From Buxus sempervirens (Eukaryota; Streptophyta; Magnoliopsida; Buxales; Buxaceae), in assembly GCA_947561395.2 (NCBI GenBank), contig OX387188.1, forward strand, positions 10,256,061-10,320,060: a stretch of DNA of 64,000 nt, in the 5' to 3' direction. The notes below the pieces were generated by a model. The model was not told the DNA's origin and did not search any database. It saw only the letters and a list, made by a program, of their open reading frames with translations. This document shows, in pieces, positions 1-64,000 of the stretch (its first letter is position 1; each line of letters starts with the position of its first letter). Position numbers and translations under genes: made by a program.

Positions 1-2405
1 AGACTTGAACAATTGCGTTAAATATATCAGAGTGCGGAAATAAATGACAAATCTTCAAGAAGCATCGAATTTAACCACCAATAATAATCAAATATTATTA
101 TATTCATAAAGTCTGGAAAGGTTCAACTAAATAAGACAAGCGATATCTAGTAAAGTTATGTAAATAAAATTTCCAATAATCCCTTAAATAACATCAAAAT
201 CCTCAAATAAAATAATCTAATGTCAATCCCTAAACAAAAAAAACTAAATCAGATCTCCATGTCCTCCTAGACCTACACAGGAATGAAATAATCCTCTTCC
301 TGCTAATTACAATAATCCCCTAGAGTCTTTACCCCAGCAACGTCCTCTCCAGGAATATCTGAAAACAAAACCGATAAATAATAATGTGAGAAACAACATC
401 TCAGTAAGTAGTCATGCAAATAGTTGACCGCAATAAAATATGCAATGTTTAATCAGATTAACCACAATACAATACAAAAAAAAGTATAATAAAAACAGAT
501 CAAATCCAATTGTTCACCTCATAGGACTCATGAAATAGTAAACCAGAGAATGATAGTAGACATGTGCCAATATGCTACCTAACCAAATTACAATGGACCA
601 GCCGCCCTTCAGTCTGCCTATTCGACACCAACGGAAGAACCCAACCATGAGTTAGCATGTACGGCCCAACCTATCCAGGAGTAGGTAACGTAGCAACTGA
701 TCTGTCCAGGAGCGGTACCACCCTCGAGGTGATGGAATGCCTATGACACAGAATTCAAACCCCTCTAATAAACATTTCACTTACTAGCTATTCTATGGAT
801 CCATATAACTGCTAAGCCCACCCAACAGTGGAAAAGCATACCAAGGAATGGACATACTTCTCAATAACATCCACAAATACAGAACCTTATCTATATACCA
901 ATAACCAAATCTGACCTGCGAAAAATAAGAAAACAGGCACTAGCCTTGTCACAACTATGACCCAAAAAAACAAAATCGAATGCACCAAGTCATATGTCCA
1001 AACTCCAGGTTTCAATGGGCAAATATGTCCTGCATGTGTATCGACTCCATCGATGCACCAAATACCTTCATATCACCCTAATACAAGTGTATTAACTCAC
1101 AAAAACAACTTTGGTTTGAAATAGAATCATTTGGAACAACGGTATCAAGTAAAAGTGCTTCTTTGGAAACATCTATCCAAAATCTTTATAAAATTGAGTT
1201 TTAAACATCCGCCAACGCAAACAATTCCCAAGTACCATAAACTTAATGGTACATAGCTAAATTTGGATAAAAACACTTCCGTAGTGAAAACTAGGTTGAA
1301 AGATAACTTTTCAAAAATCTAACAAACAGGGCGCTCGAACGGCCTAAAAATTTGGTCTTTTCAGGGTTGGTCGCTCGATGGATCGCACGAGCGACTGTTC
1401 AGGCGTCAATTCAATCTGGAAAAATTGCTGTCGGGTTCTAAAAAAATACAAAGGGCGCTCGAGCGACTACTCGGGCAGCCCAATACGAGAAAATCCGAAC
1501 TTTTGCGAAATTCCATAAAAATTCCACAACTCAATATCCAATGCATCAAATCCACTCTAAATCATTCTAAAACACTTTAAAAACATGTTAGAACAATTTC
1601 CAACAAATAAATCATCATAAATCACGCAAGAAACTCATCAAACCTCCGGATAATCATGGATATCGAAGAAACACGAAAATATTTTTGTGCAAGTTTAAAG
1701 GGACTACTTACCTGGTTTTTAGGAACTAAAACCTCTCCTAAAAGCTCTAAGATATCACGACAAATATGCTCCAACAATCTCACAATGCCTTGATCTCGTC
1801 TGGTTCAAAAAATCACTCCTTTATAACTCTTAAACATGCTTAAACTCACAAAACAAAAACTATTTTCTATCTTATCTTTTACCTGAGTTTTTGAACGAAA
1901 ATCCTCTCTTTTACTTTTGAAAGATTAGCTCCAAAGGTTGTTTAGGGTTAGGTTTTTTATCACAAGAAGCAAATAGAAGAAACAAGAGAATACAAGGGAC
2001 ATGCGGCTGTTCTCTTTGTGTTGGCCGTGCATAACTCATGCATATAGCTAGGTTATTTTAATTGTTTTAAAGCCTTTTACTTAAATACCCTCCCTTCATT
2101 AAACCAATTTACAATCAAGCCTTTAAGCTTAAACCAACTAATTCCGGGTCAACCCACTTCCTCTCTAGGTTCGACCAACTCCCTTAATTCCTTATTTATT
2201 TTATTTTTAATTAGCTCTTACTAATATAATCTGAGTAATAATAATAGCTAAATTTCTCCCTATTTTAAACTTAAAATTCTCACCTTAAATTAGCTTTCCA
2301 AGTTCTCCTCCGGGTTGAACCAATATCTCATCTCCTGCATATTTTTAACTCCATTAGTTTATTTAATAATTAGTTTTATTTATTACTTAAATCTGGGATT
2401 TTACA
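1..2405 (-). repeat. 3' LTR of the Tekay-like element (partial)
   Basis: This aligns base for base, with scattered differences, to 33383-35648 plus 41997-42179. About 82 bp are missing at the window edge. On the minus strand the LTR starts TGTAAAATCC at 2405, just after a polypurine tract. It holds a cluster of GCTCGAGCG-like motifs at about 1328-1490, a GTAAGT-type donor at 1711-1710 and a TTTTCAG acceptor at 360-359. The two LTRs differ more from each other than the three LTRs of the inserted array do, so this element is older. No gene is seen here. Confidence 0.88.
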
Positions 2406-2963
2406 TCCTCCCCTCCTAAAAATAAATTTCGTCCTCGAAATTTTACCTCGAGATTCCTCAAATAAAGACGGGTACTTCTTCTTCATTTCAGATTCCAACT
2501 CCCATGTGGCTTCTTCCACTACATAACTCTGCCACAACACCTTAACAAGTGGAATCACCTTCATAGGTTGGATCTGCTCACGTCTGTCTAATATTTGCAC
2601 TGGATGCTCCTCATAAGTCAAATCCTCACGTATGACCAAAGGCTCGTAGTCAATGATATGACTAGGGTCATGCACATATCGCCTTAGCATCGACACATGG
2701 AACACATCGTGAACTGCTCCAAATGAAGATGGCAATGCTAAGCGGTACGCCACTGGTCCCACTGTACCAATAATCTCAAAAGGTCCTACAAATCTGGGGG
2801 AAAGCTTTCCTTTCTTGCTGAACCTTTTTATACCATAGAAAAGAGATACCTTAATGAATACTCTATCACCAACCTCAAATTTCAGATCTCGCCGCCTAGT
2901 ATCTGCATAACTCTTCTGGCAACTTTGAGCTGCCAATAATCTCTGCTTGATCAATTTCACCAA
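2376..2963 (-). pseudogene. Integrase C-terminus and chromodomain, Tekay-like
   Basis: The 195-residue reading frame covers the end of integrase. The GKLSPRFVGPFEI block (about residues 52-64) is the usual GPF/Y-type module, followed by HVSMLRRYVHDPSH (about 88-101). A chromodomain-like tail ends in VLWQSYVVEEATWELE (about 142-157). In chromoviruses this tail guides integration toward heterochromatin. The frame runs on through the polypurine tract and stops inside the LTR. It is out of frame with the upstream integrase piece at 2957-3883, so it is a broken remnant. Confidence 0.85.
2406..2420 (-). other. Polypurine tract of the Tekay-like element
   Basis: Read on the minus strand, TTTAGGAGGGGAGGA sits directly against the TG start of the 3' LTR. 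This is the expected place and composition for the plus-strand primer site. Confidence 0.8.
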
Positions 2964-3883
2964 ATCAAAACTGTTCTACACATACTAAGACCCAAATACT
3001 GCCTTTCACCAATTTCCTCCCAACAGACTGGTGATCTACATGCTCTACCATACAATGCTTCATACGATGCCATCTGAATGCTCACCTGATAACTATTATT
3101 GTAGGTGAACTCTACCAATGGTACGTGCTTACTCCAATTACCTCCCCAATCAAGGACACAACATCGTAACATATCCTCAAGTGTCTGAATGGTCCTCTCT
3201 GACTGCCCATCAGTCTGAGGATGGTAACTTGTACTAAACTTCAACTCTGTACCCATGGCCTTCTGGAAAGACTCCCAGAACTAAGATGTGAATCTAGGAT
3301 CACGATCCGAAACAATGGATACTGGTATCCCATGCAATCTCACTATCTCCTGCACATACAGTTCTACTAGTGCATTAAGCGGTTGGTTCATCCTGATAGG
3401 CAAAAAGTGAGCTGATTTAGTCAAACGGTCCACTATCACCCATATTGCATCATGCCCCTTTGGAGAAAGAGGAAATCCACTCACAAAATCCATGGTGATG
3501 TGCTCCAATTTCCACTCTGGAATAGGAAGGGGCTGAAGCAACCCTGCTGGTCTCATGTGCTCTACCTTGACCTGTTGACACACCAAGCACTTAGCCACAT
3601 ATTCTGCTATATCCTTCCTCATTCCTAACCACCAATATACTACCCTCAAATTTCTATACATCTTAGTACTGCCGGGATGCACTGCATACTTTGATTTGTG
3701 GGCATCTACCATAATCACTGCCTTAATATCCTCATCAGCTAGTACACAAATGCGACCTTGGAATCTCACTAATCCATCCCTATCAATAAAGTCTCTGACA
3801 GTCTCAGAACCCTCACTCAACAATTTCCTGGTAGCAGTCAACTCTAGATCTGTCAATTGACTCACCCTGATCCTTTGAATCAA
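2957..3883 (-). pseudogene. Integrase (zinc-binding and catalytic core), broken
   Basis: Two adjacent frames (3883-3281, then 3256-2957) together cover the HHCC zinc-binding region, with HPGS and CLVC visible. They also cover the DDE core: the first Asp in ITMDFVSGFP, the second in VSDRDPRFTS, and the Glu in DGQSERTIQ. The pieces are separated by a stop or frameshift at about 3257-3280, and another break separates them from RNase H at about 3884-3979. All three catalytic residues are still readable, but no single frame carries them. Confidence 0.88.
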
Positions 3884-3979
3884 ATCAGGCTCTACCTAAA
3901 CTCTGGCTACTCGGATAACTCCCTCTTGAGGTAACCGGAACTCTTCCTGCCAATCAAAAATTGCATCTACAAGGCTACA

Positions 3980-4440
3980 CTAACTAGCCATAAAAGTAGT
4001 TAAAGTAGCAATGGAAGTCTCGTCAGTTGCGCCTTTACGACTCAAGGCATCTGCGACTACATTCACCTTGCCTGGATGGTACTGTAGTGTAAATATGAAA
4101 TCTTTTAATAGATCCATCCATCTCCTCTGCCTCATGTTGAGATCCCTCCGGGAAAATATGTATCTCAAACTCTTATGATCTGAGAAAATCTCAAACTCAA
4201 CCCCGTATAAGTAATGCCTCCATATCTTCAATGCGAAGACTATGGCAGCCAACTCCAAGTCGTGGGTGGGGTAATTCTTCTCATGAGGTTTTAATAAATG
4301 GGAAGTATATGCTACAACCCAACCCTATTGCATCAACACACAACCCAAACCAATCCTGGATGCATCACAATAGACAGCAAAAGGCTCATCCATAGATGGT
4401 ACAATCAACACTAGGGTCGTGGTAAGTCTTTGCTTCAACT
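3980..4440 (-). pseudogene. RNase H domain, broken
   Basis: The longest open piece (4258-3980) reads [17 protein letters not shown], then [11 protein letters not shown] and [10 protein letters not shown]. This is the second half of a Ty3-type RNase H, including the Asp of SDHKSL. The first half lies upstream to about 4440 and shows FAVYCDASRIGLGCVLMQ. It is followed by an in-frame TAG, where an acidic or polar residue normally precedes the VVAY segment. The domain is therefore interrupted at least once. Confidence 0.85.
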
Positions 4441-4490
4441 ACTGAAAACTCTGCTCACACTTGTCATCCCACTTAAATGGAACTACTTTC

Positions 4491-5457
4491 TTAGTTAAAT
4501 TGGACAACGGTGATGCTATATTTGGAAAAGCCCTCAATAAATTGGCGATAATATCCAGCCATGCCAAGGAAACTGCGGATCTCTGTCACTATGGTAGGTT
4601 TAGGCCAATCTGCAACTGCTTGGACTTTGGCAGGGTCCACAGAAATACCTTCACCTGAGATAATGTGACCAAGGAAAAAGATCTGCCTTAGCCAAAACTG
4701 GCACTTACTAAACTTGGCATATAACCGATGATCTCTCCAAGTATGGAGTACTACTTTCAAATGTCCAACATGGTCCTTCTAAGTCTTGGAGTATACCAAA
4801 ATATCATCGATGAAAACTAGCACAAAGTTATCCAGATATTGGTGGAAGACTCGATTCATGATATCTATGAAAACTGCGGGGGCATTAGTCAACCCAAACG
4901 GCATGACTAGAAACTCATAGTGCCCATACCGAGTCTGAAATGCTGTCTTCTCTATGTCTTTTTCAGCCACTCTTAACTGATGATAGCCTGATCTCAAATC
5001 AACCTTGGAAAACCAAGCTTCGCATCTCAATTGATCAAACAAGTTGTTGATCCTAGGCAAAGGGTACTGGGTACTTGTTCTTAACCGTAACTTGGTTAAG
5101 CTGCCTATAATCGATGCACACGCGCATACTACCATCCTTCTTTGGCACAAAAAGAACTGGTGCATCCCACGGTGACATGCTGGGTCTAATAAATCCCTTC
5201 TCCAAAAGCTCATCTATTTGCTTCCTTAATTCATCTTGCTCAGGTTTTGCCAACCTGTAAGGTGGCTTGGACACAGGAGTCGTACCAGGCTGAAGCTGGA
5301 TTCTGAAATCGACGGCTCTAACAGGTGGTAATCCTTGAAGACCGTCAAGAAATGCATCTGCGAATTCAGATACCACTGGCACATCAGAAAGATCAACGGT
5401 GTCACTCCTAGTCTCCTCTACTGCCATCGAAGCAACTAACCCAATCTGACTATCCAA
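4491..5457 (-). pseudogene. Reverse transcriptase, broken
   Basis: Three overlapping frames cover RT. The first, 5457-5053, has the fingers ([21 protein letters not shown] and [11 protein letters not shown]). The second, 5213-4779, has palm motifs ([22 protein letters not shown]) and the catalytic FIDDILVYS. The third, 4760-4491, has the thumb or connection ([23 protein letters not shown]). The catalytic Asp pair is kept, but at least two frameshifts break the domain. The first frame also carries linker residues between protease and RT. Confidence 0.9.
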
Positions 5458-5484
5458 CCCCTCACAGATAAAGCAAAAAGTCAG

Positions 5485-5593
5485 CTACTCAGGCTTACTA
5501 ACTATAACTATCCCCTTATGATAGTTGATGGTGACATAGTGTTGGAACAACCAATCTATACCCAATATCACATCAAATCCGCTGAACTCCAGC
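5485..5593 (-). pseudogene. C-terminal piece of the Tekay protease
   Basis: The minus-strand reading up to the insertion point gives LEFSGFDVILGIDWLFQHY, the conserved end of Ty3-type aspartic proteases (ILG-DWL). The N-terminal half is at 31871-32140, more than 26 kb away, because the gag-only array inserted between them. Codons upstream of 5593 in this frame come from the inserted LTR and do not belong to the protease. Confidence 0.85.
5589..5593. repeat. Target site duplication CCAGC, left copy
   Basis: CCAGC sits directly before the TGTAGACACC start of the first LTR. The same five bases follow the TCTCACA end of the third LTR at 31866-31870. A 5-bp duplication is standard for Ty3 integrases. 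No such duplication is present at the internal LTR borders. Confidence 0.9.
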
Positions 5594-6040
5594 TGTAGAC
5601 ACCGAAAAATTGCACGATTTTTGATAAATCTTGAAGGAGAGAAATAATTTATCGAATTTTCAATTCTTAGCATTGGGTTTAAGATCCTTAACCCATTTGA
5701 ATCCAAAGCCGCAAAGGAAAAGGCCCGAATTCAATCTTTTATGCAAAGTCAAACTTTTTCGGGTTGAATTTTGTTGACTTTTGACCCCAGAAAATGAAAT
5801 ATTTTTTAAAAGCAAGATTTGAAGATAAATTTTCCCGGTAATCAGGTTTTTAGCAATGTTATTGCATAAATGAATTTTTTGAGATTTTTAATCTTGACGA
5901 ATACCTTGGTATTAACATGTTGAATCTTTTTACCGGACCTGAAAAATCGGAATTTAGCCTGGAACTGGAAAGTTGACTTTTTATTCACTTGGAATTTGGG
6001 TCTGGAAATATTTTTAATGGATTCAAATGGGGGGGTGTTT

Positions 6041-6124
6041 GCTTATTTACATGTAATATCTTAAGTAAATGGAGATTAAAAAATACGAGGACATTTACTT
6101 AAACGATATTACATGTAAATAAGC
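6041..6124. repeat. U3 inverted repeat, arms of about 31 and 33 bp
   Basis: The left arm at 6041-6071 starts GCTTATTTACATGTAATATC. Its reverse complement lies at 6092-6124, with a 2-base indel in the middle and a 20-bp loop. The same structure is present at 17737-17820 and 29425-29508. It lies about 520 bp upstream of the TATA box, so it would be in U3. The sequence supports a stable fold; any function is unknown. Confidence 0.85.
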
Positions 6125-6180
6125 CTGGCCTGTGCAGCTAAGGCTCAAAACCAACCAAAAGTGTGCTGACCGTGGTATAT

Positions 6181-6435
6181 GTGCGGTTTTTGAGAATTTG
6201 GTCTGAACCGCACTGCATGTACGGTTGCAACCGCATACACAGCACGGTTGATGTTCATGCTTGTTGCGTGAGCTGCCACGTGGCTTCCAGAAGCTTCGGC
6301 CGTTGAGACACGTCGACAGCAATCATAGCGAGCGTAACTGAATTGAACCGTCCTGTATGTGCGGTTGAGATGAATTTGCATAGAAACCGCACATATAGGA
6401 CGGTTCTGTAGAAACCGCACTGAGTATACGGTTTT
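6181..6435. promoter_or_regulatory. AACCGC/GCGGTT motif cluster with a 22-bp inverted repeat
   Basis: The cluster carries many copies of GTGCGGTT and AACCGCAC in both orientations. The clearest pair is 6345-6366 against 6385-6406: 22-bp arms with one mismatch that would still pair as G.U in RNA. A perfect CGGTTGCAACCG palindrome is also inside. Because it lies 200-450 bp upstream of the TATA box it could be an enhancer or protein-binding array. Similar motifs return in the leader at 10093-10181. The regulatory role is inferred. Confidence 0.6.
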
Positions 6436-6634
6436 GGCTGTTTCGTGCATTTGCGAAAAGGCTCGATCTCTGAGCCTTATTTACGCACATTACCTCTCTC
6501 TCAGGGACTTGAATTCCCTATTTCACCCTCCGAAACTTGCTGAATTACTCCAATTCAAGCCTTGGAGGAGAATTAGAATAATCTAGAAGGCTTTTTTGGC
6601 CTACCCTTGGGACTCTTCTACCCTTGGCTTGGCC

Positions 6635-6642
6635 TATAAATA
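6635..6642 (+). promoter_or_regulatory. TATA box of the LTR
   Basis: TATAAATA in the context GGCCTATAAATAG is the best TATA match in the LTR. Transcription would be expected to start about 30 bases downstream, near 6665-6672, which would put the U3/R border there. Identical boxes lie at 18331 and 30019. Confidence 0.7.
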
Positions 6643-8483
6643 GAAGGGTCCTCCTCTTGCAAATGGCTGAGAATTTGAAGCTTGGAGGCTCTGGAAGAAG
6701 AGGGAAAACTCTGCTGGATTGCTACCTCAAGTGTTCAAGCTACCAAAGGTAAAGCTCCATTTGATTTTCTTGTTTCCTCTTTACATTTAACTCTCCACTT
6801 CTACCTTTCTGTAGTGTAAAGCCAGTGTGTGATTGTTTGCAAGCCCCAAACCTCTTCCAAAGTACCTGGGAATCCTCTCTAGCCGTAAAACGTGAAGAGA
6901 GAGCCTTGGGAAAAGGAAGGTGGAATGGATCCTTTAGGCTTAGAACCTACATGTGATGAAGAGCATGTTTATTGGTTATTTTGAACCTATGGTTGCTTCT
7001 ATGATCTGTTTTTGTATTTACCTATGGAGAAGATGCACGAATCCATGCTCTCAATAGCAATGGATTCCAACCTTCTCCTAGAAATGTGATTTTCCACACC
7101 TCTTCACACACTTTTCACTATTTTCATCAAATAGGCTAGATCTTGGATTCTCCATGCTCAATATGGAAAATCTGAGATCTCTGGCCTTAGAATGAATTTC
7201 TAGGACTTCATGAGTTGTTTTTCATGATTTCAAGTTATTTTGGTCGAATCCACTTGCACACATGCACTGGTTTCACACTTTTACTCAAGGTTTTTCAAAA
7301 CAGGGCAGCATCTGTACCATGTCTTAGAATGCTCATAACTTCGTCCTCCGGATGAATTTTTGAGTGATTCCAAAGACATGTGATAGATGGATATGCCTAG
7401 TTTATATCTGGAAATTTTCACTCACTTTCATGTAGCCAATTTTTGACACCATCTGTTCAAAGTTTGTAAGTCAGTTCAGCCCAGATTGCTGAACTTGCCG
7501 CTTTGATGGTGCACCGTTTGCTCAGTTTTAATCCGTTTTGTGTGATTCTAATTTCTGAGTTTTCCTTGAGAAGTCTATTTTCATTTCCAATTAGTTTTAG
7601 CAGATTTTGATCTGTTTTGTGCCTTGGGTGTTCAATTGACTCAGAGATGCTCGCTGGCATAGTCCAGAGCTAATCTGTGGTCTTCTAGGCCTGTTCAAGA
7701 GAGCACACAAGTCACATCCGGATTGAGTTTGGTGTGAGATTTATCTCTTTGGAAAGGTGGCACAACATACTTCCCCCATACCAATTTTCATGAATTTTTA
7801 TTGAGCCAAACTCCACGAATAGGACTTTGAAAATGCCTACTCATCACTTTTTTTGAGTTATAAACAGCAAATTTCATATGTGGAGTTCTCTCTCATTTTA
7901 AGTCGGATTGAGCTGAAGTTTTTACCGCATACTCTATTATATACCAGTTTTCAAATGGCTTTGGTTTCATTGGATTTGGATTTAAATTGAGTGAGTTATG
8001 GTTAATCGAAGCTTTCAAGTTCTCATAATCTGATTTTTCCAGATTTGCCTTGAATTGGTTTTGCTTCAATTTTCACCTTGATTTTTATTCACTCATGAGG
8101 TTCTAAGAGGTGATATATCCATGAAGAGAGTCTAAACTCATTGGACTACTCATGTGGAATAATCACGCACATTTTGCTTATTTTAATCAATCCTTGTCCT
8201 TTTTTTTTATTAGCAAACAATCCTTAGCATAAGCAAGCATGTGGCAACCGTCTTAGACGGATGAGTGGGGGTGCCTAACACCTTCCCCCGCTCATAAATA
8301 ATTCCCCTTACCCAATCTCTGGATTTTTCCATATATTAGAGCTACTTTGGCTCTATTTGGCTTTTATGAACCCTTTGGTATCCATTCACACCCTTAAGAT
8401 GGATGGTGGCGACTCTTATTTTTATCGATCCCCGCGTGACGATATCGGAAGTCATCCGAGATGACGAATCCATGTCTCACAAC

Positions 8484-8501
8484 TGGCGACTCTGCTGGGG
8501 A
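8484..8501 (+). other. Primer binding site, tRNA-Arg-like (copy 1)
   Basis: TGGCGACTCTGCTGGGGA starts two bases after the LTR end. It resembles the complement of the 3' end of plant tRNA-Arg(ACG), with differences in the middle. Arg primer sites are a known mark of Ogre/Tat elements. The tRNA assignment is from memory of the family. Confidence 0.75.
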
Positions 8502-10740
8502 TATAGTGGAATTGAGCCATGTCTTTTGCTTGCTTATTCTTTGTTTGATTTTATTGATTGTTTGTTGTTTGGAGTGATTGTAATAAGCATGCTGATTTGA
8601 ATGCTTCTATATCTAGAGAATGTGAGACCTTAGGAAATAGGGCATGAGATGTGTGATGCTTTGGTTATGCTCAAAACCATGTTAAGAGACCTAGCTAGTT
8701 TTACCATGCTAGGCTACCATGTTTATATGATGAGCATGTTTTGATTAGAATTTTATTGTCATTGAGCATGTGATCAGGATTTTTAGGGAGATATTTTGAA
8801 TATGTCAAAAGCATGCTCACCATAATTAAATGCTATTTGTTGTATGATATGATGACATGCTTTCATGTTTGTATGATTGTGGGAATGCATGTTTAGATGG
8901 CGCATGCTAGGCTTTCTTTTTATTAATTGGATGTTATCATGTTTGTTTGCTTCAAATGTGATTTCTATATCATGCCTTGGTGGTTTTTGGATTGTGCTTG
9001 CATGGCTACGAAAAGAGAGTGGCAAGGGTGGGACGTTGTGATGAATGTGACCCACATTTTAAATGCACTTGAGCACCTTTTTTATTTTTTACACAGCCTA
9101 CCTATCATCTATAGGAAGTTGAACAAGAATGTGTGTAGCTTGGCGCACCGAGGTCGTTACTTCGGAAAGCGAAAGTGAAAACATTCACCTTAGAAGCTTT
9201 GAGCCAATGATGTGATGACATGGTGGATCTAGAATTCTGGTCATACACTAGGCTTGAGCTCTAAGTTGCCAATAAGCCAAAACCCAAAACCCCCACGCTT
9301 GAAGGTGGAGAAACACGTTTTTGGCCAAAGTAAACCAAATGCGATGGGAAAAGGGTTTGTAATGAGGGAAGGCCGTTTTGCATGGCTCAGGTGACCCAAG
9401 GTATGATATAGATACCATTTTGAAGGTAAACATGAGGTACCAAGGTAATGTTAATTTCATTTTTATGATTGCCTTCGTATCATGCAAAGCCAAGTTCATG
9501 GTGTCCATTTTGTTGGGATTTTGTTTTTCCCAAAGAATATCTGTATCCTAGGATTGGTGTAGCCCATAGGAAGAGTTTTAACTCTTCTTAGAGGTCATTC
9601 TACCCAAATGCCCATAGGAGGCAACCCAAAGTCCAAGATCCATGCATTGGGTGTCCATTTTGGTGGGAGCCTAGGCCCTCCTTTGTTTAAATATTACTAA
9701 TCCTCTTCTTTGCAGGAAGGTTGCATGGGAATGACACCCAGGAGCTGCGTAGAGGGCATCCTCTAATTTTAGTTTAGGATTTTTCTTCCTCTTTTCAAGC
9801 CCAAAGAGGCTAAATTGTAATTTTATTTTGATTCATGCCCCTTGAAGGCCAAGTTGTATTGTAATTCATTTCCTTTATTGTAAGGGATCTTTTTGTGCAT
9901 ATGTGTGGTCCCCTCATACAATCTCATGAAATTCATGGTATAAGTGGGTTTTTAGTACCATTTGATGTGTCAAATGCCCAATTTGGGGTAATCTGGAAGC
10001 CACCCAATGGTGAACACTGTGTTTGGACAAGTAACCAAGCTAATAAAACCAGTCGGAAAAAGAAACAATTCGAAAATCTGATTTCTGGTTTAAAACCGTC
10101 CTGAATATGCGGTTTCCTGCATTTTTGATGCAACCGTAGAATTTATGCGGTTTGGGCCAAACCGTTCTGAATGCACGGTTTTAAGCCGAAATTCTGTTCC
10201 AGCCTTGCTTATCAAACATTTCTGGGTCCTTTCATCCCTAAGTCATATAAGCAAATGGGCAGGGGTTCCAAATAAGATAAATGGCATTTAAACCATTCCA
10301 AATCCACCAAAATCAAGAGATTAAGGTCATTTTGAACATATTCACCTAAATTGAACAAATTAACTCAACTCAAAGGTGAAAATGATAAAATAAAAGTTGG
10401 TTCAGACCAAAAAACAGGTCAAGTACCTCAATTTGGGGGTTAAGTCCACATTGGGCTCTTTTTGTCCAGTTTGAACACTTAACCCATCTTAAATGAAGTA
10501 AATGATTAAAAGAGAATTGGTTCAAATAACCAACCTAATCATACTTCAATCTCAAGAATTGAACTTGGAAATCACAATAAGTTTCCAAAACATGTTAAGC
10601 TTAAAGTGTAATACAATTCATGAAAGGAAGCTCAACTCTTTTAAAATGGGGCAAATTCCAATCAAAAATCAATCTTTAAGAAATCTTTAATCATAAAGTA
10701 TTCAAACTTTTAAGATTTCTTCCAAAGAGCAATTGGGTCA
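8502..10740 (+). other. First part of the gag-only leader, non-coding
   Basis: About 2.2 kb follow the primer site with only short ORFs (83-90 codons) on either strand. None shows a recognised domain, and no upstream ORF of the kind found in Ogre is seen. The stretch 8640-8930 is rich in ATGC words (GCATG, CATGC) and may be mildly repetitive. The only structured part I recognise is the AACCG cluster at 10093-10181. Confidence 0.6.
10093..10181 (+). repeat. Three AAACCG...CGGTTT stem-loops in the leader
   Basis: Three successive units begin AACCG or AAACCG and end CGGTT or CGGTTT, 20-23 bases apart, at 10093-10115, 10132-10152 and 10159-10181. The spacers are related (CTGAATATG, GAATTTATG, CTGAATGCA). 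The motif matches the U3 cluster at 6181-6435. Copy 2 lies at 21789-21877. Confidence 0.6.
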
Positions 10741-12271
10741 CTTGGAAACCTTTGAATTCCAAGCAAATAATCATTTAAAAATCAAGTGAAAGGAAAATTT
10801 TAAATAAAACATCTCCTTGAAAGCAATTTGAGTCTCTTTTTAACTCAAAAACACCTAAGGGAAAATCAAAAATATTTTAGGCATCTGAAAGCCTTGGAAT
10901 TTCAGAAAATCAACTCATAGGACCCTGGAAGCCTGAAATTCCAGATTTTTTCCAAAATCTTCATAGGCCTTCTAAAGCCTGAATTTAGAAACTCATAGGA
11001 CTCCTGGAAGCCTGAAATTCCAGATTTTTTCCAAAATCTTCATAGGCCTTCTAAAGCCTAAATTTAGAAACTCATAGGACCCTGGAAGCCTGAAATTCCA
11101 GATTTTTTCCAAAATCTTCATAGGCCTTCTAAAGCCTAAATTTAGAAACTCATAGGACCCTGGAAGCCTGAAATTCCAGATTTTTTCCAAAATCTTCATA
11201 GGCCTTCTAAAGCCTGAATTTAGAAACTCATAGGACTCCTGGAAGCCTGAAATTCCAGATTTTTTCCAAAATCTTCATAGGCCTTCTAAAGCCTAAATTT
11301 AGAAACTCATAGGACCCTGGAAGCCTGAAATTCCAGAATTTTTCAAAATCTTCATAGGCCTTCTAAAGCCTGAATTTAGAAAATCATAGGCCCCTGAAAG
11401 CCTGCGTAATTTCGGGAGGTTGTGGAAGCCTTAATTCCAAAGCATAAGCCCTTGGAAGCTTGCGTAATTCCAAGTTGTGATTTGTCTAAGGACTTTTACC
11501 TTAGGCATCTCATTTTTGTGGGACGTTGGAAGCCCTAGAATATTCCAGCATTGGTGGGTCTTTTTCGTACCAACCAATTCATAAGCCCTTGGAAGCTTGC
11601 GTAATTCCAAGTTGTGATTTGTCTAAGGGCTTTTACCTTAGGTATCTCATTTTTGTGGGATGTTGGAAGCCCTAGAATATTCCAACAAATCCTTTGCACG
11701 GTCTTTTTCATACCAACCAATTCATAGGCCTCTAGAAGCCTGAGTAATTCTAGAAACCTTCTTGGGCCGTCTATAAGCCTCTGAATTATAGACACAATCC
11801 TTTGGGCCGTCTAAAAGCCTCTGAATTTTAGACACAACCTTTTTGGGCCGTCTATAAGCCTCTGAATTATAGACACATATTTTGGGCCGTCTAAAAGCCT
11901 CTGAATTTTAGACACTACCTTTTTGGGCCATTTGAAAGCCTCTGAATTTCAAACATCATTTCTTTTGGGCCGTCTAAAAGCCTCTGAATTTTAGACACTA
12001 CCTTTTTGGGCCATTTGAAAGCCTCTGAATTTCAAACATCATTTCTTCTGGGCCGTCTAAAAGCCTCCGAATTTTAGACACCTGCATAAGCCTCTAGAAG
12101 CTTGCGTGATTCTAGAACCCACTCATAGGCCTTCTAAAGCCTGAATTTAGAAAAATCATAGGATTTCTGAAAGCCTTTAAATTGCAGAACTCATATCTTA
12201 GGCCGTCTAAAAGCCTCTGAATTTTAGACATTTCTCATTCTTTGGGACCTTTTGGAAGCCCTTAAATTCCA
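10741..12271 (+). repeat. Array of about 34 covarying stem-loops in the leader (copy 1)
   Basis: Short stems of 5-8 bp enclose loops that mostly start GCCT, GCTT or GCCC and end in AA. The innermost pairs are nearly always AA:TT, and the outer pairs differ between units while both arms change together. Examples are CTTGGAA/TTCCAAG (10741, 11451, 11588), TTCTAAA/TTTAGAA (10970, 12132), GTCTAAAA/TTTTAGAC (11809, 11889, 11972), GTCTATAA/TTATAGAC (11769, 11850), TTTGAAA/TTTCAAA (11931, 12014), TCTAGAA/TTCTAGA (11731, 12093) and GTTGGAA/TTCCAAC (11662). Some units pair only through G.U (11393, 11525). CATAGG, CATAAG or GGGCCG often precedes the stem. No protein reading explains this. Confidence 0.88.
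10914..11383 (+). repeat. Six tandem 78/79-bp units inside the stem-loop array
   Basis: Units start CTCATAGGA at 10914, 10992, 11071, 11149, 11227 and 11306. Each holds two stem-loops, one with CTGGAA/TTCCAG arms and one with TTCTAAA/TTTAGAA arms. Copies differ by a few bases. The 68-codon minus-strand ORF here is a by-product of the repeat period. The copy 2 array spans 22610-23079. Confidence 0.9.
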
Positions 12272-12551
12272 TATTTTTTGGATGGTCGTTTGTACCAACC
12301 ATTTCTCTTCACAAGGTCAATTTCGACCAAAACAAAAAAAAGAAAAAGTTTAAAAATAAGAAAAAACAAAAGAAAAAAATTGTAATTCAGACTCATGTTC
12401 ACCCAAACATGCATACATGCATTCTTGAAAGTGTGTGAGTTTAACTTGAAATGTGCACTAATTGTGTTTCTTTTCTTTTCTTTCAAAAGGTTTTCGGCTC
12501 CTACCTGCAACCATTGCTCCCAGGCGCTCTCAGAGACTAAGATCTGCCACC

Positions 12552-14504
12552 ATGAACCCTATTGAAGAACAATCAACCGTGTCCGCTGAAGCCTTTGCTC
12601 AGTTACAAGAGCAAGTGGCAGGGATGACCAAACTACTGGAAAACTGGCTGTCTAATCAAGCAGCCCAAGCCCAGATGCAGGCGCAAACCCAAGCCCAGGC
12701 TCCGGCTCAGGTTCACCAAGCCTCATCATCCCACAATGAACCTCCACCCCAGGCCAACATTCCGCCACCAGTTCAACCTATCCCCGAACTTCAGCCTGAA
12801 TTCCACCAACCTATCCCAGAGCCCATATTGATTAGGGAGGAGTCAAGGGAATATGAGAAGGAGAAGGAGAAGGAGCGATTGAGGGTGGAAATGGAGAAGA
12901 AATTTCTCGATAGGCTGGAATCAATACAGGAAGAGCTGAGAGAAGTCAAGGGGGTCAACACATTTGGGGGCACTAACTTTGAAGATCTGTGCATGTATTC
13001 GGATGTATGCCTCCCGCCCAAATTCAAGTGCCCGGACTTCGAGAAGTATGATGGCACTGGGTGCCCGCTGAGTCATTTGAAACTATATTGTGGGGCATTA
13101 TGCCAATTTGGGAAGGATGATGGAATCCTAGTCCAACTGTTTCAGAGGAGTCTGACGGGGTCTGCTTTAAGGTGGTTCTCCACTGTGGATCACTCAAGGA
13201 TTAAGAAATGGAAAGACTTAGCTGATGCATTCCTGGCACAATACCGGTTTAATTCAGAGATTATTCCTGACCGGTATGATATGATGAGGATGGTGAAAAG
13301 AAATGATGAAACCATTCGAGAGTATGCGAAAAGGTGGAGAGAATCAGCTGCACAAGTGAGGCCACCCATGGGGGAACAAGAAATGATCTCCACTTTTATC
13401 ACTACATTGGGGCAGCCTTACTACAATCATTTGGTGGGCCAGACCACCACCAGTTTCGCTGCTTTAGTGCAAGTGGCAAACAGGATAGAAGATGGGATCA
13501 AGGCTGGAAGAATAATTGATTACTCGGCAACGATGAATCAGCAAGCTTCCACCACTTTTTCTGCACATAAAAAGGAGAATGGTAATGGAAGAAAGAAGAA
13601 TGAGGAAAGGAGAGAAACAGAAGTTAATATGGTGCAGCCACCTAGACAACCTTTTCAAATCAATGTCAAGTCCCCCATTCTTGCCAAACCCATTCATCCA
13701 GCTCCCTTACCTCCCATTCAAATAAATGTACCTTCAGTACAGCCTGTCAATGAGGAAATGGAAGTAAGGAAGAGAAGGGAGTTTTCAAAACTTCCCATGA
13801 AACCATCTGAACTCTTACCTACTTTACTTCAGGAGGGGTATGTGACGTTGAAACAGCCAAATCCTCATACTAGTAAAGGCAAGAACTATGATGCATCGGT
13901 GACATGTGACTTTCACATGGGAACTCCAGGCCATACTACAGATCGTTGTTTGGCTTTAAAGCATGCAATTCAGGATTTGCTGGATAACAATTCTTTATCT
14001 TTTAATTCAACCACACTAGCTCCTCACCCCAATGGCAATAATGTGGCAAGCACATCGAATACAGTTGGAGTCATTTCAGTTGAAAGTAGATACTTTGACC
14101 CTTCTCAACTTATTGCTCCTATAGGGTCAACTGTCTGGGTTTATTTTGAAAGGGAAGAAGAACAAGAAGTCAACATAGAAAATGGGGCAGAGTCAATTGA
14201 GAAAGAAGGATGGCAGAGAAAGAATGGGGGTGTTTTCAAAGAAAAAAATGAGGCAAAGGTTGAATTCATTTTGCCGCACATTGATTGGGCAGTTGTTCAA
14301 GTTCCAGATCAAGTAACACCATTCCTTCCAAGGGCTGAGCATGATGCCCTAAATATGAAGACAATTGCTGAACAAAGAAAGGAATTCTTGCCTCACTCAG
14401 CAGAAGGTGAAAATTTTTGCGAAATTGGGGAAAAATCAACTTTTGCCTTTGAGAACAGGGGCAATTCTCGAATTCCCACGTTCTCTGAAAAGAAAACCCC
14501 ATAA
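12552..14504 (+). CDS. gag: Gag polyprotein of the gag-only Tat/Ogre-like element (copy 1)
   Basis: The 650-residue protein would form the particle that packages the element's RNA. I chose the ATG at 12552 because it lies in GCCACCATGA, a strong plant/eukaryote start context. The open frame runs 30 codons further upstream (12462) but through a pyrimidine tract and a possible splice acceptor. A Pro/Gln-rich N-terminus (about 35-90) is followed by a charged helical stretch (about 95-135). The retrotransposon gag core comes next (about 170-320, with SALRWFS and TIREYAKRWRE). A CX2HX5HX4C knuckle, CDFHMGTPGHTTDRC, lies at about 452-466, typical of Tat/Ogre gag. The frame ends at a stop with no protease following. 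Copy 2 is the same length and differs by one silent change that I noticed. Confidence 0.92.
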   Translation: MNPIEEQSTVSAEAFAQLQEQVAGMTKLLENWLSNQAAQAQMQAQTQAQAPAQVHQASSSHNEPPPQANIPPPVQPIPELQPEFHQPIPEPILIREESREYEKEKEKERLRVEMEKKFLDRLESIQEELREVKGVNTFGGTNFEDLCMYSDVCLPPKFKCPDFEKYDGTGCPLSHLKLYCGALCQFGKDDGILVQLFQRSLTGSALRWFSTVDHSRIKKWKDLADAFLAQYRFNSEIIPDRYDMMRMVKRNDETIREYAKRWRESAAQVRPPMGEQEMISTFITTLGQPYYNHLVGQTTTSFAALVQVANRIEDGIKAGRIIDYSATMNQQASTTFSAHKKENGNGRKKNEERRETEVNMVQPPRQPFQINVKSPILAKPIHPAPLPPIQINVPSVQPVNEEMEVRKRREFSKLPMKPSELLPTLLQEGYVTLKQPNPHTSKGKNYDASVTCDFHMGTPGHTTDRCLALKHAIQDLLDNNSLSFNSTTLAPHPNGNNVASTSNTVGVISVESRYFDPSQLIAPIGSTVWVYFEREEEQEVNIENGAESIEKEGWQRKNGGVFKEKNEAKVEFILPHIDWAVVQVPDQVTPFLPRAEHDALNMKTIAEQRKEFLPHSAEGENFCEIGEKSTFAFENRGNSRIPTFSEKKTP

Positions 14505-17276
14505 AAAGAATGCACATTTCCTGAAGATCCTAAGGAGCCTTGTTCTCAGGAAGTTATTTCAATAAAGGCTCTTGAAAAAAAAAAAAAAGAAGATTTTTCC
14601 CTTAAACATTTTTTTAGAAGTAAAAAAAAAAAAAAAAAAAAAAAAAGTTTTCAATAGTGTCCTTTTTACTTATGAGTCATATCTCCTATTAAATTTCATG
14701 AAGTTGAATATAACTTCGACATTGGGCTCAATTTCGAGACCAAAATCGAAGAAAACGACACTCTAAATGAAAATTCAAATCTTTTTAAGTGTCATGAGAA
14801 GAATATTTTGCAAAATTTTGAAATGACCAATCTTATGGACTTTGGAATCAGAGATGACCCGTAGTTTTCACTTGAAAGCAGCAAGTACGGAAATTTATTC
14901 AGAGAGGATTGCATCATTTGCTCGTCAAGGAGAAGCCAATGGAGAAGAAACCAAAGGAAGAGATCTTTGCATCTGAAGATGACTCCTAGCTTGCATTCTG
15001 CATTGAAAAATATGAAAAGATTTGGTTCCTTGGTTGAGACAGGAATTGCGATTTTGCTACAAAATCTAATGAAAAGGAGGCGTGATTCAAGAGGCTAATC
15101 CAGTGAGAAGGATGTTTTATGGTTATCTTGACAGGTGGTGCTGATTGAAAAAAAAAACAACAAAAAAAAAAAAGAGAGAAATGGAAAAATCTTGAGCCAG
15201 TCATGTAATGCAACTCTACTAGGTCTGAAAATTCAAATTTTTCTTAAAATGATAAGAGGCCTTTCTTTCTTTATCCCTGAAATCTTTGAAATCCCTAGTT
15301 AGACCCTTTGAGCTTTATAAATTTTTCCAAATAACCTAAACTGGGAATTGTAACCCCACACTGGGGCAAATTTATTAAGGCATAAAAGAAGAAGAATGAA
15401 AGGACAAATTAAAAAAAAAAAAAAAAAGAAGGGGGCACTATTGAATTTCAAAATGGATTTTGAAGATGTTTTCAGAAAAGGGGGCAAAGAAATGAAAAAA
15501 GAAAAAAGAGAAGAAGAAGAAAGATGAAAAAAAAAAGAAAAGAAAAAGATCATCAAATGCCATGGGATATTTGGAGAATGTCTTCCAAAAGGGGCAATAA
15601 AAATTGCAAAGAGAAAGAATGAGAAAAGAAGTTCAATACCGGGGTGAAAGTTCTAAAGGAAGAAGAACTTCAATACTGGAGGCAACTTTTGTATTCCAAG
15701 GAAAAAATGCCATAAGAATTACAATCTCAGTTAACCCATTTGATCATATGGTATTTGAACCTTTTACCCATTTTCTTCTTAAACAAAAACCAAGCCTACA
15801 TTTCGTCCCGTTCATAAGTCCTCTTTGATTAAGAAATTTTGAATTAAGGCAAGTATGACTACATTAGCTTCTGGTAATGAAGGATTAAAAAGAAAAAGAA
15901 AAAAAATGGAGAAAATGTAGTGAAAACCCGGAAGGGCACTACATGGTAGATAATCAACCATCTACAAGGAGAAAACCAATGGTGTCATATGAGAGAAGAA
16001 GTCCATGATTGTCATGAAATATGAGGGAGTTTTCATATCATGGATGCAAGAAATAACTTTTTCAAGTTGAAGGTCTTTACAAACTGGGGCAAAATAGTCA
16101 AATTGAAAGAGCTACCATATCTGGAGCATCAATTGACAAGCCGATGGTCATGGGAATGATTCTAAAGGTTCCGAAGGTTTATTTTGGTCTTTCTTCATTT
16201 TCTGAAATAATCTTCTCATTATTCAACTTGATTTTAATTCTTTTGGACTATATGCTAATAAGTGATTGGATCAGTTTTTTAAAAACAAAAGAAAAAACAA
16301 AAAAGCAAAAATTATATTATGGCCTATGATGAGCATCTATGTCTTTTCATAAAACATTGGTTTTACAAGCATTAGAGAATTCTGAGGCCACTAGTATAAA
16401 ACTTATTTTTTATATGCACTTTTGCATTCTTTTATAAGGATTTCTTTTTATAAAGGCAAAAAAAAAAAAGAAAAAAAAGAAAAAAAAAAAAGGAGAGAAA
16501 AATCCATCTCTGCTGTGAGGTAAGTGCATTTCCAAAGCATCAATGCTGGGGCATTCTCAATTTCCTTTGCTTCTGAATCCTCAATGAAAGGAATCGTATC
16601 CTCCTAAAGATTGGGCAATGCCTCCAAACAAGAGCCCTTATCTTTCAATCATGAAGATGGCATTCAGTTTGGTAGTAAAAAGGCATGAAAGAGAGAACAT
16701 GGGCAGTAAGGGTATGAGGTTAGATCAACAGATCATGATTCTCAAATCCAGCAATCAAGAAAAGAGCATACACTTGGGCAGTTAAAAAGCATCAAGGCAG
16801 GTTATGGGTAGCAAAGGCACATACACCATTATTGAGAGAGCAAAAAGATGGAAAAGCAAAAGCAAATTGCAGAATATTCAAGCACAGGTTTGGGCAGCAC
16901 ATGGCACCCAGGTAAATCAATAAAAATCAAATCATGGAAAATTCAATGAAATATTTCCTTCCTTATTTTTGAGCTGAAAAGTGAAAAACATCAAAAGCAA
17001 TTGAGTTTGCAGAGGCCAATTTTAACTCCACCTTCTTTTAAAATTTGCTTGTCTCAGATTTCTTTTCATAGCCACGAGAGCTCCGAGAAATCTGAGATAA
17101 GGGAGAGACGCCACCCCATCAGACTTCTAGCAGGGGTTTCATTGGCTATCTTCAAAATCATGTTTTTTTATCACTCATTTGTTTGACCAAAGCAAGTTCA
17201 ACTGATGAGATGTCTTTCAAACGTGCAATTCTGAGTTGTGTCTATTCTTTGCTGTTCATTGTGTTACAACTCCAGC
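14505..17276 (+). other. 3' non-coding part of the gag-only element (copy 1)
   Basis: About 2.8 kb lie where protease, RT, RNase H and integrase would be in an autonomous relative. None of their motifs is visible in any frame. The stretch holds several long A-rich tracts (14575-14646, 15411-15427, 16460-16492) and repeated G4CA words after purines. It ends at the polypurine tract. Short ORFs of 60-85 codons look accidental. Confidence 0.7.
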
Positions 17277-17289
17277 AAAGAGGGGCAGT
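17277..17289 (+). other. Polypurine tract before LTR 2
   Basis: AAAGAGGGGCAGT directly precedes the TG of LTR 2. This is the expected plus-strand priming site. The same sequence precedes LTR 3 at 28965-28977. Confidence 0.75.
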
Positions 17290-20177
17290 TGTAGACACCG
17301 AAAAATTGCACGATTTTTGATAAATCTTGAAGGAGAGAAATATTTTATCGAATTTTCAATTCTTAGCATTGGGTTTAAGATCCTTAACCCATTTGAATCC
17401 AAAGCCGCAAAGGAAAAGGCCCGAATTCAATCTTTTATGCAAAGTCAAACTTTTTCGGGTTGAATTTTGTTGACTTTTGACCCCAGAAAATGAAATATTT
17501 TTTAAAAGCAAGATTTGAAGATAAATTTTCCCGGTAATCAGGTTTTTAGCAATGTTATTGCATAAATGAATTTTTTGAGATTTTTAATCTTGACGAATAC
17601 CTTGGTATTAACATGTTGAATCTTTTTACCGGACCTGAAAAATCGGAATTTAGCCTGGAACTGGAAAGTTGACTTTTTATTCACTTGGAATTTGGGTCTG
17701 GAAATATTTTTAATGGATTCAAATGGGGGGGTGTTTGCTTATTTACATGTAATATCTTAAGTAAATGGAGATTAAAAAATACGAGGACATTTACTTAAAC
17801 GATATTACATGTAAATAAGCCTGGCCTGTGCAGCTAAGGCTCAAAACCAACCAAAAGTGTGCTGACCGTGGTATATGTGCGGTTTTTGAGAATTTGGTCT
17901 GAACCGCACTGCATGTACGGTTGCAACCGCATACACAGCACGGTTGATGTTCATGCTTGTTGCGTGAGCTGCCACGTGGCTTCCAGAAGCTTCGGCCGTT
18001 GAGACACGTCGACAGCAATCATAGCGAGCGTAACTGAATTGAACCGTCCTGTATGTGCGGTTGAGATGAATTTGCATAGAAACCGCACATATAGGACGGT
18101 TCTGTAGAAACCGCACTGAGTATACGGTTTTGGCTGTTTCGTGCATTTGCGAAAAGGCTCGATCTCTGAGCCTTATTTACGCACATTACCTCTCTCTCAG
18201 GGACTTGAATTCCCTATTTCACCCTCCGAAACTTGCTGAATTACTCCAATTCAAGCCTTGGAGGAGAATTAGAATAATCTAGAAGGCTTTTTTGGCCTAC
18301 CCTTGGGACTCTTCTACCCTTGGCTTGGCCTATAAATAGAAGGGTCCTCCTCTTGCAAATGGCTGAGAATTTGAAGCTTGGAGGCTCTGGAAGAAGAGGG
18401 AAAACTCTGCTGGATTGCTACCTCAAGTGTTCAAGCTACCAAAGGTAAAGCTCCATTTGATTTTCTTGTTTCCTCTTTACATTTAACTCTCCACTTCTAC
18501 CTTTCTGTAGTGTAAAGCCAGTGTGTGATTGTTTGCAAGCCCCAAACCTCTTCCAAAGTACCTGGGAATCCTCTCTAGCCGTAAAACGTGAAGAGAGAGC
18601 CTTGGGAAAAGGAAGGTGGAATGGATCCTTTAGGCTTAGAACCTACATGTGATGAAGAGCATGTTTATTGGTTATTTTGAACCTATGGTTGCTTCTATGA
18701 TCTGTTTTTGTATTTACCTATGGAGAAGATGCACGAATCCATGCTCTCAATAGCAATGGATTCCAACCTTCTCCTAGAAATGTGATTTTCCACACCTCTT
18801 CACACACTTTTCACTATTTTCATCAAATAGGCTAGATCTTGGATTCTCCATGCTCAATATGGAAAATCTGAGATCTCTGGCCTTAGAATGAATTTCTAGG
18901 ACTTCATGAGTTGTTTTTCATGATTTCAAGTTATTTTGGTCGAATCCACTTGCACACATGCACTGGTTTCACACTTTTACTCAAGGTTTTTCAAAACAGG
19001 GCAGCATCTGTACCATGTCTTAGAATGCTCATAACTTCGTCCTCCGGATGAATTTTTGAGTGATTCCAAAGACATGTGATAGATGGATATGCCTAGTTTA
19101 TATCTGGAAATTTTCACTCACTTTCATGTAGCCAATTTTTGACACCATCTGTTCAAAGTTTGTAAGTCAGTTCAGCCCAGATTGCTGAACTTGCCGCTTT
19201 GATGGTGCACCGTTTGCTCAGTTTTAATCCGTTTTGTGTGATTCTAATTTCTGAGTTTTCCTTGAGAAGTCTATTTTCATTTCCAATTAGTTTTAGCAGA
19301 TTTTGATCTGTTTTGTGCCTTGGGTGTTCAATTGACTCAGAGATGCTCGCTGGCATAGTCCAGAGCTAATCTGTGGTCTTCTAGGCCTGTTCAAGAGAGC
19401 ACACAAGTCACATCCGGATTGAGTTTGGTGTGAGATTTATCTCTTTGGAAAGGTGGCACAACATACTTCCCCCATACCAATTTTCATGAATTTTTATTGA
19501 GCCAAACTCCACGAATAGGACTTTGAAAATGCCTACTCATCACTTTTTCTGAGTTATAAACAGCAAATTTCATATGTGGATTTCTCTCTCATTTTAAGTC
19601 GGATTGAGCTGAATTTTTTACCGCATACTCTATTATATACTAGTTTTCAAATGGCTTTGGTTTCATTGGATTTGGATTTAAATTGAGTGAGTTATGGTTA
19701 ATCGAAGCTTTCAAGTTCTCATAATCTGATTTTTCCAGATTTGCCTTGAATTGGTTTTGCTTCAATTTTCACCTTGATTTTTATTCACTCATGAGGTTCT
19801 AAGAGGTGATATATCCATGAAGAGAGTCTAAACTCATTGGACTACTCATGTGGAATAATCACGCACATTTTGCTTATTTTAATCAATCCTTGTCCTTTTT
19901 TTTTATTAGCAAACAATCCTTAGCATAAGCAAGCATGTGGCAACCGTCTTAGACGGATGAGTGGGGGTGCCTAACACCTTCCCCCGCTCATAAATAATTC
20001 CCCTTACCCAATCTCTGGATTTTTCCATATATTAGAGCTACTTTGGCTCTATTTGGCTTTTATGAACCCTTTGGTATCCATTCACACCCTTAAGATGGAT
20101 GGTGGCGACTCTTATTTTTATCGATCCCCGCGTGACGATATCGGAAGTCATCCGAGATGACGAATCCATGTCTCACA
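17290..20177 (+). repeat. LTR 2 (central) of the gag-only array
   Basis: This has the same TGTAGACACC start, TCTCACA end and 2888-bp length as LTR 1. It serves as 3' LTR of the first unit and 5' LTR of the second. By eye it differs from LTR 3 at only about two bases (near 19289 and 19294). No target duplication surrounds it. Confidence 0.95.
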
Positions 20178-20179
20178 AC

Positions 20180-20197
20180 TGGCGACTCTGCTGGGGA
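20180..20197 (+). other. Primer binding site, tRNA-Arg-like (copy 2)
   Basis: This is identical to the site at 8484-8501 and again two bases after the LTR end. Confidence 0.75.
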
Positions 20198-22436
20198 TAT
20201 AGTGGAATTGAGCCATGTCTTTTGCTTGCTTATTCTTTGTTTGATTTTATTGATTGTTTGTTGTTTGGAGTGATTGTAATAAGCATGCTGATTTGAATGC
20301 TTCTATATCTAGAGAATGTGAGACCTTAGGAAATAGGGCATGAGATGTGTGATGCTTTGGTTATGCTCAAAACCATGTTAAGAGACCTAGCTAGTTTTAC
20401 CATGCTAGGCTACCATGTTTATATGATGAGCATGTTTTGATTAGAATTTTATTGTCATTGAGCATGTGATCAGGATTTTTAGGGAGATATTTTGAATATG
20501 TCAAAAGCATGCTCACCATAATTAAATGCTATTTGTTGTATGATATGATGACATGCTTTCATGTTTGTATGATTGTGGGAATGCATGTTTAGATGGCGCA
20601 TGCTAGGCTTTCTTTTTATTAATTGGATGTTATCATGTTTGTTTGCTTCAAATGTGATTTCTATATCATGCCTTGGTGGTTTTTGGATTGTGCTTGCATG
20701 GCTACGAAAAGAGAGTGGCAAGGGTGGGACGTTGTGATGAATGTGACCCACATTTTAAATGCACTTGAGCACCTTTTTTATTTTTTACACAGCCTACCTA
20801 TCATCTATAGGAAGTTGAACAAGAATGTGTGTAGCTTGGCGCACCGAGGTCGTTACTTCGGAAAGCGAAAGTGAAAACATTCACCTTAGAAGCTTTGAGC
20901 CAATGATGTGATGACATGGTGGATCTAGAATTCTGGTCATACACTAGGCTTGAGCTCTAAGTTGCCAATAAGCCAAAACCCAAAACCCCCACGCTTGAAG
21001 GTGGAGAAACACGTTTTTGGCCAAAGTAAACCAAATGCGATGGGAAAAGGGTTTGTAATGAGGGAAGGCCGTTTTGCATGGCTCAGGTGACCCAAGGTAT
21101 GATATAGATACCATTTTGAAGGTAAACATGAGGTACCAAGGTAATGTTAATTTCATTTTTATGATTGCCTTCGTATCATGCAAAGCCAAGTTCATGGTGT
21201 CCATTTTGTTGGGATTTTGTTTTTCCCAAAGAATATCTGTATCCTAGGATTGGTGTAGCCCATAGGAAGAGTTTTAACTCTTCTTAGAGGTCATTCTACC
21301 CAAATGCCCATAGGAGGCAACCCAAAGTCCAAGATCCATGCATTGGGTGTCCATTTTGGTGGGAGCCTAGGCCCTCCTTTGTTTAAATATTACTAATCCT
21401 CTTCTTTGCAGGAAGGTTGCATGGGAATGACACCCAGGAGCTGCGTAGAGGGCATCCTCTAATTTTAGTTTAGGATTTTTCTTCCTCTTTTCAAGCCCAA
21501 AGAGGCTAAATTGTAATTTTATTTTGATTCATGCCCCTTGAAGGCCAAGTTGTATTGTAATTCATTTCCTTTATTGTAAGGGATCTTTTTGTGCATATGT
21601 GTGGTCCCCTCATACAATCTCATGAAATTCATGGTATAAGTGGGTTTTTAGTACCATTTGATGTGTCAAATGCCCAATTTGGGGTAATCTGGAAGCCACC
21701 CAATGGTGAACACTGTGTTTGGACAAGTAACCAAGCTAATAAAACCAGTCGGAAAAAGAAACAATTCGAAAATCTGATTTCTGGTTTAAAACCGTCCTGA
21801 ATATGCGGTTTCCTGCATTTTTGATGCAACCGTAGAATTTATGCGGTTTGGGCCAAACCGTTCTGAATGCACGGTTTTAAGCCGAAATTCTGTTCCAGCC
21901 TTGCTTATCAAACATTTCTGGGTCCTTTCATCCCTAAGTCATATAAGCAAATGGGCAGGGGTTCCAAATAAGATAAATGGCATTTAAACCATTCCAAATC
22001 CACCAAAATCAAGAGATTAAGGTCATTTTGAACATATTCACCTAAATTGAACAAATTAACTCAACTCAAAGGTGAAAATGATAAAATAAAAGTTGGTTCA
22101 GACCAAAAAACAGGTCAAGTACCTCAATTTGGGGGTTAAGTCCACATTGGGCTCTTTTTGTCCAGTTTGAACACTTAACCCATCTTAAATGAAGTAAATG
22201 ATTAAAAGAGAATTGGTTCAAATAACCAACCTAATCATACTTCAATCTCAAGAATTGAACTTGGAAATCACAATAAGTTTCCAAAACATGTTAAGCTTAA
22301 AGTGTAATACAATTCATGAAAGGAAGCTCAACTCTTTTAAAATGGGGCAAATTCCAATCAAAAATCAATCTTTAAGAAATCTTTAATCATAAAGTATTCA
22401 AACTTTTAAGATTTCTTCCAAAGAGCAATTGGGTCA
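20198..22436 (+). other. First part of the leader, copy 2
   Basis: This repeats 8502-10740 almost without change. It contains the AACCG stem-loop trio at 21789-21877. No coding sequence is recognised. Confidence 0.6.
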
Positions 22437-23967
22437 CTTGGAAACCTTTGAATTCCAAGCAAATAATCATTTAAAAATCAAGTGAAAGGAAAATTTTAAA
22501 TAAAACATCTCCTTGAAAGCAATTTGAGTCTCTTTTTAACTCAAAAACACCTAAGGGAAAATCAAAAATATTTTAGGCATCTGAAAGCCTTGGAATTTCA
22601 GAAAATCAACTCATAGGACCCTGGAAGCCTGAAATTCCAGATTTTTTCCAAAATCTTCATAGGCCTTCTAAAGCCTGAATTTAGAAACTCATAGGACTCC
22701 TGGAAGCCTGAAATTCCAGATTTTTTCCAAAATCTTCATAGGCCTTCTAAAGCCTAAATTTAGAAACTCATAGGACCCTGGAAGCCTGAAATTCCAGATT
22801 TTTTCCAAAATCTTCATAGGCCTTCTAAAGCCTAAATTTAGAAACTCATAGGACCCTGGAAGCCTGAAATTCCAGATTTTTTCCAAAATCTTCATAGGCC
22901 TTCTAAAGCCTGAATTTAGAAACTCATAGGACTCCTGGAAGCCTGAAATTCCAGATTTTTTCCAAAATCTTCATAGGCCTTCTAAAGCCTAAATTTAGAA
23001 ACTCATAGGACCCTGGAAGCCTGAAATTCCAGAATTTTTCAAAATCTTCATAGGCCTTCTAAAGCCTGAATTTAGAAAATCATAGGCCCCTGAAAGCCTG
23101 CGTAATTTCGGGAGGTTGTGGAAGCCTTAATTCCAAAGCATAAGCCCTTGGAAGCTTGCGTAATTCCAAGTTGTGATTTGTCTAAGGACTTTTACCTTAG
23201 GCATCTCATTTTTGTGGGACGTTGGAAGCCCTAGAATATTCCAGCATTGGTGGGTCTTTTTCGTACCAACCAATTCATAAGCCCTTGGAAGCTTGCGTAA
23301 TTCCAAGTTGTGATTTGTCTAAGGGCTTTTACCTTAGGTATCTCATTTTTGTGGGATGTTGGAAGCCCTAGAATATTCCAACAAATCCTTTGCACGGTCT
23401 TTTTCATACCAACCAATTCATAGGCCTCTAGAAGCCTGAGTAATTCTAGAAACCTTCTTGGGCCGTCTATAAGCCTCTGAATTATAGACACAATCCTTTG
23501 GGCCGTCTAAAAGCCTCTGAATTTTAGACACAACCTTTTTGGGCCGTCTATAAGCCTCTGAATTATAGACACATATTTTGGGCCGTCTAAAAGCCTCTGA
23601 ATTTTAGACACTACCTTTTTGGGCCATTTGAAAGCCTCTGAATTTCAAACATCATTTCTTTTGGGCCGTCTAAAAGCCTCTGAATTTTAGACACTACCTT
23701 TTTGGGCCATTTGAAAGCCTCTGAATTTCAAACATCATTTCTTCTGGGCCGTCTAAAAGCCTCCGAATTTTAGACACCTGCATAAGCCTCTAGAAGCTTG
23801 CGTGATTCTAGAACCCACTCATAGGCCTTCTAAAGCCTGAATTTAGAAAAATCATAGGATTTCTGAAAGCCTTTAAATTGCAGAACTCATATCTTAGGCC
23901 GTCTAAAAGCCTCTAAATTTTAGACATTTCTCATTCTTTGGGACCTTTTGGAAGCCCTTAAATTCCA
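22437..23967 (+). repeat. Covarying stem-loop array, copy 2
   Basis: This is the second copy of the array at 10741-12271. The one change I noticed (23915, G to A) falls in a loop and leaves the GTCTAAAA/TTTTAGAC stem intact. Confidence 0.88.
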
Positions 23968-24247
23968 TATTTTTTGGATGGTCGTTTGTACCAACCATTT
24001 CTCTTCACAAGGTCAATTTCGACCAAAACAAAAAAAAGAAAAAGTTTAAAAATAAGAAAAAACAAAAGAAAAAAATTGTAATTCAGACTCATGTTCACCC
24101 AAACATGCATACATGCATTCTTGAAAGTGTGTGAGTTTAACTTGAAATGTGCACTAATTGTGTTTCTTTTCTTTTCTTTCAAAAGGTTTTCGGCTCCTAC
24201 CTGCAACCATTGCTCCCAGGCGCTCTCAGAGACTAAGATCTGCCACC

Positions 24248-26200
24248 ATGAACCCTATTGAAGAACAATCAACCGTGTCCGCTGAAGCCTTTGCTCAGTT
24301 ACAAGAGCAAGTGGCAGGGATGACCAAACTACTGGAAAACTGGCTGTCTAATCAAGCAGCCCAAGCCCAGATGCAGGCGCAAACCCAAGCCCAGGCTCCG
24401 GCTCAGGTTCACCAAGCCTCATCATCCCACAATGAACCTCCACCCCAGGCCAACATTCCGCCACCAGTTCAACCTATCCCCGAACTTCAGCCTGAATTCC
24501 ACCAACCTATCCCAGAGCCCATATTGATTAGGGAGGAGTCAAGGGAATATGAGAAGGAGAAGGAGAAGGAGCGATTGAGGGTGGAAATGGAGAAGAAATT
24601 TCTCGATAGGCTGGAATCAATACAGGAAGAGCTGAGAGAAGTCAAGGGGGTCAACACATTTGGGGGCACTAACTTTGAAGATCTGTGCATGTATTCGGAT
24701 GTATGCCTCCCGCCCAAATTCAAGTGCCCGGACTTCGAGAAGTATGATGGCACTGGGTGCCCGCTGAGTCATTTGAAACTATATTGTGGGGCATTATGCC
24801 AATTTGGGAAGGATGATGGAATCCTAGTCCAACTGTTTCAGAGGAGTCTGACGGGGTCTGCTTTAAGGTGGTTCTCCACTGTGGATCACTCAAGGATTAA
24901 GAAATGGAAAGACTTAGCTGATGCATTCCTGGCACAATACCGGTTTAATTCAGAGATTATTCCTGACCGGTATGATATGATGAGGATGGTGAAAAGAAAT
25001 GATGAAACCATTCGAGAGTATGCGAAAAGGTGGAGAGAATCAGCTGCACAAGTGAGGCCACCCATGGGGGAACAAGAAATGATCTCCACTTTTATCACTA
25101 CATTGGGGCAGCCTTACTACAATCATTTGGTGGGCCAGACCACCACCAGTTTCGCTGCTTTAGTGCAAGTGGCAAACAGGATAGAAGATGGGATCAAGGC
25201 TGGAAGAATAATTGATTACTCGGCAACGATGAATCAGCAAGCTTCCACCACTTTTTCTGCACATAAAAAGGAGAATGGTAATGGAAGAAAGAAGAATGAG
25301 GAAAGGAGAGAAACAGAAGTTAATATGGTGCAGCCACCTAGACAACCTTTTCAAATCAATGTCAAGTCCCCCATTCTTGCCAAACCCATTCATCCAGCTC
25401 CCTTACCTCCCATTCAAATAAATGTACCTTCAGTACAGCCTGTCAATGAGGAAATGGAAGTAAGGAAGAGAAGGGAGTTTTCAAAACTTCCCATGAAACC
25501 ATCTGAACTCTTACCTACTTTACTTCAGGAGGGGTATGTGACGTTGAAACAGCCAAATCCTCATACTAGTAAAGGCAAGAACTATGATGCATCGGTGACA
25601 TGTGACTTTCACATGGGAACTCCAGGCCATACTACAGATCGTTGTTTGGCTTTAAAGCATGCAATTCAGGATTTGCTGGATAACAATTCTTTATCTTTTA
25701 ATTCAACCACACTAGCTCCTCACCCGAATGGCAATAATGTGGCAAGCACATCGAATACAGTTGGAGTCATTTCAGTTGAAAGTAGATACTTTGACCCTTC
25801 TCAACTTATTGCTCCTATAGGGTCAACTGTCTGGGTTTATTTTGAAAGGGAAGAAGAACAAGAAGTCAACATAGAAAATGGGGCAGAGTCAATTGAGAAA
25901 GAAGGATGGCAGAGAAAGAATGGGGGTGTTTTCAAAGAAAAAAATGAGGCAAAGGTTGAATTCATTTTGCCGCACATTGATTGGGCAGTTGTTCAAGTTC
26001 CAGATCAAGTAACACCATTCCTTCCAAGGGCTGAGCATGATGCCCTAAATATGAAGACAATTGCTGAACAAAGAAAGGAATTCTTGCCTCACTCAGCAGA
26101 AGGTGAAAATTTTTGCGAAATTGGGGAAAAATCAACTTTTGCCTTTGAGAACAGGGGCAATTCTCGAATTCCCACGTTCTCTGAAAAGAAAACCCCATAA
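24248..26200 (+). CDS. gag: Gag polyprotein of the gag-only element (copy 2)
   Basis: This is a second intact 650-residue gag, with the same GCCACCATGA start context and the same domain order as the copy at 12552: Pro/Gln-rich N-terminus, charged helix, gag core, CX2HX5HX4C knuckle. A C to G change near 25726 is silent. Both copies being open says that the array is recent or that gag is kept functional. The near-identity of flanking non-coding DNA favours recency. No pol follows. Confidence 0.92.
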   Translation: MNPIEEQSTVSAEAFAQLQEQVAGMTKLLENWLSNQAAQAQMQAQTQAQAPAQVHQASSSHNEPPPQANIPPPVQPIPELQPEFHQPIPEPILIREESREYEKEKEKERLRVEMEKKFLDRLESIQEELREVKGVNTFGGTNFEDLCMYSDVCLPPKFKCPDFEKYDGTGCPLSHLKLYCGALCQFGKDDGILVQLFQRSLTGSALRWFSTVDHSRIKKWKDLADAFLAQYRFNSEIIPDRYDMMRMVKRNDETIREYAKRWRESAAQVRPPMGEQEMISTFITTLGQPYYNHLVGQTTTSFAALVQVANRIEDGIKAGRIIDYSATMNQQASTTFSAHKKENGNGRKKNEERRETEVNMVQPPRQPFQINVKSPILAKPIHPAPLPPIQINVPSVQPVNEEMEVRKRREFSKLPMKPSELLPTLLQEGYVTLKQPNPHTSKGKNYDASVTCDFHMGTPGHTTDRCLALKHAIQDLLDNNSLSFNSTTLAPHPNGNNVASTSNTVGVISVESRYFDPSQLIAPIGSTVWVYFEREEEQEVNIENGAESIEKEGWQRKNGGVFKEKNEAKVEFILPHIDWAVVQVPDQVTPFLPRAEHDALNMKTIAEQRKEFLPHSAEGENFCEIGEKSTFAFENRGNSRIPTFSEKKTP

Positions 26201-28964
26201 AAAGAATGCACATTTCCTGAAGATCCTAAGGAGCCTTGTTCTCAGGAAGTTATTTCAATAAAGGCTCTTGAAAAAAAAAAAAAAAGAAGATTTTTCCCTT
26301 AAACATTTTTTTAGAAGTAAAAAAAAAAAAAAAAGTTTTCAATAGTGTCCTTTTTACTTATGAGTCATATCTCCTATTAAATTTCATGAAGTTGAATATA
26401 ACTTCGACATTGGGCTCAATTTCGAGACCAAAATCGAAGAAAACGACACTCTAAATGAAAATTCAAATCTTTTTAAGTGTCATGAGAAGAATATTTTGCA
26501 AAATTTTGAAATGACCAATCTTATGGACTTTGGAATCAGAGATGACCCGTAGTTTTCACTTGAAAGCAGCAAGTACGGAAATTTATTCAGAGAGGATTGC
26601 ATCATTTGCTCGTCAAGGAGAAGCCAATGGAGAAGAAACCAAAGGAAGAGATCTTTGCATCTGAAGATGACTCCTAGCTTGCATTCTGCATTGAAAAATA
26701 TGAAAAGATTTGGTTCCTTGGTTGAGACAGGAATTGCGATTTTGCTACAAAATCTAATGAAAAGGAGGCGTGATTCAAGAGGCTAATCCAGTGAGAAGGA
26801 TGTTTTATGGTTATCTTGACAGGTGGTGCTGATTGAAAAAAAAAACAACAAAAAAAAAAAAGAGAGAAATGGAAAAATCTTGAGCCAGTCATGTAATGCA
26901 ACTCTACTAGGTCTGAAAATTCAAATTTTTCTTAAAATGATAAGAGGCCTTTCTTTCTTTATCCCTGAAATCTTTGAAATCCCTAGTTAGACCCTTTGAG
27001 CTTTATAAATTTTTCCAAATAACCTAAACTGGGAATTGTAACCCCACACTGGGGCAAATTTATTAAGGCATAAAAGAAGAAGAATGAAAGGACAAATTAA
27101 AAAAAAAAAAAAAAAGAAGGGGGCACTATTGAATTTCAAAATGGATTTTGAAGATGTTTTCAGAAAAGGGGGCAAAGAAATGAAAAAAGAAAAAAGAGAA
27201 GAAGAAGAAAGATGAAAAAAAAAAGAAAAGAAAAAGATCATCAAATGCCATGGGATATTTGGAGAATGTCTTCCAAAAGGGGCAATAAAAATTGCAAAGA
27301 GAAAGAATGAGAAAAGAAGTTCAATACCGGGGTGAAAGTTCTAAAGGAAGAAGAACTTCAATACTGGAGGCAACTTTTGTATTCCAAGGAAAAAATGCCA
27401 TAAGAATTACAATCTCAGTTAACCCATTTGATCATATGGTATTTGAACCTTTTACCCATTTTCTTCTTAAACAAAAACCAAGCCTACATTTCGTCCCGTT
27501 CATAAGTCCTCTTTGATTAAGAAATTTTGAATTAAGGCAAGTATGACTACATTAGCTTCTGGTAATGAAGGATTAAAAAGAAAAAGAAAAAAAATGGAGA
27601 AAATGTAGTGAAAACCCGGAAGGGCACTACATGGTAGATAATCAACCATCTACAAGGAGAAAACCAATGGTGTCATATGAGAGAAGAAGTCCATGATTGT
27701 CATGAAATATGAGGGAGTTTTCATATCATGGATGCAAGAAATAACTTTTTCAAGTTGAAGGTCTTTACAAACTGGGGCAAAATAGTCAAATTGAAAGAGC
27801 TACCATATCTGGAGCATCAATTGACAAGCCGATGGTCATGGGAATGATTCTAAAGGTTCCGAAGGTTTATTTTGGTCTTTCTTCATTTTCTGAAATAATC
27901 TTCTCATTATTCAACTTGATTTTAATTCTTTTGGACTATATGCTAATAAGTGATTGGATCAGTTTTTTAAAAACAAAAGAAAAAACAAAAAAGCAAAAAT
28001 TATATTATGGCCTATGATGAGCATCTATGTCTTTTCATAAAACATTGGTTTTACAAGCATTAGAGAATTCTGAGGCCACTAGTATAAAACTTATTTTTTA
28101 TATGCACTTTTGCATTCTTTTATAAGGATTTCTTTTTATAAAGGCAAAAAAAAAAAAGAAAAAAAAGAAAAAAAAAAAAGGAGAGAAAAATCCATCTCTG
28201 CTGTGAGGTAAGTGCATTTCCAAAGCATCAATGCTGGGGCATTCTCAATTTCCTTTGCTTCTGAATCCTCAATGAAAGGAATCGTATCCTCCTAAAGATT
28301 GGGCAATGCCTCCAAACAAGAGCCCTTATCTTTCAATCATGAAGATGGCATTCAGTTTGGTAGTAAAAAGGCATGAAAGAGAGAACATGGGCAGTAAGGG
28401 TATGAGGTTAGATCAACAGATCATGATTCTCAAATCCAGCAATCAAGAAAAGAGCATACACTTGGGCAGTTAAAAAGCATCAAGGCAGGTTATGGGTAGC
28501 AAAGGCACATACACCATTATTGAGAGAGCAAAAAGATGGAAAAGCAAAAGCAAATTGCAGAATATTCAAGCACAGGTTTGGGCAGCACATGGCACCCAGG
28601 TAAATCAATAAAAATCAAATCATGGAAAATTCAATGAAATATTTCCTTCCTTATTTTTGAGCTGAAAAGTGAAAAACATCAAAAGCAATTGAGTTTGCAG
28701 AGGCCAATTTTAACTCCACCTTCTTTTAAAATTTGCTTGTCTCAGATTTCTTTTCATAGCCACGAGAGCTCCGAGAAATCTGAGATAAGGGAGAGACGCC
28801 ACCCCATCAGACTTCTAGCAGGGGTTTCATTGGCTATCTTCAAAATCATGTTTTTTTATCACTCATTTGTTTGACCAAAGCAAGTTCAACTGATGAGATG
28901 TCTTTCAAACGTGCAATTCTGAGTTGTGTCTATTCTTTGCTGTTCATTGTGTTACAACTCCAGC
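26201..28964 (+). other. 3' non-coding part, copy 2
   Basis: This matches 14505-17276. It is 8 bp shorter, because the poly(A) tract at about 26320-26333 is shorter than its partner at 14623-14646. No pol domain is seen. Confidence 0.7.
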
Positions 28965-28977
28965 AAAGAGGGGCAGT
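28965..28977 (+). other. Polypurine tract before LTR 3
   Basis: AAAGAGGGGCAGT abuts the TG of LTR 3, as at 17277-17289. Confidence 0.75.
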
Positions 28978-31865
28978 TGTAGACACCGAAAAATTGCACG
29001 ATTTTTGATAAATCTTGAAGGAGAGAAATATTTTATCGAATTTTCAATTCTTAGCATTGGGTTTAAGATCCTTAACCCATTTGAATCCAAAGCCGCAAAG
29101 GAAAAGGCCCGAATTCAATCTTTTATGCAAAGTCAAACTTTTTCGGGTTGAATTTTGTTGACTTTTGACCCCAGAAAATGAAATATTTTTTAAAAGCAAG
29201 ATTTGAAGATAAATTTTCCCGGTAATCAGGTTTTTAGCAATGTTATTGCATAAATGAATTTTTTGAGATTTTTAATCTTGACGAATACCTTGGTATTAAC
29301 ATGTTGAATCTTTTTACCGGACCTGAAAAATCGGAATTTAGCCTGGAACTGGAAAGTTGACTTTTTATTCACTTGGAATTTGGGTCTGGAAATATTTTTA
29401 ATGGATTCAAATGGGGGGGTGTTTGCTTATTTACATGTAATATCTTAAGTAAATGGAGATTAAAAAATACGAGGACATTTACTTAAACGATATTACATGT
29501 AAATAAGCCTGGCCTGTGCAGCTAAGGCTCAAAACCAACCAAAAGTGTGCTGACCGTGGTATATGTGCGGTTTTTGAGAATTTGGTCTGAACCGCACTGC
29601 ATGTACGGTTGCAACCGCATACACAGCACGGTTGATGTTCATGCTTGTTGCGTGAGCTGCCACGTGGCTTCCAGAAGCTTCGGCCGTTGAGACACGTCGA
29701 CAGCAATCATAGCGAGCGTAACTGAATTGAACCGTCCTGTATGTGCGGTTGAGATGAATTTGCATAGAAACCGCACATATAGGACGGTTCTGTAGAAACC
29801 GCACTGAGTATACGGTTTTGGCTGTTTCGTGCATTTGCGAAAAGGCTCGATCTCTGAGCCTTATTTACGCACATTACCTCTCTCTCAGGGACTTGAATTC
29901 CCTATTTCACCCTCCGAAACTTGCTGAATTACTCCAATTCAAGCCTTGGAGGAGAATTAGAATAATCTAGAAGGCTTTTTTGGCCTACCCTTGGGACTCT
30001 TCTACCCTTGGCTTGGCCTATAAATAGAAGGGTCCTCCTCTTGCAAATGGCTGAGAATTTGAAGCTTGGAGGCTCTGGAAGAAGAGGGAAAACTCTGCTG
30101 GATTGCTACCTCAAGTGTTCAAGCTACCAAAGGTAAAGCTCCATTTGATTTTCTTGTTTCCTCTTTACATTTAACTCTCCACTTCTACCTTTCTGTAGTG
30201 TAAAGCCAGTGTGTGATTGTTTGCAAGCCCCAAACCTCTTCCAAAGTACCTGGGAATCCTCTCTAGCCGTAAAACGTGAAGAGAGAGCCTTGGGAAAAGG
30301 AAGGTGGAATGGATCCTTTAGGCTTAGAACCTACATGTGATGAAGAGCATGTTTATTGGTTATTTTGAACCTATGGTTGCTTCTATGATCTGTTTTTGTA
30401 TTTACCTATGGAGAAGATGCACGAATCCATGCTCTCAATAGCAATGGATTCCAACCTTCTCCTAGAAATGTGATTTTCCACACCTCTTCACACACTTTTC
30501 ACTATTTTCATCAAATAGGCTAGATCTTGGATTCTCCATGCTCAATATGGAAAATCTGAGATCTCTGGCCTTAGAATGAATTTCTAGGACTTCATGAGTT
30601 GTTTTTCATGATTTCAAGTTATTTTGGTCGAATCCACTTGCACACATGCACTGGTTTCACACTTTTACTCAAGGTTTTTCAAAACAGGGCAGCATCTGTA
30701 CCATGTCTTAGAATGCTCATAACTTCGTCCTCCGGATGAATTTTTGAGTGATTCCAAAGACATGTGATAGATGGATATGCCTAGTTTATATCTGGAAATT
30801 TTCACTCACTTTCATGTAGCCAATTTTTGACACCATCTGTTCAAAGTTTGTAAGTCAGTTCAGCCCAGATTGCTGAACTTGCCGCTTTGATGGTGCACCG
30901 TTTGCTCAGTTTTAATCCGTTTTGTGTGATTCTAATTTCTGAGTTTTCCTTGAGAAGTCTATTTTCATTTCCAATTGGTTTCAGCAGATTTTGATCTGTT
31001 TTGTGCCTTGGGTGTTCAATTGACTCAGAGATGCTCGCTGGCATAGTCCAGAGCTAATCTGTGGTCTTCTAGGCCTGTTCAAGAGAGCACACAAGTCACA
31101 TCCGGATTGAGTTTGGTGTGAGATTTATCTCTTTGGAAAGGTGGCACAACATACTTCCCCCATACCAATTTTCATGAATTTTTATTGAGCCAAACTCCAC
31201 GAATAGGACTTTGAAAATGCCTACTCATCACTTTTTCTGAGTTATAAACAGCAAATTTCATATGTGGATTTCTCTCTCATTTTAAGTCGGATTGAGCTGA
31301 ATTTTTTACCGCATACTCTATTATATACTAGTTTTCAAATGGCTTTGGTTTCATTGGATTTGGATTTAAATTGAGTGAGTTATGGTTAATCGAAGCTTTC
31401 AAGTTCTCATAATCTGATTTTTCCAGATTTGCCTTGAATTGGTTTTGCTTCAATTTTCACCTTGATTTTTATTCACTCATGAGGTTCTAAGAGGTGATAT
31501 ATCCATGAAGAGAGTCTAAACTCATTGGACTACTCATGTGGAATAATCACGCACATTTTGCTTATTTTAATCAATCCTTGTCCTTTTTTTTTATTAGCAA
31601 ACAATCCTTAGCATAAGCAAGCATGTGGCAACCGTCTTAGACGGATGAGTGGGGGTGCCTAACACCTTCCCCCGCTCATAAATAATTCCCCTTACCCAAT
31701 CTCTGGATTTTTCCATATATTAGAGCTACTTTGGCTCTATTTGGCTTTTATGAACCCTTTGGTATCCATTCACACCCTTAAGATGGATGGTGGCGACTCT
31801 TATTTTTATCGATCCCCGCGTGACGATATCGGAAGTCATCCGAGATGACGAATCCATGTCTCACA
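28978..31865 (+). repeat. LTR 3 of the gag-only array
   Basis: This 2888-bp LTR ends TCTCACA and is followed at once by CCAGC (31866-31870), the right target duplication, and then by Tekay protease sequence. No primer site follows it, as expected for a terminal 3' LTR. Confidence 0.95.
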
Positions 31866-31870
31866 CCAGC

Positions 31871-32140
31871 TCAATCAAATCCCCAGGTAACTCTACTCGA
31901 CCCATCCTAATCATACAGTCTCTATATACAATTTGGACCCTAGTGGTCTCTCCCAAAGGTGTGTGCACAGATAAAGAAGAATCCAAAGCAATAGGCAATA
32001 ATCCAATAAGATGTGCACATGCAGGTGTAATAAACGATCTAGATGCTCCAGAGTCAAATAAATATATAGCAGATCTACCACAAATAAATAGTATACCTCC
32101 AACAAGCTCTAGTGCTCCAAACTCTTCCTCTTAAGCCTCT
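31871..32140 (-). pseudogene. N-terminal piece of the Tekay protease
   Basis: On the minus strand this reads GGILFICGRSAIYLFDSGAS. The DSGAS is the active-site motif of a retropepsin-type aspartic protease. Downstream residues run to the insertion point at 31870/5593. The gag-only array split the domain between the active site and the ILG-DWL block found at 5485-5593. Frames here that read through the junction into LTR 3 are artefacts. Confidence 0.85.
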
Positions 32141-32164
32141 ACTACATTCACTCTGACTGCCTTG

Positions 32165-33156
32165 GGTGCTACACATCTAAAGCAACACATGGCCCTGGGA
32201 CATGGAACCTCTCACACTGCTAGCATCTAGGTGGTCCAGGTCTGTAAGTCTACCCACCACTGGGTCTACTACTCTTACCCTCAGTCTTTGGTTTCTTAAG
32301 TGCTTGAGCTAACTGCCTCTGTGGAAACCTGAGTCTACCTTGATCCGGTCTCTTCTCGTCAATCAGGTGCTCTGCTCTCTCAGCTCGGCAAACTAACTCT
32401 GAATAACTGGGGCACTCAATCACTGATACTCGGTCTTTAATCTCAAACCTCAGTCCCCTCTCAAAGTGTTCCTGCCTATCTGTCTCACAAGTAACCATAT
32501 GCGGGGCAAATCGGGCCAGCTCGTCAAAACAGGCCTCGTATTGTAATACCATCTGTCCTCCCTGAGTGATATACATGAACTCCCTCGCCTTCTGACAGTG
32601 GAACTCAGCAGTGAAATAGCGATCAAAGAACATCTCCTTGAATCTCCCCCATGATGTCTGCTCATTAGGCTCAGTCCTCCTCTTCATAGAACGCCACCAA
32701 TGAACGGCCTCTCCCTCAAACATGAAAGTGGTTAGTCTAACCTGACGGTCCTCAGGGCACTCCATACTGTCAAGTATCCACTCCATCCTAAGCATCCATC
32801 GCTCAGCCTCCATAGGGTCTGCTTAACCTCCAAAAGAAGGGGATCCCATCTTACAGAACCTCTCTAGCTCCCCGTGCACCATTGTCATCAACGTGTTCTC
32901 TCCTCGGGGCGATCTCATCCCCTCGGTTCCTCTCCAATCTGCCAATTAAATCGGTAACAGCCCCAATAGCTTTCCAAATGTCATCATGTGGGGCGGGGGC
33001 AACAGCAGGTGGTGGAGGTGGAATAGGTTGCTCCACATACTGCTCTGCTTGTGGGACCACAAATGGCTCTGGTTCCCCAGCTGGCATCATCCTAGGAATG
33101 GATGTTGCTCTACCTCTGCCTCTTGATCTAGTGTTCATGGTGAAAATCAACTGCAA
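32165..33156 (-). pseudogene. Tekay gag, broken
   Basis: An N-terminal frame (33156-32851; methionines at 33156 and 33138) carries a basic start (NTRSRGRGRATS) and a Pro-rich stretch. A second frame (32813-32250) carries the retrotransposon gag core: ERWMLRMEWILDSMECPEDR, HWWRSMKRR and WGRFKEMFFDRYF. A frame change with a TAA near 32822-32830 separates them. Further downstream a CCHC-like knuckle is degenerate, with a stop inside. The gene cannot give a full Gag. Confidence 0.88.
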
Positions 33157-33284
33157 AAGACAAACATTTAATTAGGCAAAAATGACCTCTTATCCTAGAA
33201 AATCAATTAAGGTACTATCTATCGTATCACACATCCCCAATTCCTTGCCTAATGGTTGTCTACCCAGGATTAGGATCCTATTTT

Positions 33285-33296
33285 TCTTTGATACCA
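33285..33296 (-). other. Primer binding site, initiator tRNA-Met-like
   Basis: On the minus strand TGGTATCAAAGA begins a few bases after the CA end of the 5' LTR. It matches the usual TGGTATCAGAGC primer site with few changes. This fixes the minus orientation and the LTR border at 33301. Confidence 0.85.
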
Positions 33297-33300
33297 TCTT

Positions 33301-35648
33301 TGTAACGCCCCGGATCTAGGTTTATTTAAAAACATAAACCCAAATCTGGTTAATTAGTATAATGGCCCAAAACAACTAATCTAGACTTGAACAATTCCAT
33401 TAAATATATCAGAGTGAAGAAATAACTAACAAATCTTCAAGTAGCATCGAATTTAACCACCAATAATAATCTAATATTATTATATTCATAAAGTCTGGAA
33501 AGGTTCAACTAAATAAGACAAGCGACATCTAGTAAAGTTATGTAAATAAAATTTCCAATAATCCCTTAAATAACATCAAAATCCTCAAATAAAATAATCT
33601 AATGTCAATCCCTAAACAAAAAAAACTAAATCAGATCTCCATGTCCTCTTGGACCTACACAGGAATGAAATAATCCTCTTCCTGCTAATTACAGTAATCC
33701 CCCAGAGTCTTTACCCCAGCAACGTCCTCTCCAGGAATTTCTGAAAACAAAACCAATAAATAATAATGTGAGAAACAACATCTCAGTAAGTAGTTATGCA
33801 AATATTTGACCACAATAAAATATGCAACGCTTAATCAGATTAACCACAATACAATACAAACAACAGTATAATAAAAATAGATCAAATCCAATTGTTCACC
33901 TCATGGGACTCATGAAATAGTAAACCAGAGAGTGATAGTAGACATGCGCCAATATGCTACCTAACCAAATTACAATGGACCAGCCGCCCTGCAGTCTGGC
34001 TATTCGACACCAACGGAAGAACCCAACCATGAGTTAGCATGTACGGCCCAACCTATCTAGGAATAGGTAATGTAGCAACCGACCTATCTAGGAGCGGTAC
34101 CACCCTTGAGATGATGGAATGCCTATGACACAGAATTCAAACTCCTCTAATAAACATTTCACTTACGAGCTATTCTATGGATCCATATAACTGCTAAGCC
34201 CAGTCAACAGTGGAAAACCATACCAGGGAATGGACATACTTCTCAATAACACCCACAAATACAGAACCTTATCTGTATACCAATAACCAAATCTACCATG
34301 CGAAAAATAAGAAAACAGGCACTAGCCTTGTCAAAACTGTGACCCAAAAAAACAAAACCGAATGCACCAAGTCATATGTCCAAACTCCAGGTTTCAATGA
34401 GCAAATATGTCCCAGATGTTTATCGACTCCATCGATGCACCAAATACCTTCATATCACCCTAATACAGGTGTATGAACTCACAAAAACAACTTTGGTTTG
34501 AAATAGAATCATTTGGAACAACGGTATCAAGTAAAAGTGCTTCTTTTGAAACATCTACCCAAAATCTTTATAAAATTGAGTTTTAAACATCCGCCAATAC
34601 AAACAATCCCCAAGTACCCTAAACTTAATGGTACATAGGCTAAAGTTGGATTAAAAACACTTCCGTAGTGAAAACTAGGTCGAAAGATAACTTTTCAAAA
34701 ATCTGACAGACAGGGCGCTCGAGCGGTAGTTGGGCACTCAAACGGCCTATCAATTTGGTCGTTTCAGGGTTGGTCGCTCGATGGATCGCTCGAACGACTG
34801 TTCGGGAGTCAATTCAATCTGGGAAAATTGCTCTCAGGTTTTAAAAAAAATACAAAGGGCGCTCGAACGACTGCTCAGGCGGCTTGATAAGAAGAAAATT
34901 CGAACTTTTGCGAAATTTCCATAAAAATTCCACAACTCAATATCCAATGCATCAAATCCATTCTAAATCATTCTAAAACACTTTAAAAACATTTTAAAAC
35001 AATTTCCAACAAATAAATCATCATAAATCACGCAAGGAACTCATCAAACCTCCGGATAATCATGGATATCGAAGAAACACGAAAATATTTTTGTGCAAGT
35101 TTAAAAGGACTACTTACCTGGTTTTTAGGAACTAAAACCTCTCCTAAAAACTCTAAGATATCACGACAAATATGCTCCAACAATCTCACAATGCCTTGAT
35201 CTCGTCTGGTTCAAAAAATCACTCCTTTAGAACTCTTAAACATGCTTAAACTCACAAAACAGAAACTATTTTCCATCTTATCTCTTACCTGAGTTTTTGA
35301 ACGAAAATCCTCTCTTTTACTTTTGAAAGATTAGCTCCAAAGGTTGTTTAGGGTTAGGTTTTTTATCTCAAGAAGCAAATAGAAGAAACAAGAGAATGCA
35401 AGGGACATGCGGCTGTTCTCTTTGTGTTGGCCGTGCATAACTCATGCATATAGCTAGGTTATTTTAATTGTTTTAAAGCCTTTTACTTAAATACCCTCCC
35501 TTCATTAAACCAATTTACAATCAAGCCTTTAAGCTTAAACCAACTAATTCGGGGTCAACCCACTTCCTCTTTGGGTTCAACCAACTCCCTTAATTCGTTA
35601 TTTATTTTATTTTTAGTTAGCTTTTACTAATATAATCTGAGTAATAAT
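33301..35648 (-). repeat. 5' LTR of the Tekay-like element, main part
   Basis: On the plus strand it begins TGTAACGCCCCGG, the reverse complement of a ...GGGGCGTTACA end, and matches the 3' LTR at 1-2220. It is interrupted at 35648 by a solo LTR with ATAAT duplications and resumes at 41992. Motif clusters (GCTCGAGCG-like, 34714-34880) and the donor/acceptor pair (35117-35116 and 33742-33741) are conserved with the 3' LTR. The ORF at 34210-34476 is not open in the sister LTR and is not a gene. Confidence 0.88.
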
Positions 35649-36149
35649 TGTAACGCCCCAATTCCGGGTCAAATTTTTCCGGATCCGAGGTGTTATAATA
35701 AATAACAAAAGCAACTAAAATCCAGATCAAATTAAAACCTTTATTAATTACATCATCAGAGTTATATGCGGAAACCTAAAATAATATTCACTAACAATTA
35801 ATCTTTAACCTTTACAATTTCCTTAAGCTCATTAAACTAGACTGCAACTAAACTGGCTACCCCTTTTACATACTAGCCCAATGCTTGTCGTCCTCGCCAA
35901 GATTACCTGAAAAATTGAGGAAAACTGGAGTGAGAATAAATATCAACAAGTAGCAAGGTGCATGCATGAAATCAGTCCATGTTTATATGAAATAAGTCAT
36001 GAGGTATGTGATTAAACCAAACAACTACAACAACCAGAAAACGATAATATAGAAATCACAATAAATAGCATACCACCCTGTAACATCACATAATGAAAAA
36101 TAATTACAACCACCAAGAAGTATCCTGCCTTGTACACGGTCTGAGGATT

Positions 36150-36720
36150 AAAGGCAACAGCCACTAAGTAACCATCTTCCCACCGAGTACACGGATTTAG
36201 GAAGTATCCCACCGAGTACACAGATTAGGATAACCAAATAAATATCTTCCCACCGAGTACAAAGATTAGGAAGTATCCCACCAAGTACACAGATTAGGAT
36301 AACCAAATAACCATCTTCCTACCGAGTACACGGACTAAGAAGTATCCTACCGAGTACACGGATTAAGATTACCAAATAACCATCTTCCCACCAAGTACAC
36401 AAATTAAGAAGTATCCCGCCGAGTACACAAACGGAGGATAAAAGGCACCAGCCTCAAAACAAGTAACCAGCCACAAAACAACAAGTAACCAACTACAAAA
36501 CAACAAGTACCCAACTACACAACAACAAGTAACCAATTACAAAACAACAAGTAACTATCCACCAAACAACAAGTAACTAGCTATAAAACAACCAGTAACC
36601 AACTACAAAACAACAAGTAACCATCTTCCCATCGAGTACACAGATTTAGGAAGTATCCCACCGAGTACATGGATTAGGAAGTATCCCACCGAGTACACGG
36701 ATTTAGGATAAATAAATACC
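36150..36720 (-). repeat. Minisatellite with CCGAGTACACGG core
   Basis: Units of the form TCCCACCGAGTACACGGATTAGGA alternate between two half-unit types. They are interrupted at 36440-36620 by a simpler AACAACAAGTAACCA-type repeat. The same array occurs in the opposite orientation at 53921-54450. It lies within the inferred LTR intron. Confidence 0.8.
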
Positions 36721-37897
36721 AATAACCAAATCCGCCCTGCAGAAATAATAAACCAGGCACCTGCTTTGTCTCAACAATGACCCAAAAACCCACACAAACA
36801 AAGTCAAATATATGCTTCAAGATCACGGTTTCAATGGGCAACATAATCTAGGTATATGTAAAATCATTCGGATCTCAAAACATGTCCAAATAGACCAAAT
36901 ACAGGTGTATGAACTCTTAGAATCAAGTTTGGTTAAGAATTGAATCGTTTGGAACAAAGGTATTAAGTTGAAAAGCCTCTTTGGTAATGTCACAACCCGG
37001 AACCAAGCCTGCCCCTCCAAGGCACGACCCATTCCAGACCGTGGCAAGTGGGCCTTTATACTCAACAAACACGAAGGATTTTAAAACTTTTCTTTTTCTA
37101 ACAAGTGCAAGTGATAATACAATTCATGCTGTGCATAACAAAAGTGTGTTCTTTATATAAAGAAATGACATAATACGTGAGAGTTAGTTACAAAAAGACT
37201 GGTTACTATATCACTCCTCTCAAAGTACAGAGATTACATTCCAAAACTATACATGTATTTCAAAATAAAAGCCTAAGGCCTACAAAGTCCTCTCAAAGCC
37301 CAAGGCTTTCTCTTTGCCTCTATTCCCCAACCCGGTCCTTCATACCGGATGTCGATGGATCTGAAAAATAAGAAGTAAAGCAACTGTGAGACGAATATCT
37401 CAGTAAACAACACATGCATGCACGAGAAATCACAGTTTATGCATATATCAATCTGTTAAATCATGATATGCGGCTTATTTGAAATCATAATCAATAATCA
37501 CAGTTTAGTGCCATACAAATTGGTGCATGCTTGTGCGTCAGTGTACAGTTTATGCATTTATTACAATCTTCCATCCGATCTCACAATTGATTATACGGAT
37601 GCCTTGGTGTCATACTATACATCATCAATATCCACGTCTAGCTTTACCAATTACATGTGGTGGCTAGGCATCTACGCCGCTCTTACGTGACGTAGGCATC
37701 TACTACTATAGTTACATAAACATCCATAGATGATTACTCAATATTACTTGGAGTGGTATCATAATACCATTGAAAACATCAATCACAACGCATACCCATC
37801 TAGCTTCACCGTCTACACATAGTGGCTAGGCATCAAGTACAACAATAACCACAATTATTCATCTAGCTTCACCGTTTACCCATGGTGGCTAGGCATA

Positions 37898-38040
37898 CAG
37901 ATACATCCATTGCTATCTACACATAGCCAATGGGCATTGGCTACTGAATACACAGGGTGCCGGAAGAACAGATACATCCATTGCTGATTACACATAGAAA
38001 ATGGGCATCGGCCACCAGTCACATGGTGCCGGAAGAATAC
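37898..38040. repeat. Tandem duplication of about 73 bp
   Basis: Two units beginning GATACATCCATTGCT and ending GGTGCCGGAAGAA stand head to tail, with several differences. They lie within the family C LTR. Confidence 0.7.
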
Positions 38041-38179
38041 TGTATAATATGAACAGTAACCATGGCACTTGGCCATAAAACAATGTGTATGAACAAATCC
38101 TACTTGTATAACATGGACAGGAGTAAGGTTACTTCCAATATCATGTGGTTCATGCACTCAAGCATGCCAGATCTCAAGG

Positions 38180-38545
38180 ATAGCTTTTGGCCTTACCCAA
38201 GTCATTCTTGGGCCAAGCCCTTATTCATTACTCACAGATCCTGGGCCACTACGGGTGCCCTTTCATTCACTATCAGTAACCTTGGGCCACTGCCCTCTTT
38301 TCAAGATGTATAACAATACCATGGGGCCACAGCCCCCTTTCACTTCATGCCACAATTAGTGGTTTAATACCTTTGCGATCATAACTCAATATGGGACAAT
38401 GCCCTCGGTATCTTACAATTCACTACTGGCTAATACCCTTAAGATCATGCAAATCAAAATGGCCATTGCCTTTCCTATCTTGTAATTTAATACGGGCTAA
38501 TGCCCTTCCATGTCTTGTGCCAATTTCTAGGCCGAAGCCCGACAT
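38180..38545. repeat. Array of GGGCC...GCCC mini stem-loops
   Basis: About nine short palindromic units of the form GGGCCACTGCCC, GGGGCCACAGCCCC, GGGCTAATGCCC or GGGACAATGCCC recur every 40-60 bases with unrelated spacers. Stem bases vary while GC pairing is mostly kept. The array lies in the inferred intron of the family C LTR. No coding explanation is seen. Confidence 0.6.
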
Positions 38546-41500
38546 ATCAAGTGGGGTGTACTCACTATAAAGGTCAAGGGAAAAGGGTTGGCTTTTCCGG
38601 AAATTCCACCTTTTGGGTCTCACTCAAGCAACCTATGCCTTAATTCTTTGATACTTACACCACTGGATCTTGGATCTTGATTTCTACTTCTAAAGGTCAA
38701 TTGAAAGGTGCTTGAAAGGGTAGAATCAAGTTACCCTAATTTTGTAGTAATCTGGGATAGCAACTCTCTATAAGATCTCCCTTGGTAACACGTACCCATA
38801 GTCCTTGGTACTTGAACATTCGAGATACTACAAATGGGGACATTTCCTTGTCATGAAATTCTAGCTTATACAGCTGTTGGATTTGAATAAAGACCATCGG
38901 TGGTTCGATCTCGGCTAGAATCCTCTTTTTGGAACTTTCCTTACATTTCACGACTCTACTTGGCAATCTATGCCTCAATCCCCTTGAAACTTATACAACT
39001 TAGGTTTGGTTCTTGTATTCAAATTCCATGGGTTATTTGGAAGGTATTTGAAGTGGTGGAATCACTCTATCCCACTTCTATAAGAGTCTGGAACACAACT
39101 CTCTCTATGAGAGCTATTTTAGCAGAACATACCCAAAATCTTTACTATTTGCAATTTGGTGACAACCCCAGTTGGAACATCTCCTAAACACTTAACTCTC
39201 ACTTATACATAGGTTGGATTTGAACAATTTCAAATGGTAATTCAATCTGGGTTGAAATCTCGAAATTTGGGAAAACAAGGCAGGGTGCTCGATAAGTCGC
39301 TCGAACCGACTTCGAGCAGCTACAATTTTTTGCTCTTGGGTTCTCTGTTTTGACATCTCGCTAGAACAATCGCTTGAGCGATTCTCGAGCGGCCATGACT
39401 CAAAACCCTATCTAAGGCTACTCAACACTACCGCCTGATTACCGCTCGAGCAACTGCTCGAGCAGCTGGGTTTTCTCAGCAGCTCGAGAAATCCGATTTT
39501 CGGGGATTTAGGATTTTTCTCAAATCTCACTCATTTTATGTGTTTTTGGGCTCGAAATCACTCCTAGCATGTGTAGAAATCTACTATCTACAAAACCCCT
39601 CAAAGAAAACTCTCCTAATGGCCCTAGAACTCGTTTTCATATCTCAACCCTAACATTCACATTCCACATACGAAAATGACCGAAATTTGAAATAAAGGTT
39701 GGGGTGGTGTTGCTTACCTCTTGCAAACACTTTAGCAAGCTTCCTAGCTTCTATTGCAACTCACGAACAGAACTTAGCTTGCCTCTTGGATTATTTCTCC
39801 GAAAATCTCCACTAAAAACCCCAAACGGGATTGGGTTTCCTTGGGTTCCTCTTCTTCTTTTCTTGCAAACTAGCATCTCCAGTGGGTTGGAATTAGATGG
39901 GGGACGAAAATGGGGAAAGAAGGAAGAGAAGAAGATGAAGAAATGAGAGTGTGGGAGAGAGAAGAGAAGAGAATGGGAGAAGGGTTTTGGGGCAAGGGTT
40001 TAGTCGTATGGGGTTTTAGGTTTTCTTTCTCACTTAAACAAAGTCCACAAAGCACTACAATTACGAATTTGCCATTCTTCCTCCTTATTTGCCCATACAT
40101 CTTCCCACTTAGGATCAAACTTTATTCAACAATTAGAGGTTGCTCACCTCCCTAGGCACTGCCTAGCTGGGGCTCTGCCACTTGGATTGGCTTCGGGCTT
40201 GGGCTTCTCCAGACTCACCTATACATCAAGCTCAATGATTAGGGTTTGCTAGGGACATGGGAACGGGGTTTCACAGGTTAAATCTACCCAAATTTATTAT
40301 AAAAATGAATTTTAAACATCCGGTAATGCAAACAATCTCCAAATACTCTAAACTTGATTGTACATAGGTTAAAATGGATAAAAACAATTTCGTAGCGAAA
40401 AACGAGGTTGAAAGGCCAATTTTCAAGATCTGACAGACAGGGCGCTCGAGCAGCAAAGGGGCGCTCGAATAGCCTTATACTTTAAGTTGTTTAACGGGTT
40501 GGTCGCTCGATAGATCGTTCGAGCGACTGTTCGAGCAACAGTTAAATCTGGGAAAATTCCTCTCTGGTTTTGACAAACATACAAAAGGGCGCTCGAGCGA
40601 CTGTTCAGACGGCTCAATACGAATAAAATCCAAAAATTTACAAAATTCAATAAAAATTCTACAACTTAATATCCAATGTATCAAATCCATTCTAAATCAT
40701 TCTAAAACACTTTATAAATATATTAGAACAATTTAAACAAAATCAACTTCGTTTATAAATCAAATCTTATCAAAACCAATCATATAACCACACTTTAACA
40801 GTTTTTTGAGAAAACCACAAACAAACACATAACACTTACGAAAATCCTTGTCTAAACGAGCATGGTTGTTTCTAAATCATCTCATAATATCTATCTAAAT
40901 AATAAAACACAAAAATCATTCAATTCCTCTAGTTTCCTAAATGTTTGCTACTTGCCTTTTTAATGAACCCAGATTTGTTGAAAACTCCTTCTGTGCCCAT
41001 TTTATGATCTCGATATCACCCCTCTAGACTTCTTCAATTCAAATCTCCACCGTTCAGTTTGAAGTCTTCCATGAGTAGATCTAAACCCTAAAATTTCAGC
41101 CCATTCCAACGGTTGGATCTTCCTATCTAGTCGTTAGCAGTTGGCTAGTCGGCCATCTCTGCTACTCCTCCAAATCTGATCTCCACCGTTCAGATTAAAG
41201 TATCTCATATATAGATTATAAACTCCAAATTGCATGATGATCCAACGACTGGATCTCCGAGGATCGTCATTCAAAGTATGCTGATCAGACCTCTACAGCA
41301 CCTCCCTTTTTCTTTTCTTCCTTCTCTTTTCTCTCCTCTCTTCTCCTTATTTTTCTCTAAGCCCAAGCACAAATTCCCCTCTTCTTTATCCTTATTTTTG
41401 ACTTGCTAAAAACCCTAAAACTTTCCTAGACCTTCCCTTTTACAAGCTCTCTTAATTAGAAGTCCTAATAGGTTTAGGAGACCTTCTAAATAAATTCCTA

Positions 41501-41991
41501 CTTTTTCTCTACCTTCTAATTCTCTACTAGTACTATACCAATTAAATCCCTCACTATCTAAATTCTTCTTTCTAGCTAATTTTCATGCATATTTAATTTT
41601 TTATTTTAAAATATTACTAAAATACCTCAAAGCTCCTCTTATTCTCAAATTTAAGGCTCCTTATCAACCATAATCACCAATATACCCTTTTTCCTACTTT
41701 TATGTCATAATTTGCTATTTTAATTTCAAACCTAACCCAAATTAAGTCTAGTTAAATATTTCAAATCTAATAATTATTTAATTACTCAATATATTAATTT
41801 AGCTAATTGGAAAATGACCAAAATACCCTTTCCTTGTAATTCCATATTTATCCTTTGGATCTTTTTCCAAAAATTCTCCTCTTTATTCCACACATCAATC
41901 TTGACCATATAATGCACTTGGATTAATACCTATTTTCTCCAATCCTTTATGTTTAATTTATTTTATTTTGAGGAAAATCCAAGGTTTTACA

Positions 41992-42179
41992 ATAATAATA
42001 GCTAAATTTCTCCCTATTGTAAACTAAAAATTCTCACCTTAAATTAGCTTTCCATGTTCTCCTCCGGTTCACCTTGAACTCCTCTGAGTTGAACCAATAT
42101 CTCATCTCCTACATATTTTTAACTCCATTAGTTTATTTAATAATTAGTTTTATTTATTACTAAAATCTGGGATTTTACA
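41992..42179 (-). repeat. 5' LTR of the Tekay-like element, distal end
   Basis: This continues the LTR after the solo LTR insertion and matches 2236-2405. It ends ...GGGATTTTACA at 42179, the TG start on the minus strand. A short insertion relative to the other LTR is present near 42067-42090. Confidence 0.85.
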
Positions 42180-43122
42180 TCCTAAATATTTCTGGGTTAT
42201 TTTCAACTCATTTCAAGTGTTTTCAAGTCAGGTCTAGTGAATTATATGCACACACACATTGTTTTAGCTTGATTTTACTAAAGTTTTATAGATCTGGACA
42301 GAACCTGTACCCTGCCTTAGATTAATCATAACTTCATCATATGGATGAATTTTTGAATGAATCTAAAGGCATGTGAAAGGTGAGGAAGTCTATTTTAATC
42401 CTGTAAAATTTGAGCAATTTATATGAAGTCGATTTTTCAAACCATTTGATTGAATTTGATGAGTCAGAACAAAATAGATTGTTGTACTTGTCACCTTGAT
42501 TGAGCACCAAAGGTTCATTTCAACTTCGATTTGAGTGCTTTTAATTTCTAAGTCTTTATTTATGAGTCTAATTTTAAATAAAATTAGTTTCATAATTTTT
42601 CACTTTCATTTGAGCTCTGTGTGCTTGATTGACTCTATGCTGCTCAGTAACAAGATACAGAGTCAATTTGCGATACTCTAAGCATATTTGAGAGAGCACA
42701 TAAGTAACAAATGGATGAAGTTTTAAGTGAGACCTATTCCATTCGAAATATGGCACTTCATACTTCATTCACACTAATTTTCATGGATTTATATGGAGTC
42801 AATCTCTACAAATAGACTTTCAAAGTTAGCGACTTATCACTTTTTCTGTTTTACATCAGTAAACTTTGTGCAAGTATATTTTCTTTGATTTTAATCAAAT
42901 TTGAATGAAATTTTTATTGAATCTTCTACTTCATACAAGCTTTCAAATGGCTTTGGTTTCACTCAATTTGAATTTGAATTGAATGACTTATTATTGATTG
43001 AAGTTTTCAAGCTCAAATAGCTTAACCTTGTACTGATTTTTCCAAATTTGCTTTTCTTCAGCTTTTGCTTTGATTTTTACCTTAATCATGAAGTCCTGGA
43101 AGTGATACTTCCTCAGAGAGAG
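42180..43122 (+). repeat. Old relative of the gag-only element's LTR, left part
   Basis: This aligns with 7195-8125 of LTR 1 over its whole length but with many substitutions. Shared words include ATGGATGAATTTTTGA, CAAATGGCTTTGGTTTCA and TTTTTCTG near 42840. It is the pre-existing DNA into which the Tekay element (left border) and a family B LTR (43123) inserted. The remainder is at 54925-55029. No gene is seen. Confidence 0.8.
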
Positions 43123-44837
43123 CGTAAAACCCTGGATTTTCCTAAAATAAAGTAAATTAAATAAGCCTAAATATTGAGAAGTTAAGAATTAATTTAGGTA
43201 TTGGAGGAATAATATTATGATCCAAAGAGATATTAGTAACTAAATAAATAAACAATAATTTTGAATAATTAGGAATTTAAATAGTGGCCTCATTTAAATA
43301 GGAAAGAGCAAGGTTGATTTGGATAAATTGGGAGAGTAAATTAAATATAAAAGATTGGAGAAGATAAGTATTAATCCAAGTACATTATATGGTTAAGATT
43401 GATGTGAGGAATAAAGAGGAGAATTTTTGGAAAAAGATCCAAAGGTTAAGTTTGGAATTTCAAGAAAAGGGTATTTTAGTCATTTTCCAATTAGCCAAAT
43501 TAATATATTGAGTAAGTAAATAATTATTAGCCTTGAAATATTTAACTAGACTTAATTTGGGTTAAGTTTGGATTTAAATAGCAAATTATGGCTTAAAAGT
43601 AGGAAAATGGTATATTGGTGATTATGGTTAATAAAGAGCCTTAAATTTGAGGATAAGAGGAGCTTTGAGGTGTTTTAGTAATATTTTAAAATAAGGAATT
43701 AAATATGCACGAAAATTAGCTAGAAAGAAGAGTTTAGATAGTGAGGGATTTAATTGGTATAGTACTAGTAGAGAATTAGAAGGTGGAAAAAAAGTAGGAA
43801 TTTATTTAGGTCTTCTAAACCTAGTGGGACTTCTAATTAAGAGAGCTTATAAAAGGGGAGGTCTAGGAAAGGTTTATGGTTTTTAGCAAGTAAAAAATAA
43901 GGAGGAAAGAGAGGGAAATTCGTGCTTGGGCTTGGGAGAAAAATAAAAGAAAGAAGAGAGGAGAGAAAAGAGAGGGAAGAAAAGAAAAAGGGAGATGCTG
44001 CAGAGGTTCGACCGGCAGACTTTGAACGACGATCTCCCAAGATCCAGTCGTTAGATCGTCATGAAATTTGAAGGTTATGATCGATACATGAGATACTTTA
44101 ATCTGAACGGTGGAGATTGGATTTGGAGGAGTCTAAAGTGGTGTGAACTAACCCATAAGTTGGTGGAAAATCAAATTTAGAAAGAAAAAAGGAGTTGCAG
44201 AGATGGCCGTCTAGCCAACTTCGAACGACAAGATAGGAAGATCCAATCGTTGGAATGGGCTGAAATTTTATGGTTTTGTTCTACTCATGGAGGACTTCAA
44301 ACTGAACGGTGGCAATTTAAATTAGAGAAGTCTAGAGGGGTGCGGTCGAGTTCCAAAAACGGGCATAGAAGAAGTTCTGAAAAATCTGGGTTCATCAAAA
44401 AGGCAAGTAACAAACACTTGAAACTGGAGGAACTGCATGTTTTCTTGTGTTTTTTATGATTGATCGTATTGGTTTTTAAGTTAGATTTCATTGGAAAAGT
44501 TAGATGAATATAAAGTTTTGATTTGGTGATTTGAATCTCTCTTTTTCTATGTTTGGTTCCTTGGATTTGGGGAGAAAAGAAAAGAAATCCCAAAAAAAAA
44601 AGAAAAGAAGAGAAAAGAAATGAAAAGAAGATATTTTCTCTTGTTTGGTTTGCTATGGAAAACAAGGAAGAAATTTTTAAAGAAATCACTTTCTCTTGTT
44701 TGGTTGTTTATATGGAAAATCATATAGAAAATCAAATGGTTCTTTTGATTTTTGGATTTTGTAGTTGATGAAAAGGGAAAAATACATAAATACTGAGTCC
44801 ACCTAATTAGGGATAGAAATGTACCCCTAATGGTAGA

Positions 44838-45245
44838 ACCAGCAAAAATCGAACTGACCCGACGGGTCAACCCGATTATAAACAGGTTGGGCTGACCCGT
44901 TTATTAATTGGGTCGGGTGCAGGTTGGGGTTTTCCCAACCCGCCTGTAATCGAGTCAACTCGATTATGACCCGATTTTTTTTTAAAAAGCGCAAAAAAGT
45001 GGCATGAACCGACCCGATTAAACCCCAACTTGACCCGACTCGAACCCGACCCAATTACCCCCAACCTATTTTAATAATACTTTTTGAAAAAATAAAAAAT
45101 AAAAAAATATATAATCAGGTTTGGCGGATTGGGTTCGGTTTGGGGTTTCCCAACCCGCCATTAATCGGACCAACCTGAACTAGACCCGTTTAACCCCAGC
45201 CCGATTATGACCCGACCCGAACCTGACGCAACCTGACTCGTTGCC
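44838..45245. repeat. Cluster of GACCCG/CGGGTC words
   Basis: More than a dozen copies of GACCCG, AACCCG and their complements fall in about 400 bp, in both orientations. They flank A-rich tracts at about 44970-44985 and 45085-45108. Such clusters occur in subterminal parts of several plant DNA transposons, so this may be a small nested element. I could not find its ends. Confidence 0.5.
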
Positions 45246-45651
45246 AAATCTACCTAATGATCAAGGTTTGTTATGGTTAAAATCGAATTAAGGACAGGTT
45301 CAGATTTTTCCAGCCATCCCAAACCTGACCTTCATACAAATTAAAGTATCATTTTTATATATTTTGATTTCATACAAAACTTATAGCATTAAATATAATA
45401 TTAAGCAGTCAAATAATAGAATTCTAGCCAACTCTATTCTCAAATTTTCTTCTTTTTTTTTTTTTTTTTTGCCAACCCCAAACTAAAACTTGCAACTTGA
45501 ATAAGCATTACTAAATACAATGCATATATCATAGCATCAGTAGCAATCCAAAAACCCTTATATCCAATTTACATCACAACTAAGCCATAAATTAAAGTCT
45601 AGGAAGAGTCTTAACAAGAAGTTTTAACAAAAAGTTTAATAACAAGTTTAA

Positions 45652-46624
45652 TTATGGTAAAGTAGAATTATTGTTTCCCATCTTCATCTCTAACCATTGC
45701 TTGCGTCGTGTTGGTGGGACTCCCATGAAAGATCTAGCCCTGATAATATCTCCAGCAATGTAGTCATACGCTCTCATCTGATAATCTTCATCCAAGCCTT
45801 CTATCTTCATCACTTCATCAAACAATTCTTCCTCTGTGTATGACCGGGCATTGCCCCATTCAAGTGCCTTTGCAACTGCATCTGTTGCACTTTTAAGTCC
45901 TCTCAACTCTTCACCCAATGAGTCTATTGCTCTTAGTTTTTTGTTCGGATTACCTTTACTTGCAGATGGCTGGCTGATGATGCTCTCAATGACATTTTGT
46001 AGCCCACCATCATTCTCCTCGAAATTATACTCTACATTGTTCACACTCGTTTCAGCTCCTTCCTTTTCATATCGTAAATGCCTTTCCTTTGCAGTCTCAC
46101 CATGTTGACCAGTTGCTCTATCTTTTCCAAAGAGCGTATACATACTTTCATAGTTCAAAATGGGCTTCGTCTGGAAGTGTTTTGCATCTGGATGTGCCTG
46201 CCCAAGTACCACAATGTGAATATTAGAGATCCATGAACACATGTTTTGCATTATATGAAAATATAAAAGAAATATAAATACAAACCTTTACATACTCAGC
46301 CCACACTTCTGGTTCGGCTTGTACCATTCCATCACTAGTACAACTGAAACCACTAGCATTAAGAAGGTCATGAGCAATTCCAAAGTTTTTTTTCAATGTT
46401 TTCAGCCGATTCTTCAAGTGCTGGACACTACAAATAATATTAAACCTTACAGACAAAGTGGCAGCAACCTTCATATACGCCGTGTTGGAGAAGCTCCTAT
46501 CGGGTTTTTGACCAACTTACATTTGTTCCAGGAGCCCTTCTAACATGCATTCGTCAATTTCTGTTGTCCAACTAAAATTCTTTTTCTCTTTCATCTCAGA
46601 TGCTTCTCCTTGAGGGTTATTCAT
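45652..46624 (-). pseudogene. Myb/SANT-like ORF of the Harbinger element, nonsense-mutated
   Basis: This is the accessory DNA-binding protein that Harbinger transposases need for binding and nuclear import. I read two exons: 46624-46286, then a GT-AG intron at 46285-46198, then 46197-45652. The first exon starts at the ATG of MNNPQGEASEMK. It has the Myb/SANT-like domain with a Trp near the start (FSWTTEIDECMLEGLLEQ) and HLKNRLKTLKKNFG near its end. WAEYVK joins AHPDAKHF in the second exon, a typical family junction. A TAA at 46519-46517 interrupts the domain, so only a truncated product from the methionine at 46474 would be open. The rest looks undamaged, which points to a fairly recent loss. 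Confidence 0.78.
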
Positions 46625-48443
46625 TGTTCAACTTTAAACATCAGGAGCAACATACAAAATTAGCATATTAAACATGTTACTAGAAATTATTTTACCATGT
46701 TATAAGTAATAATGGTGAAAAATAATCAAGATAGCAAAAAAGAACTTGGAGAAGCCAGTTAGAAAGGATTATATGCTAATAATTTTAATAAATATATGAC
46801 TTTCGACAAATTGGGGTGGAGAAACAAGCTTCACGTTGCCGATTACAACTAGTTACGATAAGGCATTTTATTATTCTTGTTATCATTACTAGCGGAGTGC
46901 ACGTGCAGTACTGCACGTGTGTTGTTTGGAAGTGGGACCCAAGTGGGTGGAATGTCAAAGAACGTTAAAATAAATAACTAACTAAAAACAAAAACAATGC
47001 CAGTCAGTAAATGGTAAGGTAAACCACAAAGTCTGTTATGGTTTTTTTAGGTTTTGTTTTTGCAAGACAACGTCCCATCAATCAACAGCATTTATGCATT
47101 AGAGCTATTCTTCATCAACCCAAACCGAGAAGGTTAAAAATGTGTGCTAAAATTGTCAGATATTACTGTATAAAAAAAGAAAGATTTGATATCAAAACTA
47201 AAATAGCAGCAGTTGTTAATCCAATCACCAACTTTTGAAATTGGGTTTTATAGATTCACAAGGTTCCTCAAGGATTACATAAACATAATGAAACAAACCA
47301 GTTATGACGTTATATGCCATAGATTTGAGAATTGGCCAATCACAAAGCATAGCTCTTAGGTTGTTATATGGTCATAAATTTAGGCATTCTAAAACAAAGC
47401 ATAAACATTCAATATTATTCATGTTCTCCTCATTGCAAAGGCAACATAGCAAGCGCTGCAACTTCTTAAATATAACAATAATTATCCTTCCACAAAGGGG
47501 CAATATTGCTCTAGTCAGAGTGCAAGAAGGTGAGACACTGCTGTGTTTAAGTTATTGGAAGTCTAGAAAAGAGGAAAGTTATATATGTTAACTTTTTCGG
47601 TAAAAAGTTAACTAATAGATCTTCTATATGTGAATTGAGCTCAGAAGTTTTTGTATAGTGATGTGCCCATCATTAAGTGAAAAAAAAAAAAGAAGAAGAG
47701 GAAAACACATACAACTAAAAAGGTCAAAGAGATCATCATGACCAGGTCAGCAACCCTGGTGTGGCAGGGTAGAATATCGTTTTCTGTAACTAAAATTCAA
47801 GCCAAGCATGAAACGCCCATTTTTGTCAAGCTACGTGAGGACTGGGCTATAGACTAAGGCAAGGACTCCAGCCATGGAAAAGGTATTACCGATAGTAATA
47901 AGACCTGTCTCGAAAACCCACAAGCAATTAATGGTCCTTAACATTAATAGAGACTAGTAAGACTTTCTACATAGAAAATATGTAGCCATGGAAACAGAGG
48001 AACGGATCCAGCAGCTGTTATGTACCTATGTTTTCCATTTGTAAGAAAAACCTCCCAAGTGCAATGACGCGCATATTTAGTAGTAATGTAATAGAAATCT
48101 AAGAAGAAATGGGATTCAACGACCTAATGTTATGGAAAGCAATACACATTTACTTCAAGAGACAAAAAAAAATCCTCATTTGGATTGACATGCAACAGTC
48201 ATTTGACAAAATTATCATGATACACATATAGGCTTCTCTCTGATACATACATGTATAGTCATTTATCAACCTATACAGCACAAAAAAAAAAACAAAACAA
48301 AAGTTTCACCTAGTCAAAGCAAAAACTGACAAGTGTATATCTTCATGTATCTATAAGCTATACATGACTATGTTTCTATTCCTTTTCTATTCACAAAGTA
48401 TGTCAAAAAAAACAAAAGGTCAAAAGATATAGTGACTATCATT
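46625..48443. other. Spacer between the two Harbinger genes
   Basis: About 1.8 kb of AT-rich DNA lies between the 3' end of the transposase gene and the start of the Myb/SANT ORF. I recognise no gene. ORFs at 47038 and 47304 (66 and 95 codons) have no domain or context support. The one notable site is the palindrome at 46900. Confidence 0.6.
46900..46919. promoter_or_regulatory. Perfect 20-bp palindrome with two G-boxes
   Basis: CACGTGCAGTACTGCACGTG is its own reverse complement and carries CACGTG at each end. CACGTG is the plant G-box, bound by bZIP and bHLH factors. It lies about 275 bp upstream of the Myb/SANT ORF start, a plausible promoter position. The binding role is inferred. Confidence 0.6.
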
Positions 48444-49824
48444 TCATCTCCCATGATTAGCATTATAGTCACTCCACATTACTGAGGCAATTTCATGCCT
48501 TAAAGTTTCACCTACTCTACAATCATCTGCTAGAAGCATAGGTGGTGGCTCTTCCACTGCTGGCTCTTGTTCCTTTAATTCTTTGTCTGCACGAGCAATT
48601 AGGCTAGGATCTGGATCAACGCCCATCAAATAATTATGGAGGATGCATGATACCAAAATAATATCCGTTTGTGTATCAATAGGATATTGGGGCTCTGTTC
48701 CACTAGCAATGATTGGAAACCTTTTTTTCAAAACTCCAAATGCCCTTTCAATGGCATTTCTCAATGATGAGTGACGGTGATTAAAGATTTCTTGAGTGTT
48801 CTCGGGTTGTTGGACTGAATATTCTTTAAGATGATACCGAGTACTTCTAAACGGAACAAGAAAACCCTTTTTTAGCATAAATCCAGCATCCGCAAGATAA
48901 TATTTACCTAGAAAAGAAATATTAAGAAAGATATCAATTAAAACTATCTATATTAAGAAACCGAATCACATATCCAAGTAATTTAGAACATGCTATCACC
49001 TTCGGGTACACTAAGGCAGTCATTTTCCCTTCTCAAAGCATTATTCAATATCCTTGAGTCAGAAGCAAATCCCTCCCAAGCAACCAATACATATGTAAAC
49101 TTTAAATCAAAGGTGCAAGCTGCCAAAACATTTTGGGTTGGATATTCTTTTCGCCCTCTATACCTAGGAACATCTTCTTTTGCTACTTTGACACGAAAAT
49201 GTGAACCATCAATAGCTCCTATGCAATCCTGTAGTAAATTATACCAATTATGTCACTTCCATGCAAATAACTTATACATAATCTTATGGAATGCCTTTAA
49301 AAATATTTTGATACCTTGAAATAAGGCCAAAATTTGGCATTGCTTGTGATTTCAACGGGGGTCTCAGATCCATCAGCTTGCTTTATAAAGTGCTCTTCAA
49401 ATGATATGATTGCTTTTAACACCCGATGAAATTGTCGACTAATTGTCTCACCAGAACGTTGAAAGTAGAAGCCAATAACTCTATTCTTCACATTATGAGC
49501 CAATATATGAAGAAACTTTGCAAGTTGTTCCTCTACAGTGCAATTCTTGGTATCGCTCAATCGGTTTGTTTGTCTAAGCAAACGAACTAACTTAGCAAAG
49601 GCTTCTACTCCCATACGTAATGAGTGACGACAACGTTTGTCACTTTTGTTAGTGAGCCTTTCCATTAAGTCCACCCTAACTTCAGATTTGTAATCTGAGA
49701 TATCTCTATCTACATAATTTGTGTAGTACAATACTGAGGCACTGCTAGCTGCATGCATTACATTTGCTACAACGCTTCCAGCAGCCCACTTTCTTTTTCT
49801 TTCCCACTCTTGAATACTATCCAT
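48444..49824 (-). CDS. PIF/Harbinger transposase (HARBI1-like), three exons
   Basis: This is the DDE endonuclease that cuts and inserts the element. The reading needs two GT-AG introns: exons 49824-49315, 49228-49000 and 48907-48444. The phases match exactly and give 400 residues with no stop. The N-terminal HARBI1-type helical region is in exon 1 (for example RCRHSLRMGVEAFAKLV). Catalytic residues are visible as Asp177 (CIGAIDGSH), Asp227 (GFASDSRIL) and Glu300 (LRNAIERAFGVLKKRFP). The HRHSSLRN motif before the Glu is typical. The start at MDSIQEWERKRKW is the first ATG of the frame. The gene looks intact, unlike its Myb/SANT partner. Splice sites are predicted from consensus, not proven. 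Confidence 0.88.
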
Positions 49825-52688
49825 CTACATATAATAAATAAGAGATAACTTTATCTCAATACCATTCACATATAAAAAGAACTTATGCTTTAGGTATCAA
49901 GCACGAATTAAAAAATAATGCAATTCTTTGACGTCAAGAAATAGTCTCCATGCTCCAATTTGAACACTGAAGTAACCAAAATAATCAATGGCCCAAGTAA
50001 AATTTAAATGTGTGCAAGAGATTAATTCAAGGATCAAGGACTAAACCTATGTAGTACTTGGCAAAGATGATGGCAGCAGGTTGCAACAGCAAGGAATGTT
50101 GTGTCTTGTGGCTACCCACCACTTATATTTGGGGTAGTTTTAATAAAATGGATGTCATATATGTATTTTGACCCTTTGGGCATAATTTTATTTTCTTTTA
50201 ATCATTGTTACCATGTGTGTATTAAGAGGTATATGATAACAAAACCTGATAAGTTCAAGAGGATTCTTGAACTGACCACCTGACTGTTCATACATATATA
50301 AGGCTCATTACTTCGATGCTATTAGTGGGCTTCAGAAATTAATAGACTAATACAGTCCTAATATTGGGTTTTATTTACTGTGTTTAGCCAAGCTACCCAT
50401 GTGATAGAGATGCTATTATTGTAAGAGACTTGCAACCTTCACGTGAGGTTGTAGGCAGTGAAAGTTATAAATACAACAAGGTCTCTAGTTTCAAGTGATA
50501 GAGACAGTCATGAATCACATGTCACTCAAATTTCCATGAAAATCACAGAGTATTCCACTATTATGCTAAAACCAAAAAGACAATAAAATAAAATAGAAAA
50601 CAAAAAGGCTCCATAAGTCGTCCATGTACTGTTTAAATGGTACAGAGTATTATAGATGATCAGGAACCATTCATCAAATAATGTAGCCCAACAGATGATT
50701 AAAATCATTACCAGGTGTACACTGATGAGATAGACCACCAACACACTGACATGTTGATAATGTTGAGACTTAAATAGTGTTAAATAAGTCCAAGAAAAAA
50801 ATATTTATGAGTATCAGTTCATGGCACGTCTTGTGAGAAAGATGCCTAAATTAATAATATAAGGCTAATGCTTATCTTTATCAATGAACTATATCTCTTA
50901 CTACTGTGGATAAGGTCAGCAAACCACAGACCTTGGAAACTTGTGAACAAAGTTTTTTATTCTGGAATCTGAAAGAGATATTATAGGACTGTTAATCTCA
51001 GTACAATAAGATTAAATTAGGCTAGGAAGACTGCATCTCTAGAAATTAGGAAAAGAAACAACTTCATGGATGTTCAATTATGGAGACAACATTTTACAAA
51101 TTTGATGAAGAAGCAAGAGCTAGGACCAAGATCCATCTATACAAAAACTTCAAGAAGCAACATCAAGCATTTCATATCCGTACACACTTCAAAAAGGGTT
51201 TATGCATCCAAAAAAACTTCGGTGCAGCAAACTTAATAGCATCCCACTAAGTTTTAGCTCAAGTCTCTTATGTTCTGACAGATTTGTGTTTTAAGACAAC
51301 TGAGACCACGACAACATTTTCTAATCACTAAACTCCAACATAGGTTCCCTGTTTAACTGCCCTTTCCCATCCATGTATACCATGCCTGAGTAGTTGAACT
51401 TGACACAATGCATATGTGAAAAAGACATAATGCATATGTGAAAAGAATTTGAGACAACCTCCCACAAAGCCAATTACCATTCTACCATACTTCAACAAAA
51501 AAACTTTAATAATTAAGATCAGTCCATGTAGTGTGGAGATCTCCATTCCACATGCTTAGTAGCTTTCTTTTTACATTACTTTTCTTGTAGCCTCTATTTT
51601 CTACAGCAAGCCAAGAGCTAGGATCCTTATCTAAACATCCATCCTTTTCTCTTGTTAGAATCTAGAATCCTATTTGGATAAATAGGCATTCTACCTTAGG
51701 ACTGATTCATCCTTTAGATTCAAATTGGCCTCTCCATTGAAAATAACAGAGTTACCAAGGTTTCTATTATATGCATCTTTTTAGGTTATGATATATTGAT
51801 ATTCTCAACCACTTCCATAAACTCATGAACTTTTTCTTTCCTTCCGTCACCAGAGATTAGCTTCCTCAACTTATATTTCAGCTTCATATCTAATTTTGGT
51901 ACTGGGTTAGCCATAAATCTATTGACCTCCAGAAATTCGAACAAATTTAATCTCTTTCCATTTTATTGCTGCAGTCCAGGTCTTGTTCCTAAAGATGCTT
52001 GTACTTAATGAAGTGTGGTTTCTGGTATCAACATTAATAATGCCAACTGTACATTGCGATTATAATTATGGAAGACAAAGAAACCCTTTTTCCCCTCTTG
52101 GTGCTTCTAATTTTTTGTTCTAAAAGATGCCTGTACTTAATGAAGTGTGGTTTTTGGTATCAACACGAATAATGCCAACTGTACATTGTAGTTATCATAA
52201 TGGAAGACAAAGAAACCCTTTTTCCCCTCTTGGTGCTTCTAAATTTTTTTCTCTACCAGGGAGACAGCTTTAGCTTGAGGAAATTTTTGAACCAAACCAG
52301 GTTGTGTTGTAAAACCTAGCCATCTTCACGTTCCTATATGCCATGTCTAATTGCCCTGTCGTTGTCCATTTCCTGTTTTATTTGATGCTGTGGAGCCAAC
52401 CTGGTCCAGTTAAGCGAGCCCAAGCATATTCGTTTGTCTTTGTACAATACCATGTCCAAGTGTAATAATCTTGTGCAAGTGAGAAGGAGAACTTACCAGA
52501 ACCAGTTAATTGCAAACAACAACGGCTGACTTCGCCGGACCAGACTGTCGACGATAGTGTTGAAGGGGAGATGCTGTTCTCAACTGCCCCAAATTCTGGG
52601 ACACGGAGCTGTAAGGAAAGGGGGAGAATATGGCATTAACATAGAATTCAGAAAAACCATCGTTGAGATGGAAAGAGATAAGTAACGA
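49825..52688 (-). other. Harbinger 5' region upstream of the transposase
   Basis: No gene is recognised in these 2.9 kb. On the minus strand a GTAAGT donor near 52497 could end a 5' untranslated exon that splices toward the transposase. A tandem duplication lies at about 51991-52254. ORFs of 60-72 codons (50101, 50526, 51328) lack any support. Confidence 0.5.
51991..52254. repeat. Tandem duplication of 132 bp
   Basis: Two head-to-tail copies begin AAAGATGC at 51991 and 52123 and share words such as CTTAATGAAGTGTGG and CCCCTCTTGGTGCTTCTAA. Several substitutions separate them. Confidence 0.85.
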
Positions 52689-52700
52689 AGCGAGCGAGCG

Positions 52701-52731
<31 letters not shown>
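52689..52731. repeat. Microsatellite (GCGA)n then (GA)n
   Basis: Four GCGA-type units are followed by about fourteen GA units near the transposon's right end. Confidence 0.9.
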
Positions 52732-53749
52732 ACCTGCCTGGAATAATAGCTTGTCTTATGTGTTCAGCTTCTTCCAACAATGGTTGGAAGGAGAGAAACC
52801 TTCAAGGAGGAAGATGAGCCTTCACAGTTTGGGTCGAGATTTGGAAGAGATGTCGGGCTCTTCGCGCGTTTTTGTCGAAGAACTTTCTCCCCAAATCTTC
52901 GTATTTGCGTTTCTTCCGAAATGACTACCTTTTAAGAGGGAAAACTTTTGGACGATGGAAAGAAAACTTTTGGTCAGATTTTCTTTCCCTTTCTTCCAAT
53001 TTTAACCTTCTTACATGATACCAAACAGGGGAAAGGAAACTTATGCAAGTTTCTTTCCTTTTCCTTCAAAATCCAAGCAACCAAACACAGCCTTTAAGAA
53101 TCAAGAAAAGTGTTGCTCATTGGTGGTTTAATTTAGAAAGAAATCTTAGATAAATTTTAATCACCAAGATTTGATTAAGATTGTCTTAGAAGTAATTTGG
53201 AATGAAATTTAGATGTTTAGAAACAATTTAAAGCCATAGGAATGTGAGAAGTTTCGGAAATTATGAAGAACCCAGAAAAACTGAGTTTTGGGCAAAGCGC
53301 TTGAAATACCGCTCAAGCGCCCTATTTGTATGCTTTAAACCAGAACATGAAAACAAGTCTCTTGATACACCGTTCGAGCGCAACCTCGGGTGACCAGCCC
53401 GTTTATCTAAAACAGAACCTATAATTATAGCCGCTAGAACAGTCGCTCGAGTGCCCCTTCGAGCGACCTATGTCAGAAATTCCAGATTTTGGGATTCGTG
53501 CCCAGATTTAAATTTTAATGATTTTTCTGTAAATTCTAAAGTTGTAACACCTGTAACTAGGTTAATTTGAGATGTAGGAAGTGGCGGAATTAAATTTGAA
53601 TTAAAGAATAGTAATTTTGGTAGATTTTACCAAAGAGGCTTTTCAACTAAATACCTTTGTTCCAAACGATTATATTCTTAACCAAACTTGATTTTATGAG
53701 TTCCTACACCTGTATTTGGACCATCTGAACATGTTTTGAGTTCTGAATA

Positions 53750-53777
53750 ATTATATATATATATATATATATATATA
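53750..53777. repeat. (AT)n microsatellite
   Basis: An uninterrupted run of about thirteen TA units lies in the family B LTR. Confidence 0.9.
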
Positions 53778-53920
53778 CCTGGATTATTTTGCCTATTGAA
53801 ACCGTGATCTTGAAGCATGTATTTGTCTCCACTTGTGTGGGTTTTGGGTCACAGCTGTGACAAGGCAGGTGCCTGGATTATTGTTTCCGCAGGGTGGATT
53901 TGGTTATTAGTATTTATTTA

Positions 53921-54450
53921 TCCTCAGTTTGTGTACTCGGCGGGATACTTCCTCAATCCGTGTACTTGGTGGGAAGCAGTTACTTTTATTTATCCTCAGT
54001 TTGTGTACTCAGCGAGATACTTCCTCAATCCGTATACTTGGTGGGAAGCTGGTTACTTTTAGTTATCCTCAGTCCGTGTACTTGTCGGGATACTTCCTCA
54101 ATCCGTGTACTCGGTGGGAAGCGGTTACTTTTATTTATCCTCAGTTCGTGTACTCGGCGAGATACTTCCTCTCAATCCGCGTACTCGGTGGGAAGCGGTT
54201 ACTTTTATTTATCCTCAGTCGGTGTACTCGGCGAGATACTTCCTCAATCCGTGTACTTAGTGGGAAGCAGTTACTTTTATTTATCATCAGTCCGTGTACT
54301 CGGCGGGATACTTCCCCAACCCGTGTACTTGGTGGGAAGTTGGTTACTTGTTATTTGGTTTACTTCCTCAATCCGTGTACTCGGCAAGAAGCTTGTTGTT
54401 TTGTGGCTGGTGCCTTTTATCCTCAGTCCGTATACTCAGCGGGATACTTC
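53921..54450 (+). repeat. 72/73-bp minisatellite with GTGTACTCGG core
   Basis: Successive units begin TCCTCAG at about 53921, 53993, 54066 and onward, around seven in all. Each holds two half-units, one ending GGGATACTTCC and one ending GGGAAGCGGTTACTTT. The period is close to a multiple of three, so long ORFs (up to 189 codons) appear in several frames; I do not accept them as genes. The complementary array is at 36150-36720, and related words occur at 58930-59290 and 62085-62130. Confidence 0.88.
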
Positions 54451-54924
54451 CTGGTGGTTGTGATTATTTTGTTCATTGTGTGATATCACAGACGTGGTAT
54501 GCTGTGTGCCGTGATTTCTTTATATTATTGTTTTTCTTATTGATGTTGTTGTTGGTTTAATCGTACACCTCGTGACTTATTTTATATAAACATGGACTGA
54601 TTTCATGCATGCACCTTGCTACTTGTTGAGATTTATTCTCACTCCGGTTTCTTCCATTTTTCAGGTACTCTTGGTGAGGACGTCAAGTTGTGGGCTAATT
54701 GTAGCTGGGTAGTCTATATAGATGTAGGATTGCTCATGTAATTGAAATCCTTGTATATCATAATTGTTGATTAATAAATAGAATTTGAATTCAAGTTTCC
54801 GCATTTACTCTGATTATAAAGTTAGAAAAAGTTTTAAATTATTCCATATTTTAGTTGCTTTTGTTACTTACCATAACACCTCAGGTTTTGGGAATTGGAC
54901 CCGGAACCGGGGCATTACAGAGAG

Positions 54925-55029
54925 TCCACAATTCATTGGACACCTCATGAGGAAAATCATACATTTGTTTGTTTACTTTACATGTTTCTTTGAGTGATCT
55001 TTTTTGCAAGCAAGTTTAAGAATGAATAG
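54925..55029 (+). repeat. Old relative of the gag-only element's LTR, right part
   Basis: This continues from 43122 after the family B LTR and aligns with LTR 1 from about 8125. The matching words are AGAGAGTC, ATTCATTGGAC and CTCATG. It stops where another LTR appears to begin at about 55030. Confidence 0.7.
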
Positions 55030-55682
55030 TATAAGACCCCGAATTTTTGGTTAATAATTAAAGCATAAATAAATAAAAGAAAATGGGGGTTTGATTATAG
55101 GAGAAATAAAAGAATGGAAATTTAGAGGATTAATAATTTAAATAAAAAATAATTTTTAAATAAAAGAGAATTTTCAAAGGAAATCAATCTAGGAGAATAA
55201 AAAGGTATTTTAGTAACTTCCAAAAGGGTAGATTGATGAATCAAATTATTAAATAATTAATAGAATTGGAAAATAGAAGATTAAAATTTATTGGGTTAGG
55301 TTTGAAGTAAAATAGTAATAATTATAGCATAAAAGAATGGAAAAAGGGCAATTGGGTAATTATAATGAATTAGTGGCATTTATTTGGAGAAAAAGTGACT
55401 TAACAGGGTGTTTAGGTTTTATTTAAAAATAGATTTAAAATATGGACGCAAATTTATTAAAAGTAGAAGTTTATTTAGTAAGGAACTTAATAGGTAAGGT
55501 ACTAAAAAGAGAATTAGAAGGAGGAGAAAAAGAAGAAATTAATTAGAAGGTTTCCTAATCCTAATTGGACTCCTATTAGGTGAGTCTATTTAAGCAAGTC
55601 ATTAAAGAAGGTTTAGGGTTTCTTCTATTCAAGTTATATAGAGGAAAAGGAGAAGAAAAGGGTAGCTCCCACGTTTGGAAAG

Positions 55683-55740
<58 letters not shown>

Positions 55741-56589
55741 AAAGATCACAAGAGAAAGGAGCTGTTGTAGAAACCTCCGACTAGCAGCCATCAAAGTTAT
55801 ATTGGGAGAGATTCAACCGTCGGATCGACCTCAAGTTTGGAGGTTTTGTTCACGACTAATAGGGCTACAATCTGAACGGTAGAGATCTTGTTTGGAGAAC
55901 CCTAGGTTGGTGCGAAAATAACAGAAATTTGGATTCAATTTTGGATTCATTAGAAGATGGATTCTTACATGTTAAGGCAAGTAGCAATCACTTGAAAACT
56001 GGAGGAACTGCATGTTTTCTGTGGCTTTGATATATTTCTGATTGATTTGATTAGACGAGAATATGTTTCATGGATACGTTTGTTTTTCATCAATTAGTTT
56101 CATGTTCTTGAAAGAAAAGTATGAAAATATTAATGAATATAGATTTGATCTTTGTAGATGACCATAAACTTGTAATTAATTGATACAAATAAGTTTAAGG
56201 TGTTAGATGTGATAGGTTAATAAGAAATAAATTTAAAACAATTAAAATCAAAGAATTAACCCAAAAATCAGAAAATTGGAAAATCTAGGAATTCTGCCGG
56301 AAATTGCATGGGTGCTCAACACGACCGCTCGAGCGACCATGTCTAGTGCCCACTGCAGAATTTGTAAATTTGGGGATTTTTAGGTCTAAATTAATATACA
56401 ATAATTTTCCCAGTAATTTAATTATTGTAACACCTGTATATGGATTAATTTGAGGTATAGGAACAGACGAAATGAAATTTGGAATTAAGACTAATAATTT
56501 GGAACGGTGAATGTAATTAGGGTTTAAAAGAACAAGGTTGTGGGAATAATGGATTAAATTTAGTTAAACATGAATTTGGGGAGTAGAAC
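55030..56589 (+). repeat. LTR fragment, family E
   Basis: It starts TATAAGACCCCG, probably a decayed TG start. It follows the layout of the family B LTR: AT-rich U3, a TATTTAAG box near 55587, TCTGAACGGTAGAGATC, then a GC-type donor in AAGGCAAGTAGC (55977). A single GCTCGAGCGACC word is at 56327. It is cut at 56589 by the solo LTR with AGAAC duplications. Its far end is not clear. No gene is seen. Confidence 0.6.
55684..55737. repeat. (GA)n microsatellite
   Basis: About 26 uninterrupted GA units lie downstream of the family E TATA-like box. The minus-strand Ser/Leu-rich ORF over it is an artefact. Confidence 0.92.
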
Positions 56590-59500
56590 TGTAAAATCCC
56601 AAATTTTAGTGAGATTAAAATTTATTAGTTATAGTAATTAATTAATATCAAGTGGCAAAATTTTGTATATACAGAGATTGGAAAAGGTTGATCGAAGTTC
56701 ACGGGTGAATCAATTTGGGAAATTCCAAAGAAAAAGGGGGAATTATATTAATAAATGGTAAGTGGTTGCTATATTATAGTTGGATTATTTAATAAATATT
56801 ATAACGCAGAAAATAATAATAATAATAATAATAATTAAGGGCTAAGGTAGGTGGCTCGGTAGGGCGACGAGATCTCTAGCACCACGGGGGTGCGTGCGCC
56901 GCGCAAACGCATTCATATATTCGGACTCTGGACGAACTAAGAAATTTCACTACACGAGATTCTCTGCTTTCTTTCTTTTCATACGGATTTCCGATTTCCA
57001 AGCACTCTGACGACCGGTCGGATATAGTGAACTATATACATCAAGAATTGTCCTGGCGATCTGGATTCCTTTACAGATCGATGATATCTGCAAAATGAGG
57101 GTACCTCAACGGCCACCTTACGCCCATGGCTTCGACAACACCAGGATCTTGGACATAGCTAACTCGGACGAACCTTCAATGGATCTTGAGTTACTGCAGA
57201 TTGATATTGAGGAGTCGATAGCAAGATTAGTAGAAGATGAAAGAGCTTATGTGCCAGGAATAATAGATATTTATCGAGCGAGGTTAGATCCACCGCTGGA
57301 AGGGCCTGCTAGAAGGGAATCGATTGCATGGATCCTCAAGGTGCATGCGGTCAAGAAATTCCATCCGATAACGGCGTATCTTTCCGTCAATTACATCGAT
57401 CGGTTCCTCCATTCACGTCGTTTGCCGGGTTTCAATCAATTCGTCGCTGGAGAAGTCACCAGTGCAAAGTAGTGATCCGGTTAGTCTGAAAGAGAGAGAG
57501 AAGTTTGATCTTTAGACGAGAATTCAATCGAATCAGATCTGAAGGAAAATCATTGAAGAGGAACTCTGTAGTTGAGAAGTAGCGTCTGAACCAGGTGATC
57601 GGAGAATTCGTCTAGGTCATTGTTCAGATCAGGAGCTCAAAGAGAGTGCTAACTGTAGAGGATTTGATCGGCAGTTTTGGTACTGTCTGTGTTTGGATTT
57701 CCAGCGAAAACAATGTAAGTAGCGTTTCTTTTTCTTTCAATTGCTGATTTCACGTTTGAAATTTGGTGTCGATTTTCTACATGTTGAAAAACTCATGTTT
57801 AATTTACATTGGTGTGCTTAATTTTTGTTTAAGATGATAATTGATGATAGCAATTGGTTTAAAGGCATTTGGTAAGAGGAGTTGATCAAGAAAAACCTTC
57901 GAAAATCACAAAACACCGACTGGTTCGCCATTCGTTTTGGAGAAGATGAAGTTTCCAAAATATTTAATTTCTGGTGCAAAACATCAATAGTAATTAAAAA
58001 GTGATGTGTGAGTTTAGGAAATAATTAAGTTTAGTATAAAACTTATACTGTATTGATAAATTAGCATGCAGAACTTAAATAAGTAAGTTTTAGTTTAGAT
58101 TTTAGTTAGATTCAGCAAATAAGTTCAGCCCCCAAATAAATAATTATATTTTAGATATAATTTGAAAGAAAAAAATCAAAACTCAAAGAAAAAGTGTATA
58201 AAAGTGATTTTTAGGATTTATAACTTAATTTAAAAAGTAAGAGAAGGTCAATTTAATAATAATAAAGAGGAAAGAAATAGTTAAGATGCAATCTGACATA
58301 TTGCACGAAAAGGATTTTTAAGAAGGTGATCAAAGAATTTTGGGAAAGTAGTAGTTGAGAACAACACTTTTATTCAAATTTGACTCTTAAAGGGGTTTTA
58401 TGGAAGTTAATGGAAAGAACTTATGAAGTAAATATAAATGAAAATTTTGGTTATCGGAGGGTGTGCCAAGCCTTTGGAGAACTACAGAAATTAATACTAT
58501 TTTGTTGGGGCAAGAGAAGGCTTATTTGAACAAACCAAGTCAAATTGAGATAAGAAGGAATGAAGTAAAATACTATGATGAAACTCTTTATAAAAATTTA
58601 ACTGTTAAATTAGGTTGGGAAAATACGGTAATTAAACAAGGAAAATGTTAAGGGGTTTAAATTGTACTTGGAAAGATTAAAATAAAATACTTGAAAAACT
58701 TATTATTTGGATAAAGTTGTGTTTATAAATTTCTGATCTTGGGATACGGTTAAACCTTGATTATTATCATTGGAATTCATCTTGGATTAAATGGGATAGC
58801 CACGATTATGAAATTTTTACATCAAATTGGTTTTATGCGGATTATACGGAAAGAGGATTTTAAATTGAATATGGATGTTTGGTTTTTCTGGTTTGGAATT
58901 GGTTTTTCCTCCATGTACTAGAGAGATGGATTGTGATGCCCCATGTATCTCGGGATGTTGTTACCTCCGTGTATCTCGGGGATGCCCCGTGTAGCTCGGG
59001 ATGATATGATTGAGATTGAGATGGGTTGTGCGTACTGGATTTCTCTGTTGGTTTTGGTTTTAGAGTCTAGTGGGCATAGCTCGATATGGATCCATGTTAG
59101 GAGCTAGTTAGTGAAAAGGATTGTTTTTTGCTGGTTGTAATACTTTGTTCACGCACGCGTTTCCATCGTGTATCTCAATGAAGCCTTCACTGTATCAGGT
59201 TGCCTGCGGCTATGATAGGATAGTACATGCCAACTCATTACTGTATCTGGATGGGTTCTCCCGCAATAAGTCAATGACCGTGTAGCTCGGCTTCGCTCAT
59301 AAGCCAGGAGGTGGCATAATGAGCATGGTCTTACACTAGTTAAAGGCAGTCTTATTTCATGAGTCCTGTGGTGACTTATTGACTGCTAATTTGATGTTAC
59401 AGACATGTTTGTTAAACTGGATTACTCTTGTATCTTATACGTTTGATGGGTTACTATTGGATTCCTCGGGTTATTCGGAACGGATGTATTGTCGCTAATG

Positions 59501-59835
59501 TTGCATGATTTATAATTGTACTATATTTTTGAACCGATAAATTGTATTTGAGCATGCATGTGCTACTTACTGGGATATTCGTATCTCATTCCATTCCATT
59601 TTGTTTTGTTTTCAGATTCTGGTAAGAACGACACCAGCGGGTTTATGCTTGGTTCATGTGAGTTAATATTGATTATAGTATTTTATTGTTGAACTTGGGC
59701 TATAATGCACTCTGATTTTCTAGTTTTTGATTTATTCATGTTTTCCTTCACTCTGATATTGCTATCCTGGGTTATATACTAACCTTCAGAGATAAGTTAC
59801 GGTTTCTCTACGTAACTTGGATCCGGGGCGTTACA
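56590..59835 (+). mobile_element. Solo LTR, family D, with captured host sequence
   Basis: It runs from TGTAAAATCCC to GGGGCGTTACA, 3246 bp, flanked by AGAAC at 56585-56589 and 59836-59840. No internal region is present. It has a (AAT)n run at about 56815-56836 and a donor AATGTAAGTAG at 57715. Repeated GTGTATCTCGG/GTGTAGCTCGG words lie at 58930-59290, and the acceptor TTTTCAG is at 59615. The part from about 56850 to 57715 differs in composition and includes a D-type cyclin fragment. Confidence 0.85.
57095..57472 (+). pseudogene. D-type cyclin N-terminal fragment captured in an LTR
   Basis: The 125-residue frame reads IEESIARLVEDERAYVPG (about 38-55), then RRESIAWILKVHAV (73-86) and the cyclin-box start ITAYLSVNYIDRFLHSRRLP (92-111). 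These are hallmarks of plant CYCD proteins, nearest by eye to the CYCD1 type. The match ends after RRLP, where a CYCD protein would continue with the rest of the cyclin box; the last 14 residues look unrelated. No LxCxE retinoblastoma-binding motif is present upstream. It lies in sense orientation between the LTR start and the donor at 57715, so an LTR transcript would carry it. It is a fragment and cannot be a working cyclin; a dominant-negative or siRNA role is speculation. Confidence 0.82.
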
Positions 59836-59840
59836 AGAAC

Positions 59841-61665
59841 CAACTCTTAAATTACAATATGGTCCTATGTAATTTGCTGAAAGTGAAGAACAACAGAAAT
59901 TACAAAATGTAATATCTTAGGTGTTAAATACAGAAGTTGGGCATTAATAAGTAATTTAATTAGAGAAGTGTTAATCAAGACTTAGGAACCTTATTATTAC
60001 TTATGAATGTGAAATACAACTTGTCTAAACTTAATAATCATGATTCACATACAATAACATTTATGAAATCTGATTTGGAGATTTTATTCATAGTTTTGAT
60101 TGTGTAAGTAAGAAAATCACAATAAACAAAGGAACAAAAAAAATGAAACAACCTGAACTACTGCACTATCCGCATTCAAAGATTCATATCTCTCTCAATT
60201 CTTAAGTTAATTGTGCAAAATATGATTCCTTAGAATCATAACTTTAAGCACTAAAATAACCTATAGCAGTTTTCAAAAGAGATATGAAGCTGCAAAATTT
60301 ACTGTTAGACATTTCCCTATGAAAATCTGAACCAAAGAAAAATTAAAAATAAAATACCTACTCATAGTGTAGGGTCTCGAGCATATTTTTACATTAAACT
60401 AAAATAAAAATACCACAAATCTCATGAAGAACTCTAGACTTGAATCGAACTAGAACTAGGTAAAAAAAATTGGTTTATCTGGAAAACAAGTGCAAGCCTA
60501 ATGCAGAAAAACTCATAACTTTACATCTTTGTCTTTGTTTTTTTTTTTTTATTGATTATCCTTGTTCAAATCCACTTTAAAAGCATCTCAAAATCCTCAC
60601 TGATCATATTACAAAAGAATCTCAAACTTTAGTGAAGAAAAAATAACTTCACACAATAGTTTAAGCAAGAAAAATACCTGTTTCTCTAAGCTGGAGCAGG
60701 TGATCAAAGCTTTGGTGTTACTGGACAGCAGCTCTTCTTCTTCTAAGATGCTCGACCTTCGCTAATGAACGTCCTCGCCCTCCTTCACTTCTCCTCTTTT
60801 TTCTTTAGAGGCTCTCTTTTCTTGCTGCCTCTTTTTTTTAAAAGAACTATCTTACTTGCTCTCCCCCTTACTTCTAAGACTCCTCTCCTTTTTATAAGAG
60901 AGTTTCCACCCCTTCAACTTCTTAACCTCTAACATTTCCTCTTCCTCTCTTAAACTCATAAACCTCTCATCTCCCTAACTTCTCATCTTCCTCTCTTTAA
61001 ACTCCTAAACCTCTCATCTCCCTAACTTCTCATCTTCCTCTCTTAAACACCTAGACCCCTCATCTCCCTAAGTCCACCTCTTCCTCTCTTAAAGACCATC
61101 ATTAATTTAGGTTTGGTCAAAGTCTATTTTGCCCAATATGTATTTTTTTTTAGGCTTATATTTTTTTTGGCTTAGTCTCAATATCCCAAGAGAACATGAG
61201 TTGGACCAAGTCGTCTAACTCATTTCTCTTTGTTTATATTTTTTTTAGTTTCTTTTAATCTCAAAACTTTTATTAACTTTGTTATTAATTTTTTTATTTA
61301 TTTGCATAACAAACCCCATTAGGAAACTTATCTTATTTACTAAAAGAACCCCAAAATTTTTACTTTATCATTAGTCATATGGCAGCCACCATGGCGTACA
61401 CGTGGTTGCCATGTGGCACCCAATTTTGGTTTTATCAAAAATCCCCAAACTATCATTTATTTCTTTTATCCATAACTTAGCTATTTGAGATTCGATTTGA
61501 GCACGGTTTGATGCATCAGAATTGGCTCAGAATTCTCTTTATTATGGGCTTGTTATTTCAAAAAGATGAGTCCACTATAAAAACCTCGATTTACATGCCC
61601 ACATATATGCCTATTTAAGATATGCATTTTGGGCAATTCTATGGTGCAAAAATGGGGTGCTGACA
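59841..61665 (-). repeat. Probable minus-strand LTR of Tat type, and unresolved flank
   Basis: Read from 61665 on the minus strand it begins TGTCAGCACCCC followed by TTTTTGCACC. This recalls the TGTAGACACCG...TTGCACG start of the gag-only LTR. A TTATAAAAAGG box on the minus strand near 60896 and CT-rich repeats at 60930-61085 fit an LTR promoter. I could not place the left border, so the first few hundred bases may belong to the family E LTR. No gene is seen. Confidence 0.45.
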
Positions 61666-62736
61666 CACACCTGTGACATCATAGGTTTAATGAAATCGTA
61701 AACAGAGTAACTACAGACATGCGCCAATATGCCACCTAACCCATTTACAAGTGGGCCAGTCGATGTCGGTCAGACTATTTAATGTAAAATGGAAGTACTC
61801 AATTGATACTAGAGTGAGTTAGCATGTACGGTCCAACCAATATCGTAGTGGATAACATAGCAACCAACTGATATTGAAGCGATACCATCTTCGAGATGAC
61901 GAAATGCCTATGACACAAAATAAGAACTCCAGAAAACAATTTCATTTACTAGCTACTCTATGGATCCATTAAAAGCTAAGCCTATTAGACACAACTCACA
62001 AACAAAAACATTTAATAACTTATTCATAAAGTCAATCAATACTAAATAAAATGGCATATACTATGAAATAGCACATTCTTCCCACCGAGTACACAGATTG
62101 AGGTAAGTGTCCCGTCTAGTACACGGACCGAGGATATAAGGCATACGCCATGAGATAGCCGCATATGAGAGAACAAGAGCCATACACCATAAAATAACCG
62201 TATATGCAAAGTCAATAATCAAGGCATATGTCAAATCACATATGTGATAAAACAAACCCACATACGTGGAAACATCTACATGTCAAGATCAAACCCTCAT
62301 ACAAGGAGACACCTACGTGTCAAGAACTTGGTCTCAATAGTCAAATCCAATTCAAATGCAAATTAAATTATTCCAATGCTCAAAACATATTTAAATAGTC
62401 TAAATACAAGTGTAGGAACTCTTAGAATCAATTTTCATTGAAAAGAAAAGAGTTTGGAACGATAAACCTTAAATAAGTTTCATTTAGTAGAACGTATCCA
62501 AATTCTTTATAAAAATCCAAATTAATCATCAACCAGTGTAAACACTCTCAAAATCCCCCAATCCTATTGGTACATGAGTTGGAATTTCATAAAAACAATT
62601 TTGTAATAAAAAACTAGGTAGATTTCAAAAAATTAACAAAAATCTGTAATGGGTGCTCAAGTGCTGTTGAGCGTGATGTTAGGCACTTGAGAATACTTGA
62701 ATTCCCAGTTCTAGCCGCTCGGGATGGCGCTTGAGC
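61666..62736 (-). repeat. LTR fragment related to the Tekay LTR
   Basis: It matches the layout of 530-800, with words such as ACATGCGCCAATATGC, GAGTTAGCATGTACGG and GAAATGCCTATGACACA. It has a short CCGAGTACACAG repeat at 62085-62130 and decayed GCTCGAGCG-type motifs at 62650-62735. It is much more diverged than the two Tekay LTRs. No gene is seen. Confidence 0.65.
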
Positions 62737-64000
62737 TATAACACCTCAGATCCGGTTCAACAACCAAACCCGAAGTGTTAGTAAAAATTTTGGGTCAGAA
62801 CAAACTAAAATTTATGTGGAATTTAAAAGTTTTATTTAAATCAAAGTACAATTGGAAGCATAGCATACTTAATTCAAGTTAATCGAATTAATTTACAATA
62901 AGAATTTATTTATTCTGAATTTGTTCTATGGTAACAACCACAATTCTGCCCATGAGTACACTACCCCAAACTTGACGATCTCTCCCAGCATACCTGAAAA
63001 ATAGGGGAAAACGAAGTGAAATATAAATCTCAACAAGTGGCAAGGTGCATGCAATTGAACAGTCTATTTTATGAAATAGTCATAAGATATAATGATAAAT
63101 CAAATCAAAAGCAATAATTCAAGTCCATGTATACAATTTCAATATAAACGATAAAATATACACAAAACCACATGTGACATCATAGGACTCATGAATCAAG
63201 ATTAGTATTTGAATAGACACTCTTCATTGCTATGCCACCATGCGTCTTATGAGCGAAGCTAGTAAATCCTTAAACTCAAATCTTAGTCTAACAATAAGAG
63301 GCCTAGACATCGACTTATTGCGCACGAAACTCACAGAGTTCGGTGCGTACCACCAGCATGCAGCACCAGAATCAATACATGGAGATGGCCACTTATCCTC
63401 ACATACAAGGTACTCATCAGCAACATAAAAACTCGAAATGAAACCTTACAGACACGAAGACCCCCAAATGCAAACTAACTTGCAAAGAAAGCGCAAGCGC
63501 AAATTGGGAGTAATCAACCCAAATAAATACCCCTCCACTATTTAGCCTAGCCTATGGATCCATATACAATTATGCCTGCTAGACACAACTCACACGTATT
63601 ACAATTTATTCTGTTTATAATTGATTACCAATTCATATGCAAATATCCGTAAACCATGATCTCAAATCAATTATCATAACTCAATTTCAAGTGATATACA
63701 TGTCTCAATCTTCTTAACTCGAAATCAATCCCGTTGAGAAAACACAATCAAAACCACGAATAAATCTCCAAACCAGATTCCATAAATACTGACACATCCA
63801 AAACATAATTAATAAAAGTTTAGACAGGTTATAGTTTACATTCATGAGCAAAAATAAGATTCCTATGACTTGACTATAACTTCCTTAATTAACTACTTAT
63901 TTAAGATCTAAATTTCTATAGTTATAACCTAATGTATTAAGCTTTATAATTTCTGTTATCTTTCAATTCCAGTAGATCGCATAGATCCCTTATTGAAGCT
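62737..64000 (-). repeat. LTR fragment running off the window
   Basis: It starts TATAACACCTCAGATCC on the plus strand, the complement of a ...GAGGTGTTATA end, inside the previous fragment. The words ATCTCAACAAGTGGCAAGGTGC and the CCTGAAAAATAGG acceptor (minus strand, near 62992) match the other families. It ends beyond the window, so its borders and completeness are unknown. The 62-codon ORF at 63240 is not supported. Confidence 0.55.

Follow-up and report, generated by a model that had tools for sequence, protein, structure and literature searches.

Tandem repeats whose units are H-type pseudoknots are known from the bacterial type III antitoxin RNAs ToxI and CptI, and CptI combines a one-base L1 with an A-rich loop over S1 (PMC4627078), much as units of the array described here are predicted to do (S1 and S2 being stems, L1 and L3 loops, in the order given below). 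The antitoxin RNAs are cut into units by their toxin, and the CptI studied has two genetic repeats (PMC4627078), whereas the present array comprises about 30 units in the leader of a plant retroelement. Consecutive pseudoknots in an RNA of plant cells form the upstream pseudoknot domain of TMV, but there they number three and lie in the 3' UTR (PMC4683447). A retrotransposon leader with a pseudoknot has been described for Ty1 (PMC8396678); that pseudoknot is single and long-range, unlike a tandem array of compact ones, and the likeness drawn here is one of layout. The repeated palindromic motifs of Sireviruses offer another parallel, being palindromes that occur in clusters and are conserved in non-coding sequence of plant LTR retrotransposons; they differ in their CGG-CCG core and in their location, close to env and, within the LTR, 5' of the TATA box, and were discussed as likely transcriptional elements (PMC2829016). 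TR-GAG elements carry two LTRs around a single gag ORF, as does the element studied here, but a leader array goes unmentioned in the parts of the TR-GAG description drawn on (PMC9784723), and the present array is also carried by autonomous elements.

No such array is described in the titles and abstract openings of open-access papers on retrotransposon-leader pseudoknots and stem-loops, Ogre leaders and tandem pseudoknots, and Rfam gave no match in the window at gathering score. Tandem pseudoknots as such are already known from type III antitoxins and TMV RNA; as far as these sources extend, a retrotransposon leader array of about 30 units is new. To our knowledge, RNA selection by plant LTR retrotransposons and the exploitation of autonomous elements by gag-only ones are largely open questions, and an array of this length, with its numerous natural variants and its thousands of units across the genome, provides a covariation-rich RNA for the study of Gag recognition, leader translation and parasite-host competition.

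The tandem element and its hairpins

The window, the whole stretch of 64,000 nt that was analysed, is part of contig OX387188.1 of Buxus sempervirens (genome assembly 676.5 Mb). It contains a gag-only LTR retrotransposon at 5594-31865 with the organization LTR-internal-LTR-internal-LTR, that is, a tandem double element with three LTRs and two internal regions (Table 1). With the proteins of the outer element as probes, no match to reverse transcriptase (RT) or integrase was found in the internal region, and the LTRs, the target-site duplication and PF03732 show the organization of a TR-GAG element, two LTRs around an internal part with coding capacity for Gag alone. The array is located in the untranslated leader, its 3' end about 280 nt above the start of gag, which is the ORF adjoining it. 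The element is nested in another repeat, the minus-strand ORFs of which were interpreted as pol (2376-5457, left of the element) and gag (32250-32813, right of it). Further repeats in the window were a fragment at 42273-43011, about 71% like the LTR of the element and with no array adjoining in the part read, an inverted repeat with arms of about 0.8 kb that are 90% alike (41164-41960 and 43337-44132), and two tandem repeats related to each other, at 36166-36708 and 53913-54356, whose CACCGAGTACAC-like cores lie on opposite strands.

Table 1. Features of the tandem element and of its leader array (positions in the window)
Feature	Position	Strand	Remark
LTR 1	5594..8481	+	
LTR 2, shared middle LTR	17290..20177	+	
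LTR 3	28978..31865	+	
Target-site duplication CCAGC, 5 bases	5589-5593 and 31866-31870		flanks whole tandem element; one duplication
Presumed primer binding site	8484..8501	+	
Upstream leader	8482..10734	+	74 ATG
Array, 34 units, 19 distinct types	10735..12271	+	hairpins themselves 10741-12271
First unit	10735..10763	+	S1 GGGU/ACCU, S2 CUUGGAA/UUCCAAG
78-nt tandem block	10912..11404	+	CUGGAA and UUCUAAA units alternating; full-length matches elsewhere in genome 95-98% alike
Unit with compensated S1	11446..11474	+	S1 AAGC/GCUU
Unit with S1 GGG/CCC	11521..11549	+	S2 GUUGGAA/UUCCAGC (U.G)
Second AAGC/GCUU unit	11583..11611	+	duplicate of 11446 unit
About 41-nt tandem block	11764..12079	+	GGGC c GUCUAAAA GCCU cugaa UUUUAGAC and relatives
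AAGC/GCUU unit on different S2	12088..12116	+	S2 UCUAGAA/UUCUAGA
gag, 650 aa	12552..14504	+	Retrotrans_gag PF03732, domain match
Second array copy, tandem element	~22431..23967	+	one base different, 12219 G/A

The initial annotation of this DNA, the interpretation of which was partly supported overall, had proposed about 34 stem-loops with jointly varying arms, and both points were borne out. A hairpin finder blind to upstream pairing (5' arm ending in AA, 3' arm starting with TT, loop of 6-12) returned 36 hairpins in 10600-12330; those at 10689 and 11483 were dropped as being of another type, which left 34. With a stricter finder, 34 hairpins were counted in the array, against a mean of 4.12 (maximum 8) in 100 dinucleotide shuffles and of 3.09 (maximum 9) in 34 stretches of this length from elsewhere in the window. 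The number of units is inflated by recent duplication, and only 19 distinct types are present. Across these, 127 of 133 cells of the S2 arms are Watson-Crick pairs against a mean of 88.3, a value that none of 20,000 deals of the 3' arms reached. All six stem pairs that had been quoted are present, as is U.G pairing at 11393 and 11525, with a Watson-Crick counterpart at 11661. The second array, which had been cited as keeping the whole structure, does so except for a single base, but it was set aside as independent evidence because it is a tandem copy within the same element. When folded without pseudoknots, 11384-12271 gave a z-score of -6.0 (20 shuffles). Of eight units folded in this pseudoknot-free way, six had S2 as their best fold. 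A coding function for the array was rejected, the longest frame being just 93 aa and on the minus strand. Other hairpins, without S1 pairing, lie within the array at 11483-11507 and 11550-11578, for example UGUCUAAGG/CCUUAGGCA.

Predicted pairing of the loop with upstream bases

A constant GCC at the start of the loop, as previously noted, was not confirmed: the loop starts with GCC, GCU (3 units) or ACC (1 unit), and the changes follow the bases just upstream of the hairpin. In 33 of the 34 units, the loop start can pair with these bases to form an S1 of at least 3 bp (G.U counted, L1 of 0-4). The stem-loops are real, then, but as a description they are incomplete. A typical unit has the order S1a (3-5), L1 (1-4), S2a (5-8), S1b (3-5), L3 and S2b, with L3 short and usually A-rich. 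This order and these lengths look like those of a compact H-type pseudoknot, in which pairing of the loop with bases outside the hairpin may give two interleaved stems.

S1 occurs as AGGC/GCCU, AAGC/GCUU, GGGC/GCCU, GGGU/ACCU, GGG/CCC and AGG/CCU. Across the 19 types, its column 1 is A-U in 11, G.U in five and G-C in three; column 2 is G-C in 16, A-U in two and A.C in one; column 3 is G-C in 17, with one A.C and one C against C; and column 4 is C-G in 14, U-A in one, U.G in one and A against G in three. Cells were counted on anchored rows because a MAFFT alignment of 15 units, since discarded, misplaced S1. The two A.C cells come from rows 11525 and 12253, the former of which gains better pairing as GGG/CCC after a shift of register; for unit 12253, no S1 exists at any L1 of 0-4. 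In all, 64 of 76 S1 cells are Watson-Crick, as in only 2 of 20,000 arm shuffles, a figure that flatters the observed arrangement because L1 was preset at its best-pairing value. With L1 left free and the upstream bases shuffled among 21 distinct units, the Watson-Crick score was reached by 4 of 5000 shuffles, and the result was weaker (27 of 5000) when G.U was allowed.

The pairing also scores higher on the sense strand. The mean S1 score was 9.96 for the sense strand, 5.80 for the mirror-image pairing of the antisense strand and 2.87 for random 8-mers, and the sense score was the higher in 20 of 25 distinct units, with the reverse in two. A strict descriptor (S1 of 4 bp, L1 1-2, S2 of 6-8 bp, L3 2-7) matched the plus strand 46 times within the two arrays, compared with 19 times in the remaining window sequence; the minus strand had 28 matches over the whole window, five of them in the first array and six in the second.

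It might be argued that S2 is the functional fold and that S1 is a conserved motif which pairs by coincidence. We regard this as quite improbable, although S2 is the best fold of most units when pseudoknots are disallowed, and although a rough sum of energies, with a Dirks-Pierce penalty but no coaxial stacking, rated the knot as more stable than the best unknotted fold in 17 of 25 units but favoured the hairpin in eight (10925, 11004, 11423, 11525, 11661, 12093, 12165 and 12253, the CUGGAA type among them). S1 also has few states, and when each distinct combination of S1 and S2a among the first 100 places of a longer pattern was counted once, the association in column 2 was modest (p = 0.012). 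Coincidence sits poorly with columns 1, 2 and 4, which vary on both sides jointly, or with the genome as a whole, where column 2 in the frame CATARGCCNNNNNAAGCYTG was G-C in 1810 places, A-U in 1141, G.U in 69 and A.C in 24, that is, 2951 matched against 93 mismatched, a total that is not a number of events since copies share ancestry. The longer pattern gave 64 A-U, 31 G-C, 3 A.C and 2 G.U in its first 100 places, and among these AAGC/GCUU and AGGC/GCCU were both found on the S2 backgrounds CUUGG, UCUAG and CUUAG, which again argues against coincidence. A single kind of substitution, C to T with identical immediate neighbours, turns G-C into G.U when it falls on one strand and into A.C when it falls on the other; their origin being the same, the 69 G.U against 24 A.C suggest that pairing on the sense RNA has been favoured. 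In the 38 distinct classes listed, by contrast, S2 cells comprised 221 Watson-Crick, 8 G.U, 14 A.C and 23 others, so that S2 lacks a sense-strand bias there (14 A.C against 8 G.U). S2 was fully paired in only 15 of these classes, and its five variable columns paired in 145 of 190 cells, above all 5000 shuffles (mean 98.1).

Related arrays and selection on the stems

The block at 10900-11400 had at least 70 matches in the genome (40 of 617 candidates scored). By a lenient finder, which also takes a few strays, 28 stretches hold 17-39 hairpins each, the two of the window included and two others (L005 and L006) overlapping. Twelve copies were followed for 10 kb downstream, and gag was present in all. 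The array had been taken for a feature of gag-only elements, but 10 of the 12 encode gag, RT and integrase, all in one orientation, and their gag is 60-64% like that of the window (that of L040 in two pieces, 54 and 77%). Of the remaining two, L034 has gag only and is close to the window element (gag 92.5%), while in L035 the RT and integrase matches lie on the strand opposite to gag. One autonomous relative, L036, encodes gag and a G-patch, followed by RVT_1, RT_RNaseH, RVT_3 and rve in that order. The succession of RT, RNase H, second RNase H-like domain and integrase is a mark of the Tat/Ogre lineage, and L036 has a Tat/Ogre-like domain layout.

A search of the genome with gag (131 of 10252 candidates scored) found mostly sequences 79-82% alike. 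Four leaders of this group (L051, L053, L054 and L055) gave 30, 23, 28 and 32 sense against 9, 7, 9 and 10 antisense matches, and their arrays consist mostly of GGGC/GCCU units with UCUGAAA, GUCUAAAA or GUCUAUAA stems. L052 (gag 89%) gave 18 sense and 10 antisense matches and has a new compensated stem, UAAGGAA/UUCCUUA; L056, of the 82% gag group, matched the array sequence, and in L057 the array was absent. In other copies, only between about half and three quarters of the hairpins satisfied a lenient descriptor, and strand specificity judged by it was rejected as evidence, since close copies gave 9-33 sense against 7-20 antisense matches, near equal in many autonomous arrays. Outside this genome, a gag search of viral_contigs found no relatives and two unit patterns had no match; the 19 protein relatives recovered are all from plants, the best, among 8000 candidates scored, from Tetracentron (42% over 68%). 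Gag matches about 9.9 kb apart (G000:C10:18211051, 18220935 and 18230829) suggest tandem arrays of elements.

Constraint on the stems was examined in 7 of 10 upstream loci, with L041 and L048 (not collinear) and L045 (gag-only) left out. In 200-nt steps, identity to these seven autonomous copies was 77-93% over most of the LTR and leader, 95-98% over 10800-11399, 91.5% over 11400-11599 and 78% over 11600-11799. From about 11690 the window array is not collinear with the autonomous copies, and because they cannot be aligned there, constraint on the 3' part was checked against the gag-only copy L020 only. Over 10735-11549, divergence from the seven copies was 1.3% for S1, 1.8% for S2, 3.8% for L1, 6.3% for L3 and 8.1% for spacers, with 9.1% in the leader just upstream (10300-10734). 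S1 thus diverges as little as S2, a further argument against S1 as a motif that pairs by coincidence.

Differences between the window element and nine copies (of the 10 upstream loci) over 10735-11549 were divided into shared, found in two or more copies, and private, found in one. Shared differences affect 5 of the 378 sites in stems, as against 45 of the 322 in spacers; for private ones, which are mostly post-insertion, the numbers are 32 and 40 (p = 0.10). The shared to private contrast gave p = 4e-5 for all stems, 2e-4 for S2 and 1.0 for loops; for S1 alone (2:9 against 45:40) it was borderline (p = 0.051). Sites within repeats are partly non-independent and alignment of tandem repeats can err: of the shared stem sites, 11548 and 11549 have changes common to five or more copies with pairing kept, 11521 and 11522 appear to reflect a shifted alignment, and 10743 entered the shared class although the base differs between the two copies concerned. 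In a comparison of the complete array with that of L020, 19 of 708 stem sites and 40 of 572 spacer sites differ (p = 4e-4); 12 of the 16 changed pairs keep pairing and four lose it.

An array without function, in which a palindrome was duplicated in tandem and kept perfect by template switching or gene conversion, would account for the evident duplication of units, for the variable array length (17-39 hairpins) and for the three double changes against L020, all in one unit, which may be a unit swap. This seems highly improbable, as, within a repeat, divergence of the spacers is several times that of the stems (a contrast much weaker for private differences), repair of palindromes hardly explains S1, whose arms straddle S2a, and G.U exceeds A.C at S1 column 2. 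The earlier proposal of selection on RNA structure is therefore well supported, as judged from covariation and from the test of shared and private differences. Both stems appear to have been kept by selection while the elements were active, firmly so for S2, and for S1 alone with one borderline test.

Possible roles of the leader array

Our preferred reading, held tentatively, is that the array of 17-39 units belongs to the leader of a Tat/Ogre-like family, that many units can form pseudoknots and are under selection, and that the whole most likely serves as a multivalent binding site for Gag. Leader RNA would carry tandem units (S1 of 3-5 bp, L1 of 1-4 nt, S2 of 5-8 bp, short L3), many of them closing into compact H-type pseudoknots, and this series would present a protein, most likely Gag, with many weak sites on the genomic RNA, giving selective packaging. 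Gag-only elements would then compete for particles, with RT and integrase supplied by autonomous relatives that have the same array. Sites would become more numerous by tandem duplication, so that copy number and unit sequence could drift while each unit stayed foldable. Part of the LTR, the leader and the array are common to the gag-only element and its candidate autonomous relatives, and an array common to elements with and without RT and integrase fits a cis signal for RNA entering particles. Recognition of Ty1 RNA by Gag is aided in vitro by the 5' leader pseudoknot, although packaging was unaffected by point mutations in the stems of that pseudoknot (PMC8396678). That Gag is the ligand is purely what we infer, ranked first, with translation second; packaging and gag expression are inseparable here because no gag-less derivative occurs among the 12 followed copies. 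More doubtful is the wider idea of a novel type of retroelement RNA, in which some 30 interchangeable H-type pseudoknots, strung together at kilobase scale, would form a multivalent assembly scaffold, the shared currency of competition for particles between autonomous and gag-only elements.

An improbable alternative is a role in RNA stability or export, with serial pseudoknots blocking exonucleases or recruiting a host export or elongation factor. The three consecutive pseudoknots of the TMV domain bind eEF1A (PMC4683447), and a redundant chain of blocks would suit a variable copy number, but the Rfam families without a match in the window include the exonuclease-resistant RNAs.

The main rival to Gag binding is translation control, because the array is almost free of AUG below an AUG-rich leader; as internal entry, shunt or landing region, it might let ribosomes make gag below that leader. 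The array has one ATG in 1537 nt against 17.0 expected in shuffles, and the leader above it 74 in 2253 nt against 57.0. Counted by distinct 9-mers, the array still has one ATG against 9.1 expected, and one ATG against 37 CAT. Five other stretches, two of them whole loci and not trimmed arrays, had 0-6 ATG against 15.0-19.2 expected, and the short distance to gag also suits this role. The interval between array and gag, on the other hand, has five ATG (3.6 expected), about 30 pseudoknots would be expected to hinder scanning, and the scarcity of AUG may be inherited by chance because units were copied from few ancestors. We therefore consider translation control unlikely, if worth keeping in view beside Gag binding. 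Higher in the leader, 9000-9399 is a second highly conserved stretch, with 95-96.5% identity between gag-only and autonomous elements.
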